Shown: positions 1-42,406 of the stretch, one piece after another
Layout: each line of letters starts with the position of its first letter
Position numbering within the stretch: the first letter of the stretch is position 1
From: a virus
IMG/VR virus record: IMGVR_UViG_3300024255_001824
Coordinates: 1 to 42,406 of that record
Reading direction: 5' to 3' (one strand)
Length of the DNA stretch: 42,406 nt
Made by a program: the position numbers and the translations under genes
Notes under the pieces: model-generated
The model's database searches: none
The model's input: the letters and a program-made list of their open reading frames with translations, nothing else
What the model was told of the DNA's origin: nothing

Positions 1-539
1 CCCATTTGAGTTTTTAGTAAGTATGCTGTCTTACCTGCTGGAACAGTGTAAACAGCCATAAGGGTTTGTGCTTGATCTTCGATAATCTTCGCAGCTACAG
101 TACCACCCATAGTTAATGACACGTCAGCATCATTATTAGTATCAACCATGTTTGCTCTAAAGATACGAGAAAATACTGTGGATCCTGTTGCACCTATATT
201 GATTGTTTCTGATGCTGCAATGTGATTAGCATCAAGACCTTGAACTAAAACCGAAGCACCTGAGTTTTGTGTAGAAGCGACTGCAACAACACTATCGGCT
301 GGATATGGATAAACTACAGCGCCATTGTTGCCATCCCAAATAGTACCAGCTGTTACATCACCGTCAGTCGCACCAAACTTATTGATGTGACCATAACCGT
401 CCACAACACCTGCAGCAATTGGAATATTTGCAGACGCTCCAAAACTACTAATGATATTACCATCTTTATCTGCAAGCGCGACTACTTGTATACGGGATGT
501 ACCACTTGGAGCTTTTACTGTAAGAGTTTTATTCACCAT
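1..539 (-). CDS. Virion-type structural protein, partial (cut by left edge)
   Basis: The reading frame is open from an ATG at 537-539 to the window edge, so the C-terminus is missing. The translation begins MVNKTLTVKAPSG and is rich in Gly, Ala, Thr, Ser and Val, with beta-type stretches such as SRIQVVALADKDGNI and a late AVYTVPAGKTAYLLKTQ. This style is typical of virion decoration or tail proteins of marine phages. The start overlaps the stop of the upstream basic gene (ATGGTGA), so the two are probably translationally coupled. No enzymatic motif is visible. The virion role is inferred from composition and place; the frame itself is clear. Confidence 0.7.
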   Translation of the reverse strand, partial: MVNKTLTVKAPSGTSRIQVVALADKDGNIISSFGASANIPIAAGVVDGYGHINKFGATDGDVTAGTIWDGNNGAVVYPYPADSVVAVASTQNSGASVLVQGLDANHIAASETINIGATGSTVFSRIFRANMVDTNNDADVSLTMGGTVAAKIIEDQAQTLMAVYTVPAGKTAYLLKTQM

Positions 540-841
540 TTTACTTTATCTGCCCAGTATGCTGCCGACATCTTGCCTTTTGCGATGTTCTTTGCATGAC
601 GAGCCTTAAAGCTGCGACGCTTGGCTTTCATAGCCTCACTTTCGCCAGCTTTGGGTTTTCCTGCTGTTTTAGCGCCTTTCTGACCAAATCGAATAGTTTT
701 AATTTTACTTCCTACTTTAGCTACAACAATGTGGGACTTCTTTTGATGCCTGGGAGTGCGCTTTGGCTTGTTGAACCCCGAGACTCCCGCACGTTTCAGA
801 GCGGGGTGCTTTTTTCTACCTCCCTTTCTTTTTGCGGGCAC
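533..841 (-). CDS. Lys/Arg-rich phage protein of unknown function
   Basis: A 102-residue, strongly basic protein (many KK, KR and RR pairs) with the C-terminus YWADKVKW. It overlaps the start of the downstream structural gene by 7 nt and the upstream basic gene by about 26 nt. Proteins of this kind sit near structural genes in several marine phages, but I know of no function. DNA binding or a virion-internal role is possible from charge alone. Confidence 0.75.
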   Translation of the reverse strand: MPAKRKGGRKKHPALKRAGVSGFNKPKRTPRHQKKSHIVVAKVGSKIKTIRFGQKGAKTAGKPKAGESEAMKAKRRSFKARHAKNIAKGKMSAAYWADKVKW

Positions 842-1034
842 TTTTCTTTCTCTTCCCTAAAGCTACACGCTTTTTAATTAAGGACCTAGGAACAGTCTTA
901 CCTTCCTTATAGAGTTTTGCAATTCGTTTAATTGCACTAGCAAGTTGAGTACGGCGCTTACCTTTAGTACCACTAAGATACTTTTTAGGTATACGCGTTT
1001 TTTTATCCTTGGGCGGGCCTCTTCGTTTCTTCAT
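816..1034 (-). CDS. Small basic protein, DUF6321-like
   Basis: A 72-residue basic protein with the pattern PKDKKTRIPKKYLSG, then KIAKLYKEGK-like and IPRSLIKKR-like helices. This resembles the phage family DUF6321 (PKKYLSGLKG, then RIxxLYKxGK). It is part of the minus-strand run of small basic proteins; its start overlaps the stop of the 61-residue gene upstream by 4 nt. Family assignment is by motif memory; function unknown. Confidence 0.7.
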   Translation of the reverse strand: MKKRRGPPKDKKTRIPKKYLSGTKGKRRTQLASAIKRIAKLYKEGKTVPRSLIKKRVALGKRKKSARKKKGR

Positions 1035-1216
1035 ACAATATAATCTAGATAACGAATATTTGTGCTTGTATCAAGCTTTCCGTTCTGGTCATAAGTAATG
1101 ACAGTATAAATAGTATCAGTTACTTTATATCTGTTATCAGGAGCTTTTGCAACTGATTGAACCGAATAATCTTTTTCCCAATTATTAACTATGGGACTAA
1201 TAGAGTTAACCTCCAT
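1031..1216 (-). CDS. Hypothetical 61-residue protein
   Basis: The protein begins MEVNSISPIVNNWEK and ends NIRYLDYIV, with a central beta-rich part (YKVTDTIYTVITYDQNGKL) suggesting a small beta fold. I chose this start because an ATG 51 nt further upstream would run into the coding end of the basic gene at 1218, whereas this ATG sits 1 nt after that gene's stop. No family recognised. Confidence 0.65.
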   Translation of the reverse strand: MEVNSISPIVNNWEKDYSVQSVAKAPDNRYKVTDTIYTVITYDQNGKLDTSTNIRYLDYIV

Positions 1217-1217
1217 T

Positions 1218-1556
1218 TTATCGTTTTTTAGGCGTCTTACGCTTCTTGGCTCCACGCTTAATATCATTGTCTTGCGAGTGCCCTCCTTTAATAAATGAGT
1301 TTACACGTCCCATAGCCCATCCAGCCATACCTACGCCTGCGCGAGATCCGGAAGATAAGAAGGCTCCCTGCCCTCGTCGGTATACTTTAACAAGCTGCCC
1401 TAGAGTGAACCGGGTTTTCTTTGCTTTTGCGGCGAGGGTTTTTCGGGTCGCAGCAGAAAGAGATCTAGCTGTCCTCTTCGTCCTCGTCGTCGTCTTCCTC
1501 GAGCTCTTCCTCACTGGGCTCTTCCGCTTTACTGACCGCCTTTTGCGTACCGGCAT
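1218..1556 (-). CDS. Basic DUF5824-like protein
   Basis: A 112-residue protein. The N-terminal 45 residues are almost entirely Lys, Arg, Ser and Thr. They are followed by FTLGQLVKVYRRGQGAFLSS, then MAGWAMGRVNSFIKGG and a basic tail. The LGQLxxVYRRGxGA...WAxxRVNSFxxGG pattern matches the phage family DUF5824. Its first 92 nt overlap the 3' end of the upstream gene in another frame, where the same DNA encodes an acidic tail. Function unknown. Confidence 0.75.
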   Translation of the reverse strand: MPVRKRRSVKRKSPVRKSSRKTTTRTKRTARSLSAATRKTLAAKAKKTRFTLGQLVKVYRRGQGAFLSSGSRAGVGMAGWAMGRVNSFIKGGHSQDNDIKRGAKKRKTPKKR

Positions 1557-1668
1557 TAGGATTCTCTTTCATAAACTTTAGCAGTTCACGTCTTGTTCTA
1601 AATCTTGCAATTTCTTTACCTTCTACAGTTTTTAGAACCCAAGAGTTATTTTGAAATGTATATACCAT
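1465..1668 (-). CDS. Small protein with acidic C-terminal tail
   Basis: A 67-residue protein beginning MVYTFQNNSWVLKTV. It has a small globular head and a tail made almost only of Glu and Asp. It is preceded by AAAGGAGAG, a strong ribosome-binding site that lies inside the end of the gene at 1670. The last 92 nt overlap the start of the basic DUF5824-like gene. No family recognised; the acidic tail recalls charge-mimic or protein-interaction tails. Confidence 0.7.
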   Translation of the reverse strand: MVYTFQNNSWVLKTVEGKEIARFRTRRELLKFMKENPNAGTQKAVSKAEEPSEEELEEDDDEDEEDS

Positions 1669-1669
1669 T

Positions 1670-1768
1670 TTACTCTCCTTTATTAAGGTCTACGAGGTTA
1701 TGGCCCCATTTGGCCCACGCAATGTGTGCGAACCAGCCAAGTACTGCTCCAATCAATAAGTCAATCAT
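1670..1768 (-). CDS. Tiny single-span membrane protein (32 aa)
   Basis: Begins MIDLLIGAVLGWFAHIAWAKW and ends DLNKGE. One hydrophobic segment fills residues 2-20. It starts inside the stop of the upstream basic gene (ATGA overlap), and its last codons carry the ribosome-binding site of the next gene. The coupling at both ends supports a real gene despite its size. Function unknown. Confidence 0.6.
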   Translation of the reverse strand: MIDLLIGAVLGWFAHIAWAKWGHNLVDLNKGE

Positions 1769-1935
1769 TTTTTACCTCGCTTCTTTTTCTTGAGAATTGC
1801 TGCTCGCAATGCGGGCGGCAACTTCTTCTGTTTGGCTGTTAAGCCCTTCTTAGCCATCTTTTTCTTGCCGCGCTTTTTTGCAGCTTTTGAAGGTCTACCA
1901 CGCTTTTTACCGTAAGTTCCTTTACCGTAAGGCAT
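1765..1935 (-). CDS. Very basic 56-residue protein
   Basis: Begins MPYGKGTYGKKRGRPSKAAK and ends KKKRGKK; Lys, Arg and Gly make up most of it. The opening MPYGKGTYGxKxGRP is a recurring start of small marine-phage proteins. It overlaps the next gene by 4 nt (ATGA). The RGRP core resembles an AT-hook, so minor-groove DNA binding is possible but unproven. Confidence 0.65.
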   Translation of the reverse strand: MPYGKGTYGKKRGRPSKAAKKRGKKKMAKKGLTAKQKKLPPALRAAILKKKKRGKK

Positions 1936-1959
1936 CTAGGTTCTCATGCGCTTTCGCGT

Positions 1960-2169
1960 CTATGGAAGATATGAATAGTTGTCCTTCCAATTTTGTACTT
2001 CGTCTAAATAGCAATTATGCTGTTGACTCTTTACCCATGATAGTTCTTGAATGATACGATTGTACCATTGCTTATCATATTCATCGTGAGCTTTGGACAT
2101 ATCTTGTTTGAGTTGAGCAATTCTCACGTTAATGTACTTTTCTAAGTCTTTTTCTCTTCCACGTCTCAT
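1960..2169 (-). CDS. Hypothetical helical protein (69 aa)
   Basis: Begins MRRGREKDLEKYINVR, mostly charged helix with aromatic residues towards the end (NWKDNYSYLP). Its start overlaps the stop of the 39-residue gene upstream by 4 nt. The first 11 codons are also present in the second copy of the tandem duplication at 2351-2562, where they end in a stop. No family recognised. Confidence 0.65.
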   Translation of the reverse strand: MRRGREKDLEKYINVRIAQLKQDMSKAHDEYDKQWYNRIIQELSWVKSQQHNCYLDEVQNWKDNYSYLP

Positions 2170-2285
2170 AGTCGTCTCTTAAAACTTTCAAGTAATGGTA
2201 ATAAATCTTGCTTGTGCTCATACACAACTTCATTATTAAATAAATTTATAACTACTAAACTAAGCTCTGTTTCTGTATCGACCAT
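2166..2285 (-). CDS. Shortened copy of duplicated small gene (39 aa)
   Basis: In this copy the original ATG has become ATC, and a 1-nt indel breaks the first 19 codons. An internal codon that is ATA in the other copy is ATG here, so a 39-residue product starting MVDTETELSLVV remains possible. It ends LPLLESFKRRL like the full copy. Whether it is translated is uncertain because no clear ribosome-binding site precedes the new ATG. Confidence 0.5.
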   Translation of the reverse strand: MVDTETELSLVVINLFNNEVVYEHKQDLLPLLESFKRRL

Positions 2286-2348
2286 TTTAGTCTCAATTCT
2301 AAACTTTGAGTTTATAAAAAGCTATAAATTTATTTAAGATTTTACATC

Positions 2349-2384
2349 ATTTTTCTAAGTCTTTTTCTCTTCCACGTCTCATAG
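2349..2384 (-). pseudogene. Truncated duplicate of the gene at 1960-2169
   Basis: Reads MRRGREKDLEK and then a stop created at the duplication junction. It is identical to the first 11 codons of the intact 69-residue gene downstream. It is a by-product of the tandem duplication and probably has no function. Confidence 0.7.
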
Positions 2385-2552
2385 TCGTCTCTTAAAACTT
2401 TCAAGTAATGGTAATAAATCTTGCTTGTGCTCATACACAACTTCATTGTTAAATAAATTTATAACTACTAAACTAAGCTCTGTTTCTGTATCGACTATTT
2501 TAGTCTCAATTCTAAACTTTGACTTAATTAGGTCTATAAATTTATTTAACAT
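2379..2552 (-). CDS. Small hypothetical protein, full-length copy (57 aa)
   Basis: Begins MLNKFIDLIKSKFRIETK and ends PLLESFKRRL. It starts 1 nt after the stop of the membrane protein gene at 2554 and is the intact version of the duplicated gene. The core TETELSLVVINLFNNEVVYEH looks like a small beta-hairpin fold. Function unknown. Confidence 0.6.
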   Translation of the reverse strand: MLNKFIDLIKSKFRIETKIVDTETELSLVVINLFNNEVVYEHKQDLLPLLESFKRRL

Positions 2553-2553
2553 T

Positions 2554-2757
2554 TTACATCATGTGAGAGGCGAGCAGTCCCAGTAAAAACAAAAGGGCTG
2601 CACCTCCTCCTGCTATAAGTCGGCTTTCAATTCGTGCTATGCCTTCGTCAATATCATCTAAACGATTAAAAGTAGTTTTCCATCGCTCTTCACACTGAGC
2701 TTCATGAGCAGCCATTTCTACTTCCATAACTCGTACTCTTTCGTCTATATTAGTCAT
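2554..2757 (-). CDS. XhlA-like membrane-anchored protein (holin candidate)
   Basis: A 67-residue protein with a charged, coiled-coil-like N-terminal part (MTNIDERVRVMEVEMAAHEA, then NRLDDIDEGIARIESRL) and one C-terminal membrane span (AALLFLLGLLASHMM). This layout is that of XhlA-type holin accessory proteins. I chose the ATG at 2757 because it overlaps the upstream stop by 4 nt; the longer frame reaching 2952 only shadows the neighbouring gene. The holin role is inferred from layout alone. Confidence 0.6.
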   Translation of the reverse strand: MTNIDERVRVMEVEMAAHEAQCEERWKTTFNRLDDIDEGIARIESRLIAGGGAALLFLLGLLASHMM

Positions 2758-3179
2758 TTTAGTATTGTAAGAATAAGAAACAAAGTAGGGACAAATACTA
2801 CAAGACCACAAATACCGTATACAACATACATAATTAGCTGCATCATTTCGTCGTGGCGTTGACGTTCTTCTCTCTCTCTTTTCTCTCTTTCTTCCTTGGC
2901 TTGTTTTTGAAAGGCTAGCCAGTCGTCCCACATTCCTGGGCGTCCTGCCCATATCATTTGATCCTTTAAGTGCTCTTCCATCTCCTTGATCTTCTCAAGT
3001 TCCATGAAAGCTTGCATATCACTTTTGTACCCTTTTGCATTCGACTTTTTTTGCAAAGCAGTTTTTTGGTCAAAAAATTGTGCAACTACGCCGCCCATCT
3101 CATATAGGTCTTTGCCGTTACCAATTGCTTCTTTAATTACGCCGAAAGCTGCATTTGCGATCGCAAGTTCTGCGAGCAT
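2754..3179 (-). CDS. Conserved marine-phage protein with C-terminal membrane span
   Basis: A 141-residue protein. It begins MLAELAIANAAFGVIKEAIGNG with a hydrophobic helix, continues with a long charged coiled coil (about residues 45-112), and ends in a membrane span (VVYGICGLVVFVPTLFLILTIL). I recognise the N-terminal half and the AGRPGMWDDWLAF motif as recurrent in marine phages, where it is usually unannotated. It lies between the small-terminase-like gene and the XhlA-like gene. Confidence 0.7.
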   Translation of the reverse strand: MLAELAIANAAFGVIKEAIGNGKDLYEMGGVVAQFFDQKTALQKKSNAKGYKSDMQAFMELEKIKEMEEHLKDQMIWAGRPGMWDDWLAFQKQAKEEREKREREERQRHDEMMQLIMYVVYGICGLVVFVPTLFLILTILK

Positions 3180-3194
3180 TGAAGTTCTCTAGGA

Positions 3195-3656
3195 TTATTC
3201 CTCCTTGAGTAGTTTCTCCATTAGCTTGCCATAGTTGCCTTGGCCAAATGGCAAACCCTCACTATTGATTTGTACGTTGTTTTGAGTTCTGATGACTCCA
3301 TTTTCGGCTTTTACCATTTCGGCTTGAGCCTTAATTTCATCCATTCTCATACGATGCGCCATCTGAAGTAAGTCTGCCAAGTCTTTACTTGAGTATACTC
3401 CCGTTTCTTGCGCCTCCTCTAACTTTGATTTGATGATTTCGTCAAGGGCTGTAGCAATGTTATTTTTGTTACGAAACCCCATGTCTAAGTATACAGTATC
3501 AATATACTTTTTTACTTCTCGCTTATTTAGTATATCAACAACTTTATTTTCCGGAACGGCCAAATACTCGCACACCGCACGAATATTTCCAAATTGCAAA
3601 TAGCAATTTGCCACTTCCAACCCCTCTGGAGAGATTGTTGTTAATTCCTTACTCAT
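3195..3656 (-). CDS. Terminase small subunit-like HTH protein
   Basis: A 153-residue protein starting MSKELTTISPEGLEVANCYL. The N-terminal 60 residues look like a helix-turn-helix (CEYLAVPENKVVDILNKREVKKYID), followed by helical segments and a Gly/Lys-rich tail. This resembles small terminase or DNA-packaging adaptor proteins that choose DNA for packaging. The large terminase is not in the window, so the context is only partly supportive. The start codon lies only 5 nt downstream of the -10 box at 3662-3667. Confidence 0.55.
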   Translation of the reverse strand: MSKELTTISPEGLEVANCYLQFGNIRAVCEYLAVPENKVVDILNKREVKKYIDTVYLDMGFRNKNNIATALDEIIKSKLEEAQETGVYSSKDLADLLQMAHRMRMDEIKAQAEMVKAENGVIRTQNNVQINSEGLPFGQGNYGKLMEKLLKEE

Positions 3657-3661
3657 TTTTA

Positions 3662-3690
3662 ATTATACCTCTACACAGGTGGTTTGTCAA
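3662..3690 (-). promoter_or_regulatory. Sigma70-type promoter (leftward)
   Basis: On the minus strand TTGACA (3685-3690), a 17-nt spacer and TATAAT (3662-3667), both perfect consensus. The expected transcript start falls on or next to the ATG of the gene at 3656, so this transcript would be almost leaderless. Confidence 0.8.
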
Positions 3691-3778
3691 GATTTAAATT
3701 TCGATAGTGTTTCCATAACTTGTACGCATATTCCGCTTGTTTTGGACAATGTACGGGGTTATATGTAATATAAGACAT
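3671..3778 (-). CDS. Small hypothetical protein (35 aa)
   Basis: Reads MSYITYNPVHCPKQAEYAYK and ends NLNLDKPPV; the aromatic-rich sequence looks like genuine protein. I chose the ATG just after the methyltransferase stop (3786). A frame starting at 3913 is possible but would overlap the methyltransferase by more than 120 nt. Its stop lies close to the -35 of the next promoter. Function unknown. Confidence 0.5.
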   Translation of the reverse strand: MSYITYNPVHCPKQAEYAYKLWKHYRNLNLDKPPV

Positions 3779-3785
3779 AAACTCT

Positions 3786-4382
3786 TTAAGCTCCCCACTG
3801 ATCTGCCATTGCTGCGGCAATTCCAAAGAACGTGACAGATCGTTCTTTGCCTTGTCCTCCTCCGAATTTATCATACCCAGTATCTCCTTGGTTTCCCCAT
3901 CGCGGCTTTCCATCTACAATTCGGGGTGGAACATTTTCTGTTGGTGTTAAGGGTGCCAAGCCCCTCAGCCACAGGCCCGTTTTCTTTGACGCATCTTCTG
4001 AGTAGTTATAGGGCTGGACGTATTGGGGCTTTGGCATAAAGTCTAGTCGAGTATTTATACACCCGACCGGGTTTTCAATGCACATTTTATTTACTGGTGC
4101 TCTCCACATTTGTGTGATGAATTCCAGGGCTTCTTCTGTTTTTTCTGCTCTTCCCGGGATCTTGTTGTTCCAATGTAATCCAGAAGAAGCCAAATAGGTG
4201 CAAGGAGGGTGCAAAATAGCAAGATCCCATGAACGGTCATATAAGACATCTAGTACATCTCCTTGAATATGAGGCCCTCGAGCCTCCGTCGGCAGTAAGT
4301 CACACGAGATTGCGTCGTGCCCCATCGCGATAAAACAGTCGCGTACTGTTCCACTAAACTCACAACCTACTAATACTTTCAA
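3786..4382 (-). CDS. Phage DNA cytosine methyltransferase-like protein
   Basis: A 198-residue protein. It begins MKVLVGCEFSGTVRDCF, an AdoMet-binding motif I. It then has ILHPPCTYLA, matching the catalytic PC motif of C5-methyltransferases, and CIENPVG, matching the ENV motif region. A late segment TGLWLRGLAPLTPT and FFGIAAAMADQWG complete the small phage family often annotated as DNA cytosine methyltransferase. It is shorter than typical bacterial Dcm enzymes and shows no obvious separate target-recognition domain. Modifying phage DNA against host restriction is the usual proposal. No partner endonuclease is nearby. Confidence 0.7.
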   Translation of the reverse strand: MKVLVGCEFSGTVRDCFIAMGHDAISCDLLPTEARGPHIQGDVLDVLYDRSWDLAILHPPCTYLASSGLHWNNKIPGRAEKTEEALEFITQMWRAPVNKMCIENPVGCINTRLDFMPKPQYVQPYNYSEDASKKTGLWLRGLAPLTPTENVPPRIVDGKPRWGNQGDTGYDKFGGGQGKERSVTFFGIAAAMADQWGA

Positions 4383-4539
4383 TTCTAACCACCGTAGATT
4401 TTAATATATCTGAGTAGGAGCCATCCTGCAACTTAACTACTAGGCGCTCACTACTTCCATTATTTAATTCCTTGGGCATTGTGCCTACTATTTCAAGTAT
4501 ATGGCCTTTTGTCCAATGTTTGTAAATTACTTTAATCAT
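4360..4539 (-). CDS. Small hypothetical beta-rich protein (59 aa)
   Basis: Begins MIKVIYKHWTKGHILEIVG and ends VVRIESISRL, a compact beta-type protein. The frame is open up to 4584, but the upstream ATG lies inside the promoter. The ATG at 4539 lies downstream of the expected transcript start and has AGAGGT four bases before it. It overlaps the methyltransferase start by 23 nt, so the two are probably co-translated. Confidence 0.65.
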   Translation of the reverse strand: MIKVIYKHWTKGHILEIVGTMPKELNNGSSERLVVKLQDGSYSDILKSTVVRIESISRL

Positions 4540-4564
4540 GTGTACCTCTGAGAAGCTAGGGTAT

Positions 4565-4594
4565 ATTGTATCTCGAAACACCACTAAAAGTCAA
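4565..4594 (-). promoter_or_regulatory. Sigma70-type promoter (leftward)
   Basis: On the minus strand TTGACT (4589-4594), an 18-nt spacer and TACAAT (4565-4570). It would drive the 59-residue gene and the methyltransferase-like gene. Confidence 0.7.
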
Positions 4595-4613
4595 GATGTT
4601 TTTTTAGTTAGGG

Positions 4614-4641
4614 GGTAATAAAAAAGGGGCCGTAGCCCCTT
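4614..4641 (-). terminator. Rho-independent terminator after the TonB receptor gene
   Basis: On the minus strand a 7-bp stem AAGGGGC/GCCCCTT with a TACG tetraloop (arms 4624-4630 and 4635-4641) is followed by six T. It sits just after the receptor stop and insulates the receptor from the leftward promoter at 4565. Confidence 0.85.
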
Positions 4642-4658
4642 GTTTCTGCCGTAGCCCC

Positions 4659-6851
4659 CTAAAAGTTGTATGAAACTGTCATACCAAAAGTTCTCGGAGC
4701 GTTGAAGTTGCCGTAGGTTCCTAACACATCATCTTTCTGCGGGTCGCGTCGATAGATATATGCTTCGTTTGTCAGGTTACGACTCCATAGCTGAATATCA
4801 AGATACCCATTGCCTAATTGAATATCTCCTACTTTGATACTACTATTTGCGATAGTATGGGCATCGTTCTTTGTATCGTACTGACTGAATGCATATGCAG
4901 CATCAGTATATGTGACGTCAATGTGAGCACTTAAAGAAAACTTATCAAAGTATGTAGTATAGTCCAATCCTATGTTTACCACGTTCTCTGGTGTGAACAC
5001 AATAAATACTTCTTGCAACTCACCGTTAAAGGGGTTAACTGTGTCAGGCACCTCTGTGCTAGTATATGTATACGCACTTGTCAATGTCAACTCTTCTGTT
5101 AGAGCAATCTCTGCATCTAGCTCGATTCCATAAATCTCTGTAGTGCCGGGAGCATTGAGCGTTTCTAGTGTATTGCGCGTTGTCTGAGTGATAGGATCGA
5201 AGTTGACTTGTGAGAAGTCAATCTGTGACCCAGTACGGTCCATCATGAAAAGAGAACTATTCAATACTAAGCGTTCACTTCTCCATTTAGCACCCAGTTC
5301 ATAACTCTTTACAACTTCGGGGCCAAAACCTCGAAAGGTAAGAGAACGACTACTTGCACCGCCAGATCGGTAACCTGTAGCATACTTCGCATAAACATTC
5401 AAGTCTTCGGTTGCATCCCACGCTACAATCGCAACTGGGTCGAAACGAGACTCTTCAATGTCTAAGTCCCATTCTGCATCCAAGCCTTTCACCTTGTAGA
5501 GTTGACCAACCTTGGTATTTTGAGTATATCGACCGCCTAATGTAAAGTGTAAGAAGTTATCATAAGTGTAGGTAGTTTGTCCAAATACTCCCATACTTTC
5601 TGATTCAGCACGAGACCCTCTATCAATTCTCCAATTCTCATATGCCCAAGTATCGGGGTCGTTGATAGTATATCCGGTGAGGTCAGAGTTCCAACGATTA
5701 GTAGAGGGCGTTGCTGCCTCTTCCATTGCGTTCTCTTTGAAATAGTAGGCACCTGCAACATATTGCAATGTATCAGTATCTCCGATAATTTGAAACTCTT
5801 GACTGACTTGGTCCTGCTTCATTTGTGACAAGCTGTATCGACTAAATACTTGGTCAGGCTTAGGGGCGGGTACACGGTGAGCGCCTCCACTGTTGTCCCA
5901 CTGCTCTGAGTCAAGGTCACGATATCCAGTAATAGAACGTACATCGAACCACTCTCCAGACCATGTTAGTTGGAAGGTATGTCCACTCGTCTCGTTGCCA
6001 CTTGCTTGCTGAGGTACACCAATATCAGCAACTTTCATACGGTCGTTGCCTTCTACCACAATTAAGGAAGGTAAAGGCGTAAGTCCTTTATTATTAGGGT
6101 CAAAGTTGAGTAGCTGACTGTAAAAAGGAGTGTTTAAGTCAGTGCCCTGATCATACGAGTAATATGCAAGAAGATTATCTTTTTCCCACTCTGCACTGAA
6201 TCGTATTCCATCGCGATCAAAGAAGTTCCATCCTTCTTGCCCCTCTAGTGGGTTGTCAATAGTGGCATCCTGATACTGACTAATGTAGTCTATCTTTGTT
6301 GCTACTCCATAGAAAGAGGGAAGGTTTAAATGGGCTTCTCTACTAAAGGAATTATAGTTGCCTGCTCCTCCTTTCACTATACCTTCTAACTGACCTGTGG
6401 GGCGACGAGTGACGATGCTCAGGGCACCACCAGAAGTGTTTCTACCGAAAAGTGTCCCCTGTGGACCACGTAGCACCTCTATTCGCTCCACATCGAGAAG
6501 AGCGGCGTTTAATCCATGCTGGCGTCCTAGATAAACTCCGTCTACATATACTCCCACTCCACTTTCTCGGGCGGGTTGGTTTGCATCAAGAGGAACAATT
6601 CCTCGAATACCGATAGTAAGGGCGGTTTGTCTTGCTTCGAAAGTTGCAACGTTTAAGCCGGGCACGGAACCGTCTCCAAAGTCGAGAAGGCTTTGCACAT
6701 GGCGATCTTCAAGGTTTTGAGAAGATTGCACATTCATTGAAATTGGAGTCTCTTGAAGACTCGTCTCTCTTTTGGTTGCGGTTACAACAACTTCTTCCAG
6801 AGAAAAAGCCGGTGCTGCAAATAAAATAATGAGTAAAAGTAGGGGGTGCAT
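4659..6851 (-). CDS. TonB-dependent outer-membrane receptor (full length)
   Basis: A 730-residue protein with all parts of a working receptor. A signal peptide (MHPLLLLIILFAAPAFS) is followed by EEVVVTATKR, a typical start of the plug and possible TonB-box region. The plug (about residues 30-150) carries GVGVYVDGVYLGR and VERIEVLRGPQGTLFGRN. A long beta barrel ends in the outer-membrane Phe (TVSYNF). No frameshift or internal stop is visible, and the length is normal for the family. Such receptors import iron-siderophores, haem, cobalamin or glycans using TonB energy; the substrate cannot be read here. It has its own ribosome-binding site (AAAAGGAG), promoter and terminator, so it is a single-gene unit. 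I know of few phages carrying a complete receptor of this class. Confidence 0.93.
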   Translation of the reverse strand: MHPLLLLIILFAAPAFSLEEVVVTATKRETSLQETPISMNVQSSQNLEDRHVQSLLDFGDGSVPGLNVATFEARQTALTIGIRGIVPLDANQPARESGVGVYVDGVYLGRQHGLNAALLDVERIEVLRGPQGTLFGRNTSGGALSIVTRRPTGQLEGIVKGGAGNYNSFSREAHLNLPSFYGVATKIDYISQYQDATIDNPLEGQEGWNFFDRDGIRFSAEWEKDNLLAYYSYDQGTDLNTPFYSQLLNFDPNNKGLTPLPSLIVVEGNDRMKVADIGVPQQASGNETSGHTFQLTWSGEWFDVRSITGYRDLDSEQWDNSGGAHRVPAPKPDQVFSRYSLSQMKQDQVSQEFQIIGDTDTLQYVAGAYYFKENAMEEAATPSTNRWNSDLTGYTINDPDTWAYENWRIDRGSRAESESMGVFGQTTYTYDNFLHFTLGGRYTQNTKVGQLYKVKGLDAEWDLDIEESRFDPVAIVAWDATEDLNVYAKYATGYRSGGASSRSLTFRGFGPEVVKSYELGAKWRSERLVLNSSLFMMDRTGSQIDFSQVNFDPITQTTRNTLETLNAPGTTEIYGIELDAEIALTEELTLTSAYTYTSTEVPDTVNPFNGELQEVFIVFTPENVVNIGLDYTTYFDKFSLSAHIDVTYTDAAYAFSQYDTKNDAHTIANSSIKVGDIQLGNGYLDIQLWSRNLTNEAYIYRRDPQKDDVLGTYGNFNAPRTFGMTVSYNF

Positions 6852-6898
6852 TTTTGAAAACTCCTTTTCGCTTTGGGTAAATTTTTACCACAGAGCAT

Positions 6899-6907
6899 AT
6901 TATAACA
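6899..6907 (-). promoter_or_regulatory. Extended -10 promoter of the receptor gene
   Basis: On the minus strand TGTTATAAT, an extended -10 element, lies about 50 bp before the receptor ATG. No good -35 is seen at the correct distance. This differs from the TTGAC-N17-TATAAT promoters elsewhere in the window, so the receptor may need an activator or be expressed weakly. Confidence 0.6.
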
Positions 6908-6990
6908 TAGAATTGTTGCAATTTTATGAAAACACCAAAAAAAGTTTTTTCAATTTTTCCCAAGTGGTACGTGTGGAGTGGTCTGGGCGC

Positions 6991-7013
6991 GCTAAATGAG
7001 AATGAGTCTCATT
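6991..7013. repeat. Left copy of 23-bp direct repeat / Fur-box-like palindrome
   Basis: Begins GCTAAATGAGAA and ends TCTCATT. It matches the copy at 9521-9543 at 20 of 23 positions. Inside is an inverted repeat AATGAGA/TCTCATT with a 5-nt centre, close to the 7-1-7 Fur pattern (TGATAATNATTATCA, 11 of 14 by eye). It lies about 90 bp upstream of the receptor -10 and at the left border of the GC-richer cassette. Confidence 0.65.
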
Positions 7014-7095
7014 ACCGCCCCTCCCGGCCCGGAGGGTAGCACAGACCCGGCCTGGAGGCAAGCGATTTTTTTGTGATATATTACCATAAAAAAGG

Positions 7096-7126
7096 TTGTA
7101 CTTTTCGGCGCAAGCTGGGTTATAAT
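7096..7126 (+). promoter_or_regulatory. Promoter of the inserted cassette
   Basis: TTGTAC (7096-7101), a 19-nt spacer and TATAAT (7121-7126). The spacer is long and the -35 imperfect, so it looks weaker than the other promoters. The transcript would start near 7133 and cover the co-directional genes from 7179 to 9529. Confidence 0.5.
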
Positions 7127-7178
7127 GCTTGCATCGGCTGGGGGATTGGCTCTCGGCTAAAATCAAAGGTAGCACTTT

Positions 7179-7472
7179 ATGAGCACATACACTGACAAAA
7201 TGGTTGCGGCGATTCGCGCGGCGGCTCCTCTTAACCTCGCAAAAGCGAAGCAACTCGCCAGCGATTTCGGGAGCGTATCACATCGCTCCGTCATTAGCAA
7301 GGCGCAAAGCCTCGGCGTTGAATACGTCAAAGCCGCACCTGCGGCAAAGCGAGAGCGCGGCCCTACAAAGGCCGACATCCTCGCGGAGCTACGGCGCTCG
7401 CTGGCATTGCCTGAGCGTGAAGGTGATTTCACCAAAGGCGAGCTGTCCGTCATTCTGAGCAACATCGGGTGA
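7179..7472 (+). CDS. Small HTH protein (cassette member of phage HTH family)
   Basis: A 97-residue protein. The N-terminal half (YTDKMVAAIRAAA, then AKQLASDFGSVSHRSVISKAQSLGVEYVK) has the layout of the HTH proteins at 10813, 13288, 22770 and 25646: a helix, an A/T-start helix, then SxxSVxxKxxxLGVxY. The C-terminal half (TKADILAELRRSLAL) parallels the C-terminal helix of those proteins. DNA binding is likely. This one uses GC-rich codons, unlike its relatives, which fits arrival from another phage together with the cassette. Confidence 0.7.
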   Translation: MSTYTDKMVAAIRAAAPLNLAKAKQLASDFGSVSHRSVISKAQSLGVEYVKAAPAAKRERGPTKADILAELRRSLALPEREGDFTKGELSVILSNIG

Positions 7473-7666
7473 TAGCGGTTATAGGCTGGTGCGGAGCGGG
7501 GGCTATGGCCCTCGCCCCTTTCGCCATCGACACCGACGCGGGCAAGCTGGCCGCGATTGCTGGGCTGGTATTGTTAACGGTTCAAGCGCTGGACATTCGG
7601 GCGTGGAATCTGGTACTATTGAATCTGGCTGGAATTATAGGATATAGCTATGCACTACTTTTTTGA
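7469..7666 (+). CDS. Small hydrophobic membrane protein (65 aa)
   Basis: Starts with GTG overlapping the upstream stop (GTGA). The sequence is mostly hydrophobic with about three membrane segments (VIGWCGAGAMALAPFA, LAAIAGLVLLTVQAL, WNLVLLNLAGIIGYSYALLF). It resembles small PnuC-like or uncharacterised phage membrane proteins; no function is assigned. Its end overlaps the next gene by 17 nt. Confidence 0.6.
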   Translation: MIAVIGWCGAGAMALAPFAIDTDAGKLAAIAGLVLLTVQALDIRAWNLVLLNLAGIIGYSYALLF

Positions 7667-8123
7667 TCTCGACCATACGGTCATCGACTCATCACACCGC
7701 CAGATCACGCGACCTGACGGCTCGCTTGATCTTGCGGCGTGGGTTCACAACAATACCCGCGCTAACATCATGGCAGATACTCTGCTACCGCTCGCCGCAC
7801 AATGGCGAAAGGTAGATCGCAAGGGCGCGACCATCGTGATCTGCACTGCTCGCGTCATGGGTGAACATGATTACGAATATCTCCGCGCAAACGGCTTGCG
7901 TTGGGACGCCTGCCTCTCGCGTCGGCTGGGCGATAGCTCACCGGATGCGGAGCTAAAAGAGCGAATGATTCGCAAATACGCGCAGGCTCGGCCTATGTCG
8001 TGGGCGCGCTTCTGCGCAACAACCGTCTTTTTTGATGACAACAAAAACGTGCTCGAAATGCTTGCGCGCATTGGCATAAAAGCCTATAATTCAATCTCAC
8101 TCAACGAAAGGTTATCAGCATGA
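7650..8123 (+). CDS. HAD-superfamily phosphatase
   Basis: A 157-residue protein. Motif I is FFDLDHTVID (nucleophile Asp6, acid Asp8), motif II is the Thr in VICTARV, and motif IV is FFDDNKNVLE near the C-terminus. The size and the CTAR motif recall the 3'-phosphatase half of phage polynucleotide kinase and other small phage HAD enzymes. The substrate is unknown; a nucleotide or nucleic-acid 3'-phosphate is plausible. It overlaps the exonuclease gene start by 4 nt, suggesting an operon. Confidence 0.75.
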   Translation: MHYFFDLDHTVIDSSHRQITRPDGSLDLAAWVHNNTRANIMADTLLPLAAQWRKVDRKGATIVICTARVMGEHDYEYLRANGLRWDACLSRRLGDSSPDAELKERMIRKYAQARPMSWARFCATTVFFDDNKNVLEMLARIGIKAYNSISLNERLSA

Positions 8124-8833
8124 TGAGCAAAAACGTAATCGCGGTACTCGACACGGAAACAGTTGGCCTAGAGGGTCACGTTTATGATATCGCGTGGTGT
8201 ATCACTGACAAGCGCGGCAACATCGCTTGTGAGCGTAACTGGCTGGTGCAGGAAAACTTTACCGACCCCACCAAAATGATGGGCGCATTCTATGCGGGCA
8301 AAACCTTTACCCACTACGCTCCAATGTTGCAGGCGGGCACGATCACAATGCGCCCGTGGGCTGAAATTCTCGGCGCGTTGCGAGCCGATTTTCTCTGCTA
8401 CGGTGTGCAGACCGTTTCGGCTTACAATGCCGGTTTCGATCTGCGCGTGATCGACCAGACCCACGGCGATTTGACCGGCGCGGATTTTGACCTTTTTGAC
8501 GGCTTGCAGATTCTCGACATCTGGCAATTTGCCTGCGAGACTAAACTGCAACAAAAAAGCTACGCGCGCATCGCTCGCGCTCTCGGCTGGGTTTCTCCTG
8601 CTGGCAATATCAAGACCGGCGCGGAGTTTGCTTACCGTTTCGTTTGCGGCGATCACTCGTTTATCGAGGATCACACTGCGCTTTCTGACGCGCAAATCGA
8701 GGTTGCGATTTTGGCGGAGTGTTTCCGACAGAAAAAATCTGTCCCGTATGGCGTGATAAACGCGCAACCGTGGCGGCTGGTAAATCCGACCGCTGGCGAG
8801 GATGCCAACGTGCACGGGAGTAAGGTAGCATGA
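8120..8833 (+). CDS. DnaQ-like 3'-5' exonuclease (DEDDh)
   Basis: A 237-residue protein with the family's motifs in order: AVLDTETVGLEG (ExoI, Asp and Glu), SAYNAGFDLRV (ExoII), and HTALSDAQIEV (ExoIII with His of the DEDDh type). Such enzymes remove nucleotides from 3' ends of DNA or RNA. The main polymerase at 29201 already has its own 3'-5' exonuclease domain, so this looks like an extra enzyme that came with the cassette. It overlaps both neighbours by 4 nt. Confidence 0.85.
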   Translation: MMSKNVIAVLDTETVGLEGHVYDIAWCITDKRGNIACERNWLVQENFTDPTKMMGAFYAGKTFTHYAPMLQAGTITMRPWAEILGALRADFLCYGVQTVSAYNAGFDLRVIDQTHGDLTGADFDLFDGLQILDIWQFACETKLQQKSYARIARALGWVSPAGNIKTGAEFAYRFVCGDHSFIEDHTALSDAQIEVAILAECFRQKKSVPYGVINAQPWRLVNPTAGEDANVHGSKVA

Positions 8834-8922
8834 GATATTTAGCACTGGCCTATCTGGTCTATTCTGTCACCACGGATCTAGCGATCTGGGGAGGCGCGCT
8901 CTACTACTTTTTCGGAGGATGA
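8830..8922 (+). CDS. Tiny membrane protein (30 aa)
   Basis: Begins MRYLALAYLVYSVTTDL and ends ALYYFFGG, one hydrophobic span. ATGA overlap with the exonuclease stop, and the GGAGG before its own stop serves the next gene, so it fits the operon tightly. Function unknown. Confidence 0.5.
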   Translation: MRYLALAYLVYSVTTDLAIWGGALYYFFGG

Positions 8923-8926
8923 ACCC

Positions 8927-9529
8927 ATGAAAAAATTGCAAGCAAAACTAAACCGACTCGCTGAGAATTTAAACTCTCCGGTTGCGGTAATTTTAGAAGG
9001 GCGCGACACTGCCGGAAAATCCTCTACCATTCGAGAATTAACACACTACCTACCACCCGACCTCTACAGCGTTTGCCTATCTCACAAGCCCAGCAAACGC
9101 GCAATGGCGGCATGGCTGGGATACTGGGAAACCAAACTACCGAAGCAAAACCAAATTGTGTTTTTTGATCGCTCTTGGTATTCCCGCGCAATGGTGCAAC
9201 ATTTAAACGAATGGTGTAGCCCGAAGCAATACGAAATTTTTATGCGCGATCACAAAAACTGGGAAGCTACTCAGCCGGTGCGCTTGATTAAATTCTGGCT
9301 TTCCATTTCAGAAGACGAACAAAAACGCCGCATTGATTACCGCAAAAATTCTCCGCTCACCTACTGGAAATTTTCGGAGAATGACGAAAATGCGCTTTCA
9401 CATTATGATCGAATGTCAATATTAAAAGAGCGCGTGATAGACTCCGAATGGCACACTATAGATTTTGAAAACAAAAAACGCGGAATCAAAAACCTGCTTT
9501 CTGTTTTATGCGACCAGCTAGCTAAATGA
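8927..9529 (+). CDS. Polyphosphate kinase 2 (PPK2) family protein
   Basis: A 200-residue P-loop kinase. Walker A is EGRDTAGKSST (residues 24-34), Walker B is FFDRSWYSRAM (79-89), and the lid/substrate region is KRRIDYRKNSPLTYWKFS (133-150) preceded by KFWLSISEDEQ. These are the signature blocks of PPK2, which moves phosphate between polyphosphate and nucleotides (usually making ATP or GTP from ADP or GDP). It is shorter than common bacterial PPK2 proteins (roughly 230-300 residues), lacking N- and C-terminal extensions, but all catalytic blocks are present. It is last in the cassette operon; its stop codon lies inside the right-hand repeat. Base composition is close to that of the cassette, though less GC-rich. 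Confidence 0.85.
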   Translation: MKKLQAKLNRLAENLNSPVAVILEGRDTAGKSSTIRELTHYLPPDLYSVCLSHKPSKRAMAAWLGYWETKLPKQNQIVFFDRSWYSRAMVQHLNEWCSPKQYEIFMRDHKNWEATQPVRLIKFWLSISEDEQKRRIDYRKNSPLTYWKFSENDENALSHYDRMSILKERVIDSEWHTIDFENKKRGIKNLLSVLCDQLAK

Positions 9530-9543
9530 GAACCATTCTCATT
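9521..9543. repeat. Right copy of 23-bp direct repeat / Fur-box-like palindrome
   Basis: Shares GCTAAATGAGAA and TCTCATT with the copy at 6991-7013 (20 of 23). Here the inverted repeat is AAATGAGAA/TTCTCATTT with a 3-nt centre. It covers the stop codon of the PPK2 gene and marks the right border of the GC-richer cassette. Confidence 0.65.
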
Positions 9544-9553
9544 TGGCCCAGGA

Positions 9554-9569
9554 TGTTCCACGTGGAACA
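9554..9569. promoter_or_regulatory. Perfect parS-type palindrome (ParB/Spo0J site)
   Basis: TGTTCCACGTGGAACA, a perfect 16-bp palindrome. It equals the parS form found near chromosome origins of proteobacteria such as Pseudomonas and is one transition per arm from the Bacillus form. No parA or parB gene is visible, so the site would be read by host ParB. It lies between the right cassette border and the promoter cluster. Confidence 0.8.
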
Positions 9570-9579
9570 TTCCACGCTG

Positions 9580-9616
9580 AAATTTTCGGAAAAATGCTTG
9601 ACTTTCCGAAAATTTT
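9580..9616. repeat. 13-bp inverted repeat with 10-nt loop
   Basis: AAATTTTCGGAAA (9580-9592) and its reverse complement (9603-9615). The arms are perfect but no T-run follows on either strand, so it is more likely a protein-binding or cruciform element than a terminator. It lies 10 bp from the parS palindrome. Confidence 0.7.
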
Positions 9617-9672
9617 GGCGCGGGGGCGCCAGTAGTAGTTCGACGACGACTTTTTTTGGTGTACCGTGCGCC

Positions 9673-9701
9673 AGTATAAGTGCGATTGCGATAATTGTCA
9701 A
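9673..9701 (-). promoter_or_regulatory. Leftward promoter 1 of control region
   Basis: Minus strand TTGACA (9696-9701), 17-nt spacer, TATACT (9673-9678). It points toward the parS site and the 3' end of the plus-strand cassette. Confidence 0.75.
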
Positions 9702-9775
9702 GTCTTTTTTTCACGATTGGACAAAATTTTTTTAAAATGTGTAGTCTTCGTGGCAGACCCCGTGCCCACCCTGGT

Positions 9776-9804
9776 AGTATACCGGCAAAGCCTGGCAATG
9801 TCAA
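9776..9804 (-). promoter_or_regulatory. Leftward promoter 2 of control region
   Basis: Minus strand TTGACA (9799-9804), 17-nt spacer, TATACT (9776-9781). Second of three leftward promoters in series. Confidence 0.75.
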
Positions 9805-9851
9805 GGATTATTTGCGGCAAGTCCCGGGATAATTTTTAAAAGCGCGCGCCG

Positions 9852-9881
9852 ATTATACAGTAGTACGCCGACGATTGTCAA
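9852..9881 (-). promoter_or_regulatory. Leftward promoter 3 of control region
   Basis: Minus strand TTGACA (9876-9881), 18-nt spacer, TATAAT (9852-9857). It is bracketed by the 11-bp inverted repeat at 9810-9820 and 9897-9907, a possible operator pair. Confidence 0.75.
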
Positions 9882-9914
9882 GTACTTTTTGCACGATTGC
9901 CGCAAATAAATCGA

Positions 9915-9943
9915 TTGACTAGTCTTCGCGGGGACGGTATAAT
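9915..9943 (+). promoter_or_regulatory. Rightward promoter 1 of control region
   Basis: TTGACT (9915-9920), 17-nt spacer, TATAAT (9938-9943). The expected start near 9950 lies inside the inverted repeat CGCGGGGA/TCCCCGCG (9927-9934 and 9971-9978), which could act as an operator or leader hairpin. Confidence 0.75.
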
Positions 9944-10084
9944 TAGAGCAAATTGTAGAAACTTGGGGCATCCCCGCGATAATTTTAGTAAATTTTAGAC
10001 AATTTGAGTAAATAATTCTTGACACGTTTAGGTCGTGTGCGGCCCCCCGGAATAAAATTATGTTGGGGGTATGGCAAAAACTGT

Positions 10085-10113
10085 TTGACATTGATAACCG
10101 AAGCGAGTATAAT
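10085..10113 (+). promoter_or_regulatory. Rightward promoter 2 of control region
   Basis: TTGACA (10085-10090), 17-nt spacer, TATAAT (10108-10113). It fixes the start of the next gene at 10139, because longer frames begin upstream of the transcript start. Confidence 0.8.
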
Positions 10114-10138
10114 ATGTACCATGAATCGGAGGAACTAT

Positions 10139-10327
10139 ATGAACGATATTCAATTTGAAGCTATGCAACTGTACGCAGGTATGCGTATGGAAGGCGTGCC
10201 TAAGCTGGATGCCTTTCTATACACCATACGGTGCTTGCTTCCAGAGGAGGAGTACCCAAATGGGTATGACGACAGTGCAATCGAACTGTATTCTTGGCTA
10301 AGACAAAAGGTAAAACTAGATGTATAA
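10139..10327 (+). CDS. Small hypothetical protein (62 aa)
   Basis: Begins MNDIQFEAMQLYAGMRMEG and ends WLRQKVKLDV. GGAGG lies 6 nt before the ATG and the promoter just upstream excludes a longer N-terminus. It is helical with acidic patches (LLPEEEYPNGYDD). It overlaps the metallopeptidase gene by 8 nt. No family recognised. Confidence 0.7.
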   Translation: MNDIQFEAMQLYAGMRMEGVPKLDAFLYTIRCLLPEEEYPNGYDDSAIELYSWLRQKVKLDV

Positions 10328-10754
10328 GTTAAAAACCAAAGCAAAAAAACACTGGTCAGTAAGCGAACGAAGGCTCGCAAAACGAGCTATTGAATTCGCA
10401 ATAGACGAACTAGATCTTGGTGTTAGCCCCGTACATATCGATATACGACTAAAGGGAGCACACGAAACTGACTTTGGAGACTCTATAGACCTGGAGTACA
10501 AAATTGTAGTGAGACTATTCAAAAGCCCTAACTGGCTTAAAACACTGTTTCACGAGCTTGAACACGTTAGGCAGTACATTTACTGCGAGCTTGAGCTAGA
10601 AACCGACCACGCTATGTGGCAAGGCACACTTTCCACCAGAGATATAAACAACTGGGACGAGTACTGGAGTGCTCCTTGGGAAGTGGCCGCAAGAGAAAAA
10701 GAAGTAGAATTATTTACAGCTTTCCAAAAAAATCTCTTGACATCATCCTCATAA
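10320..10754 (+). CDS. Putative zinc metallopeptidase (HExxH)
   Basis: A 144-residue protein with LFHELEHVRQ near residue 78, an HExxH zinc motif. Further on is EYWSAPWEVAAREKE, where a Glu could be the third ligand. The layout (small, HExxH, then PWExxAxxxE) is like phage and host SprT-like or ImmA-like peptidases. It lies in the first rightward operon, where host-takeover proteins are common. The next promoter's -35 is inside its last codons. Substrate unknown. Confidence 0.7.
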   Translation: MYKLKTKAKKHWSVSERRLAKRAIEFAIDELDLGVSPVHIDIRLKGAHETDFGDSIDLEYKIVVRLFKSPNWLKTLFHELEHVRQYIYCELELETDHAMWQGTLSTRDINNWDEYWSAPWEVAAREKEVELFTAFQKNLLTSSS

Positions 10755-10765
10755 CGCGGTATAAT
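10737..10765 (+). promoter_or_regulatory. Sigma70-type promoter for HTH gene
   Basis: TTGACA (10737-10742), 17-nt spacer, TATAAT (10760-10765). The -35 overlaps the end of the metallopeptidase gene. Confidence 0.8.
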
Positions 10766-10812
10766 ATATTTTCAAAAGTGGTACTTTACTTATTTTTTTC
10801 GGGAGAATTTTT

Positions 10813-11142
10813 ATGACTGACATGACTGCAAAGGCTTCGGCCAACTACACTCAAGAGATGGTTGAGTTCATCTCTGACCAATACACCGCTGTTCCGACTC
10901 GTGCTACCGTCGATCAGCTTGCTGAGAAGTTTAACAAGACTCCTCGTAGCATCATCGCAAAGCTTTCTGCTCTTGGCTTGTACATCAAAGCTGAGCGAGT
11001 AACTAAGCGAGGCGAGCCAGTTGTTCGCAAGGACGAGTTGGTTGCTCAGGTTCAGGCAAGTGTTGGTGTAGAGCTGCCTTCACTGGCTAAGATGACCAAA
11101 GTTGATCTTCAAAATCTTATCGACTTTTTCTCAGCAGCGTAA
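10813..11142 (+). CDS. Small HTH protein, family member A
   Basis: A 109-residue protein. Residues 10-60 carry YTQEMVEFISDQY, then TVDQLAEKFNKTPRSIIAKLSALGLYIKAE, an HTH of the kind shared by five genes in the window. The C-terminal half (RKDELVAQVQASVGVELPSLAKMTKVDLQNLIDFF) is a second helical region. Codon use is rich in GCT, CGT and AAG, suggesting strong expression. It has its own promoter and terminator, so it is a single-gene unit. Role: regulator or abundant DNA-binding protein (inferred). Confidence 0.75.
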   Translation: MTDMTAKASANYTQEMVEFISDQYTAVPTRATVDQLAEKFNKTPRSIIAKLSALGLYIKAERVTKRGEPVVRKDELVAQVQASVGVELPSLAKMTKVDLQNLIDFFSAA

Positions 11143-11147
11143 TTATT

Positions 11148-11170
11148 GGGGCTTTTCGAAGCCCCCTTTA
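11148..11170 (+). terminator. Terminator with TTCG tetraloop
   Basis: Stem GGGGCTT/AAGCCCC (11148-11154 and 11159-11165) with a TTCG loop, followed by CTTTA. The T tract is short but the hairpin is strong and directly follows the HTH gene. Confidence 0.75.
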
Positions 11171-11184
11171 TTTAAGGACTTTTA

Positions 11185-11352
11185 ATGTATATAGTATACT
11201 GTCGAATTGGAGCTGTTGTACTCCCCTTTAACTCTTGGGAACAGTACTATGATGCCTTTCGAGAAGCAGAGTCCTTAAATAAGGCTGATTACAAATGCTA
11301 CTATTTCATACGATATAAGGAGAATTTTAATGGCAAAAACATTAATCTATGA
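11185..11352 (+). CDS. Small hypothetical protein (55 aa)
   Basis: Begins MYIVYCRIGAVVLPFNSWEQ and ends YKENFNGKNINL. It has a weak AAGGAC ribosome-binding site and overlaps the start of the next gene by 23 nt. Its aromatic-rich beta/alpha content looks like real protein. No family recognised. Confidence 0.5.
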   Translation: MYIVYCRIGAVVLPFNSWEQYYDAFREAESLNKADYKCYYFIRYKENFNGKNINL

Positions 11353-11548
11353 CGCGGCTTTGACTCGTAAGTACAAGGCCAATGCTGCTATGGCAGGAAA
11401 GAAAGTAACTTCTCACGGTGCGTATCGTGCGAAGCGTAAGCCAAACTCACCTTTGATTCAACAAGCCGAGAGAGCAAAAGCTGCTGCAATGTTCGGCAAA
11501 GACCCGGGATTCAAGTTTGAAATCTATGGTATCGAGGTGGGGGAATGA
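11330..11548 (+). CDS. Small hypothetical basic protein (72 aa)
   Basis: Begins MAKTLIYDAALTRKYKANAA and ends EIYGIEVGE, with a basic middle (AYRAKRKPNSPLIQQAERAKAAA). AAGGAG lies 8 nt before the ATG. It overlaps the next tiny gene by 4 nt. Function unknown. Confidence 0.65.
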   Translation: MAKTLIYDAALTRKYKANAAMAGKKVTSHGAYRAKRKPNSPLIQQAERAKAAAMFGKDPGFKFEIYGIEVGE

Positions 11549-11625
11549 GAGAGGACGCAATATATAATTTTTGTGGCTTTCTCTCAGTGTGTGTAATCCT
11601 ATTATTTATTATAGTGAGTGCCTAA
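11545..11625 (+). CDS. Tiny membrane protein (26 aa)
   Basis: Begins MREDAIYNFCGFLSVCVI and ends LLFIIVSA, one membrane span. Coupled to the upstream stop by ATGA and directly followed by the next ATG. Function unknown. Confidence 0.5.
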   Translation: MREDAIYNFCGFLSVCVILLFIIVSA

Positions 11626-11841
11626 ATGCATATGGTTCGAGAAATAATCGAGGTGGGCAAGTACAAGTATAAGGTCTATGATACCCGGGGCCATATAATA
11701 ATAGTAACTGAAAGTGCTAGTATTGCTCAGATTTATTATGAGAGAGGAGAAGCTGAAGAGCTTCAAAGGAGAAAATATGCTGAATTACGAAGAAATGCTG
11801 GCAGTGGTGGATCGAGCGACTCAGACTCTAACGAACCCTGA
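11626..11841 (+). CDS. Small hypothetical protein (71 aa)
   Basis: Begins MHMVREIIEVGKYKYKVYD (the ATG two codons later is an alternative). A short beta-rich head is followed by a charged helix and a Ser/Gly-rich tail. It overlaps the next gene by about 65 nt. No family recognised. Confidence 0.55.
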   Translation: MHMVREIIEVGKYKYKVYDTRGHIIIVTESASIAQIYYERGEAEELQRRKYAELRRNAGSGGSSDSDSNEP

Positions 11842-11992
11842 CGGAAGCAAATTTACATTTACAAACATTGAAGCTATGCGTACTGAGCTGTGGCATAACT
11901 GGTGTTTCAATGTTGTTCAAATTGAACAAAGTATTGATGCTATGAGACGGCAAGGGCTGCTTATAGACTACTCAGAAGGAGCAAGTAATTGA
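11777..11992 (+). CDS. Small hypothetical protein (71 aa)
   Basis: Begins MLNYEEMLAVVDRATQTLTN and ends GLLIDYSEGASN. AAAGGAG lies 6 nt before this ATG, a better start than the ATG at 11714. It includes WHNWCFNVVQIEQSIDAMRR, a helical segment. It overlaps the next gene by 4 nt. Confidence 0.6.
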   Translation: MLNYEEMLAVVDRATQTLTNPDGSKFTFTNIEAMRTELWHNWCFNVVQIEQSIDAMRRQGLLIDYSEGASN

Positions 11993-12183
11993 TGAATGGT
12001 GGACATGACATAAAAGAAGTAGACCAAGTAACAATTCAGTTTTGTGCTAATGGAACAGTGCTTGAATTTAGTGGAAGAATTGACGGCAACTATACAACTC
12101 GTAAAGAGCTGTACTTAGTAGGAGATGAAGCTGATTTGTTTGCTCGCATCGCTGATCTACAGGTGGCACATCGTGGAGCTTAA
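11989..12183 (+). CDS. Small hypothetical beta-rich protein (64 aa)
   Basis: Begins MMNGGHDIKEVDQVTIQFCA and ends ADLQVAHRGA. ATGA overlap with the upstream gene. Alternating polar and hydrophobic residues suggest a small beta sandwich. Function unknown. Confidence 0.55.
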   Translation: MMNGGHDIKEVDQVTIQFCANGTVLEFSGRIDGNYTTRKELYLVGDEADLFARIADLQVAHRGA

Positions 12184-12364
12184 AAGCGGTGCAGAGAATA
12201 TAGCGTGGCGTCTCCGTACCTTTTGTGTGTACGAAGCTGACGTAGAAAAGTTCTTGCCTAAACTGCATATGAACAATGATGGGCTAGTCCTGGAGTACAA
12301 TGAGAAGGGCACTGGGTATAAAAGATTTGAAAAAATTTCAGGGGTGAAGAAAAAAAGTTCTTGA
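12173..12364 (+). CDS. Small hypothetical protein, start uncertain
   Basis: From the proposed GTG the product reads VELKSGAENIAWRLRTF and ends KRFEKISGVKKKSS (63 residues). The frame is open back to an ATG at 12125, but that start overlaps the upstream gene more. AGGTGG lies 7 nt before the GTG. Its stop codon TGA is part of the -35 box of the ncRNA promoter. Confidence 0.45.
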   Translation: MELKSGAENIAWRLRTFCVYEADVEKFLPKLHMNNDGLVLEYNEKGTGYKRFEKISGVKKKSS

Positions 12365-12390
12365 CTTTCAGTTCAAAAACCATGTATAAT
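12361..12390 (+). promoter_or_regulatory. Promoter of the large noncoding RNA
   Basis: TTGACT (12361-12366), 18-nt spacer, TATAAT (12385-12390), then AT. Same style as the phage protein-gene promoters. Expected transcript start near 12397. Confidence 0.8.
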
Positions 12391-12396
12391 ATCTAT

Positions 12397-12878
12397 TCAA
12401 ATGGGGGAAGCCAAGGACGCCATGAGTGTTGCTACCCACTCGCGATGAGGCAGTAAAGATCCCGGTAAAAGTTCCATGCCTATCCGGAGCCCCAACCTTA
12501 TTTTTGTAAGCCGTCATGCTTACAACCAAACAATCGTTGACCTGCCTCTCCGACGGGAAAAGAGGGCATCGTTTGTAGTGCTAATGTGGGATGGCAAAGC
12601 ACTTTAAAAAGTACCATCTTAGCTTTGTGCTACTGACAGCACTTTCCTTAGCCGAGGTTCTATATCGGCTCCCTCTACGCCGAAGGGTACAGTCGGTGTA
12701 CGTTCAGAAGACGTATAGCTTCTGCCCAGTTACCAGTTAGTGCGATTTGTATTCTGGGTTACTAAAAACAAAAACGCGGTGGGGTTGTATTCGCGGTACG
12801 ACTTCAGGTACGTGAGGAAGGTGGTGCGTATCATCTAAACTGTAGAATCCCTGCATAGAAATATGTGGGGATTTTTTT
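12397..12878 (+). ncRNA. Large structured noncoding RNA candidate (about 480 nt)
   Basis: A transcription unit with its own promoter (12361-12390) and strong terminator (12846-12878) but no credible reading frame. The sequence is far richer in GC and in inverted repeats than the surrounding DNA. Stems visible by eye include GAGTG/CACTC (12424-12441), TGTAAGC/GCTTACA (12505-12524), TGCCTCT/AGAGGGCA (12543-12568), AGTGCT/AGCACT (12577-12603), GTGCT/AGCAC (12627-12642), AGCCGA/TCGGCT (12650-12670) and ACGCCGA/TCGGTGT (12677-12699). An alternative long pairing GATGG..ACTTT with AAAGT..CCATC (12590-12617) suggests switching. It is not a tRNA, and I see no RNase P, tmRNA or group I intron landmarks. 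Size and phage setting recall GOLLD and ROOL large ornate RNAs, but I cannot assign it to either. Confidence 0.8.
12846..12878 (+). terminator. Terminator of the noncoding RNA
   Basis: Stem AATCCC/GGGATT (12846-12851 and 12868-12873) with an inner CATA/TATG helix, followed by a run of T to 12878. Confidence 0.8.
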
Positions 12879-12898
12879 ATGCCTTCAGAAAATTTTTC

Positions 12899-12927
12899 TT
12901 GACATTTTTTCTTAGGTGCGATATAAT
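12899..12927 (+). promoter_or_regulatory. Sigma70-type promoter
   Basis: TTGACA (12899-12904), 17-nt spacer, TATAAT (12922-12927). Both hexamers are perfect. It drives the two genes from 12950. Confidence 0.85.
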
Positions 12928-12949
12928 ATACGGTTAAAAGGAGAGTTTT

Positions 12950-13291
12950 ATGACTAATGTTTTACAATTTCCAGACAAATCGCCAAAATCGCAGCGGGTG
13001 CGCAACGAACTTTCAGTACTGGGAAATAACCTGGAAATTTGCTACGAAGCCATAGAAGAAGCAGTACAGGCTTTGAGTGAAATGGAAGAACAAATTAAGT
13101 TGTTGGAAAACAACTACAATATCAAACTGATGGAGCTGGTGGAAGAGGTAGGTTTTGCGGAAGTGACGGCAGAAGAGTTTCAATACGCAACGAATATCGG
13201 GGTCGGGGCGGGGTCTCGGCAGTTTACATTAACTTTGGAAGACGGCAAGATATTTACATTTACTATAGACGAAGGAGAACCGAAAGAGTGA
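12950..13291 (+). CDS. Coiled-coil protein of unknown function (113 aa)
   Basis: Begins MTNVLQFPDKSPKSQRVRNE. A central coiled coil (ICYEAIEEAVQALSEMEEQIKLLENNY) is followed by a beta-type C-terminal part (RQFTLTLEDGKIFTFTIDEGE). AAAGGAGAG lies 4 nt before the ATG, an excellent site. It overlaps the HTH gene by 4 nt, so the two proteins are probably made together and may interact. Confidence 0.7.
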   Translation: MTNVLQFPDKSPKSQRVRNELSVLGNNLEICYEAIEEAVQALSEMEEQIKLLENNYNIKLMELVEEVGFAEVTAEEFQYATNIGVGAGSRQFTLTLEDGKIFTFTIDEGEPKE

Positions 13292-13605
13292 GCAACTATA
13301 CTCAAGAACAAACCGATTATATGGTTGAAATCTACAGTAAAAATCCGAATAGAGAAACTGTAGAAGTAATAGCAGCAAAAATGGATAAAAGTGTTAAAAG
13401 TATTATAGGAAAGCTCTCACGCGAAGGGGTTTACCGAAGAGAGAAGTATGTAAGTAAAACTGGAGAAAGTCCAATCACGAAAGCAGAACTTATTATAGCA
13501 CTGGCAAATTTACTACGGATAGAAGACTATACGCTATCTGGACTAGAAAAGGCCCCGAAGCCAGTCTTGAAAAAATTAAAAGAAATTGTGGAAGAACTTG
13601 TATAA
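13288..13605 (+). CDS. Small HTH protein, family member B
   Basis: A 105-residue protein starting with GTG overlapping the upstream stop. YTQEQTDYMVEIYSKN, then VEVIAAKMDKSVKSIIGKLSREGVYRREKY matches member A (10813) almost position by position. SKTGESPITKAELI likewise parallels TKRGEPVVRKDELV. Its C-terminal helices are longer. Unlike member A it uses AT-rich codons. Probably a DNA-binding regulator. Confidence 0.75.
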   Translation: MSNYTQEQTDYMVEIYSKNPNRETVEVIAAKMDKSVKSIIGKLSREGVYRREKYVSKTGESPITKAELIIALANLLRIEDYTLSGLEKAPKPVLKKLKEIVEELV

Positions 13606-14022
13606 TTAAGGTTTTGTGTGATTAAGAGGTTTTTTGCGTTTGGGGGAAATTGTGTTTTGTTAAGACGCAATTGTAGTAAATCAGTTTTAATGTTTAGACC
13701 CGCTTTAGTTATATTTAATTATCGGGGTCATTAGCGATTAGGTCAGAATGGAATCATGATTGAATTAGATTACGCGGGGATTTTAATAGTCAATATGCAA
13801 CAACGAGCTAATCTTGTGGTTTTACCACTGGATGCTCCCTTAATTCCGCATCCGGGTAATAGCACAAATAACTCTATGCACAATGACTATTATTTGGTTA
13901 GATAGAATAGTGACTGACCTTATTGTCTATCAATTTATGATATATTTTACCACACTTTTTGCAAAAACACAACAACTATTTTTCCCAGGTATCGCTTTTA
14001 AGGACTGGGATGGAGATCTAAT
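13606..14022. other. Gene-free stretch with hairpins, possible second ncRNA or leader
   Basis: About 415 bp with no reading frame worth calling. Hairpins seen: AATTGTGT/ACGCAATT (one G-T pair, around 13651-13674), GTGGT/ACCAC, and GGATGC/GCATCC (around 13840-13855). An imperfect GACCC/GGGTC pairing lies around 13697-13729. I see no strong promoter at its left end and no T-run terminator, so it may be a long leader of the gene at 14023, a replication-related element, or an RNA processed from the upstream transcript. Confidence 0.5.
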
Positions 14023-14247
14023 ATGTATATACTAAAAGACGAAAAAGAAATACACGGCGTATTCAGCACTGAAAGCTACGCTATACTGGCTAGTCGATTT
14101 GTACAGGCTTCAGCCTACTCCTCTGCAATTTCGGACCTACGTATTGTACCCGTTACACTGGATACAATTCGTGGAAATGATATTCGTACTATTATGAATT
14201 TTTACGAGAGTGCCATACACGAAAAAAAGGCCCTAGGGCCCTTTTAG
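14023..14247 (+). CDS. Small hypothetical protein (74 aa)
   Basis: Begins MYILKDEKEIHGVFSTESYA and ends HEKKALGPF. It is a small alpha/beta protein. Its 3' end overlaps the end of the convergent MazG-like gene by about 15 nt. Function unknown. Confidence 0.6.
   Translation: MYILKDEKEIHGVFSTESYAILASRFVQASAYSSAISDLRIVPVTLDTIRGNDIRTIMNFYESAIHEKKALGPF
14226..14246. terminator. Possible bidirectional terminator between convergent genes
   Basis: A G/C-rich palindromic core (GGCCCTAGGGCC) flanked by A-run on the left and T-run on the right, exactly where the plus gene at 14023 and the minus gene at 14233 end. The stem is short, so efficiency is unclear. Confidence 0.45.
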
Positions 14248-14619
14248 TAGAAAAGATAGGTCTGGAGTAAAGAACCCCGGGCCTTTTTGTACCTTACCAT
14301 CAAAACGCTTAATAGGCTTACCATCCTCGCCTAGCTTGCTCATGTTGCTTTCATGTACCTCTAGAAAGCAAGCATCGAGATCAATACCAAAAGCATGACC
14401 GGCTCCGTAAACCACGTAGAGTAAATCGGTAAGTGCGTCAGCGACTTCAATAACATCTTTCGCACCCATAGCTTCATCCAACTCCTCCAGTTCTTCTCTG
14501 ATAAGTTCGTGCCGGAGCGCTCTTGTCTGCGGGTCACGAAGAGTGGGGTTACTGTATACATCTTGTTCAAATGCTCGCATGAACTCTTTGACGAGTTCGA
14601 AGTTTGTTTTGTTCTGCAA
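14233..14619 (-). CDS. MazG-like nucleotide pyrophosphohydrolase
   Basis: The core KTNFELVKEFMRAFEQ, then HELIREELEELDEAM, VIEVADALTDLLYVVYGAGHAFGIDLD matches the all-alpha MazG/phosphoribosyl-ATP pyrophosphohydrolase fold (EExxE, then ExxDxxxD). Such phage enzymes hydrolyse NTPs or alarmones such as ppGpp. The start is uncertain. The longest frame overlaps all of the central part of the bS21 gene, so I prefer the TTG at 14619, which has GGGAG 10 nt before it; an ATG at 14580 would cut the fold. It follows bS21 in a leftward operon. Confidence 0.75.
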   Translation of the reverse strand: MQNKTNFELVKEFMRAFEQDVYSNPTLRDPQTRALRHELIREELEELDEAMGAKDVIEVADALTDLLYVVYGAGHAFGIDLDACFLEVHESNMSKLGEDGKPIKRFDGKVQKGPGFFTPDLSFLLKGP

Positions 14620-14785
14620 TTCTTTTTCTCTCCCTTGATTTTGCTGATAGTTTTGCTTTATGTTTTTTGCGCGATGGTTTTTCAAAGTATTGTTTCTCTC
14701 TAAAGTCAAACATTTTTTCACTATACATTCGTTTAAAAACCCTCAAAGCTGCGTTTATGTTATTATTCCGTACTTTTACTGACAT
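14567..14785 (-). CDS. rpsU: Ribosomal protein bS21 homologue
   Basis: A 72-residue basic protein beginning MSVKVRNNNINAALRVFKRM, then REKQYFEKPSRKKHKAKLSA and KSRERKRIAEQNK. This is the order of bacterial bS21 (VxVRxNExxxxALRRFKR, then RRRExYEKPSxxRKRKxxxA). bS21 sits on the small subunit near the anti-Shine-Dalgarno region and helps initiation. Phage copies are known in marine phages and could bias host ribosomes toward phage mRNA. It overlaps the MazG-like gene and lies in the leftward operon started at 15161. Confidence 0.85.
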   Translation of the reverse strand: MSVKVRNNNINAALRVFKRMYSEKMFDFREKQYFEKPSRKKHKAKLSAKSRERKRIAEQNKLRTRQRVHASI

Positions 14786-14801
14786 ATATTCCTGTTATAG
14801 A

Positions 14802-14942
14802 CTACAACGAGCCTCTTTTTATGAAAAGATCATACTTCATTTCAATAAAATCACCGAAATCCGTAGTAATATAATGAGTAGTAGTTCTCCAAAGTTCGAT
14901 TAGTTCTTTTTCGTACATACTTAAAAATGTTTCGAAATTCAT
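14802..14942 (-). CDS. Small hypothetical protein (46 aa)
   Basis: Begins MNFETFLSMYEKELIELWRT and ends YDLFIKRGSL. It starts within the stop of the Myb-like gene (TAATG), indicating coupling. Helical and acidic. Function unknown. Confidence 0.6.
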   Translation of the reverse strand: MNFETFLSMYEKELIELWRTTTHYITTDFGDFIEMKYDLFIKRGSL

Positions 14943-15130
14943 TAAGAAGTTTCCCTTAGAAAGTACCATCCACGTTTTTGTAAATAGTGAACCTGTGATG
15001 TTATAGAAGAAAAAGTGCGAGATGGTAATAACTCTTGTAGTTGTTCCTTGTTTACAAGATAGTAATTTTTGCGCAGTATTTCACGCTCACGAACACTCCA
15101 CGGTTTTCTCACATATTTTTTCATAGACAT
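14942..15130 (-). CDS. Myb/SANT-like DNA-binding protein (62 aa)
   Basis: KPWSVREREILRKNYY, then QELLPSRTFSSITSQVHYLQKRGW: a single tryptophan-bounded helix set of the Myb/SANT type, in which the last helix (SITSQVHYLQKRG) would read DNA. First gene of the leftward operon; a start at the ATG two codons later is also possible. Probably an early regulator. Confidence 0.7.
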   Translation of the reverse strand: MSMKKYVRKPWSVREREILRKNYYLVNKEQLQELLPSRTFSSITSQVHYLQKRGWYFLRETS

Positions 15131-15132
15131 AT

Positions 15133-15161
15133 ATTATAGTGGAAAAGAGGCATAAAGTCAA
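15133..15161 (-). promoter_or_regulatory. Leftward sigma70-type promoter
   Basis: Minus strand TTGACT (15156-15161), 17-nt spacer, TATAAT (15133-15138). It drives the Myb-like, 46-residue, bS21 and MazG-like genes. It is back to back with the rightward promoter at 15193. Confidence 0.8.
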
Positions 15162-15192
15162 GCACTATTTTTCACCAGGCCTAAAATACTTC

Positions 15193-15222
15193 TTGACTTT
15201 ATACCCATGCTTCTGGTATAAT
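15193..15222 (+). promoter_or_regulatory. Rightward sigma70-type promoter
   Basis: TTGACT (15193-15198), 18-nt spacer, TATAAT (15217-15222). It starts the operon that leads into the lysis and IscU region. Confidence 0.8.
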
Positions 15223-15277
15223 ATGGGTCATAAAAGCGAGAACCACAGCTCAAAAATTTTGAGAAAAGGAGAGACCG

Positions 15278-15430
15278 TTGGGTATATCAGTTGGTGAATT
15301 TGCCATTTTTATGTTCTGCATGATTGGATGCGGCGTACAATGTTGGCACCTAGGAAAAAGTACGGGTGTGGAAGCAACTGTACAGTACATGATTGATACA
15401 GGGGTTCTCGAAGTAGAAGAAGATTCGTAG
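15278..15430 (+). CDS. Small membrane protein with TTG start (50 aa)
   Basis: AAAGGAGAG lies 4 nt before a TTG start. The product reads GISVGEFAIFMFCMIGCGVQ after the initiator and ends TGVLEVEEDS. A membrane span is followed by GKSTGVEATVQYMIDTG and an acidic end. I have seen this layout (span, G-x-x-x-G, VxYLIexGvLEvdE) in many marine phages; function unknown. Confidence 0.65.
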   Translation: MGISVGEFAIFMFCMIGCGVQCWHLGKSTGVEATVQYMIDTGVLEVEEDS

Positions 15431-15447
15431 AAGTAACAAACTGACGG

Positions 15448-15481
15448 TTGGACTCGGGTGCAACTCCCGACAGCTCCACCA
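15448..15481 (+). other. tmRNA-type 3' end (T arm, acceptor strand, CCA) without a 5' half
   Basis: The 34 bases match the 3' end of enterobacterial tmRNA (ssrA) except for four positions. Two of the four are a swapped base pair in the T stem (G-C becomes T-A), which keeps the stem TCGGG/CCCGA. The end CAGCTCCACCA is intact. No partner GGAGCTG that would close an acceptor stem, and no tag reading frame, was found upstream. It lies between two small genes, just before the ribosome-binding site at 15484. It could be an attachment site for insertion into a host ssrA gene, half of a split tmRNA, or a tRNA-like decoration of the mRNA. Confidence 0.7.
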
Positions 15482-15495
15482 TAAGGAGTTTTATA

Positions 15496-15666
15496 ATGCG
15501 TATACCAATGAAAGGTGGTGATGAGTTTGACGGACTTGATCGCAGAAGCAAGCGTTTTCTTAGATGGAGATCTGGAGAGCGAAAAGCACTCAAACGTAAG
15601 TACAATAAACGACGCAGAAAGACTTTTTATGACGGGGCTGATACAGACTCGACAGGCGTACAGTAG
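15496..15666 (+). CDS. Small basic protein (56 aa)
   Basis: Begins MRIPMKGGDEFDGLDRRSKR and includes RWRSGERKALKRKYNKRRRK. AAGGAG lies 8 nt before the ATG. Longer frames would begin inside the tmRNA-like element and are rejected. It overlaps the next gene for 150 nt in another frame. I recall GERKAIKRxYNKR-type proteins in marine phages, without function. Confidence 0.6.
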   Translation: MRIPMKGGDEFDGLDRRSKRFLRWRSGERKALKRKYNKRRRKTFYDGADTDSTGVQ

Positions 15667-15751
15667 ACTTATGGAGAATCCGTGCGGAAGCTACGTTAAC
15701 GCAACAAACTTAATAAATGCCAATGATGACGTTTATACACTTGCAGCCTAA
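15515..15751 (+). CDS. Hypothetical protein overlapping the basic gene (78 aa)
   Basis: Begins MVMSLTDLIAEASVFLDGDL (or MSLTD two codons on) and ends NDDVYTLAA. Most of its length overlaps the gene at 15496 in another frame. The composition looks protein-like and the last 85 nt lie beyond the overlap, so both frames may be used. Confidence 0.5.
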   Translation: MVMSLTDLIAEASVFLDGDLESEKHSNVSTINDAERLFMTGLIQTRQAYSRLMENPCGSYVNATNLINANDDVYTLAA

Positions 15752-15814
15752 TTAGGTGTGCGGGGTCCGAGGAGCCTGGCAACAGAAATCCTCATGTTAA
15801 CCAAAGGAGGTTAT

Positions 15815-16222
15815 ATGCGAAAGATTATAGCAGGGTTGGCACTTCTCGGCCTCTCGGCCGGAATCAGTGCAGAAACTGTAATTAATTATGACGATGGATC
15901 GACGTATACACTCACGGACGGGCAAGAAATTTACATCAGCACTCCAAACAGTGCGTTGTTTAAGCGACAATTGATGAAGAACAAGGATACCTTTTTTAGG
16001 GTTCAAAAGCCTTGGACTTCAAGAGACTACGTTCCACAACCGCAAGATCCTTTTGCTGTAGGTAGTCACGGTTGGTGCCAAGTATACGTTCCTTGGAGCG
16101 AGGGCTATACATTTAATATGCAGGCTTTCCAACGTTTCTGTGATACTGATAATGATGGAAAATACGGATGTGGCGACGAGTTGTTCGATGCATCTGACGA
16201 AGGAGGAGTTTGCGCTCCTTAA
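15815..16222 (+). CDS. Secreted protein with EF-hand-like calcium loop
   Basis: AAAGGAGG lies just before this ATG, so the longer frame from 15758 is rejected. The 135-residue product has a signal peptide (MRKIIAGLALLGLSAGISA). The mature part begins ETVINYDDGSTYTLTDGQEIYIS and has four cysteines. Near the end is DTDNDGKYGCGDE, matching the DxDxDGxxxxxDE calcium-binding loop of EF-hand/dockerin type. The INYDDGSTYTLxxGExIYIS start recurs in marine phages. Export to periplasm or beyond is likely; the role is unknown. Confidence 0.7.
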   Translation: MRKIIAGLALLGLSAGISAETVINYDDGSTYTLTDGQEIYISTPNSALFKRQLMKNKDTFFRVQKPWTSRDYVPQPQDPFAVGSHGWCQVYVPWSEGYTFNMQAFQRFCDTDNDGKYGCGDELFDASDEGGVCAP

Positions 16223-16226
16223 ATCC

Positions 16227-16246
16227 CGGGGCTACGGCCCCGTTTA
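16227..16246 (+). terminator. Hairpin terminator, weak T tract
   Basis: Stem CGGGGC/GCCCCG with a TACG loop (16227-16242), followed by TTTAA. It directly follows the secreted-protein gene. Confidence 0.65.
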
Positions 16247-16301
16247 ATCGCACACCGAAAGGGTGCACAGAGCGTACTGAAAAGGCGCGAGAGAGAAAGA
16301 T

Positions 16302-16727
16302 ATGACAAAGCAAAATTTAATAAATATGAACGACGTTCACAAGTTCTTTTTGGGACTTGATCTTCACCCTGATTTCTTTTCTAATTCACCTATGACTGGC
16401 TATCCTCGCTACAATGTTGTGCGAGTAGGTAGTAGTGACTATCGTGTAGAGGTCGCAGTCCCGGGCTGGGATAAAGAAGATATAGAAATTACTTTGCATA
16501 AAAATGAGTTGAAAATTGAAGGAACTCAGAAGCAAGTAGCCGAGCAGGACGAGACCTATCTTTACAAAGGACTAAGCGGTAAAACTTTTTCACGGGTATT
16601 CAAGGTTGGAAACAACATTGAGCTGGATACAGCGTATATGAAGAATGGACTTCTTTGTATCGATCTTGTAGAAAATGTACCTGAAGAAGACAAGCCTAAA
16701 AGGATAGAAATCGTAAATGCAGTATGA
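16302..16727 (+). CDS. Small heat-shock protein (Hsp20/IbpA type)
   Basis: A 141-residue protein with an alpha-crystallin domain. YPRYNVVRVGSSDYRVEVAVPGW is followed by DIEITLHKNELKIEG, ETYLYKGLSGKTFSRVFKVG, MKNGLLCIDLVENVPEEDKP and IEI. These are the conserved blocks of bacterial IbpA and of the Hsp20 proteins of cyanophages. It holds unfolding proteins and may aid folding of virion proteins or of the exported proteins encoded nearby. The next tiny gene starts inside its 3' end. Confidence 0.9.
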   Translation: MTKQNLINMNDVHKFFLGLDLHPDFFSNSPMTGYPRYNVVRVGSSDYRVEVAVPGWDKEDIEITLHKNELKIEGTQKQVAEQDETYLYKGLSGKTFSRVFKVGNNIELDTAYMKNGLLCIDLVENVPEEDKPKRIEIVNAV

Positions 16728-16821
16728 GGTTTGGCGTAAGTTTAACACTTACGGTATATACTTACTGTCCCTATGGGCAGTTTCTGGCATTTGGTTGAGT
16801 ATATCTCAATTAATAGTGTAG
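16717..16821 (+). CDS. Tiny membrane protein (34 aa)
   Basis: Begins MQYEVWRKFNTYGIYLLSLW and ends SISQLIV, one membrane span. It overlaps the end of hsp20 by 11 nt in another frame and is followed by a terminator. Function unknown. Confidence 0.5.
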   Translation: MQYEVWRKFNTYGIYLLSLWAVSGIWLSISQLIV

Positions 16822-16829
16822 CTTATCAA

Positions 16830-16860
16830 GCCCGGGCCTTTGAAAAGTCCGGGCATTTTT
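16830..16860 (+). terminator. Hairpin terminator
   Basis: GCCCGG (16830-16835) pairs with CCGGGC (16849-16854), extended by weaker pairs, and is followed by ATTTTT. Confidence 0.8.
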
Positions 16861-16863
16861 AGT

Positions 16864-17004
16864 ATGAAATATATAGAAGATATTATAATTACAATTGTTT
16901 TTATCGGGGTCGTAGCGGGGATAACAACCTCAGAGCCTAGTAAAAAGAGTTGTGATATAGTTCACGAAAGCGGAAAACCCGCACATAGGTGTGAAAAGTA
17001 TTAA
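16864..17004 (+). CDS. Small exported or membrane protein (46 aa)
   Basis: Begins MKYIEDIIITIVFIGVVAGI and ends GKPAHRCEKY, a hydrophobic N-terminal span and a polar tail with two cysteines. Starts just after the terminator T-run. It ends in TAATG, sharing one base with the next start. Confidence 0.5.
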   Translation: MKYIEDIIITIVFIGVVAGITTSEPSKKSCDIVHESGKPAHRCEKY

Positions 17005-17093
17005 TGGAAATAGTAGGAATCATAGCGGTATTTTCGATTGCCCCTGTAGCATTGGGAATTACTTTATATTATAGTTGGAAGGTAGCGCCTTAA
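17004..17093 (+). CDS. Tiny membrane protein (29 aa)
   Basis: Begins MEIVGIIAVFSIAPVALGIT and ends YYSWKVAP. One span. Coupled by TAATG to both neighbours. Confidence 0.5.
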   Translation: MEIVGIIAVFSIAPVALGITLYYSWKVAP

Positions 17094-17179
17094 TGTTTGA
17101 ACCTTGGTTTTATGTGTTATTACTATTTATAGTACTTGGCGCTGTTTCATGGTATTGGCCAGGAGGAGGAGAGCAATGA
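17093..17179 (+). CDS. Tiny membrane protein (28 aa)
   Basis: Begins MFEPWFYVLLLFIVLGAVSW and ends PGGGEQ. One span. The codons for GGGE double as an AGGAGGAGGAG ribosome-binding site for the next gene. Confidence 0.5.
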   Translation: MFEPWFYVLLLFIVLGAVSWYWPGGGEQ

Positions 17180-17280
17180 CACCCGAAGATTCAGTAATAT
17201 TATTCTCAATTTTAGCGGGATTGTTAATAGCAGGAGGAATGTGGTATGGCGATAGACAATCATCTCGAAGAGATAGATAA
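17176..17280 (+). CDS. Tiny membrane protein (34 aa)
   Basis: Begins MTPEDSVILFSILAGLLIAG and ends DRQSSRRDR, a span with a basic tail. ATGA overlap with the upstream gene. Layout like small holins (span and charged tail). Confidence 0.5.
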   Translation: MTPEDSVILFSILAGLLIAGGMWYGDRQSSRRDR

Positions 17281-17425
17281 AACATATTTAGAACATTTAG
17301 TCGGAGCGTGGAAAGTAGCATTTATACTTTTTGTGCACGGACTTCTACCAAATATATGGAGATATAAAGCAAGTGACTTACTTTACAAAGAGACTAAACG
17401 TAGCGGTATTCGTATTGTTAATTAG
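17246..17425 (+). CDS. DUF6356-like protein (59 aa)
   Basis: Begins MAIDNHLEEIDKTYLEHLVG and continues GAWKVAFILFVHGLLPNIWRYKASDLLY. The pattern (YLEHLxxAxxxAxxxxxHGLxPxxxxxxAS) fits DUF6356, a small membrane-associated family. It overlaps both neighbours in other frames. Confidence 0.6.
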   Translation: MAIDNHLEEIDKTYLEHLVGAWKVAFILFVHGLLPNIWRYKASDLLYKETKRSGIRIVN

Positions 17426-17516
17426 TGGTTGTGAGACTGTAAAAATAGAAAGAGTAAATTGTAACCTTTCTGAGAACTGGCCTCAATGTAATGTAATTGC
17501 CTCAAAGGAGGACTAA
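17373..17516 (+). CDS. Small lipoprotein (outer-spanin-like candidate)
   Basis: From a GTG start the 47-residue product begins (M)TYFTKRLNVAVFVLLISGCE, with lipobox ISGC and cleavage before Cys. The mature part has two more cysteines (VNCNLSENWPQCN). It overlaps the previous gene by 53 nt in another frame, as Rz/Rz1 pairs do, and precedes the lysozyme by one gene. No clear inner spanin is visible, so the role is tentative. Confidence 0.55.
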   Translation: MTYFTKRLNVAVFVLLISGCETVKIERVNCNLSENWPQCNVIASKED

Positions 17517-17896
17517 TGTATTCAGACAAGGTACTAGATCATTATGAAAATCCCAGGAATGTCGGAAAACTTGACAAAAATGATGAGGCTGTCGGAACAG
17601 GCCTCACAGGTGCTCCAGCGTGTGGAGACGTCATGCAACTTCAAATCCGAGTATCGACCGACGGAATTATTGAAGATGCTAAATTCAAAACTTACGGATG
17701 CGGCAGTGCTATTGCTTCTTCATCACTACTCACAGAATGGGTTAGAGGAAAGTCCCTTAACGAAGCGGGAAAGATCAGCAATGTCCAAATTGCTAAAGAG
17801 CTATCACTCCCGCCTGTAAAGATACACTGTAGCGTGTTGGCCGAAGACGCGATCAAAGCCGCAATCACGGATTATAGGAGCAAGCATGAATCGTGA
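17516..17896 (+). CDS. iscU: IscU-type iron-sulfur cluster scaffold
   Basis: A 126-residue protein, the normal length of IscU. The three cluster ligands are in place: Cys36 (APACGDV, with the nearby Asp38), Cys62 (TYGCGSAIASSS) and Cys105 (KIHCSVLAEDAI). LPPVK at 98-102 is the HscA chaperone recognition motif, so it should still dock with the host Isc system. IscU builds 2Fe-2S and 4Fe-4S clusters from IscS sulfur and iron. No iscS or hscA is in the window. ATG overlaps the lipoprotein stop by one base and its 3' end overlaps the lysozyme start, so it is embedded in the lysis operon. Confidence 0.92.
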   Translation: MYSDKVLDHYENPRNVGKLDKNDEAVGTGLTGAPACGDVMQLQIRVSTDGIIEDAKFKTYGCGSAIASSSLLTEWVRGKSLNEAGKISNVQIAKELSLPPVKIHCSVLAEDAIKAAITDYRSKHES

Positions 17897-18341
17897 AAGA
17901 TTATATGAAGAAATTAGATCAGACGAAGGAGAAATTCTTCAAATTTATCATGACCACCTGGGCTACCCTACTATCGGTATTGGGCACTTGGTCACAACAG
18001 AAGATGAAGAGTTTGGAAAACCAACAGGTACTCACATTACGTCAGAAAGAAGCCGAGAGCTCTTCGATAGAGACGTTGAGTGTGCCATTAAGGACTGCGA
18101 ACGACTTTATGGACAGTGGCACAATTGGCCAGAGGAGGTTCAACTAATCTTAGTGAACATGGCATTTAATTTAGGTGCTACTCGTTTAGCAAAATTTAAA
18201 AATATGCAGAATATGCTGTCTCAAGGCAAATGGAAAGAGGCAGCGGCAGAAGGCCGGGACTCATTATGGTATCGGCAAGTAACTAATAGAGCTGAGAGGC
18301 TTATGACAAGACTGGAGAATATTAGTAATGGAAGTAATTGA
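17886..18341 (+). CDS. Endolysin, T4-type lysozyme (GH24)
   Basis: A 151-residue muramidase. Glu14, Asp23 and Thr29 (RSDEGEILQIYHDHLGYPTIGIGH) have the same spacing as the catalytic Glu11, Asp20 and Thr26 of T4 lysozyme. No signal peptide is present, so a holin is needed for release. Its 3' end overlaps the M15-type peptidase gene by 14 nt. Confidence 0.92.
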   Translation: MNRERLYEEIRSDEGEILQIYHDHLGYPTIGIGHLVTTEDEEFGKPTGTHITSERSRELFDRDVECAIKDCERLYGQWHNWPEEVQLILVNMAFNLGATRLAKFKNMQNMLSQGKWKEAAAEGRDSLWYRQVTNRAERLMTRLENISNGSN

Positions 18342-18831
18342 TTCCACAACCCTGTACAAAGATCAAAGATTTTTTCTAAACGAACAATCTTGGGAGAAAT
18401 TAGAAAAAGTAGATCCTAGGCTTGCTCTCGTAGTTCAACACGCAATCGGTATGTCCGACGTACAGTTTCAAGTTTTAGAAGGAAAACGAACGCGTGAGGA
18501 ACATGAGTTTTTATACTCAAAAGGTGCTACTCAAGACGCAATGCATAGCGCGCATTTTTATGGTTTAGCAGTAGATTTGATTGTATTTTTAGGAAATCGT
18601 CCAATTCTTGAAGTAGAGCCCTACCGAGATATTGCTCAGTGTATGCAGTACGCAGCAGAGCATGTAGGAGTTCCGATTCAATGGGGAGGTGCTCCTCAAA
18701 TGGAAGACCTCAGAGATAATAAAGAGTTTTACGAAGATTTAACAAACAACTTTTTTGATTTATGTAGGGGCGCAGATATGCCTAGAACACCTACTATAAG
18801 CCCACATCATTTCGAGATACCCGTAGAATAA
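18328..18831 (+). CDS. M15-type peptidase (L-Ala-D-Glu or D-Ala-D-Ala peptidase)
   Basis: A 167-residue protein with EGKRTREEH, SAHFYGLAVDLIVF (SxHxxGxAxD zinc motif) and a late PHHFEI (second His pair). These are the zinc and catalytic landmarks of VanY/T5-endolysin-type M15 peptidases. Together with the lysozyme it would cut both sugar and peptide bonds of the wall. Confidence 0.85.
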   Translation: MEVIDSTTLYKDQRFFLNEQSWEKLEKVDPRLALVVQHAIGMSDVQFQVLEGKRTREEHEFLYSKGATQDAMHSAHFYGLAVDLIVFLGNRPILEVEPYRDIAQCMQYAAEHVGVPIQWGGAPQMEDLRDNKEFYEDLTNNFFDLCRGADMPRTPTISPHHFEIPVE

Positions 18832-18834
18832 ATG

Positions 18835-18863
18835 TTGACTTTATTTTTCAATTAGTGTATAAT
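18835..18863 (+). promoter_or_regulatory. Sigma70-type promoter
   Basis: TTGACT (18835-18840), 17-nt spacer, TATAAT (18858-18863). Drives the gene at 18884 and those after it. Confidence 0.85.
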
Positions 18864-18883
18864 ATACGCTGATTGGAGGACTT

Positions 18884-19480
18884 ATGAATTTATTTTTTCT
18901 TGACGAAGATTTCGATGCGAATGCCGAAAGTCACGTCGACAAGCACATTGTAAAAATGCCCTTGGAAGTAGCTCAGATATGTTGCACTTGTATCTGGATT
19001 GATCTAGTCCTGGGGTTTATTCCTCGCGCTCTTACTAAAGAGGAAACGGCAATTCTGAATGAAGCGAAAGCTCCCGAGAAGCCACTCAAGCCAGAAGAGC
19101 GTACCGTTACACCTTACCTACCGATGATGTACAATCATCCCTGCACTATTTGGGCACGTAGTTCACTTGATAACTATGAGTGGACTCACTGCTATGGAAA
19201 TGCTTTGGGAGAAGAATATCGTTACCGATATGGAAAACAACACAAATCAGTCACAGTCATTAATGAGCTACCCGATCCTATCAAAATGGAAAGACTTGGA
19301 TTTACCACTTTCGGATTGGCAATGCCAGACGTGCTCAAAGACTATGACAATCCTATACAGTCTTATCGTGACTACTATCATCTCGATAAGGCTACTTTCG
19401 CCAGTTGGACTGGGAGATCTGCCCCCGCATGGTGGGATGATTCTCTCGCAGATTACGAGGCAAGGATCACGAGAAAATAA
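18884..19480 (+). CDS. Conserved phage protein (Pyr_excise-like?)
   Basis: A 198-residue protein with DKHIVKMPLEVAQICCT near the start, then YNHPCTIWARSSLDNYEW and PIQSYRDYYHLDKATFASWTGRSAPAWW. This family is common in T4-like and marine phages. It has a faint likeness to pyrimidine-dimer glycosylase-type proteins (CDKHVVKMxxExAQ), so a DNA-repair role has been suggested for relatives. The catalytic role is unproven. Own promoter; first gene of a five-gene run. Confidence 0.7.
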   Translation: MNLFFLDEDFDANAESHVDKHIVKMPLEVAQICCTCIWIDLVLGFIPRALTKEETAILNEAKAPEKPLKPEERTVTPYLPMMYNHPCTIWARSSLDNYEWTHCYGNALGEEYRYRYGKQHKSVTVINELPDPIKMERLGFTTFGLAMPDVLKDYDNPIQSYRDYYHLDKATFASWTGRSAPAWWDDSLADYEARITRK

Positions 19481-19642
19481 ATGAAAAAGAAAAAAAGTTA
19501 TAATCACCTTAAACTGGTAGCTTCTCGCTCCGGTCTATCAAAAGTAGACGACCAATATTTAGAGTTAGAGAAGCAACGAGAAGAAATCGAAGAACAAGCA
19601 AGATTAATTGCTGAAATGTATGGAGAACCAGACGAAGAATGA
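19481..19642 (+). CDS. Small coiled-coil protein (53 aa)
   Basis: Begins MKKKKSYNHLKLVASRSGLS, then an acidic coiled coil (ELEKQREEIEEQARLIAEMY). ATGA overlap with the membrane protein gene that follows. Function unknown. Confidence 0.6.
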   Translation: MKKKKSYNHLKLVASRSGLSKVDDQYLELEKQREEIEEQARLIAEMYGEPDEE

Positions 19643-19929
19643 AAAAATTAGGCTTTTGGGTGTATGACACCTATAATTTCTTTTTCAGTCTCAAAGTAAA
19701 CCCTTTACGACATATACCAAATGCGTTTACACAGTACATACTGATGTTTTATCTGTCGGTTATGTGGACTGTCGTATTTACGTTTTGGACTGGGTATAGT
19801 ATTTATTTTGGTATTGGAAGTGTAGGAGGGCACTTATTAGTAATTAGCGCATTTTTTATTACTGCCCTTACTTTTCGAGATGCAGAAAAGAATGGGCATC
19901 TTTGGGTTCAAAGAGATCAGCAATCATGA
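19639..19929 (+). CDS. Two-span membrane protein (96 aa)
   Basis: Begins MKKLGFWVYDTYNFFFSLKV. Hydrophobic spans lie at about residues 31-53 (YILMFYLSVMWTVVFTFW) and 58-78 (GSVGGHLLVISAFFITAL). Coupled by overlap at both ends. No family recognised with confidence. Confidence 0.65.
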   Translation: MKKLGFWVYDTYNFFFSLKVNPLRHIPNAFTQYILMFYLSVMWTVVFTFWTGYSIYFGIGSVGGHLLVISAFFITALTFRDAEKNGHLWVQRDQQS

Positions 19930-20096
19930 GTACTTTTGATATTGTAGAAGTGTTTTATGCTGAAAACGAAAGAGTGTATAGAGTAATAGAAAAAACACCC
20001 GATGGACAAATACGAGATATTGCACGGCTTACTAGCAGAGAAAAAGCCGAACATTATATAGATGCTTATCAACCACAACTAGAGCCGGAGGAATAA
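19926..20096 (+). CDS. Small hypothetical protein (56 aa)
   Basis: Begins MSTFDIVEVFYAENERVYRV and ends QLEPEE. The ATG overlaps the upstream stop (ATGA), so the longer frame from 19902 is rejected. A beta-hairpin then helix (SREKAEHYIDAY) resembles small substrate- or nucleic-acid-binding modules; unknown. Confidence 0.6.
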   Translation: MSTFDIVEVFYAENERVYRVIEKTPDGQIRDIARLTSREKAEHYIDAYQPQLEPEE

Positions 20097-20098
20097 TT

Positions 20099-20485
20099 AT
20101 GGGAGTAACTCTTGGAAAGTATAATTCTAAGTTGCTAAATGTAGAGCACCCTCCCCACTATAAAGCACATCCTAGTGGGGTTGAGTGTATTCAAATTACA
20201 GAACATATGAACTTTTGTTTGGGAAACGCTATAAAGTATGTTTGGAGAGCAGGGGTAAAGAGTAAGGATCCTGTCGAAGATTTAAGTAAAGCAGTCTGGT
20301 ATATTAATAGGGAGATAGCAAAAATTGAGAAGAATCAAGAAGAAAGAGTCCGAGAACTTGTCCGATACGAATATACAGAAAGTAATAACCCTTCTAGCTG
20401 GCACACCGGCTATTTCCAAAAAGGAAGCCTGTGGTATCCTGAATATAGCATACAATACAGCACGACTTCAGAAGATCATAGATGA
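20099..20485 (+). CDS. DUF3310-like protein (SaV-type)
   Basis: HPPHYKAHPSGVECIQITEHMNFCLGNAIKYVWRAG, then DLSKAVWYINREI fits DUF3310, sometimes called a phage nucleotide kinase, although kinase motifs are not visible. The conserved domain ends near residue 75; the rest overlaps the HTH regulator gene for about 160 nt, so the true gene may have been extended or truncated here. Confidence 0.7.
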   Translation: MGVTLGKYNSKLLNVEHPPHYKAHPSGVECIQITEHMNFCLGNAIKYVWRAGVKSKDPVEDLSKAVWYINREIAKIEKNQEERVRELVRYEYTESNNPSSWHTGYFQKGSLWYPEYSIQYSTTSEDHR

Positions 20486-21017
20486 CTTTCTGGAGACGCA
20501 AGCGTATAGACAAAAACGAAAGTCACAAAACAGAGGAAAATCAGCAACTCGAGAGGAAGTGGGAGATGCGGTTACTCGATTCTTATCCGGCGACTCAATC
20601 TCAGAAATCGCAGGAGGACTTTATCGTTCATCCGGATTTGTTAAAAGCATCATCGAGAGGATGGGCGTACCTCAAAAAGACGAAGGAAGGTATGATTTTC
20701 TTCCAGAAGAATGCGTGGCAGAATCCTTCGAAAAAGGGGAAATAGTCTGGTCGGCCAAATATCATGGCCCTGCCATAATTCGGGCCGAGCTGTCAGTAGA
20801 TTATCAAGCTGAGCTTCCAGGGTATAAAGATGTAAACTACGAAAGTAAGTACGGTAGCAAAGCCTATAAGATCTGGGTACTAGAAAAAGTAGATGATGAC
20901 TATAGCGAACGTTGGACTACTGCCACTGGAGGCGGTTTTACTGCTACACAGCTTGCGTATGATTTAGGCAAGCTGTCTCACCTTAAACAATATGGAGTCG
21001 ACCTTAGTCGAATTTAG
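20325..21017 (+). CDS. HTH regulatory-type protein (230 aa)
   Basis: The N-terminal part has an HTH-like run (TPAISKKEACGILNIAYNTARLQKIIDDFL), then a second (DSISEIAGGLYRSSGFVKSIIERMGV). The C-terminal half (about 130-230) is an alpha/beta domain with GEIVWSAKYHGPAII and YKIWVLEKVDDDYSERW. The start is probably TTG at 20325; another TTG lies 11 codons later. It is followed directly by the helicase-like gene. A DNA-binding role is inferred. Confidence 0.65.
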   Translation: MRRIKKKESENLSDTNIQKVITLLAGTPAISKKEACGILNIAYNTARLQKIIDDFLETQAYRQKRKSQNRGKSATREEVGDAVTRFLSGDSISEIAGGLYRSSGFVKSIIERMGVPQKDEGRYDFLPEECVAESFEKGEIVWSAKYHGPAIIRAELSVDYQAELPGYKDVNYESKYGSKAYKIWVLEKVDDDYSERWTTATGGGFTATQLAYDLGKLSHLKQYGVDLSRI

Positions 21018-22619
21018 ATGAAAAAAACAAAGTTATCTACTAGTATACATGCAGTATTATCAAAAGAATGTCAATCAGGAAAAACTACTTGGGTTATTAA
21101 CAAGATTCTCGATGAGCAAGACTGTGATCACTTTTTGTTTACCTATGATAAAACTCCGGTTCTACAAGATGCTATAGGTAAGTTCTATGGCGAAGCAGAA
21201 AAAAGAGGTATATCTCAAAAACTTATTACAGATAAAAAAGATCTAAAGAAAGTTCAGAGAGATAGACTGAAAGGCGAACTGTACCCTGTTGTTTGTATAT
21301 TTTTTGGAAATATTGGACACTTTATGGCTGCTAAAGCATTACTATCGATGAGTAAGCATACAGGAGTACCTCAGCATGTATACCTTGATGAGATTCATAG
21401 ATACACTCTAGGGGAGGATATGGGGTCTGATGTTCAAATAGACAACTTTGTAAATGAACTACTAAAAAATAATCAATGTGACCATTTATGGTGTATCAGT
21501 GCTACGGCCCATGACTTACTTCATACAGATTTAGAATTTAGTGGAGACTCTATAGTTCTTAAACCTTACCCAAGATTTAAAGGGCTAAGACAGGCTCATT
21601 GGATTACACTTGACGAGCATGTATTTAAACAGTTATTAGACTCTTATAGTAAGTATAAGAATGAAGGCATAGATTCTGATCTTCCAGAAGAAATATACGA
21701 AGTACTAGATGTTTATGCCGCCCAAGATATGTTAATTAATCTTAATCCAGAGCAAAAGTTTCATGAGTGGATGGCAAGTAAAATTGTTGATGGGGGCTCC
21801 TACAATGGTACAATAAAAAGTTTAAGTGGAAACTTTATTGGTAAGTATTCAATGGCTATGAGTACTACTTTTCCCGATCATAATAAAATTTTGTACTATA
21901 ACAAAATGAGCAATTCAACCCAAGTAGGTGCAGTAGTGCAAGAGCTAGGAAGAACTAATGGGCGAAAAACTCCAGTAATTATTACAACAGAAAAAGTAAA
22001 AAAAGCCGTTCTAAGTTACTTAGAGTATAATGATAGTATTATTGCCCAAGAAATTTACAAACTACCAGCGCAGGCTAGACAAAATTGGCTTAGTTCATAC
22101 GAGCACGTAAATCCTCACATTATACCCGGAAGAAAGCACAAAAAGAATAGAGTAATAAGTTGTTTTACTACAAATACTGAAGGAAGTGAAGATACCTGTA
22201 ATGAAGACTTTTACCAATTATTTTTACCGGACATATACTTCGGCATAGAATGGACAGGTAAAGCAGTCGGAATAGCGATAAAAAATGCAATTAAAGAAAG
22301 GGATCCTATGCTTTATGAGCGTATAAAAGATATGCCATATGCAACAGACACAGACACTAGAAGTGATGGGGATCTGTGGGTCAAGAAAAGAGAAGCAGAA
22401 CCTCAAGTTAGATTTGGAAAAGATTGGTCACGTCCCGGGTATATATCTATAGTAGTCCGTAGAACTATGGATAAGGGTTTTGAGTCTTTTTATGATGTAA
22501 CAGGAAATCTGTATACTAATAAAACAGAAAACATAGGATTTGTCCATACACTTAAAACCTTTGAAAAAATGAAAGAAGCAGAAGCAAGGATACATGCAGA
22601 ACTTCAACTACTTAACTAA
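21018..22619 (+). CDS. Divergent SF2 helicase-like P-loop protein (533 aa)
   Basis: Walker A is ECQSGKTTWVINK, Walker B is VYLDEIHRYT (DEIH box), motif III-like is CISATAHDL, and a motif VI-like QELGRTNGRKTP lies around residue 312. These give the order of an SF2 helicase, but the C-terminal 200 residues have no landmark I know. It is distinct from the UvsW-type helicase at 31953. It starts one base after the regulator stop and ends just before a promoter. Function unknown; DNA remodelling is plausible. Confidence 0.6.
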   Translation: MKKTKLSTSIHAVLSKECQSGKTTWVINKILDEQDCDHFLFTYDKTPVLQDAIGKFYGEAEKRGISQKLITDKKDLKKVQRDRLKGELYPVVCIFFGNIGHFMAAKALLSMSKHTGVPQHVYLDEIHRYTLGEDMGSDVQIDNFVNELLKNNQCDHLWCISATAHDLLHTDLEFSGDSIVLKPYPRFKGLRQAHWITLDEHVFKQLLDSYSKYKNEGIDSDLPEEIYEVLDVYAAQDMLINLNPEQKFHEWMASKIVDGGSYNGTIKSLSGNFIGKYSMAMSTTFPDHNKILYYNKMSNSTQVGAVVQELGRTNGRKTPVIITTEKVKKAVLSYLEYNDSIIAQEIYKLPAQARQNWLSSYEHVNPHIIPGRKHKKNRVISCFTTNTEGSEDTCNEDFYQLFLPDIYFGIEWTGKAVGIAIKNAIKERDPMLYERIKDMPYATDTDTRSDGDLWVKKREAEPQVRFGKDWSRPGYISIVVRRTMDKGFESFYDVTGNLYTNKTENIGFVHTLKTFEKMKEAEARIHAELQLLN

Positions 22620-22628
22620 AAAAACTTC

Positions 22629-22657
22629 TTGACTTTCATCTTCAATAGAAGTATAAT
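22629..22657 (+). promoter_or_regulatory. Sigma70-type promoter
   Basis: TTGACT (22629-22634), 17-nt spacer, TATAAT (22652-22657). Drives the HTH gene at 22770. Confidence 0.85.
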
Positions 22658-22769
22658 ATGTGTATTGAAGATGAGGAAACCAATGGGATTTCGTTTTTAT
22701 AAACAACAACTAGCCGCGACAGGAATGTGTCCTGGCGCAAAACTTACACAACTTAGAAGGAAACGTAAA

Positions 22770-23138
22770 ATGGCATGGGACGACGATAAGAAGGCACAAG
22801 CTGTAGCTATGTATGAAGCAGCTGACCCTACTCCCGAAACATCAATGGAAATTGTCAAAGACATTGCGGATGAACTGGAAGAGTCACCTAATGGTGTTCG
22901 TATGATTCTTACCAAAGCTGGTGTCTATGTAAAGAAGAGCCCCGCTTCTGGTGGCAGCAAGGCAGCCTCGAATGGTGGTAGCGGCGCTCGAGTATCAAAA
23001 GCCGCCGCTCAAGAAGCTCTGATTGCTGCTATTAGCGATTCAGGTCAATCTGTGGATGAAGAAATCATTAGCAAGTTGACAGGCAAAGCTGCACAATACT
23101 TTACTACAGTATTAAATGCGGTAAACTCCGCAGGCTAA
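22770..23138 (+). CDS. Small HTH protein, family member C
   Basis: MAWDDDKKAQAVAMYEAA, then MEIVKDIADELEESPNGVRMILTKAGVYVKK matches the HTH layout of members A and B. A Gly/Ser/Ala-rich linker leads to a C-terminal helix region (AAAQEALIAAIS). AGAAGGAAACGTAAA precedes the ATG. The frame is open upstream to 22683, so an N-terminal extension (MGFRFYKQQL) is possible, but the family starts at this Met. Codons suggest strong expression. Confidence 0.75.
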   Translation: MAWDDDKKAQAVAMYEAADPTPETSMEIVKDIADELEESPNGVRMILTKAGVYVKKSPASGGSKAASNGGSGARVSKAAAQEALIAAISDSGQSVDEEIISKLTGKAAQYFTTVLNAVNSAG

Positions 23139-23150
23139 CCTATTCTCTAA

Positions 23151-23195
23151 AGTAACCCCCGAAACTCTTGTTTCGGGGGTTACTTGCATTTTATT
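23151..23195 (+). terminator. Strong terminator, 15-bp stem
   Basis: Perfect arms 23151-23165 and 23170-23184 around a TCTT loop, followed by a T-rich tail. It closes the single-gene unit of HTH member C. Confidence 0.9.
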
Positions 23196-23251
23196 ATTAT
23201 AACCTGGACAGCACAGCAAAAAATTTTGCTAACCTACCAAAAGGAGTAATA

Positions 23252-23518
23252 ATGAAAAAGGAAGAATTAGCAAATCTAATACGTGATTATGGGGACGCAA
23301 TAATCACGTATCGAAGTGAAAAGTCGAATAAACTCAAGTATAATGTTTGTACATTAGACTTTTCTACGCCTTATATTCAAGAAAAAAAGAACAGAGCTAA
23401 AGAGTCCTCAAGTACGTTACTTACGTTTTGTTGGGATACGGATTCGTATCGCCTATTAAAACCCTCCAACGTAACAAGTGTCGTACCTCTTTCATCCGTT
23501 CTTAGAAATGAGAGGTAG
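23252..23518 (+). CDS. Conserved small phage protein (88 aa)
   Basis: Begins MKKEELANLIRDYGDAIITY. Includes NKLKYNVCTLDFSTPYIQ and TFCWDTDSYRLLKPSNVTSVVPLSS. AAAGGAG lies 7 nt before this ATG, a better start than the frame's first Met at 23168. I recall FCWDTDSxRLLxPxNVTSVVPLSS from marine phages, without function. Confidence 0.65.
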   Translation: MKKEELANLIRDYGDAIITYRSEKSNKLKYNVCTLDFSTPYIQEKKNRAKESSSTLLTFCWDTDSYRLLKPSNVTSVVPLSSVLRNER

Positions 23519-23524
23519 ATAGTT

Positions 23525-23827
23525 ATGGAACTATACGCTTCTCCAGAAGTATATGAAAAAGTAATACACTATGACGAAGGCCGAGAACTTCAAGTAAGAC
23601 TAACTATTAGTAATTTTCGGGGCGTAGAGTATTTACATCTAAGAAAATATTTTTTAAGCTTTGAGGAAGAGTGGCTTCCCACTCCTGACGGCATAGCATT
23701 TCCCCTAGATATGGATAACTCCAGGGAGTTGTTTTGTGGGCTAGTAGAAATTTTATCCTTAGCAGAAAGCAAAGAGATTATTCAAGAACATTTTTCAGAA
23801 CTTTTAAGTACGGTATACACAAAATAA
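23525..23827 (+). CDS. PC4-like ssDNA-binding/coactivator protein
   Basis: A 100-residue protein. The core RLTISNFRGVEYLHLRKYFLSFEEEWLPTPDGIAF matches the PC4 fold (a beta sheet with FRGxxYxxIRxYxxxxxxWxPTxxGI) followed by a C-terminal helix. PC4-like phage proteins bind ssDNA as dimers. It precedes the ligase genes. Confidence 0.75.
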   Translation: MELYASPEVYEKVIHYDEGRELQVRLTISNFRGVEYLHLRKYFLSFEEEWLPTPDGIAFPLDMDNSRELFCGLVEILSLAESKEIIQEHFSELLSTVYTK

Positions 23828-23830
23828 TTC

Positions 23831-23859
23831 TTGACTTTTCTTTCTTCTTTCTGTATAAT
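23831..23859 (+). promoter_or_regulatory. Sigma70-type promoter before ligase N-terminal gene
   Basis: TTGACT (23831-23836), 17-nt spacer, TATAAT (23854-23859). Confidence 0.85.
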
Positions 23860-23882
23860 ATATGGTCTAAGTGGGAGAAAGT

Positions 23883-24827
23883 ATGAAAGAATTTTTTGAA
23901 AAATGCGAAGCTGCATATTTTGCAGGATGTCCGATTATTTCAGACGCAGAGTATGATGCGCTTGTAGCAAAGTGGAATCGTGATTCTGTTGGCTATAAAG
24001 TCACAGATGGAGTTCCTCATTTATACAAGATGTATTCTCTTCAAAAATATTTTGAATTAACTGACGCCCCCGATACTGCGGAGTACGTTTGTACCCCCAA
24101 GTTGGATGGGGCGGCCGTGTCTTTACTATATGTAAATGGACACTTCGCACTTGGCTTGACACGAGGGGACGGTAATCTTGGCCGAGACATTACCCTCAAA
24201 CTGGAAGAGTTAGTACCTGCAACAATTCCTATGAAAGGAAATGTTCAGATTACTGGCGAAGTAGTTTGTCCCTCGACTGTCTCCAATGCCCGTAATGTCG
24301 CAGCGGGGTCGCTAAACCTCAAAGACATACATGAGTTTCGAGAGAGATCTCGAAATTTAGTCTTTGTTGCTTACGATATCCAGTTTGAGAATGACTACTC
24401 AAATTACAGCGATGCTATGAATGCATTGGCCCATGAAGGCTTTAATGTTGTTACGACCTTCAATGCTAGTAATTATCCTACGGATGGTCTAGTTTACCGT
24501 CTTAACAATCAGAAAGACTTCCAAAGAATGGGACATACAGCTCACCATCCTCGCGGTGCTTTTGCTCTTAAAGAACAGAAGGAGGGGGTGTATACAGAAT
24601 TGCTCGATGTTGTGTGGCAAGTTGGCAAGTCAGGCGTAGTCAGCCCAGTTGCTATTCTTCGTCCAGTTGAAGTGGAAGGTGCCGTTGTGAGCAGGGCAAC
24701 TCTACACAATATTGAGTACATTCGCAGTTTAGAACTAGAGATAGGCTGTACTGTAGAAGTTATTCGGAGCGGTGAAATTATACCCCGAATTGTTCGCAGA
24801 GTAGACCACCCAAAAAATAGTTCTTGA
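23883..24827 (+). CDS. ligA: NAD-dependent DNA ligase, N-terminal subunit
   Basis: 314 residues holding the NMN-binding domain (DAEYDALVAKW), the nucleotidyltransferase domain with catalytic CTPKLDGAAVSL (KxDG), TRGDGNLGRDIT and VQITGEVV, and an OB-type region (CTVEVIRSGEIIPRI). It lacks the zinc finger, HhH and BRCT parts, which are in the next gene. Seals nicks using NAD+. The ATG at 23883 has GGGAG before it. Its stop codon overlaps the -35 of the following promoter. Confidence 0.9.
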   Translation: MKEFFEKCEAAYFAGCPIISDAEYDALVAKWNRDSVGYKVTDGVPHLYKMYSLQKYFELTDAPDTAEYVCTPKLDGAAVSLLYVNGHFALGLTRGDGNLGRDITLKLEELVPATIPMKGNVQITGEVVCPSTVSNARNVAAGSLNLKDIHEFRERSRNLVFVAYDIQFENDYSNYSDAMNALAHEGFNVVTTFNASNYPTDGLVYRLNNQKDFQRMGHTAHHPRGAFALKEQKEGVYTELLDVVWQVGKSGVVSPVAILRPVEVEGAVVSRATLHNIEYIRSLELEIGCTVEVIRSGEIIPRIVRRVDHPKNSS

Positions 24828-24852
24828 CTTTTAACTCAATTTTTCGTATAAT
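24824..24852 (+). promoter_or_regulatory. Sigma70-type promoter between the two ligase halves
   Basis: TTGACT (24824-24829), 17-nt spacer, TATAAT (24847-24852). It lets the C-terminal subunit be transcribed separately. Confidence 0.85.
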
Positions 24853-24879
24853 ATATTCTATATTTTCGGAGTTCTATAA

Positions 24880-25659
24880 ATGTTCATAGAGATCGTACCA
24901 CCTACGGAATGTCCGTCTTGTTGTGGCGAGCTTACTTTTGTTCGTGATATTTTATACTGCCTTAATGGTACGTGTCAAGCACAAACATCAAAAAAGATTG
25001 AACACTTTGCAAAAACTCTGAAGATTAAGGGTTTAGGCCCTGCAACTATAGAGAGGTTAGAAATCGAAGACTTTGATGAGATTTACGGATTTACTGTTGA
25101 AGAACTGTGTCATAAATTAGGTGACAAAATTGGAACGAAGTTGTTCCAAGAAATCTGTAACTCTGCTTCGGCTCCTCTTGATATGGTACTTCCTGCTTTT
25201 GGCATCCATTTAATCGGAAAAACGGCAACGAAGAAGCTGTCTGAGACTGTGCAATCCATTACTGAAATTACACCAGACACTTGTAAGCGTGCCGGATTAG
25301 GACCTAAAGCTACGGAAAGTCTATGTACGTGGTTAGACGAAGAGTTTTACTGTTTTTATGACGGTGTTTTACCGTTTGATTACAAGTTTTTGCCGACAGT
25401 TGACTCTCTGCCGTCGTTAATGGATAGAGGGGTTGTTTGCATAACTGGAAAGCTTAAAAGTTTTAAGACTAAGGCCCAGGCAGGGACAGCACTCACTAAC
25501 CTTGGCTATGTAGTAAAGTCTAACCTTACAAAAGATGTAACGATTCTAGTAAATGAGAGTGGTATGGAGTCGTCTAAAACTAAACAAGCCAGACAAACTG
25601 GCATAACTATCATAACGGATTTAAAATCCTATTTGGAGAAAAAATATGGCACTTCCTAA
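24880..25659 (+). CDS. ligB: NAD-dependent DNA ligase, C-terminal subunit
   Basis: 259 residues beginning MFIEIVPPTECPSCCGELTF. A zinc finger (CPSCC, then CLNGTC) is followed by helix-hairpin-helix repeats (KIKGLGPATIERL, FGIHLIGKTATKKL, AGLGPKATESL). A BRCT domain follows (GVVCITGKLKSFKTKAQ to the end). It completes the ligase; phage T5 also has a two-gene NAD ligase. It overlaps the multi-HTH gene by 14 nt. Confidence 0.88.
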   Translation: MFIEIVPPTECPSCCGELTFVRDILYCLNGTCQAQTSKKIEHFAKTLKIKGLGPATIERLEIEDFDEIYGFTVEELCHKLGDKIGTKLFQEICNSASAPLDMVLPAFGIHLIGKTATKKLSETVQSITEITPDTCKRAGLGPKATESLCTWLDEEFYCFYDGVLPFDYKFLPTVDSLPSLMDRGVVCITGKLKSFKTKAQAGTALTNLGYVVKSNLTKDVTILVNESGMESSKTKQARQTGITIITDLKSYLEKKYGTS

Positions 25660-26371
25660 GTGGACTGATGAGCGTACTGCGGAACTTACTTCCTTTGTTG
25701 GAAATGAGTCCCCAGTATCTCAAGAAACTGTAGCTGAAGCTGCGGATCGTTTGGAGACTTCTACTCGTTCTGTTTCTTCTAAGCTGCGAAAAATGGGCTT
25801 TGAAGTAGAGCTGGCATCCGCCCGCGCTTCTAAGTCTTTCTCAGAAGCACAAGAGGCAACTCTTGTTTCTTTCCTCGAGAGCAACAGCGGTGAGTATACT
25901 TATGCTCAAATTGCTGACCATTTTGATAATGGAGCTTTCTCTGCCAAGCAACTGCAAGGCAAGATCCTTTCTATGGAGCTGACGGATCATGTCAAGCCCG
26001 CTCCTAAAGTTGAGTCTGTCAAGACTTACTCTTCTGAAGAAGAGGCTACTTTTATTAGCATGGTAAATGACGGCGCATTCGTCGAAGCTATTGCCGATGC
26101 TCTTAACCGTTCTGTGAACTCTGTTCGCGGCAAGGCTCTTAGCTTGCTTCGCTCTGGCGATATCAATGCTATTCCTCGCCAAGAGGTCACTAAAGGCACT
26201 TCCAAGGCTGATCCCTTTGAAGATCTTGCGGACATCGCGACTATGACTGTTGAGCAGATCGCAGAATCTATCGGCAAGACTGCTCGTGGTGTTAAGACTA
26301 TGTTGACTCGTCGTGGTTTGGCTGCTGCCGACTACGATGGTGCAGCAAAAGCAGCAAAAGCAGCAGAGTAA
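25646..26371 (+). CDS. Protein with four tandem HTH units
   Basis: A 241-residue protein. Four units of the family are visible: about 4-54 (WTDERTAELTSFV, then TSTRSVSSKLRKMGFEV), 63-112 (FSEAQEATLVSFL, then KQLQGKILSM), 125-175 (YSSEEEATFISMV, then RSVNSVRGKALSLLRSG) and 190-232 (MTVEQIAESIGKTARGVKTMLTRRGL). The tail is AAKAAKAAE. GGAG lies 7 nt before the ATG. Codon choice (GCT, CGT, AAG, TCT) suggests high expression. Repeated HTHs suggest cooperative binding along DNA, as a regulator or nucleoid-type protein (inferred). Confidence 0.75.
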   Translation: MALPKWTDERTAELTSFVGNESPVSQETVAEAADRLETSTRSVSSKLRKMGFEVELASARASKSFSEAQEATLVSFLESNSGEYTYAQIADHFDNGAFSAKQLQGKILSMELTDHVKPAPKVESVKTYSSEEEATFISMVNDGAFVEAIADALNRSVNSVRGKALSLLRSGDINAIPRQEVTKGTSKADPFEDLADIATMTVEQIAESIGKTARGVKTMLTRRGLAAADYDGAAKAAKAAE

Positions 26372-26391
26372 TTACCTTTTAGGTAATACAG

Positions 26392-26423
26392 CAACCGTAG
26401 CGGGATCGTTACGGTTGTTTTTT
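26392..26423 (+). terminator. Terminator after the multi-HTH gene
   Basis: Stem CAACCGTA/TACGGTTG (26392-26399 and 26410-26417) followed by six T. A smaller hairpin ATTACCT/AGGTAAT (26371-26387) precedes it. Confidence 0.9.
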
Positions 26424-26445
26424 CGTGTTCATCGGGGAGATATAA

Positions 26446-27798
26446 TTGAACGTCGCTAGTGCGCTCATCAAGCAAGTATTGAGCATTCAGGATTTTGAGA
26501 CCTGGAGCTATGTGCGTAAGCACTATTTGCCGAAAGAGTACCACACTATTTTTTCCGTAATTGATAAGCACTGCGAGTCCTATCATAAACTCCCGTCTGT
26601 CGAAGAGCTGAAGCTATCCACTCGCGATACTTCTACTCTCGATAAGATATATGCGATAGAAACTCTTGAAGTTGATACAGAGCCATACATACTTTTACAG
26701 TATCTTAAAAACGAGTTTACTCAACGTGAGATACTAACAGAGCTGGATGACTATGTAGAAAACTCAATTTCTTTCGAGGATGCAGAAGAAAGCGTTCAGC
26801 ATCTGCACGATATTATTCTTCGAGTAGAAGAAAAAGTAGAGCTTGAAGAACCTCAAGAGAGTATGCAACGTATCTCTTTATTTGAGGATGAAGAAGAGCT
26901 TGGAAAGTACCTGCGTCTCGGCTTGAACACAACATACGATAATATGATTCAATTCTCCCCGAAGGATCTTATTCTTGTAGGTGGTCGTCGAGGCGCAGGG
27001 AAATCCCTTACCTGTGCAAATATAGCAAATTCAGTATACCAAGACGGTAAGTCTGCGTTATATTTTACAATTGAGATGGACTCCAGGTCTATTCTCCAAA
27101 GACTTTGCTCTATTGCTACAGAGGTGCCGCAAGGGCGCTTAAGATCCAAAAACCTTAACGTAGCCGAATGGGAACGTGTTGCGGAATGGTGGGCTGGACG
27201 CTTTCAGCGGGGTCAAGACCTTCTTTCAGAGTATAGAGACCATCGTAAATTCGATGACTTTCATAAAAAACTTACTACTACCTGTGAACTTAATCCCGAA
27301 GCACAGTTAGATGTTATTTATGACCCTTCTCTTACGTTGGGTAAGATAAGAACAGAAGTTGAAATGAAAGTAAAGTCCTCTATGAATATTGGCGTAGTCA
27401 TTGTTGACTATATCAATCAAGTAAAAAGGTCAAATGTTCCAAGTCGAAGCGGTCAATACGATTGGACTGAACAAATAGAAGTAAGCAAGGCTCTTAAGTC
27501 TATGGCCCAAGAGTATAAGATACCTTTCTTTTCTCCGTATCAAACGGATGCAACGGGCGAAGCTCGATTCGCAAAAGGTATTTTAGATGCTGCAGATGCA
27601 GCTTTCTCTCTTGAGCCGTGGCAGCACGAAGATAGTTGTGTAACTTTCAAGTGCGTAAAAATAAGAAATAATGAGCCCATTGATTTCACATCTACTATGG
27701 ATTGGGAAACACTAAAAATGGGACCTGAAAACGCTTTGACTCCAGATCAGCGAGAGGACTCCTCTCACAAAACCGGAGAAGAAATTCAGGACATCTAA
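26446..27798 (+). CDS. Replicative DNA helicase, DnaB/gp41 type
   Basis: A 450-residue protein from a TTG start with GGGGAG upstream. A helical N-terminal domain precedes a RecA-type ATPase core: Walker A VGGRRGAGKSLTCANI, ALYFTIEMDSRSILQRL, Walker B VVIVDYINQVKR, and SPYQTDATGEAR. It unwinds the fork 5' to 3' and would work with the primase at 28381. The Glu/Asp-rich tail may bind partners. Confidence 0.9.
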   Translation: MNVASALIKQVLSIQDFETWSYVRKHYLPKEYHTIFSVIDKHCESYHKLPSVEELKLSTRDTSTLDKIYAIETLEVDTEPYILLQYLKNEFTQREILTELDDYVENSISFEDAEESVQHLHDIILRVEEKVELEEPQESMQRISLFEDEEELGKYLRLGLNTTYDNMIQFSPKDLILVGGRRGAGKSLTCANIANSVYQDGKSALYFTIEMDSRSILQRLCSIATEVPQGRLRSKNLNVAEWERVAEWWAGRFQRGQDLLSEYRDHRKFDDFHKKLTTTCELNPEAQLDVIYDPSLTLGKIRTEVEMKVKSSMNIGVVIVDYINQVKRSNVPSRSGQYDWTEQIEVSKALKSMAQEYKIPFFSPYQTDATGEARFAKGILDAADAAFSLEPWQHEDSCVTFKCVKIRNNEPIDFTSTMDWETLKMGPENALTPDQREDSSHKTGEEIQDI

Positions 27799-27807
27799 AA
27801 ATATTTC

Positions 27808-27836
27808 TTGACACTCCCGTTGATTTCGTGTATAAT
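27808..27836 (+). promoter_or_regulatory. Sigma70-type promoter
   Basis: TTGACA (27808-27813), 17-nt spacer, TATAAT (27831-27836). Starts the primase-polymerase-helicase operon. Confidence 0.85.
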
Positions 27837-27865
27837 ATATGCTTAATCACGGGAGTTTTTTACTT

Positions 27866-28159
27866 ATGGGGATGATATATGGCTCACTTAGGCACACCAC
27901 ATCTGGTAGAGTTAAGAAGAAAGTTCAAAGACGAGCTAAGACAGCTAAGCGCGTACTTTCCACAAACACTACGCAGTCTTATAGACGACCCACCCCAAAG
28001 TACCCAAGCGACGCCGGTACAGCTGGAGTTGCCGCTCGAGTGGAACCGCCACGTTACACGGGAACCCTTGTTAAAGGTATCGGAACCATGCATAAGTCAA
28101 ATGCAATCCCAATTATCAACGAACAAGAAATGAAAGATTTAGCGAGGATGAGACGATAA
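27866..28159 (+). CDS. Conserved marine-phage protein, basic (97 aa)
   Basis: Begins MGMIYGSLRHTTSGRVKKKV and ends with KGIGTMHKSNAIPI, then QEMKDLARMRR. The opening YGSLxHTTSGRVKKKVQ and the ending GIxTMHKSNAxPI...DLAxMRR are a recurrent pair in marine phages. Another frame over the same bases (from 27879) looks less protein-like and is rejected. Function unknown. Confidence 0.7.
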   Translation: MGMIYGSLRHTTSGRVKKKVQRRAKTAKRVLSTNTTQSYRRPTPKYPSDAGTAGVAARVEPPRYTGTLVKGIGTMHKSNAIPIINEQEMKDLARMRR

Positions 28160-28380
28160 TGCACGATGCGCTTATAAACCATAGTCCAGAGATATGTCCT
28201 AACTGTGGAGAGCATATGGTAGGGGATGGGTATACACTCCCGTCTCACTGCCCTAACGCATACGAAGAAGACTGGTGGTATGAAGCGCCCGACAGCGGGC
28301 CTTGGCTTTGTAGTATTGATGATGAATATGATGAGCCTAGCGAAATGGATGAATGGGCGTCTTTTGATCCGGACTGTTAA
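28159..28380 (+). CDS. Small zinc-ribbon-like acidic protein (73 aa)
   Basis: Contains CPNCGEHM and a second pair formed by HCPNAY and PWLC, a possible zinc ribbon, then an Asp/Glu-rich end. Start and stop touch both neighbours. Function unknown. Confidence 0.6.
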   Translation: MHDALINHSPEICPNCGEHMVGDGYTLPSHCPNAYEEDWWYEAPDSGPWLCSIDDEYDEPSEMDEWASFDPDC

Positions 28381-29208
28381 ATGAATACAGAAGATTTATT
28401 AGTTGAGAAAAAAATTCCATACTATGCAAAAGGTAAGGATTATTTAGTACAATGTTTAAATCCAGAGCACGACGATAGTAACCCAAGTATGAGAATAGAC
28501 CAGATTACTGGTATATTTAATTGTTTTTCTTGTGGGTTCAAAGGTAACGTTTTTCATTTCTACGGGGAAAAAGCGAATCAGTTACAGCTCCGAAGAGAGA
28601 ATTTAAAAAAGAAAATTCGACAAAAGATGTCGGAAGGTGCCGGATTATTTTTCCCGAAAGGCTACATGCCATATGAAGGGAACTGGAGAAACATTTCTTC
28701 AGATACTTATAAAAAATTTCAAGCATTTACCCACCATGACAAAGATCATATTGGGCGTCTTGTATTTCCAGTACGAGATATAAGCGGTAGAGTAGTATCT
28801 TTTAATGGACGACATATGTCTGGAGGAACTCCAAAGTATATGATTACTCCTCGAGGAGTAAAACTTCCTTTGTTTCCTACAGTGTCGCCAATTAAGAGTA
28901 GCGTTATTTTGGTAGAAGGCATCTTTGATGCGGTAAATCTACACGACAAGGGACTGAACAACGCAGTCTGTTGTTTTGGAACAAATAACATAAATGAAGA
29001 AAAGCTGGCATTATTAAGTCTGCAAGGAGTTACCAACATAGATATATTTTTTGATGGTGACGAAGCAGGACAAAAAGCAGCAGAAAATGTAAAAGATATG
29101 TGCGAGAAAGTTGATCTCACCTCCAGAAATGTTCATCTAGCCAATACTGACCCTGGAGCACTTATCAAATCTCAAGTTGAAACCCTAAAGGAGAGATTAT
29201 ATGGCTAA
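28381..29208 (+). CDS. DNA primase (CHC2 zinc finger and TOPRIM)
   Basis: 275 residues. An N-terminal zinc-binding part has CLNPEHDD and NCFSCGFKG. A TOPRIM domain has VILVEGIFDAVNLHD and IFFDGDEAGQKAA. It is short compared with DnaG but has both key domains. Makes RNA primers for lagging-strand synthesis with the DnaB-type helicase upstream. It overlaps the polymerase gene by 8 nt. Confidence 0.88.
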   Translation: MNTEDLLVEKKIPYYAKGKDYLVQCLNPEHDDSNPSMRIDQITGIFNCFSCGFKGNVFHFYGEKANQLQLRRENLKKKIRQKMSEGAGLFFPKGYMPYEGNWRNISSDTYKKFQAFTHHDKDHIGRLVFPVRDISGRVVSFNGRHMSGGTPKYMITPRGVKLPLFPTVSPIKSSVILVEGIFDAVNLHDKGLNNAVCCFGTNNINEEKLALLSLQGVTNIDIFFDGDEAGQKAAENVKDMCEKVDLTSRNVHLANTDPGALIKSQVETLKERLYG

Positions 29209-31465
29209 CGTCGCCTTAATAGAGACGAAACCTTCAAGAACAAATTTTTCTCAAGAGTTCGATAGAGCTTTCGAGTTTGATCAGTTTCAATTATGTTCAG
29301 ACCCTAGTATTAAAAAGGTCTTGAAAAGAGACTGTGATATTGAAATTGATACTGATGAGTATGAGTGGGTCATATTGGTTGGCTCAGATGCTCTAAAGTA
29401 TTTTACTAAAATTAATTCAGTAACAGAATACTCAGGTAAAAAAGTAGAAAAAAAGTTTTTGCCTGTAATAAACCCTGCTATGCTTGCTTTTAAGCCGGAA
29501 GCTCGTAGAACGTGGGAAGATTCCAAAGCTAACATTATTGGTTACATTCGCGGTGAAATTGAGGACGCAGTAATTGATAGCAGTATTGCTTGGGGAATAC
29601 AAGATACGGAGAAAGCAAATGAATTTATTCGTAGTGCCATCGACTACCCATGCGACTATATTGCTCTCGACTCTGAGACTACTGGGCTCTATCCTAGAGA
29701 CGGCCATATGCTGGGTATTAGTCTTAGCTATAATGGTACTAGCGGGGCTTATATTGATACCAATTGCTTTGATGATACCACTGAAAAGCTATTACAGGAG
29801 TTATTCGATAAGAAAGCAGTAATATTTCATAATGCTAAGTTTGATATGGCATTCTTTGAGTATCACTTCAACTTTAAATTTTCAAAGTTTGAAGACACAA
29901 TGTTATTACACTACCTCATAGATGAGAATCCCGGGACTCATGGCCTAAAGCAGCTTGCTATGAGATTCACTCCTTACGGGGATTATGAGAAGCCAATGTA
30001 TGATTGGATTGACCAGTACAGAAAAGAAAATGGCATTCTCAAAGGAGACTTTCAATGGGGCTGGATTCCGTTTGATGTAATGCAAACGTATGCTGCTATG
30101 GATGCGGTTGTAACTTTTATGGTATATGAAAAGTTTGTAAAGATCAAGCAAAACAAGAAATTATGCTGGGTATATGATAATATCTTAATCCCAGGTACTA
30201 GATTCTTAACTGACACACAGGACAATGGCGTGCCTTTTGACAAGAAGCGTTTATATATTGCGCAAAATATTATGCAGGATGATATTGATAATGCTATCGC
30301 TGCGCTGTATAAAGACGAACGCATAAGAAAATTTGAGCAGTTTCAAGGTAAAGAGTTTAACCCTAATAGTACGCTACAGTTGCGTAAGTTAATGTTCGAC
30401 TTTCTTCATCTTACGCCGACAGGCAAAAAAACAGGAACCGGCGCACATTCTACAGACGCAGAAGTTTTAACAGAGCTGGCAACGCAGTCTCCTGTGCCAA
30501 AACTAATCCTTGACATTCGACAGAAGTCTAAGATTAAAAATACTTACTTAGATAAAATTATCCCTCAGCTTGATAGGGACTCTCGGCTACGCACAGGATT
30601 CAATCTACATGGCACAACAAGTGGTCGATTGTCATCTAGCGGTAAGTTAAATATGCAGCAGCTGCCTCGTGATAATCCTGCTGTAAAAGGGTGCATCAAA
30701 GCCGCAGCGGGGTCAAAGATAGTTGCAATGGATTTGACCACTGCCGAAGTATACGTTGCTGCAAAACTAGCAAAAGATGAAGCTCTTATGGAGGTATTTC
30801 GTTCTGGAGGCAACTTTCATAGTACAATTGCACACACAGTATTTAAACTACCTTGTGCGGTAGAAGATGTAGCAGAGCTTTATTCTGATCGTCGGCAAGC
30901 AGCTAAAGCCGTAACTTTTGGTATTATGTATGGCGCAGGGCCAAAGAAAATTAGTGAGCAAGTTACTAAAGACTCGGGAGCCTATTTTAGCCAACAAGAG
31001 GCAAAAGAAGTTATTGATGATTATTTCAAAACTTTTCATAAACTAAAGTCTTGGATCGAAACAAATCAAAAGTTCATTGAGCAAAATGGATTTACATATA
31101 GCTACTTTGGCCGTAAAAGGAGATTACCTAATGTCGCCTCAGAAGATAAAGGTATCAAGTCTCATAGCATTAGGTCTGGTCTTAATTTTCTGGTGCAGTC
31201 TACTGCTTCTGATATTAACCTCTTAGGTGCTATTGACATGAACGCATTTATTAAAAGTCAGAAGATGAAGTCTAAAATCTTCGCACTTGTGCACGACTCT
31301 ATTCTTGCAGAAGTTCCTGAAGATGAAATAGATTTTTACTGCGAAAACCTAAAAAGATTTATTCAAATGGATAGAGGAGTATCTATTTCCGGAGCCCCTG
31401 TAGGTTGCGACTTTGAAATAGGTGACGACTATTCTATGGGTAAGTTTGAAAAACGATACTTGTGA
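29201..31465 (+). CDS. DNA polymerase, family A
   Basis: 754 residues. The 3'-5' exonuclease domain has ALDSETTGLY (about residue 156), FHNAKFDMAFF and AAMDAVVTF. In the polymerase domain motif A is AMDLTTAEVYVAAKLA (about 510), motif B is RRQAAKAVTFGIMYG (about 564), and motif C is ALVHDSIL (about 698). Motif C has Ser where most have Glu after His-Asp. The residue matching E. coli Pol I 762 is Phe. No 5'-3' exonuclease domain; that is a separate gene at 37731. Confidence 0.93.
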   Translation: MANVALIETKPSRTNFSQEFDRAFEFDQFQLCSDPSIKKVLKRDCDIEIDTDEYEWVILVGSDALKYFTKINSVTEYSGKKVEKKFLPVINPAMLAFKPEARRTWEDSKANIIGYIRGEIEDAVIDSSIAWGIQDTEKANEFIRSAIDYPCDYIALDSETTGLYPRDGHMLGISLSYNGTSGAYIDTNCFDDTTEKLLQELFDKKAVIFHNAKFDMAFFEYHFNFKFSKFEDTMLLHYLIDENPGTHGLKQLAMRFTPYGDYEKPMYDWIDQYRKENGILKGDFQWGWIPFDVMQTYAAMDAVVTFMVYEKFVKIKQNKKLCWVYDNILIPGTRFLTDTQDNGVPFDKKRLYIAQNIMQDDIDNAIAALYKDERIRKFEQFQGKEFNPNSTLQLRKLMFDFLHLTPTGKKTGTGAHSTDAEVLTELATQSPVPKLILDIRQKSKIKNTYLDKIIPQLDRDSRLRTGFNLHGTTSGRLSSSGKLNMQQLPRDNPAVKGCIKAAAGSKIVAMDLTTAEVYVAAKLAKDEALMEVFRSGGNFHSTIAHTVFKLPCAVEDVAELYSDRRQAAKAVTFGIMYGAGPKKISEQVTKDSGAYFSQQEAKEVIDDYFKTFHKLKSWIETNQKFIEQNGFTYSYFGRKRRLPNVASEDKGIKSHSIRSGLNFLVQSTASDINLLGAIDMNAFIKSQKMKSKIFALVHDSILAEVPEDEIDFYCENLKRFIQMDRGVSISGAPVGCDFEIGDDYSMGKFEKRYL

Positions 31466-31956
31466 TTATAACTTATAGAGATATAGAAAAAATAACGTTT
31501 CCCGTATTTAATTTACCAAATGGAAACTGGCAGCTCTTAGACGGGCTGCTTTTTCTTGATGATTTAATATTAGACGATAAAAATATGCGGGGGAATAATC
31601 TTGGAATAAGAAGAATACAAACTCCTCACGAAAACTTATTCATATTAAAAAAGTCATTAAATAGTCATATTGGCATAATTAAATCGAGAGATAAGCACTT
31701 TATTGATTACAAAGGATCAGCTTTTATCTATGAAAAAACCAAGGTATGCCCCATAAAATACCACAATATCCGAAAGATAACAAAAAAGGGAGTTGCATCT
31801 GTGCTTCATTTAAATGGTATAAAAACGGGCTTTATTGTGCCCAGGCCTCCACCAAGTGACTGTACTTGGGCAGGAGTACTTTACATATATAATATGCCTT
31901 GGATGCTATATGACTATGCTAGCGAGCGACTAAAAAATAGTAGAAAAAAAGTATGA
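31462..31956 (+). CDS. Conserved phage hypothetical protein (164 aa)
   Basis: GTG start overlapping the polymerase stop (GTGA). Beta-rich, with NLPNGNWQLLDGLLFLDD and KYHNIRKITKKGVASVLH; late TGFIVPRPPPSDCTWAGVLY. Placement between polymerase and helicase suggests a replication accessory role, but no motif supports this. Overlaps the helicase by 4 nt. Confidence 0.6.
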   Translation: MIITYRDIEKITFPVFNLPNGNWQLLDGLLFLDDLILDDKNMRGNNLGIRRIQTPHENLFILKKSLNSHIGIIKSRDKHFIDYKGSAFIYEKTKVCPIKYHNIRKITKKGVASVLHLNGIKTGFIVPRPPPSDCTWAGVLYIYNMPWMLYDYASERLKNSRKKV

Positions 31957-33236
31957 AAGCGGTAATTAGTAATCGAATATTATTAGAAGTAACGCCGGAA
32001 TATAAAGAAGTTCTCAGTAAAGAACTGACATATAAAGTACCGGCCCCTAACCCTAAAGACCCTCCTCTTGTGATAAAAAACATGGCAAGAGTACGAGATA
32101 ATTTAGTTAGTATACCTATTGGAAGAAAGGATTTAATACCAAATGAGTATGAAGTGGTTGACAAGAGGCTTATGGTGCCTGCTGATTTTCCTGCTTTTCA
32201 GTATGTACTCCGCGAGTCTCAACAGGCAGTATACGACGAACTCAACGATAACTGCATCATCAACGCGTGGGTGAGTTGGGGAAAAACATTTACAGGTCTA
32301 GCGATCGCAGGAAAACTTGGACAAAAAACATTAGTAATTACACACACTGTCCCCTTGAGAAATCAATGGGCAAAGGAGATAGAAAAAGTATATGGTATCA
32401 CCCCTGGAATTATTGGCTCTGGTAGTTGGAACACCGATTCTTGTATTGTGGTTAGTAATACCCAAACACTCTACAGAAATATCGATAGAGTTCGAAAACT
32501 TTTTGGAACAATTATCTTGGACGAAATGCATCATGTATCTTCGCCAACGTTTTCAAAAATTATCGATACTAATCATGCAAGATACAAAATTGGACTGAGC
32601 GGAACAATAGAAAGAAAGGACGGAAAGCACGTTGTTTTTCGTGATTATTTTAGTCAAAAAGTGTTCAAGCCCCCAAAAGAAAACTTTATGACCCCAAAAG
32701 TAGATATTATAAAGTCAGAAATAAGGTTTATGGATGGTGCACGAATACCGTGGGCTAACAGAGTTACTAATCTAGCAACAAACGAAGAATACATTCACAC
32801 AGTTGCAATGCTTGCGTCTTACTATGCAGCAAGAGGGCACAAAGTTCTAGTAGTATCAGATCGAGTAAACTTCTTAAAGAACTGTGCTATACTAGCAGGC
32901 GAAAAAGCAGTGTGTGTTACAGGAGATGTTCCTCACGAAGAAAGAGAAACATTGTTAAACGAGATAAATTATGGAAGTAAAAACATTCTTTTCGGTACTC
33001 AAGCAATATTTAGTGAAGGTATATCAGTTAATGCCCTCTCTGTCCTTATACTCGGTACCCCTATCAACAATGAGCCCCTCCTCACCCAGCTTGTCGGAAG
33101 AGTCATCCGAGAGCGAGAAGGGAAAAAGACTCCTGTAATAGTAGACATTCATCTCAAAGGGAACACTGCTCGAAAGCAGGCTTCTAATAGAATGGGATAC
33201 TACATGAAGCAGGGTTGGCAAATCAATCAAGTCTAG
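31953..33236 (+). CDS. SF2 helicase, UvsW-type
   Basis: 427 residues. Motifs in order: RESQQAVYDEL (Q-like), WVSWGKTFTGLAIA (I), ITHTVPLRNQW (Ia), IILDEMHH (II, DEMH), GLSGTIERKDG (III), KVLVVSDRVNF (IV) and LTQLVGRVIRERE (VI). T4 UvsW relatives drive recombination-dependent replication and fork regression. Good match in length and order. Confidence 0.9.
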   Translation: MKAVISNRILLEVTPEYKEVLSKELTYKVPAPNPKDPPLVIKNMARVRDNLVSIPIGRKDLIPNEYEVVDKRLMVPADFPAFQYVLRESQQAVYDELNDNCIINAWVSWGKTFTGLAIAGKLGQKTLVITHTVPLRNQWAKEIEKVYGITPGIIGSGSWNTDSCIVVSNTQTLYRNIDRVRKLFGTIILDEMHHVSSPTFSKIIDTNHARYKIGLSGTIERKDGKHVVFRDYFSQKVFKPPKENFMTPKVDIIKSEIRFMDGARIPWANRVTNLATNEEYIHTVAMLASYYAARGHKVLVVSDRVNFLKNCAILAGEKAVCVTGDVPHEERETLLNEINYGSKNILFGTQAIFSEGISVNALSVLILGTPINNEPLLTQLVGRVIREREGKKTPVIVDIHLKGNTARKQASNRMGYYMKQGWQINQV

Positions 33237-33247
33237 AAAAATAGTTC

Positions 33248-33276
33248 TTGACATTTAAGTGATATTCTAGTATAAT
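33248..33276 (+). promoter_or_regulatory. Sigma70-type promoter touching a start codon
   Basis: TTGACA (33248-33253), 17-nt spacer, TATAAT (33271-33276). The ATG at 33277 follows the -10 with no gap, so a transcript from here would begin inside the gene. Confidence 0.8.
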
Positions 33277-33684
33277 ATGTTATTATTCGATTGGAAAAAG
33301 ATCTATACTACAGCAGCGGGGGATCCTACAGATATAGTAAGGATCTTAAGAATGCTGGTGGAAAAAAGAATTCCAAAGAATAAGTACGATAAAGAATATT
33401 TTTACTCACAAATTAATTTTGACGGCACAAGTTTTCTTGTTCATCCTGAAAGGCTCCTATATAATGGATATAAGTACACTTTTCGAGAAGTGGCTATATA
33501 TACAGGCGTTGCTGCTCTTAGGTCTCTTTCTGATTTCTATGCTACTAATAAGATGACCTTGGATGTACTACTTGTACCCGAAGAAGCTTTACCATACATT
33601 TATGAAAATAGGCTACTGGAAGTAGAAAATGATAAAATTTATTTTCTATATGAAGGAAGTCCTGACAAAAAGGAGATACATTAA
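33277..33684 (+). CDS. Hypothetical alpha/beta protein (135 aa)
   Basis: Begins MLLFDWKKIYTTAAGDPTDI; includes SFLVHPERLLYNGYKYTFREVAIYTGVAALRS. No family known to me. The first ATG touches the -10 box and has no ribosome-binding site. Either the gene is read from an upstream transcript, or the true start is internal (Met at the RILRMLVEK position), or initiation is leaderless. Overlaps the next start by one base. Confidence 0.65.
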   Translation: MLLFDWKKIYTTAAGDPTDIVRILRMLVEKRIPKNKYDKEYFYSQINFDGTSFLVHPERLLYNGYKYTFREVAIYTGVAALRSLSDFYATNKMTLDVLLVPEEALPYIYENRLLEVENDKIYFLYEGSPDKKEIH

Positions 33685-34319
33685 TGGCACTTACATTTAA
33701 CAAAGCAAAGGGCGCTGCTCAAAAAAGCTCAATTAACACTTTTGTTCCACAGGACGGCGACAATAATGTTCGCCTTGTAGGCGACGTATTGGCTCGTTAC
33801 GTTTACTGGATCGAGGGAGAGAACGGCAAAAATATTCCTCTAGAGTGTTTGTCGTTTGATAGAGATGAAGAGCGTTTTAACAATCAAGAAAAAGATTGGG
33901 TTCGAGAGTACTATCCCGATCTCAAGTGTGGCTGGAGCTACGCTATGCAGTGTATTCATAATGGCGATCTTAAAGTCTTTAACTTGAAGAAGAAGCTTTT
34001 TGAACAAATTATGACAGCAGCAGAAGATCTTGGAGATCCCACTGACGTAGAGACTGGCTGGGATGTTAAGTTTAAGCGGGTTAAAACTGGTCCGTTGCCC
34101 TATAATGTAGAGTACCAAGTACAGGTACTCAAGTGCAAGTCTCGTCCGTTAGACACAGATGAACTTGCACTTATTGCTGATCTGAAGTCAATGGATGACG
34201 TAATGCCTCGTCCTACTCCAGACGCACAAAAAGAACTTCTTGACCGAGTTCGAGAGGGCGCTAGCAGCCAAGCTAACGTAGACGAAGAAGCACTTGAAGA
34301 TGAGTTTAATGTTGCATGA
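33684..34319 (+). CDS. Single-stranded DNA-binding protein (phage type)
   Basis: 211 residues. An N-terminal OB-like region (FVPQDGDNNVRLVGDVLARYVYWI) precedes GDLKVFNLKKKLFEQIMTAAEDLGDPTDVETGWDVKF. The acidic tail (DEEALEDEF) is the usual partner-binding tail of phage SSBs. Position between UvsW-type helicase and SbcD-type nuclease fits. Assignment by layout and context. Confidence 0.75.
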   Translation: MALTFNKAKGAAQKSSINTFVPQDGDNNVRLVGDVLARYVYWIEGENGKNIPLECLSFDRDEERFNNQEKDWVREYYPDLKCGWSYAMQCIHNGDLKVFNLKKKLFEQIMTAAEDLGDPTDVETGWDVKFKRVKTGPLPYNVEYQVQVLKCKSRPLDTDELALIADLKSMDDVMPRPTPDAQKELLDRVREGASSQANVDEEALEDEFNVA

Positions 34320-35275
34320 TTCTTTTTACAGCCGATTGGCATATCAAACTGGGGCAGAAAAATGTCCCAGCTTCTTGGGCCTTAAATCGTTATAAATTAT
34401 TTTTCGAACAACTTCATAGTTTAGAAAAAATGTGCAATATGCACATTATAGGAGGCGATCTCTTTGATCGCCTTCCTAATATGGAAGAGTTAGAACTTTA
34501 TTTTTCTTTTATACGAAATGTTAAAATACCCACTATCATTTATGATGGAAATCATGAGGCTACTAAAAAGCACAAGACTTTCTTTACTCAATTAAAGCAA
34601 GTAAGTAGGGATATAAATCCTCTTGTGCAAATAGTAGACATTTCATATGTCGATAAAGATATAGGTTTTAGTATTCTTCCTTACACAGAGCTACATAGAA
34701 AAGAAAGTATTGAAAAGTTTGATACAAAGTTTCCTTTATTTACTCATGTACGCGGCGAAATTCCTCCCCATGTCAAGCCAGAGGTGGACTTAGACAGGTT
34801 TGAAGATTTTCCTATCGTATTCGCAGGAGACTTACACGCACACAGTAATACGCAGCGTAATATTGTATATCCTGGCAGTCCCATGACTACTTCTTTTCAT
34901 AGAACTTCTGTAACTACCGGCTATCTTTTAATAAATCCAGACGATTGGTCGTGGATATGGGAGCCTTTTGACCTTCCACAATTGATAAGAAAGACAGTAC
35001 GAACCCCGGAAGAAATGATACCTACTGAGTACGATCATACAATCTATGAAATAGAAGGAGACATACAAGCTCTTGCTGAAATTAAAAACTCTGAGCTACT
35101 TGATAAGAAAGTAGTTAAAAGAAATAGTGAGGCCGCACTTCTCCTTGATAAGGAAATGACTGTTCAAGAGGAGCTAACAGAATACTTGCAATTTGTACTC
35201 GAAATAGAAGAAGCACGAATACCAGATATTATAGGAACTTTTAATGATTACGCTTCAAAAGTTGCAATGGAATAA
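34316..35275 (+). CDS. SbcD/gp47-type nuclease subunit
   Basis: 319 residues. Metallophosphoesterase motifs: FTADWHIKLG (D-x-H), IIGGDLFDR, IYDGNHEA and FAGDLHAHSN. With SbcC it processes DNA ends for recombination (T4 gp47 role). It overlaps the SbcC gene by 32 nt and the SSB gene by 4. Confidence 0.9.
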   Translation: MILFTADWHIKLGQKNVPASWALNRYKLFFEQLHSLEKMCNMHIIGGDLFDRLPNMEELELYFSFIRNVKIPTIIYDGNHEATKKHKTFFTQLKQVSRDINPLVQIVDISYVDKDIGFSILPYTELHRKESIEKFDTKFPLFTHVRGEIPPHVKPEVDLDRFEDFPIVFAGDLHAHSNTQRNIVYPGSPMTTSFHRTSVTTGYLLINPDDWSWIWEPFDLPQLIRKTVRTPEEMIPTEYDHTIYEIEGDIQALAEIKNSELLDKKVVKRNSEAALLLDKEMTVQEELTEYLQFVLEIEEARIPDIIGTFNDYASKVAME

Positions 35276-37040
35276 TTGTTTTAGCTACGGAGAAAACAAC
35301 GAAATAATTTTAGATGGACGAACTCTTACTCAAATACTAGGAACTAATGGTATGGGTAAGAGTTCTATTCCTTTAATTATTGAAGAAGCTCTGTACAATA
35401 AAAATTCAAAAGGTATAAAGAAGGCAGATATTCCGAATCGTTATGTAAATAATGGTTATGACATTATTCTTCACTTTACTCGAGATGCTGATGAATATAA
35501 AATTACAGTAAATCGTAAAAATAATATTAAAGTAAAGTTCGAAAAGAATGGCGAAGATATATCAAGCCACACTGCTACAAATACCTACAAGTCTGTGCAA
35601 GAAGTTATAGGTATAGATTTTAAAACCTTTTCACAGCTTGTATACCAAAATACAAACGCAAGCCTACAATTCTTAACAGCCACAGATACTAATAGAAAAA
35701 AGTTTTTAATTGAGCTTTTATCATTAGAAAAGTATGTAGATCTTTTTGAGTTATTTAAGGCAGCTTCCCGAGATATATCTATGGAAGTAAATGCGCTTGA
35801 TAGTCAGATAAGTACGATTGAAAAATGGTTACATAATAATAAATTGACAGATACTACCGTACTGCCGATGTTAAATTTAGAAATCGATACGGAAGAAGAA
35901 GAGAAAGAATTCCGATTTTTAACAAAAGAAATTGAAAATATTTCCGAAAAAAATAAAAAAATTTCTAAAAATAATTCTTATAAAGAGCTGTTAAAGCAAA
36001 TCGATATTGATGAAGCTAGAAAATGTACAATTAGTAAAAAAGAATCTTACGATGACTTACAGTCGGAAACAGGAAGCCTCAACGGGGTCGTAGCGGGGTC
36101 GCAAAAACTTTTAGTAAAGCTAGAGAAACTAGGAGATCACTGCCCAACTTGTGAACAGGCCATAGACCCGAGATTCAAAGAGGGTCTTATCGACAGTGAA
36201 ACAAAAAAAATTACGGAGGCAAAAGAAAAGCAGAATGAAATTGAAACAAGAATATCAGAAATTAAACGAAATAATAGAGATTACGACAATGCTAGAAAAA
36301 TTGAAAGAGACTGGGAAGACATGTATCGAAGTATCGATCGAACTCTGCCAGTGGCCCTCTTGGATAAGAATGAGCTGGACGAGCGCTTGGCTAGAGTACA
36401 GGATGACTTGGGCAGAAGAAAAAGCGAAATGGAGCGTATCTCGAAAGAAAATGAACAGCGAACAAAACGCAACACCAGAATACAAGTAATTCAAGAACAA
36501 ACAGATGAACTTTGCTCTCAGCTAGAAAAAGCAAATGAAAAGTTAAAGAGTATAGGGGAGCTTTCATCGAACTTAGAAGTATTAAAAAAATCTTTTAGCA
36601 CTAATGGTTTGATTGCGTACAAGATCGAAAATCTTGTAAAAGAGTTAGAGGAACTCGCAAACCACTATTTAGCAGAGCTTTCAGACGGTAGATTTACACT
36701 TGAGTTTGTAGTAACAAATGACAAGTTAAATGTACAAGTCACTGACAATGGAAATGTTGTAGATATTCTTGCACTTTCGAGTGGAGAACTAGCCCGAGTT
36801 AATACGGCAACTCTTATCGCAATTCGAAAGCTTATGAGCAGTATTTCCAAATCTAGAATAAATGTATTATTTTTAGATGAAGTTATTAACGTTCTCGACG
36901 AAACAGGCCGAGAGAAAATAGTAGAAGTTCTTCTTCAAGAAGATCTGAATACTTATATTGTTAGTCACGGATGGAGTCATCCACTGCTTGAAAAAATAGA
37001 GGTTATTAAATGCGACAACGTCAGCAAGTTAGAATATTAA
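35244..37040 (+). CDS. SbcC/gp46-type ATPase subunit
   Basis: 598 residues. Walker A LGTNGMGKSSI, long coiled-coil arms, a zinc hook CPTC near residue 300, the ABC signature LSSGELARVN and Walker B VLFLDEVINVLDE. Shorter than E. coli SbcC but the same size class as T4 gp46. Works with the gene upstream. Confidence 0.9.
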   Translation: MITLQKLQWNNCFSYGENNEIILDGRTLTQILGTNGMGKSSIPLIIEEALYNKNSKGIKKADIPNRYVNNGYDIILHFTRDADEYKITVNRKNNIKVKFEKNGEDISSHTATNTYKSVQEVIGIDFKTFSQLVYQNTNASLQFLTATDTNRKKFLIELLSLEKYVDLFELFKAASRDISMEVNALDSQISTIEKWLHNNKLTDTTVLPMLNLEIDTEEEEKEFRFLTKEIENISEKNKKISKNNSYKELLKQIDIDEARKCTISKKESYDDLQSETGSLNGVVAGSQKLLVKLEKLGDHCPTCEQAIDPRFKEGLIDSETKKITEAKEKQNEIETRISEIKRNNRDYDNARKIERDWEDMYRSIDRTLPVALLDKNELDERLARVQDDLGRRKSEMERISKENEQRTKRNTRIQVIQEQTDELCSQLEKANEKLKSIGELSSNLEVLKKSFSTNGLIAYKIENLVKELEELANHYLAELSDGRFTLEFVVTNDKLNVQVTDNGNVVDILALSSGELARVNTATLIAIRKLMSSISKSRINVLFLDEVINVLDETGREKIVEVLLQEDLNTYIVSHGWSHPLLEKIEVIKCDNVSKLEY

Positions 37041-37097
37041 ACAGATTATCATCTAGTAGGCGGCAACAATGGCTAGTACAGGAGGAGAAAGAAAGAA

Positions 37098-37304
37098 ATG
37101 AGAGAGTTAGTAGTGGAAGCACTGAAAGCGAAATACTTCGGGAAGATGAAGGAAGCAGAAGCAAATATAGAAATATATCTGGAAAACCCAGTTGGTATTG
37201 GAGAGCACCCAGAAATACTCGACGCAATTGACTCACAAATTGAAAAACTTGTAGAAGCGCAAGAAAAGTTTAAAGCATTAGAAGAATTCGACCATGGTGG
37301 ATAG
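37098..37304 (+). CDS. Small conserved phage protein (68 aa)
   Basis: Begins MRELVVEALKAKYFGKMKEA; NIEIYLENPVGIGEHPEILDAIDSQIEKL is a recurrent marine and T4-like phage pattern without known function. AGGAGG upstream of the ATG. The longer frame from 37010 is in another reading frame and is rejected. Confidence 0.7.
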   Translation: MRELVVEALKAKYFGKMKEAEANIEIYLENPVGIGEHPEILDAIDSQIEKLVEAQEKFKALEEFDHGG

Positions 37305-37731
37305 TAGGGCAAAAGGGGCACGAGGAGAGTATCTTGTTCGAGATATCCTGCGAGAGTACACAGATCTACAGTTTGAAAGAGTTCCTAATTCAGGAGCTTT
37401 GGAATATCTAAAAGGAGATTTATATATACCGCATGAAAAGAATAAGTACTGTATAGAGGTAAAAAACTATGCGGATTCTCCTCTTACGGATAAAATTTTT
37501 ACTGCCCCAAAAACTAATAATCTCATTCGCTGGTGGACTAAAGTACAGATGCAGGCGGCTCAAGGAGGACAAGAGCCTTTGTTATTTTTTAAATATAATC
37601 GTTCTCCCGTATTCGTAGTTACAGCCGATAAGCCTAAAAACTTTTCTTTATGGATTAATATAAATTTTTTAGGGTGTTATGTAATGGTTGCGGAGGAATG
37701 GTTAAAAAATGAAAAACCGGAGTTTTTATAA
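37294..37731 (+). CDS. PD-(D/E)XK nuclease, Holliday-junction-resolvase-like
   Basis: 145 residues. RAKGARGEYLVRDIL supplies the N-terminal Glu, then RVPNSGALEYLKGDLY and YCIEVKNYAD (D...ExK) complete the core of the fold. Probably cuts branched DNA during recombination or before packaging. Overlaps both neighbours. Confidence 0.78.
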   Translation: MVDSRAKGARGEYLVRDILREYTDLQFERVPNSGALEYLKGDLYIPHEKNKYCIEVKNYADSPLTDKIFTAPKTNNLIRWWTKVQMQAAQGGQEPLLFFKYNRSPVFVVTADKPKNFSLWININFLGCYVMVAEEWLKNEKPEFL

Positions 37732-38582
37732 TGGCATTTAATTTTGAAGATAAGCTATTTAATGATGAATACTCCCCGCAGTCTACTTTAATTGTAGACT
37801 CTTTAAATCTAGCTTTTCGATGGAAGCACCAAGGAAGGTCAGACTTTAGGTATGAATTTGAAAGTACAGTTCAAAGTCTAGCAAAATCATACGGCACAGA
37901 TAGAGTAATTATTACTGCGGATTGGGGAGCTTCCTCTTATAGAAAAATAATTAGCGGAGATTATAAACAAAATAGAAAAGAAAAAATTGCAGAACAAACA
38001 GAAGAAGAAAGAATAGCATTTGAAGAGTTTTTTGAAGAGTTTGAAGCCAGTCTAGAGGTAATGAAAGAGGGCGGCTATGTAGTTCTTCGATATAAAGGAG
38101 TGGAAGCAGACGACCTTGCGGGACACTTAGTAAAATATAAAGATAAATATGGGCTAGGAGATATTTGGCTTATATCAAGTGACCGAGACTGGGATTTGCT
38201 AGTACAAGAAGGTGTAAGTAGGTTTTCTTATGTGACGAGGAAGGAAGTCACGCTAGAAAATTGGAGTAGTCACTATGACTGCACTCCCGAAGAGTACATC
38301 TCTGTTAAGTGCTTGATGGGGGATAAAGGAGATAATGTTGCGGGCTTCCCCGGGATTGGCATAAAGCGCGCAGTAAGTCTTGTAAAAGAATATGGTAGTG
38401 CTTATGATATTTATGAAGCCGTACCTATACATAGTAAATATAAATTTATACAAGGATTGAATGAAAATCCAGAGCAGATTCTTAAAAACTATGAGTTAAT
38501 GGACTTATTAACTTATTGCGATGATGCGCTAGGTGCAACTAATTTTAAGGATATACGAGGGAGAATGTTAGATGGGCTATAA
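37731..38582 (+). CDS. 5'-3' exonuclease / flap endonuclease (FEN)
   Basis: 283 residues. Acidic metal sites in LIVDSLNLAFRW, KGVEADDLAGHLV and LISSDRDWDLLV; the H3TH motif in LMGDKGDNVAGFPGIGIKRAVSLVKEYG. Removes RNA primers and flaps. Supplies the activity that the family A polymerase lacks. Confidence 0.92.
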   Translation: MAFNFEDKLFNDEYSPQSTLIVDSLNLAFRWKHQGRSDFRYEFESTVQSLAKSYGTDRVIITADWGASSYRKIISGDYKQNRKEKIAEQTEEERIAFEEFFEEFEASLEVMKEGGYVVLRYKGVEADDLAGHLVKYKDKYGLGDIWLISSDRDWDLLVQEGVSRFSYVTRKEVTLENWSSHYDCTPEEYISVKCLMGDKGDNVAGFPGIGIKRAVSLVKEYGSAYDIYEAVPIHSKYKFIQGLNENPEQILKNYELMDLLTYCDDALGATNFKDIRGRMLDGL

Positions 38583-40353
38583 CGTAGTTGTCGACTATAA
38601 TCGAGACGCGTATTTATCAGAGTTTAGTAAAAAAACTTTGGAAGATAGATATATGATTGACGGAGAATTATCTCCCCAAGATGCTTTTTCACGTGCAGCA
38701 AAAGCATTCGCAAATGATGAAAAGCACGCACAAAGACTATATGACTATGCTAGTAAGCTTTGGTTCATGTTTAGTACCCCAATTCTTTCAAATGGCGGTA
38801 CTACAAGAGGGCTGCCTATTAGTTGTTTTTTAAACTATGTGGATGATAGTCGAGAAGGGCTTACAAATCATTATACTGAAAATGCTTTTTTAAGTAGTGT
38901 TGGTGGGGGTGTAGGAGGATGCTGGAACGGGGTTCGGAGTGTAGGCTCGAAAACGAGCAATGGCTCCGAAAGTACTGGCGTTATTCCTTTTATGAAAGTT
39001 GTTGATGCCGAAATGCTTGCGTTTAGCCAGGGAGTAACACGTCGGGGAAGTTATGCTGCTTATCTGGACATGTCCCACCCAGAAATAGAGGAATTTTTAG
39101 ATGTTCGAAAGCCTACTGGCGGTGATATTAACCGTAAGTCTACTAACCTTCATCATGGGGTCGTGGTTTCAGATTCTTTTATGGAGCTCATCGAGCGAGC
39201 CACAAGAGAAGAAGGATTTAATGATAGTTGGGATCTTCGCGATCCTCATACTGGCCGCATTGTAAAAACGGTATCCGCAAAAACACTTTGGGTAAAGTTG
39301 ATTCAAAATCGTGTAGAGACGGGGGAACCTTACATTATGTTTGGGGATACCGTACAAGAAGGATTACCAGAGTGTCAAAAAGAGAAAGGTTTAAAAGTAC
39401 ACCATTCAAATCTTTGTAGTGAAATTACTCTTGCTACAGATGAAGATCGTACTGCCGTGTGTTGTTTATCAAGTGTAAATCTAGAAGAATTTGATGAGTG
39501 GCAACACGATGAGAATTTCATTCCAGACCTAGTTGCAATGCTTGACAATGTACTTTCATACTTTGTTGAAAATGCCCCTCGTGAGCTATGGAGAGCAGCG
39601 TATAGTGCTATGCAGGAAAGAAGTATTGGTCTGGGGGCAATGGGCTTTCATGCCTACCTACAAAGACATAATCAGCCATTTGAAGGTATAATGGCAAAGA
39701 GTGCAAACATGAGAATGTTTAAACACATAAAATCGGAGGCAAATCGTGCAACTCTTAAATTGGCTATGGAAAGGGGCGAAGCTCCTGATGCAGTCGGCTA
39801 CGGAGTTCGTAATGTTCACTTGTTGGCTGTTGCTCCTAATGCTAGTAGTTCCATTATTTGTGGTAACACTAGTCCAAGCATCGAGCCTTATCGCGCTAAC
39901 GCGTTTACTCAAAAAACTAAGTCCGGGTCAAGTCTACAAAAGAACGAATATTTAGAGCATATCCTTCAAGAATTAGGAGAAGATACAGATGAAGTATGGA
40001 AAGGAGTTATTACAAACGGTGGTTCGGTTCAACATCTTGACTTTCTTGATGATTGGACAAAAGACGTATTCAAAACTGCAGTGGAAATTGACCAGAGATG
40101 GGTTATCGATCTCGCAGCCGATCGACAGCAATATATCTGTCAAAGTCAATCTTTAAATGTGTTTTTTCCTGCAAATGTGTCAAAGCAAGAGCTTCACGCT
40201 ATTCATATGATGGCATGGAAAAAGAAAGTAAAAACTCTATATTATTTAAGAAGTGAAGCGTACAAGCGGGCTGAAAAAGTTTCTGATGAAGCATTACGGC
40301 AGTATATTTTTGACAGCTTGGACGAAGGCGCGTGTTTAGCGTGTGAGGGTTAA
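38572..40353 (+). CDS. nrdA: Ribonucleoside-diphosphate reductase, alpha subunit (class I)
   Basis: 593 residues. Redox and catalytic cysteines are in GLPISCFLNY, SNLCSEITL (with Asn and Glu) and AVCCLSSVNLEEF; the radical-path tyrosines are in TLYYLRS and the C-terminal shuttle pair is CLACEG. PNASSSIICGNTSPSIEP is the substrate-phosphate loop. There is no N-terminal ATP-cone, so dATP feedback at the activity site is probably absent. Converts NDPs to dNDPs for phage DNA synthesis. Followed by nrdB. Confidence 0.93.
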   Translation: MGYNVVVDYNRDAYLSEFSKKTLEDRYMIDGELSPQDAFSRAAKAFANDEKHAQRLYDYASKLWFMFSTPILSNGGTTRGLPISCFLNYVDDSREGLTNHYTENAFLSSVGGGVGGCWNGVRSVGSKTSNGSESTGVIPFMKVVDAEMLAFSQGVTRRGSYAAYLDMSHPEIEEFLDVRKPTGGDINRKSTNLHHGVVVSDSFMELIERATREEGFNDSWDLRDPHTGRIVKTVSAKTLWVKLIQNRVETGEPYIMFGDTVQEGLPECQKEKGLKVHHSNLCSEITLATDEDRTAVCCLSSVNLEEFDEWQHDENFIPDLVAMLDNVLSYFVENAPRELWRAAYSAMQERSIGLGAMGFHAYLQRHNQPFEGIMAKSANMRMFKHIKSEANRATLKLAMERGEAPDAVGYGVRNVHLLAVAPNASSSIICGNTSPSIEPYRANAFTQKTKSGSSLQKNEYLEHILQELGEDTDEVWKGVITNGGSVQHLDFLDDWTKDVFKTAVEIDQRWVIDLAADRQQYICQSQSLNVFFPANVSKQELHAIHMMAWKKKVKTLYYLRSEAYKRAEKVSDEALRQYIFDSLDEGACLACEG

Positions 40354-40354
40354 T

Positions 40355-41317
40355 ATGAGTAATTTGTTACAGGAAAGAGAATATTATAAGCCTTTTAATT
40401 ATCCGTGGGCTTTTAAACATTATAAGACTCAACAGCATATGCATTGGCTTCCTGATGAAGTGAATCTTGCGGATGACTTGCGAGACTATCGAGATAAGTT
40501 GACTCCCGAAAATCGTCGACTTATTAATCAGATTTTTAGATTCTTTACCCAAGCTGATGTAGATGTTTGTTGTGGATACGCAAAGCATTATCTACCCACA
40601 TTTAAGCAGCCAGAAGTAAGAATGATGCTATCAGCTTTTGCTGCAATGGAAGCGGTACACCAAGAAGCTTATTCATTATTACTAGAAACCCTTGGTTTTG
40701 GGGATGATGAATACCAAAAGTTTTTTGAACATAAAGAAATGATGGACAAGCATGAGTATCTTTCAAATTTTGGAATGGATACTCCGATGAATATTGCAAA
40801 AACAATGGCGATTTACTCTGGGTTCACCGAAGGAGTACAGTTATTTAGTAGCTTTGCAATTTTGTTAAACTTTCCAAGACATAATTTGATGAAAGGTATG
40901 GGCCAGATTGTTACATGGTCTGTTCGTGACGAAACTTTGCACGTTGAAGGAATGTCACAGCTTTTCCGTACTTTTATTCATGAAAATTCTCAGCTATGGA
41001 CTGATGATCTAAAGTATGAGATTTACTGCGCAGCCGAACGAACAGTAGAACTGGAAGATGCTTTTATTGATTTGTGCTTTGCGGGGGCGTCTATTCCTGA
41101 CCTAACCCCGGAAGAGGTAAAAGAATATATTCGATATATTGCGGATCGTAGACTTCTTGGTCTAGGAATGAAGAAAATATTTAGCAGTGATAAAAATCCT
41201 TTACCTTGGCTAGATTATATGCTAAACGGGGTAGAGCACACTAACTTTTTTGAAAACAGAGCCACTGAGTACTCTCGTGCAAGTACTACAGGTAACTGGC
41301 AAGATATATTTAAATAG
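40355..41317 (+). CDS. nrdB: Ribonucleoside-diphosphate reductase, beta subunit
   Basis: 320 residues from the ATG at 40355 (a GTG four codons earlier overlaps nrdA). Metal ligands: Asp in FFTQADVDV, Glu and His in MEAVHQEAY, Glu in GFTEGVQL, and Glu and His in RDETLHVEG. The Tyr four residues after the first His (HQEAY) matches the radical Tyr122 of E. coli. A di-metal tyrosyl-radical subunit is therefore likely; iron or manganese cannot be told. Confidence 0.93.
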   Translation: MSNLLQEREYYKPFNYPWAFKHYKTQQHMHWLPDEVNLADDLRDYRDKLTPENRRLINQIFRFFTQADVDVCCGYAKHYLPTFKQPEVRMMLSAFAAMEAVHQEAYSLLLETLGFGDDEYQKFFEHKEMMDKHEYLSNFGMDTPMNIAKTMAIYSGFTEGVQLFSSFAILLNFPRHNLMKGMGQIVTWSVRDETLHVEGMSQLFRTFIHENSQLWTDDLKYEIYCAAERTVELEDAFIDLCFAGASIPDLTPEEVKEYIRYIADRRLLGLGMKKIFSSDKNPLPWLDYMLNGVEHTNFFENRATEYSRASTTGNWQDIFK

Positions 41318-41326
41318 GAATTTACA

Positions 41327-41569
41327 ATGACAGAAGAAACGGATCGACCTACTATAACATTTGAAGGCGACAGCTATTTTATAGATGAGTTGTCAGATAA
41401 GGCAAAATATTTTACGGGGCAGCTTCAACAGCTTGCCAAAGAAATAAATGACTGTCAAAGCCTAAATCATCGACTAGAGCTCTCAAGATCAGGATTTATT
41501 GATTTATTGCGGCTAGAACTTAGCAAAGAAAGTGAAGAAATTGTAGAGGAGCCTAATACAGATGATTGA
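41327..41569 (+). CDS. Small DUF6447-like protein (80 aa), paralogue 1
   Basis: TITFEGDSYFIDELSDKAKYFTGQLQQLAKEI, then a coiled coil and acidic end. The opening (TITxxGxxYxxDxLSDxAK) recalls DUF6447. The next gene has the same helical half (LSERAIVYLAQIQDLQQQLEQE), so the two look like paralogues. Function unknown. Confidence 0.65.
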   Translation: MTEETDRPTITFEGDSYFIDELSDKAKYFTGQLQQLAKEINDCQSLNHRLELSRSGFIDLLRLELSKESEEIVEEPNTDD

Positions 41570-41807
41570 TATACCTCTTGCAGACGAAGGTGGGTGGGAA
41601 GACTCAGGAGAAACTAAAAAGCGCCTAGAAGATAATCTTCCTCCTACTCCAGAAAATAATTTATCTGAGCGCGCTATTGTGTATCTTGCACAAATTCAAG
41701 ATTTACAGCAGCAGTTAGAACAAGAACATCTAAAAGTTCAAAGGCTTGAAATGGCGATAAAGGGATTTAGTATAGCACTTCAAGAAGAAATGGAAAAGGG
41801 GCAATAG
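41562..41807 (+). CDS. Small coiled-coil protein (81 aa), paralogue 2
   Basis: Begins MIDIPLADEGGWEDSGETKK; NLSERAIVYLAQIQDLQQQL parallels the upstream gene, followed by KVQRLEMAIKGFSIALQEEM. It overlaps the upstream gene by 8 nt. Its end overlaps the terminator. Confidence 0.65.
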   Translation: MIDIPLADEGGWEDSGETKKRLEDNLPPTPENNLSERAIVYLAQIQDLQQQLEQEHLKVQRLEMAIKGFSIALQEEMEKGQ

Positions 41808-41820
41808 CCCCTTTTTTATT
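41794..41820. terminator. Bidirectional terminator between convergent units
   Basis: Stem AAAAGGGGC/GCCCCTTTT with an AATA loop (41794-41802 and 41807-41815), giving a T-run on both strands. It separates the plus-strand replication unit from the minus-strand LamG gene. Confidence 0.9.
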
Positions 41821-42406
41821 ACCCTTGTAACGCTGCTGCTGGTGGTGTGAAATTAGCTGTATACCTGCCCAATCCATTTGTTATTCGTACATCGCTTAAA
41901 TATCCATTAAACTGATCAGTATTATTTACTCTCTGCCTTCCAATTTGCATAGGAACTGTTGCAGTAAATGCAGTGCTGCTTGTAGCCGAGTCTACTTCTG
42001 TGCCATCTATAAATAATTTTACAGTAGATCCTGTTCTTGAAACTGCGATATGGTACCATTGACCCGTAGTAACGGTTGAGGTACTGGGATCTTGTAATAA
42101 CGGAGTTGCATCAGCATAAAAAGATATTGAACTTCCTGTTGATCTCCAATAAAGTTCCCAACTTGCAGAATTACTGTTATCATACTTTTCTATTATTACT
42201 CTGCTTGAAGAAAGAGAATCAAAATATGTCCAGCATTCGATTGTAAAATCTTTAGTTAGATTAAACACAGGATCATGTGATACTTCTATATAATCACCCG
42301 AACCGTCAAAATACATAGAAGAACTCAAATACTTTGTTTGAGTAGTAGAGGATTGAGTATTTCCTGCTAAAATTGCATTAGATGCCGTTTGTGATTTATC
42401 TATAAT
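41819..42406 (-). CDS. LamG/concanavalin-type virion protein, partial (cut by right edge)
   Basis: The minus frame is open through the right edge, so the N-terminus lies outside. Upstream of the likely domain start it reads IIDKSQTASNAILAGNTQSS. The visible domain (MYFDGSGDYIEVSHDPVFNL, FTIECWTYFDSL, WYHIAVSRTGSTVKLFIDGTEV, FNGYLSDVRITNGLGRYT) is a classical LamG beta sandwich. In phages this is found on tail fibres or tail-tip proteins that bind glycans. It is the C-terminal end of a probably longer protein. Confidence 0.85.
   Translation of the reverse strand: MIDKSQTASNAILAGNTQSSTTQTKYLSSSMYFDGSGDYIEVSHDPVFNLTKDFTIECWTYFDSLSSSRVIIEKYDNSNSASWELYWRSTGSSISFYADATPLLQDPSTSTVTTGQWYHIAVSRTGSTVKLFIDGTEVDSATSSTAFTATVPMQIGRQRVNNTDQFNGYLSDVRITNGLGRYTANFTPPAAALQG

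Follow-up and report, generated by a model that had tools for sequence, protein, structure and literature searches.

The window, which here means the whole stretch of DNA that was analysed, is a 42,406-bp virus record of IMG/VR and encodes a complete TonB-dependent receptor (TBDR) on its minus strand, read from 6851 to 4659. The gene, its signals, and the slot in which it lies comprise the following features (other loci are referred to by L numbers):

4659..6851, minus: coding sequence of the TBDR, an uninterrupted 730-aa ORF
6801..6851, minus: putative signal peptide, residues 1-17, by inspection
6771..6797, minus: TonB box region EEVVVTATK, read from the sequence and kept across viral relatives
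6423..6758, minus: Plug domain PF07715, Pfam profile match
4776..6080, minus: beta-barrel domain PF00593, residues 258-692, Pfam profile match
6861..6868, minus: ribosome-binding site AAAAGGAG, read from the sequence
6899..6904, minus: -10 element TATAAT with an extended TG, exactly 10 nt past the Pho-box-like repeat
6915..6932, minus: Pho-box-like double repeat TTTTCAT-AAAA-TTGCAAC (position weight matrix, PWM; p=0.047 when scored by itself), with near-identical copies in L168, L174, L123, and L414
4624..4641, minus: terminator-like hairpin (rho-independent type) of the TBDR unit, followed by TTTTATT
4612..6960, minus: approximate inserted cassette, by comparison with the empty sites in L136, L143, L155, and L159
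4565..4594, minus: sigma-70-like promoter at the right border of the slot, belonging to the next genes (ORF74, methyltransferase)
3786..4382, minus: phrog_757 DNA methyltransferase, right flank
3195..3656, minus: T5-like terminase small subunit (TerS), context
7179..7472, plus: 97-aa ORF conserved among relatives, left flank of the slot
6995..7013, no strand: palindrome AATGAGA-N5-TCTCATT (Fur-box-like) at the slot border, also in relatives lacking the TBDR

A preliminary description of this DNA had reported an unbroken 730-residue frame with a signal peptide, plug motifs, a barrel, and a C-terminal phenylalanine, equipped with its own promoter, ribosome-binding site, and terminator; all of this holds, the promoter having a poor -35 element. 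The N-terminus reads MHPLLLLIILFAAPAFS|LEEVVVTATKRE, where the putative signal peptide precedes the bar and the TonB box follows it; given the TonB-box-like EEVVVTA motif, the receptor may be driven by TonB. Both domains lie above their Pfam cut-offs, with 63.7 bits for the Plug (cut-off 23.9, E 2.6e-17) and 105.6 bits for TonB_dep_Rec_b-barrel (cut-off 27, E 7.3e-30), and the protein ends in SYNF, i.e., on an aromatic residue. An AlphaFold model (pLDDT 66, pTM 0.69), in which the plug is modelled badly, has a TBDR fold when compared with solved structures by Foldseek, the best matches being FyuA (E 8e-25) and FhuA (2.5e-23); another model, built on a poor alignment (pLDDT 34), was set aside. 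Siderophore receptors are the nearest solved structures by both sequence and fold, but the best NCBIfam match, the siderophore receptor family TIGR01783, scores 134.9 bits, under its curated cut-off of 223.5. The PHROGs family phrog_5687 (‘unknown function’) matches the C-terminal barrel in 4/4 viral TBDRs scanned (1.9e-33 to 8.9e-21), and TonB-dependent receptor is therefore probably its proper label.

The window represents a fragment of a T5-like phage, kin of the Demerecviridae, as judged from its DNA polymerase (43% identical to T5 relatives), its TerS (42%), and its split NAD-dependent ligase, DnaB-like helicase, SbcC/D-like, and flap-nuclease-like genes, which are arranged in the T5-like D-gene order; the virion genes lie largely beyond the 42-kb record. 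Together with the failure to find an integrase among the ORFs examined (small ORFs were covered in part), this is consistent with the lytic-type phage first proposed. The region of T5 between TerS, which we infer to be ORF142, and the terminal repeat contains pb5 and llp, and the TBDR of the window lies in a comparable region. Further genes of this phage include a PPK2-family polyphosphate kinase (8927-9529, plus; PF03976, 5e-39), another phosphorus-linked gene that is retained by many relatives, and a gene for a small heat-shock protein of the Hsp20 family (16302-16727, plus). A tmRNA of permuted type (15375-15842, plus; RF04321 112.6 bits, alpha_tmRNA 85.1 bits), with the predicted tag ANDDVYTLAA, resembles the permuted/alphaproteobacterial type. 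The gene for an IscU/NifU_N iron-sulphur scaffold (17516-17896, plus) shares as much as 80% identity with its bacterial counterparts; it was considered as a host marker and dropped, as such identity is reached in many Pseudomonadota and points only to an ISC-bearing host.

Several repeats accompany these genes. The alignment with L002 revealed, at 2138-2562, a stretch of about 213 bp that is directly repeated with 95% identity. A second AATGAGA-N5-TCTCATT palindrome is located at 9525-9543, and the two palindromes flank a GC-rich block of plus-strand genes (7000-9540) that might, as a guess, be the terminal repeat. The palindromes are possibly Fur sites or marks of the terminal-repeat ends; the first is kept in many relatives, in some of them (L139-L141) in the perfect form ATGATAATCATTCTCAT, and another match sits within a tail-fibre-like gene (L152). 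Ten base pairs past the second palindrome, at 9554-9569, a parS-like 16-mer in its perfect universal form, TGTTCCACGTGGAACA, is found, which also occurs in the T5-like relatives L136, L137, L140, L159, L174, L175, and L198. parS is the ParB site for chromosome partition, a host-type element in a virulent phage. Beyond it, at 9673-10113, both strands have clustered sigma-70 promoters that are near perfect (TTGACA-17/18-TATAAT twice, 12/12), with tandem and inverted repeats; this is probably the early promoter region.

The TBDR is present in L002, a second assembly from a different IMG dataset that matches the window at 99.96% identity along 16,851 bp and spans both TBDR junctions, which makes a chimeric assembly unlikely. 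By tblastn, it was found in none of the 80 IMG/VR loci whose TerS is at least 80% identical, many of which retain both flanks of the slot. Clean empty sites occur in L136, L143, L155, and L159; the surplus of the window over them, about 2.3 kb, comprises promoter, TBDR, and terminator. The gene can thus be regarded as a moron (auxiliary gene) with its own promoter and terminator, present or absent among close relatives at a precise site. The search of related phage contigs that had been advised at the outset found the gene in L002 and in the more distant T5-like L004-L006 but in none of these 80 loci.

A scan with a plug fragment identified about 20 further viral contigs with receptors of this subfamily, 47-75% identical (mostly 47-59%). 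The preliminary description had called a whole phage-borne TBDR rare; the receptor is indeed complete, but it is less solitary than had been assumed. Most of these contigs belong to T4-like or large phages, as the TBDR neighbours include the gp44 clamp loader, gp32, an RNA ligase/tail-fibre attachment protein, a baseplate tail-tube cap, a minor coat protein, and ribonucleotide reductase. L003 is T4-like by its UvsW, UvsY, gp46/47-like, and late sigma factor genes and encodes a TBDR 74-75% identical to that of the window, and its close kin L306 and L307 (flank 93-94% identical) lack the 2.4-kb TBDR stretch and so represent a T4-like empty site. L004-L006 represent a more distant T5-like phage (TerS 47%) with a TBDR 73% identical, and L004 shares the left slot border of the window. 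Near other viral TBDRs, a tandem pair of DUF1552 (HXXSHH) genes lies immediately upstream of the receptor gene in a 159-kb contig (L288:6749-9372), and a tryptophan halogenase gene (phrog_2928; L292:2499-3755) lies a few kb away.

The protein search and tree suggested in the preliminary description place the nearest kin of the receptor in other phages. In the maximum-likelihood tree, the window, L003, L004, L286-L292, and L302 form a viral clade of 11 (support 100/100), L294-L300 form a second one (100/100), and L293 stands separate. The TBDRs of L003 (T4-like) and L004 (T5-like) pair as sisters, with that of the window outside the pair, and the gene has therefore crossed between phage types. 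Viral copies with measurable dS show dN/dS values of 0.04-0.14, i.e., purifying selection, and the codon usage of the TBDR is like that of the phage. Full-length homologues with Plug and barrel occur in Sphingomonas, Novosphingobium, and other Pseudomonadota; in the genomes sampled the closest are about 56% identical, and those on Sphingomonas/Novosphingobium plasmids 49%. The bacterial genes are chromosomal or plasmid-borne, whereas the viral copies fall in separate clades inside phage cassettes. The neighbourhoods of the bacterial homologues are not conserved and gave no hint of a substrate, and no phytase or PhoD gene adjoins the bacterial receptors.

In the TBDR promoter, the Pho-box-like double repeat occupies the place of the -35 element. 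Tandem 11-bp repeats are common to the upstream regions of viral TBDRs. They were scored with a PWM built on what we take to be the E. coli PhoB half-sites. Across 16 viral TBDR upstream regions, the mean best score was 8.54, compared with 0.28 (sd 0.88) for dinucleotide shuffles, of which 0/300 reached the viral mean. Individually, 12/16 had p<0.05, no significant box being found with the PWM upstream of the TBDRs of L289, L293, L296, and L300; likewise, 12/16 scored at least 7, as against 1.7% of 235 control upstream regions from these contigs (Mann-Whitney p=3.6e-7). In the window, L004, L168, and L395, the repeat precedes TATAAT by exactly 10 nt. As a set, these regions thus resemble predicted PhoB targets (tandem CTGTCAT-type half-sites that recur every 11 bp, some 10 nt ahead of the -10 element), the copy in the window being a weak one (p=0.047). 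The viral test was not blind because the motif had first been spotted by eye in those very sequences; the bacterial set and the other occupants of the slot, examined after the motif was noticed, agree with the pattern. Among bacterial homologues of the subfamily, 14/34 have p<=0.05, including 9/9 of one gammaproteobacterial clade with boxes of the type CGGTCAT-TCAT-CTGTCAT, as against 0/26 TBDRs outside the subfamily; a clear box is lacking in most of the bacterial homologues that come nearest (50-56% identical).

Nearly the same promoter is found in the same slot, with different cargo, in the T5-like loci L168, L174, L175, L176, and L414; in L168 its Pho-box score is 11.8, stronger than in the window. 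The cargo of these five is a 181-aa protein with a signal peptide, by appearance a putative outer-membrane barrel, to which L168 and L176 add a 306-aa membrane protein. PHO4 matches were obtained for 10/15 members of the 306-aa family, the best at E 1.3e-5, which is a remote similarity below the curated cut-off; no PF01384 (PHO4/PiT) match at E<=0.001 was found in the L168 or L395 records, nor a relative of the PHO4-like protein in the PDB. In L395, the operon of the family member is preceded by a textbook CTGTCAC-AAAA-CTGTCAT box, 10 nt ahead of TATAAT. The exact promoter core occurs in seven IMG/VR contigs, each time within this slot (7/7), where it precedes a TBDR of the window type, the 181-aa protein with or without the transporter, or an unrelated TBDR. 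The latter, in L123 (149-2956, minus), is about 920 aa long with a Plug of 60 bits, over the cut-off. Its N-terminal 130 residues hold a DGHHRYDA motif; a ParB-like reading of this region, made by eye, was dropped as PF02195 gave no match.

What the receptor imports, if anything, has to be weighed against this background. An uptake of iron, in which the TBDR would import a siderophore or haem iron chelate and might be controlled by Fur through the palindrome at 6995-7013, is suggested by the TIGR01783 match, by FyuA and FhuA as nearest structures, by the position of the palindrome about 142 bp upstream of the gene (retained in L004), and by the IscU-like gene of the same phage. We nevertheless consider it unlikely: the TIGR01783 cut-off is not reached, neither L003 nor the T4-like copies have the palindrome upstream, and the promoter has Pho-type repeats in a slot that elsewhere houses a PHO4-like gene. 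Fur control, striking at first for its two palindromes, was dropped as the main account because the one at 6995-7013 marks the edge of the slot in many relatives whether the TBDR is there or not. The preliminary description had also proposed that the receptor could feed the cell with iron or another scarce nutrient; of its options, feeding the cell is the best supported, but the Pho-box-like promoters and their cargo, including the remote PHO4-like transporter, favour phosphorus over iron. Import of some other nutrient (a carbohydrate or cofactor), with the Pho-like repeats being coincidental or bound by a different regulator, appears improbable to us. TBDR substrates are unreadable from sequence, and carbohydrate uptake has been proposed for a SusC-type TBDR of a marine megaphage (PMC9723777); on the other side, the enrichment of the boxes, the 10-nt spacing, the boxes of a bacterial clade in the subfamily, and the PHO4-like neighbour converge.

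Superinfection control would have the phage TBDR compete for TonB, substitute for the entry receptor of the host, or serve as a decoy. Llp/Cor superinfection exclusion relies on small proteins that inactivate FhuA, and T5 llp as well as Cor of phi80 and N15 are phage envelope genes tied to TBDR biology. The lytic-conversion lipoprotein gene llp lies between pb5 and the terminal repeat of T5, comparable to the TBDR region of the window between TerS and the early genes, and, to judge by structure titles, complexes of the TBDR FhuA with Llp and with pb5 have been solved. The window, however, encodes a 730-aa receptor with Plug and barrel rather than a small FhuA-binding protein; its Plug and TonB box are under strong purifying selection, unlike in a mere decoy, the subfamily also occurs in T4-like phages, a PHO4-like transporter is among the slot-mates, and control of the phosphate type would be unexpected in an exclusion system. 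The analysis yielded nothing in favour of exclusion, which T5 biology makes plausible but which we hold to be a doubtful explanation, somewhat below that of iron. Finally, a transient piece of host DNA or an assembly artefact is very improbable. TBDR genes are common in bacteria, and the gene is missing from the close relatives of the phage, but the L002 assembly runs through the junctions, codon usage is phage-like, the 11-member viral clade is fully supported, and the dN/dS values of the viral copies indicate constraint. The earlier suggestion of host DNA fixed in this lineage is wrong in detail, given the close relatives without the gene, its phage-like codon usage, and its nearest kin in other phages; the combination named as decisive against it, relatives lacking the gene and a bacterial contig with the same 2.2 kb and identical flanks, was found in its first half only, as no bacterial copy above about 56% was seen in the sampled Pseudomonadota genomes.

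The reading that we prefer, with a probability of roughly 0.58, is a moron slot for phosphorus-scavenging genes that is switched by the PhoB of the host, with the TBDR as outer-membrane importer. When the infected cell is phosphate-starved, PhoB~P would bind the Pho-box-like repeats that replace the -35 element and activate the phage promoter. The TBDR would then be secreted and inserted into the outer membrane, where TonB-ExbBD of the host would drive the import of a phosphorus-containing compound, which may in turn support phage DNA synthesis. In T5-like relatives, putative alternative uptake genes occupy the same slot behind the same promoter.

Phage-encoded TBDRs have been reported in few, single cases in the open-access literature. 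In the passages concerned, the marine megaphage Mar_Mega_1 carries one of SusC type (PMC9723777), and a TBDR annotated in the pelagiphage Polarivirus skadi was interpreted by those who described it as pointing to the entry receptor (PMC10504331); these phages thus resemble the window in bearing a TBDR, whereas Pho control or a swappable slot is absent from those passages. A Foldseek search returned a viral SusC with a TM of about 0.5 at 8% identity. For cyanophage pstS and other phage genes, a drive by host PhoBR under P starvation has been proposed or shown, and Pho boxes predicted in silico in phages have been judged unreliable (PMC10976474); those genes function in cyanobacterial hosts with another Pho consensus, whereas the window has an outer-membrane TBDR with enterobacterial-type repeats. 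In bacteria, TonB receptors that PhoB controls have been proposed to serve alternative phosphate donors in Caulobacter (PMC11208175), and low-phosphate TBDTs (PusCD/TBDTs) are described in Flavobacterium (PMC8115612); they are likened here by function, as proposed importers of phosphorus compounds under Pho control. The open-access literature gave no precedent for phage TBDRs with a Pho-type promoter, for such a slot of swappable cargo, or for a TBDR clade common to T4-like and T5-like phages, and the candidate tandem Pho-box-like repeats upstream of 12/16 viral TBDRs are new here.

The swappable slot and its apparent phosphate-starvation switch suggest that a virus feeds its infected host with scarce phosphorus compounds. 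We would give about even odds to the wider proposal that virulent T5-like phages keep a PhoB-switched slot in which at least two unrelated TBDRs, a barrel-like protein, and a PHO4-like transporter are exchanged, that the phosphorus TBDR subfamily was recruited at least twice and circulates among T4-like and T5-like phages, and that outer-membrane import in starved hosts is thereby remodelled. As TBDRs are entry points for phages and bacteriocins, their expression may also alter the sensitivity of the cell to other phages. If true, a full outer-membrane active transporter under PhoB-type control, common to T4-like and T5-like phages, would mean that the viral control of host nutrition known from cyanophage genes such as pstS reaches the outer membrane as well.

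Follow-up and report, generated by a model that had tools for sequence, protein, structure and literature searches.

A short polyphosphate kinase 2 from a virus-only lineage of T5-like phages, probably a polyphosphate-driven (d)NDP kinase

A virus record of 42,406 bases, analysed here over its whole length (the window), encodes a PPK2-family kinase. We consider this protein to be, probably, a minimal class I-side PPK2 from a virus-only T5-like lineage that acts as a polyphosphate-driven (d)NDP kinase beside the ribonucleotide reductase (RNR) of the phage. Many bacteria keep polyphosphate as a large reserve of phosphate and energy, and the product of a class I-type RNR is a dNDP. The phage PPK2 would use host polyphosphate as the donor of a terminal phosphate for nucleoside diphosphates, and dNDPs from the class I-type phage RNR, together with NDPs, would be converted to dNTPs and NTPs without ATP cost. 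We infer that the reaction runs in this direction, that it acts at the level of NDPs rather than NMPs, that it includes deoxynucleotides and that it benefits the phage.

The PPK2 gene occupies positions 8927-9529 (+); its ATG start has GGAGG eight bases 5' of it, its TGA lies at 9527-9529, and it encodes 200 aa. A first-pass annotation had read it as a phage-encoded PPK2 that might tap host polyphosphate for nucleotides and energy late in infection, and the product indeed matches PF03976 (PPK2) over residues 5-198 (134.6 bits, E 5.1e-39, cut-off 22.3), with PPK2s making up all 18 matches of a PDB sequence search at E <= 0.001. In viral contigs, 43 of the 46 candidate stretches from a first scan encode PPK2 relatives at 60-100% identity, as do 300 of 332 from a second scan and 302 of 327 found with the query A2. 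The best 80 of the 300 and the best 80 of the 302 were taken; these sets are biased towards their query, and A2 was picked among distant members to widen the sample. The lineage comprises about 300 relatives in uncultivated viral contigs. Across 551 pairs of viral PPK2s the median dN/dS is 0.166 and no value exceeds 0.34; the viral clade is under purifying selection. Given the viral relatives (43, then 300) and the low dN/dS, 8927-9529 is a genuine gene of the PPK2 family and a chance open reading frame can be dismissed. Among cellular genomes, at least 570 of 594 candidate stretches encode relatives, with best-segment identities to the window protein of 31-41% (best 80 of at least 570), SAR86 coming first. 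Matches were also found in 15 of 50,697 phage records, the best at 40% identity; none of the 50,697 is a T5-like phage with this PPK2 lineage.

All signature blocks of PPK2, which the first-pass annotation had described, were found: D27 and K31 in Walker A, D81 and R82 in Walker B, and R135 and R139 in the lid. Their places in the window, with those of other residues discussed below, are as follows.

8999..9019 (+): Walker A, GRDTAGK, residues 25-31; D27 corresponds to Francisella tularensis D62 and K31 to K66
9167..9181 (+): Walker B, DRSWY, residues 81-85; D81 corresponds to F. tularensis D117 and R82 to R118
9182..9184 (+): Ser86, the class-signature position; Ser in 111 of 111 viral rows
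9197..9214 (+): residues 91-96 with the viral-specific Q91, N94 and W96, beside the proposed nucleotide pocket
9329..9385 (+): lid segment R135-D153, with R135, R139, K148 and D153 conserved

Eight residues (D81, R82, W84, Y85, R135, R139, K148 and D153) are invariant in all 111 distinct viral rows; D27 and K31 occur in 109 of them and fall in gaps in the remaining two. The catalytic Asp and the lid Arg are accordingly kept in every viral row that covers them. In the sequence alignment, R135 and R139 correspond to R174 and R178 of F. tularensis PPK2. Changing K66, R118 or R178 of that enzyme to Ala is reported to weaken polyphosphate binding and activity (PMC8776046), and the retention of the equivalent polyphosphate-binding residues K31, R82 and R139 supports the (d)NDP kinase reading. 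One lid Lys (F. tularensis K184) is kept in 35 of 111 viral rows; the other 76 have Thr there, as does the window protein.

An AlphaFold2 model of the window PPK2 has a mean pLDDT of 83.9 and a pTM of 0.83, with residues 151-159, part of the lid, below a pLDDT of 50. The 50 best matches listed by Foldseek against the PDB are all PPK2s. In VIA-align the top 25 entries are again all PPK2s (Z 19.5-22.4), and thymidylate kinases form the next group at Z 14.0 and below. Structures of PPK2 classes I, II and III are tied in Z, and we therefore dropped a class assignment by structure. Thymidylate kinases and phage dNMP kinases share the P-loop kinase superfamily with the window protein but are set apart by this structure score (Z about 14). 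The Pfam thymidylate kinase match likewise stays under its cut-off (21.9 bits, cut-off 27) and the tree described below places the protein among PPK2s, so we rejected a thymidylate-kinase-like P-loop protein. With the catalytic Asp and lid Arg retained and a thymidylate kinase rejected, neither of the two grounds on which the first-pass annotation would have given up its assignment was found. In BFVD the model has one strong match, a 419-aa 'thymidylate kinase' from an uncultured marine phage, and the window protein matches no PHROG family at E <= 0.001; routine annotation can thus miss or misname this lineage.

For phylogenetic placement we dropped domains of fewer than 130 profile positions, merged identical sequences (196 of 265 kept) and thinned the rows to 64, of which 22 were viral, 35 cellular and 7 from other phages. 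In the resulting tree the 22 viral representatives are grouped as a single clade (100/100) whose long stem measures 1.62 changes per column, and within this sample the lineage has a single viral origin. The clade groups with SAR86-type cellular rows and copies from huge phages (99/98) and lies on the class I side of the tree (46 rows, 100/99), separated from the domains of classes II and III. The PPK2s of Moraxella phage Mcat6 and Pseudomonas phage Y15 cluster with cellular rows and are thus separate cases.

The residue after Walker B is described as Asn in class I, Gly in class II and Glu in class III (PMC8776046). The viral rows have Ser there, and therefore neither the class II nor the class III residue. 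The best NCBIfam model of the window protein is TIGR03707 at 154.3 bits, far under its equivalog cut-off of 301.8. Tree placement hence speaks for class I and the signature residue and TIGR03707 cut-off do not, and because Ser stands in for Asn we file the viral PPK2 on the class I side, short of calling it a class I member. Ser or Thr is found at this position in 46 of 102 class I-side cellular rows as well (a set of 102 out of 121, from which class III rows and the tandem proteins of class II had been removed). The signature residue is consequently not decisive for class, and the viral Ser86 may have been inherited.

At eleven positions the viral rows are fixed for a residue that is rare in the same 102 cellular rows. 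They include Q91, N94 and W96, which correspond to E127, M130 and F132 of F. tularensis PPK2, in which a nucleotide pocket has been proposed at D117-F132 (PMC4748334). Three of the 11 fall in this 17-residue segment, which gives a Fisher P of 0.056 over all positions and of 0.30 when restricted to viral-fixed positions; a concentration of the changes in the nucleotide pocket is thus unsupported. A more specific version of our reading, in which the enzyme is a remodelled, polyphosphate-powered and ATP-independent dNDP kinase that ties viral DNA synthesis directly to the phosphate store of the host, with a pocket of Ser86, Gln91, Asn94 and Trp96 tuned to RNR products, is possible but on balance doubtful.

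The viral proteins are also shorter than most bacterial forms, as the first-pass annotation had observed. Past the PPK2 domain, the tail has a median of 1 residue in 68 viral rows versus 40 (range 18-61) in 107 cellular rows; at the N terminus a length comparison is rough, since the first Met of each open frame was used as its start. A dimer clamp has been described for EbPPK2 (PMC12257356). The lost C-terminal tail may hold a clamp of this type, so that the oligomeric state of the tail-less viral PPK2 may differ from that of tailed forms.

We compared the window protein to other PPK2s. Class I enzymes (F. tularensis PPK2, PDB 5LL0/5LLB, and the P. aeruginosa-type TIGR03707 proteins) share its fold, Walker A and B motifs and lid residues, with 32% identity to 5LLB in the structural alignment. 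The viral clade differs from them in having Ser for Asn, no C-terminal tail and Gln, Asn and Trp at F. tularensis positions 127, 130 and 132. The nearest cellular branch holds PPK2s of the SAR86 cluster, Marinimicrobia and Crocinitomicaceae, which are proteins of ~280 aa with ~36-41% identity and mostly Ser or Thr at the signature position. PPK2s of huge uncultured phages (LR745206, LR756501 and LR756502) are viral and lie near the same branch, but they fall outside the viral clade of the window, share 36-40% identity with its protein, carry Asn at the signature position and have the PPK2 in the C-terminal half of ~390-420-aa frames. In two huge-phage loci (L263, 3428-4690, and L265, 3392-4651) the PPK2 frame is ~420 aa long and its N-terminal half of ~180 residues has no Pfam match.

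Virus-encoded ppk is reportedly among the auxiliary metabolic genes described by Li in 2025 (Water Res 268:122678). Virus-encoded ppk2 has been published as an auxiliary gene (PMC13188868, PMC9636769). In the accessible passages of these two surveys, ppk1 and ppk2 in virus contigs appear as gene counts or expression, and no lineage, phage type or biochemistry is given. The accessible text of a PPK2 review (PMC8776046) does not contain the word 'phage', and we found no biochemical study of a phage PPK2 in the literature searched, which excludes most subscription papers. The first-pass annotation, which knew of no characterised phage PPK2, is therefore right within this literature, with the qualification that viral ppk2 auxiliary genes had already been published. 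Viral ppk2 as an auxiliary gene is known; the tail-less, virus-only lineage is a new variant.

The genes around PPK2 in the window, and three nucleotide-metabolism genes farther away, are listed here; where a number of loci is given, it tells in how many of 114 distinct loci of PPK2 relatives the gene lies at most five genes upstream.

7469..7666 (+): small membrane-type protein, by sequence reading; 52 loci
7650..8123 (+): HAD phosphatase, phrog_415 (E 1.6e-19); 64 loci
8120..8833 (+): DnaQ-like exonuclease, phrog_20187, plus weak matches to polymerase exonucleases; 41 loci
8830..8922 (+): 30-aa hydrophobic peptide frame, between the DnaQ-like gene and PPK2
14233..14721 (-): MazG-like pyrophosphohydrolase, PF01503, phrog_671
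38572..40353 (+): RNR large subunit, PF02867 (376.3 bits), phrog_84
40343..41317 (+): RNR small subunit, PF00268 (247.5 bits)

The reductase and the MazG-like enzyme that the first-pass annotation had placed in the same phage are both there, the former as class I-type RNR genes at 38572-41317 and the latter at 14233-14721. The window is a virus record with a T5-like gene set, in keeping with the phage origin first assigned to PPK2. Gene by gene in tblastn, its replication module matches that of Pantoea phage AAS21, a Demerecviridae record: PolA is 43% identical, LigA 47%, LigB 33%, D5 46%, D12 42%, D13 33%, the flap exonuclease 44% and TerS 40%, and the primase matches as well. Among 21 carrier records, 17 have TerL, 9 a D12 homologue and 19 at least one of the two; the remaining two are fragments of 25 and 34 kb. 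Judged by replication module and terminase, the host genome of PPK2 is that of a T5-like phage. With T5-like genes surrounding PPK2 and TerL or D12 in 19 of 21 carrier records, we rejected cellular contamination of the contig.

By its phrog_415 match, the HAD phosphatase resembles the phosphatase portion of polynucleotide kinases from phages. Together with its place within five genes upstream of PPK2 in 64 of 114 loci, this could mean that the PPK2 fold has been re-used as a nucleic-acid or protein kinase, for example as an end-healing partner of the adjacent phosphatase. The retained polyphosphate-binding residues K31, R82 and R139 argue against such re-use, as do carriers in which PPK2 lies at other sites, by Hsp20 and other genes, and two records described below that keep the HAD gene without PPK2; we rate it as highly improbable. 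Another family, cluster 20, is found within five genes upstream in 19 of 114 distinct loci. A pattern scan of the region for terminators gave 4 sites versus 5.1 expected, and none of them lies at the end of the PPK2 gene.

Among nine records selected by their PolA, PPK2 is present in two, both previously known carriers, and absent from seven. Neighbours were compared in G090-G094 only, of which G090, G091 and G092 are fragments without the HAD or DnaQ-like gene and so carry no weight on this point. In G094 and G093, whose PolAs are 81% and 83% identical to that of the window, the HAD gene and the downstream gene at 10320-10754 are present and PPK2 is missing. In G094, 87 of 96 bases of the DNA upstream of PPK2 align, ending just before the PPK2 start, and this record also encodes the 30-aa hydrophobic peptide; in G093, 100 of 118 bases align. 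The downstream stretch aligns over 56 of 61 bases in G094 and 49 of 54 in G093. We therefore regard PPK2 as occupying a variable slot between conserved flanks. It is an accessory gene; a core gene of this phage group is ruled out by the seven records lacking it, G093 and G094 with the locus present. An accessory gene in such a slot might serve in counter-defence, providing donor-independent nucleotide charging when a host defence drains ATP or dNTPs. We think this very unlikely, as our analysis linked no defence system to PPK2 and ordinary metabolic genes also occupy accessory slots.

Starting 25 bases after the PPK2 stop, at 9554-9569, lies a perfect chromosomal-type parS palindrome, TGTTCCACGTGGAACA, the single one in the window, where 0.07 matches with up to two mismatches are expected. 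Its sequence is that of parS2 and parS3 in Pseudomonas aeruginosa (PMC4368675). Among the 53 distinct PPK2 loci with a HAD neighbour and 700 bases or more following PPK2, 39 contain a site with at most one mismatch, 26 of them exact, versus 0.05 in shuffled sequences; of the other 57 loci, 13 have a site. The sites of related loci fall into three symmetric parS variants, and other viral contigs contain the pattern too, in at least 120 stretches. In G093 the parS directly follows the DnaQ-like gene, and since this record has no PPK2, the site belongs to the locus rather than to PPK2. ParB_N has no match in any of 10 phage records, and the predicted parS may recruit host ParB. Between 9673 and 10113 there are near-perfect predicted sigma-70 promoters on both strands, three of which point back towards PPK2; the window has 14 predicted sigma-70 promoters with at most one mismatch versus 0.7 expected.

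Several other features of the window are recorded here in their own right. An intact TonB-dependent receptor gene (4659-6851, (-), PF00593 and PF07715) is shared by 1 of 173 relative loci, which lies on a near-identical contig. Of the 50,697 phage records, 7 match this gene, none extending over 80% of its length. FhuA is a receptor of cultivated T5-like phages, and BtuB has been reported as the receptor of one (PMC8624392). A permuted tmRNA gene at 15389-15842 (+) with the tag ANDDVYTLAA scores 112.6 bits with RF04321 and 85.1 bits with RF01849 (alpha_tmRNA). Small, putatively DNA-binding proteins are encoded in multiple copies at 7179-7472, 10813-11142, 13288-13605 and 22629-23138; the label was given by reading, and the first two copies were added by reading and related-locus search. 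This family counts 281 open reading frames in 150 of 159 related loci, all in one similarity cluster. The window further encodes an Hsp20 (16302-16727), a NifU/IscU-type Fe-S scaffold (17516-17896; phrog_8429, PF01592) and an NAD-dependent DNA ligase in two genes (23871-24827 and 24880-25659), as in T5-like phages. A 533-aa frame at 21018-22619 has no Pfam or PHROG match and is absent from 173 related loci in tblastn.

We searched carrier records, which may be incomplete, for other enzymes of nucleotide metabolism. NDK has no match in any of 10 carrier records, and Thymidylate_kin gives only sub-cut-off matches, in 7 of the 10, with all seven places inside the PPK2 gene. ThyX is present in 4 of 10. 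A tblastn search for the AAS21-type dNMP kinase, ThyA, DHFR and dUTPase gave nothing in the window or in G003, G006 and G009. A DUF3310 protein at 20099-20485, which PHROGs labels a nucleotide kinase, was rejected as one because Pfam gives DUF3310 alone. With RNR present and other nucleotide kinases of the tested families absent, a polyphosphate:(d)NDP kinase is the simplest fit. The Ser in place of the class I Asn, the Thr in the lid, the lost tail and the non-core status of the gene count against it.

Some of these observations bear on the level of phosphorylation. A polyphosphate:(d)NMP kinase could replace the dNMP kinase that cultivated T5-like phages encode, and no homologue of that enzyme was found in the window, in G003, in G006 or in G009. 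Such an activity would agree with the replaced class I Asn and the changed residues near the nucleotide pocket, and the highest structural Z belongs to 9h8l, a class II enzyme with bound TMP, though it is tied with class I and III structures. Against it stand the tree, which places the protein on the class I side and apart from classes II and III, and the NCBIfam scores, with 154 bits for TIGR03707 (class I type) versus 99 for TIGR03708 and 82 for TIGR03709. We consider an NMP-level enzyme unlikely. The (d)NDP kinase that we prefer would also be in line with one PPK2 for which broad nucleotide use has been indicated (PMC7347700).

PPK2s can synthesise polyphosphate, and some contribute to this in vivo (PMC8776046), so that the phage enzyme might instead make or trim polyphosphate, or alter stress signalling in the host through ATP and GTP levels, and play no part in supplying dNTPs. 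PPK2s are, however, described as mostly favouring nucleotide synthesis (PMC12257356), and a gene set that has RNR and lacks other nucleotide kinases of the tested families better fits nucleotide supply; a reverse or regulatory role thus appears very improbable to us. If a polyphosphate-driven (d)NDP kinase is indeed what these phages carry, their PPK2 would form a direct link from the polyphosphate store to viral replication, and its 200-aa domain without the usual tail would offer a simple start for biochemistry.

Follow-up and report, generated by a model that had tools for sequence, protein, structure and literature searches.

The window analysed here is the whole of a virus record of 42,406 bases. 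Its genes include a D5-like regulator, a two-gene NAD-dependent DNA ligase, SbcCD, RNR and a DNA polymerase with 43% identity to the enzyme of T5 and its relatives, and on this predicted gene content we group the source virus with the T5-like phages, in an uncultivated marine lineage. The lineage appears to be remote from isolates and to have no representative in the GenBank phage set (50,697 records), since neither the RNA described below, nor several of its homologues, found a real BLAST match there and the neighbouring 105-aa DNA-binding protein had no tblastn match among these phages. Elsewhere in the window, a 730-aa protein encoded on the minus strand (4659-6851) is TonB-dependent receptor-like by sequence, its C-terminal half matching PHROG 5687, of unknown function. 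An Hsp20 chaperone gene (16302-16727, PHROG match) and an iron-sulphur scaffold gene, IscU-like by sequence (17516-17896), both recur in relatives. A permuted tmRNA gene is also present; it recurs in contigs L005, L059, L083, L092 and L093, and in L193 it lies beside a tRNA.

Between two paralogous genes for small D5-like DNA-binding proteins lies a putative transcription unit for a structured non-coding RNA of about 480 nt (Table 1), and homologous RNAs occupy the same position wherever both flanks are visible. An initial annotation, made from the letters alone, had described this stretch as running from a consensus promoter to a strong terminator without a usable reading frame, and each of these points was borne out. 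The promoter (TTGACT, an 18-nt spacer and TATAAT) is kept in all close homologues, and the 5′ end of the RNA is inferred from its position. The terminator, which escaped a simple terminator scan since its stem extends into the T tract, is near-identical in most homologues and shows four double-changed pairs among 13 sequences. The contrast with AT-rich flanks that had also been claimed is only mild, the RNA having a G+C content of 47.5% against 40-43% in adjacent bins.

Table 1. Predicted features of the RNA locus and related elements (window coordinates unless a contig is named).
Feature	Position	Strand	Basis or remark
Flanking gene upstream (79 aa with a basic C terminus)	12125-12364	+	3′ end overlaps the RNA promoter
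Promoter, -35 TTGACT, -10 TATAAT	12361-12390	+	11/12 consensus positions
Structured non-coding RNA, promoter to terminator	12397-12878	+	homologues and covariation
Domain I, about 90 nt	12404-12493	+	25-sequence covariation count
P1 (domain I)	12404-12407/12490-12493	+	
P2 (domain I)	12418-12420/12442-12444	+	
P3 (domain I)	12424-12428/12437-12441	+	
P4 (domain I)	12462-12465/12484-12487	+	
Variable arm	12504-12575	+	hairpin P5 12504-12511/12518-12525; stem P6 12527-12531/12571-12575
Pseudoknot 1	12577-12620	+	stem 12577-12582/12598-12603; loop strand 12588-12594 with 12614-12620
Three hairpins	12627-12699	+	P8 12627-12630/12639-12642; P9 12651-12655/12665-12669; 12677-12683/12693-12699
Pseudoknot 2	12726-12772	+	stem CCAG 12726-12729/CTGG 12754-12757; loop TTTG 12746-12749 with CAAA 12769-12772
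Hairpin P10	12780-12806	+	apical loop TTCGCGG (12790-12796)
Hairpin P11	12807-12832	+	purine-rich loop (GAGGAAGG-like)
Junction where the window lacks the ~106-nt 3′ module of L005	12837-12842	+	in L005 the module is bounded on each side by the repeat AACT(A/G)T
Intrinsic terminator, 14-bp stem and T run	12844-12878	+	12844-12857 pairs with 12862-12875
Downstream gene, 113 aa, begins ..ILxFP..	12950-13291	+	own promoter at 12899-12927, TTGACA-17-TATAAT, 12/12 consensus
Small D5-like DNA-binding protein gene	13288-13605	+	paralogue at 10813-11142
Permuted (two-piece type) tmRNA gene, tag ANDDVYTLAA	15389-15842		ARAGORN and Rfam (tmRNA models at 15375-15796)
RNA of about 1,000 nt, sister phages	L130:251-1270		also L131-L133, L158, L143, L182, L144, L176; further carriers L156, L127, L192, L170, L160

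Directly after the 105-aa gene lies a second conserved ORF-free stretch (13640-13995), with homologues in at least ten relatives. Its stems appear compensatory by eye, but an automated scan found in it no stem with two double-changed pairs. This stretch could be an origin or encode an RNA on the minus strand, its strand and nature being unknown.

A single sequence does not settle what the transcript is, since its folding energy is unexceptional (z = -1.62, with 8 of 100 shuffles folding equally well), and the case is weak without homologues. This ordinary fold energy would suit a leaderless or small-ORF mRNA, or a DNA-level element such as an origin or a recombination site, in which folding is incidental, and some homologues do have an ATG after the predicted start. 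However, that ATG is absent from L026, L041 and L089, homologue indels that are not multiples of three break the frames, the longest open stretches reach only 52 codons on the plus strand and 61 on the minus strand, and no translated conserved peptide is visible in the sequences. Compensatory changes, G-U intermediates included, are moreover found through all domains, as detailed below, and we give an mRNA or a DNA element almost no credence. Positions 12361-12878 are, judged from sequence, a free-standing transcription unit without a conserved protein product.

Three search routes, using the flanking proteins, degenerate DNA patterns and a protein profile of the downstream gene, converged on the same homologous loci, and covariance models were built for the 5′ domain (R1) and the 3′ domain (R2). 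With nhmmer and both models, the full architecture was found in about 20 contigs, the window included, and about 15 further contigs, found with R1 alone, have only the 5′ domain in common and carry a different RNA body; E-values of the homologues went down to 1e-34. The window, which is among the building sequences of R1, scores 117.6 bits against it, and the two models score in the window only at 12395-12499 and 12721-12836. The window RNA thus combines an R1 hit with a position between two D5-like genes. Three pattern hits in bacterial genomes were set aside as chance, being absent or reaching only about 15 bits in the model searches. Contig L115 fits R1 (E = 0.0013) but is protein-coding there and was rejected, while L193 (E = 0.002), where the hit abuts the permuted tmRNA and the tRNA, is a doubtful homologue; it was retained as one of the 25 sequences in the count for domain I, which does not depend on it.

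Domain I, the most conserved part of the RNA, has the conserved core GATRAGRCAGTAAAGAT. When 25 sequences were aligned with MAFFT, blind to structure, 98.2% of the cells in P1, P2 and P4 were paired, and we counted 52 double-changed cells against 14.5 in shuffled data, a value that none of 500 shuffles reached. Pairing collapsed when the strands were slid against each other, a control that, unlike the shuffle counts, preserves the relatedness of the sequences. The P4 helix alone occurs as CCGG/CCGG, CCAG/CTGG, GCAG/CTGC, GCGG/CCGC, GTGG/CCAC, TCAG/CTGA, TCGG/CCGA and GCAC/GTGC. An unsupervised search of a 13-sequence alignment, to which no structure was given, returned 14 stems in which two or more pairs were double-changed, compared with 0 to 3 in 15 column-permuted controls. 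P1, P3, P9 and the terminator were found again in this way, as were parts of P10, and the search also pointed to pseudoknot 2.

The rest of the RNA follows the same pattern. In the variable arm, both strands of a stem are replaced in concert (CAAAC/GTTTG, GTCCCGC/GCGGGAC and ATCTACAG/CTGTAGAT); since these helices were picked by hand, the controls of that test are biased and our argument rests on the other covariation counts. The pseudoknot 1 helix is fully paired (100%) in 13 sequences, with three pairs changed on both sides, and the second strand of pseudoknot 2 varies as TTTG/CAAA, TTCG/CGAA and ATTC/AGAA. All four pairs of P10 show double changes, 99% of the cells in the six pairs of P11 are paired, and together the two hairpins have 26 double-changed cells against 7.4 when shuffled. 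By eye, the purine loop of P11 could plausibly pair with pyrimidines near 12642-12648, but the unsupervised scan did not return this pairing and it was not retained. Compensatory changes exceed shuffles in three separately aligned regions, namely the 5′ domain, pseudoknot 1 and the 3′ domain. The initial annotation had seen at least seven hairpins and a competing long pairing; the comparison supports at least ten helices, and the extra pairing does exist, but two H-type pseudoknots describe it better. Its proposal that homologues be examined for covarying pairs was likewise followed, and these show numerous compensatory changes without any reading frame being conserved. The comparison demonstrates that a fold predicted at the RNA level, with two pseudoknots, is under selection.

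Searches of Rfam 15, whose models we take to include GOLLD, ROOL and OLE, gave no significant match to the RNA, whether at the gathering threshold or under relaxed cut-offs (E up to 5), and none to its homologues; at gathering thresholds the window has matches to tmRNA models alone. Hits below threshold at 12375-12920 (RF_site9, U5, snoR12, Thr_leader, NsiR1 and mir-221) are at chance level. In the open PMC literature we likewise found no T5-like phage described as carrying an RNA of this sort, subscription papers and preprints being outside this search. That the RNA is new to Rfam leaves hardly any room for doubt, and the earlier suggestion of a large structured non-coding RNA, possibly of a new family, is supported by both the covariation of the homologues and the Rfam result.

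GOLLD is a phage and prophage RNA of more than 800 nt that forms a 14-mer nanocage and is often found near tRNA islands, and ROOL is a prophage and phage RNA that forms an octameric nanocage, its function unknown. The window RNA is like both in being large, ornate, non-coding and phage-encoded, and like GOLLD also in its pseudoknots and, on modest evidence, in a self-complementary loop. GOLLD has been described as a large ornate phage RNA with marine examples, half conserved and half variable, with pseudoknots and self-complementary loops (PMC12286853). Unlike GOLLD, the window RNA is shorter, has its conserved part in the 5′ domain, matches no GOLLD covariance model (the conserved 3′ region included) and has no tRNA beside it, ARAGORN finding only the permuted tmRNA 2.5 kb downstream; no tRNA genes were found in the close-homologue loci scanned either. 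From ROOL it differs by the absence of an Rfam match and of adjoining tRNA genes and by its modular body of about 140 to about 690 nt. The nearest precedent for the P10 loop is OLE, which forms a homodimer via a loop with a palindrome that changes in concert (PMC12286853), but OLE is bacterial, has membrane-protein partners and is unrelated in sequence, and its Rfam model does not match the window RNA. The permuted tmRNA of the same phage is likewise a structured RNA gene of this region, although it gets no score from R1 and R2, and the window RNA in turn is not matched by the tmRNA models of Rfam. Comparison with GOLLD and ROOL, already made in the initial annotation, is thus apt as to kind but not as to membership. 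Since no Rfam family gave a covariance match, we do not file the RNA under GOLLD, ROOL or OLE, and consider it, on comparative grounds, a new RNA family of the GOLLD and ROOL kind and a member of neither.

The body of the RNA varies considerably around the locus, from about 140 nt where only the 5′ domain is present to about 690 nt in L037. Contig L005 is 98% identical to the window and has in addition a 3′ module of about 106 nt, which is a covarying hairpin. A peptide encoded in this optional module (L005 and L050 have a short frame there and an SD-like AGGAGG) was considered and rejected, as it is not kept in L094, L041 and L083. A different body follows the 5′ domain in L107, L108, L117, L118, L122 and L123, and in L110, L114 and L181 domain I is found downstream of a coding frame with little else before the terminator, an arrangement in which a role at the 3′ end of a transcript is possible. 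The extent of variation in the content of this slot can be seen in L191, where the same promoter precedes a promoter-to-terminator RNA of about 200 nt (L191:3318-3560) without domain I. In sister phages, the corresponding slot holds an unrelated, ORF-poor promoter-to-terminator RNA of about 1,000 nt, with shorter or diverged forms in L135, L142 and L064. Six of its stems have at least three double-changed pairs, compared with none in five controls, and it matched nothing in Rfam, nor did BLAST find a match among GenBank phages, where L064 used as query found hits only through its promoter. With this strong covariation and no known match, it is likely to be another new family of large RNAs. Because the RNA of about 1 kb lacks domain I, the function of the locus need not depend on that domain. 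The comparison of loci shows that body modules have been exchanged around a conserved 5′ domain while the genomic slot has remained constant.

Given that the same small genes invariably follow the RNA, and that its short forms resemble a domain plus a terminator, it could be a cis-acting element, such as a riboswitch, an attenuator or a leader, controlling those genes. However, a promoter sits directly at the RNA start, pseudoknotted bodies of 480-690 nt far exceed what such control needs, and the strong terminator is followed by a perfect promoter before the next gene. Because this terminator and new promoter separate the RNA from the next gene, we infer an action in trans and regard cis regulation as very improbable. 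That the locus is a real gene for a structured, trans-acting RNA we hold with high confidence.

The tip of P10 offers a hint as to what this RNA may do. Its loop is self-complementary in every homologue although the sequence differs, with six unrelated palindromes (CTGCAG, TCGCGG, ACGCGA with core CGCG, CTCATGAG, CCATGG and GTTGCAAC). Fisher's test gave p = 1.6e-4 for eight loop strings and about 1e-3 for the six independent ones, uncorrected for the eight loop classes examined; the p values of the control loops ranged from 0.12 to 1. In the L107-type body, a palindromic loop alone was not significant (p = 0.31). In OLE and GOLLD, palindromic loops that change in concert are the signature of symmetric intermolecular kissing loops (PMC12286853), and the P10 tip suggests, on modest evidence, that the RNA may dimerise in this way, the stoichiometry being untested. 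Since the palindrome test is modest and the outer palindrome bases could instead lengthen the hairpin itself (in L089 and L067 the limits of the apex vary with how the stem is drawn), we regard self-association as possible and somewhat short of probable. The formation of multimers, raised in the initial annotation from the GOLLD and ROOL precedents, is therefore only hinted at by these loops.

An RNA-only nanocage or compartment, that is, a symmetric multimer of high order as in GOLLD and ROOL, would agree with the size, phage origin, pseudoknots and self-complementary loop of the RNA, as well as with the larger covarying RNAs that fill the same slot in sister phages. Yet the window RNA has no sequence or covariance relation to either cage-forming family, only a single candidate for self-interaction was found where cages need several, and natural forms at the locus go down to about 140-200 nt (L110, L191), so that a cage seems improbable to us.

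Our best overall explanation, to which we would give a little under an even chance, is a self-contained gene encoding a large RNA of several domains, whose mechanism as a scaffold is inferred. The host RNA polymerase would transcribe the RNA from its strong sigma-70 promoter, probably early, although there are no transcript data. Acting in trans, the RNA would serve as a scaffold that associates with itself through kissing loops at the palindromic tip of P10, the conserved domain I would hold or titrate some macromolecule, of the host or of the phage (neither partner nor phenotype is known), and the swappable body could tune size or target. The role as scaffold or decoy is itself inferred and remains tentative. 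A monomeric decoy or inhibitor directed at the ribosome or a single host protein, in counter-defence or host take-over, would dispense with self-association, and module exchange would then reflect an arms race. The host-type promoter amid small unknown genes and the rapid exchange of variable arms around a conserved core favour such a decoy, and the raiA motif provides a precedent for large RNAs that can be monomers (PMC12286853). Nevertheless, it leaves the palindromic P10 tip in six unrelated versions unexplained, and the only concrete target tested by similarity gave nothing above chance: GATAAGACAGTAAAGATCCCGG resembles the conserved 23S sequence AAGACGGAAAGACCCCGTG, but the best local 23S and 16S scores did not exceed those of shuffles. 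We consider the monomer unlikely, though it cannot be dismissed.

Few large structured phage RNAs without known function have been described (GOLLD and ROOL), and how general RNA assemblies are remains an open question. The covariation of the new family is good enough to guide structure work, and the palindromic tip of the proposed scaffold opens one mechanism to direct testing with in vitro transcripts alone. It is conceivable, though we think it rather unlikely, that the whole lineage maintains an RNA slot whose interchangeable RNAs (140 to about 1,100 nt) are all self-assembling scaffolds, in which assembly or bulk would be selected and not sequence. A constant slot filled by interchangeable and partly unrelated RNAs indicates that what is selected in these phages is a large folded RNA at this place, and not one particular sequence.
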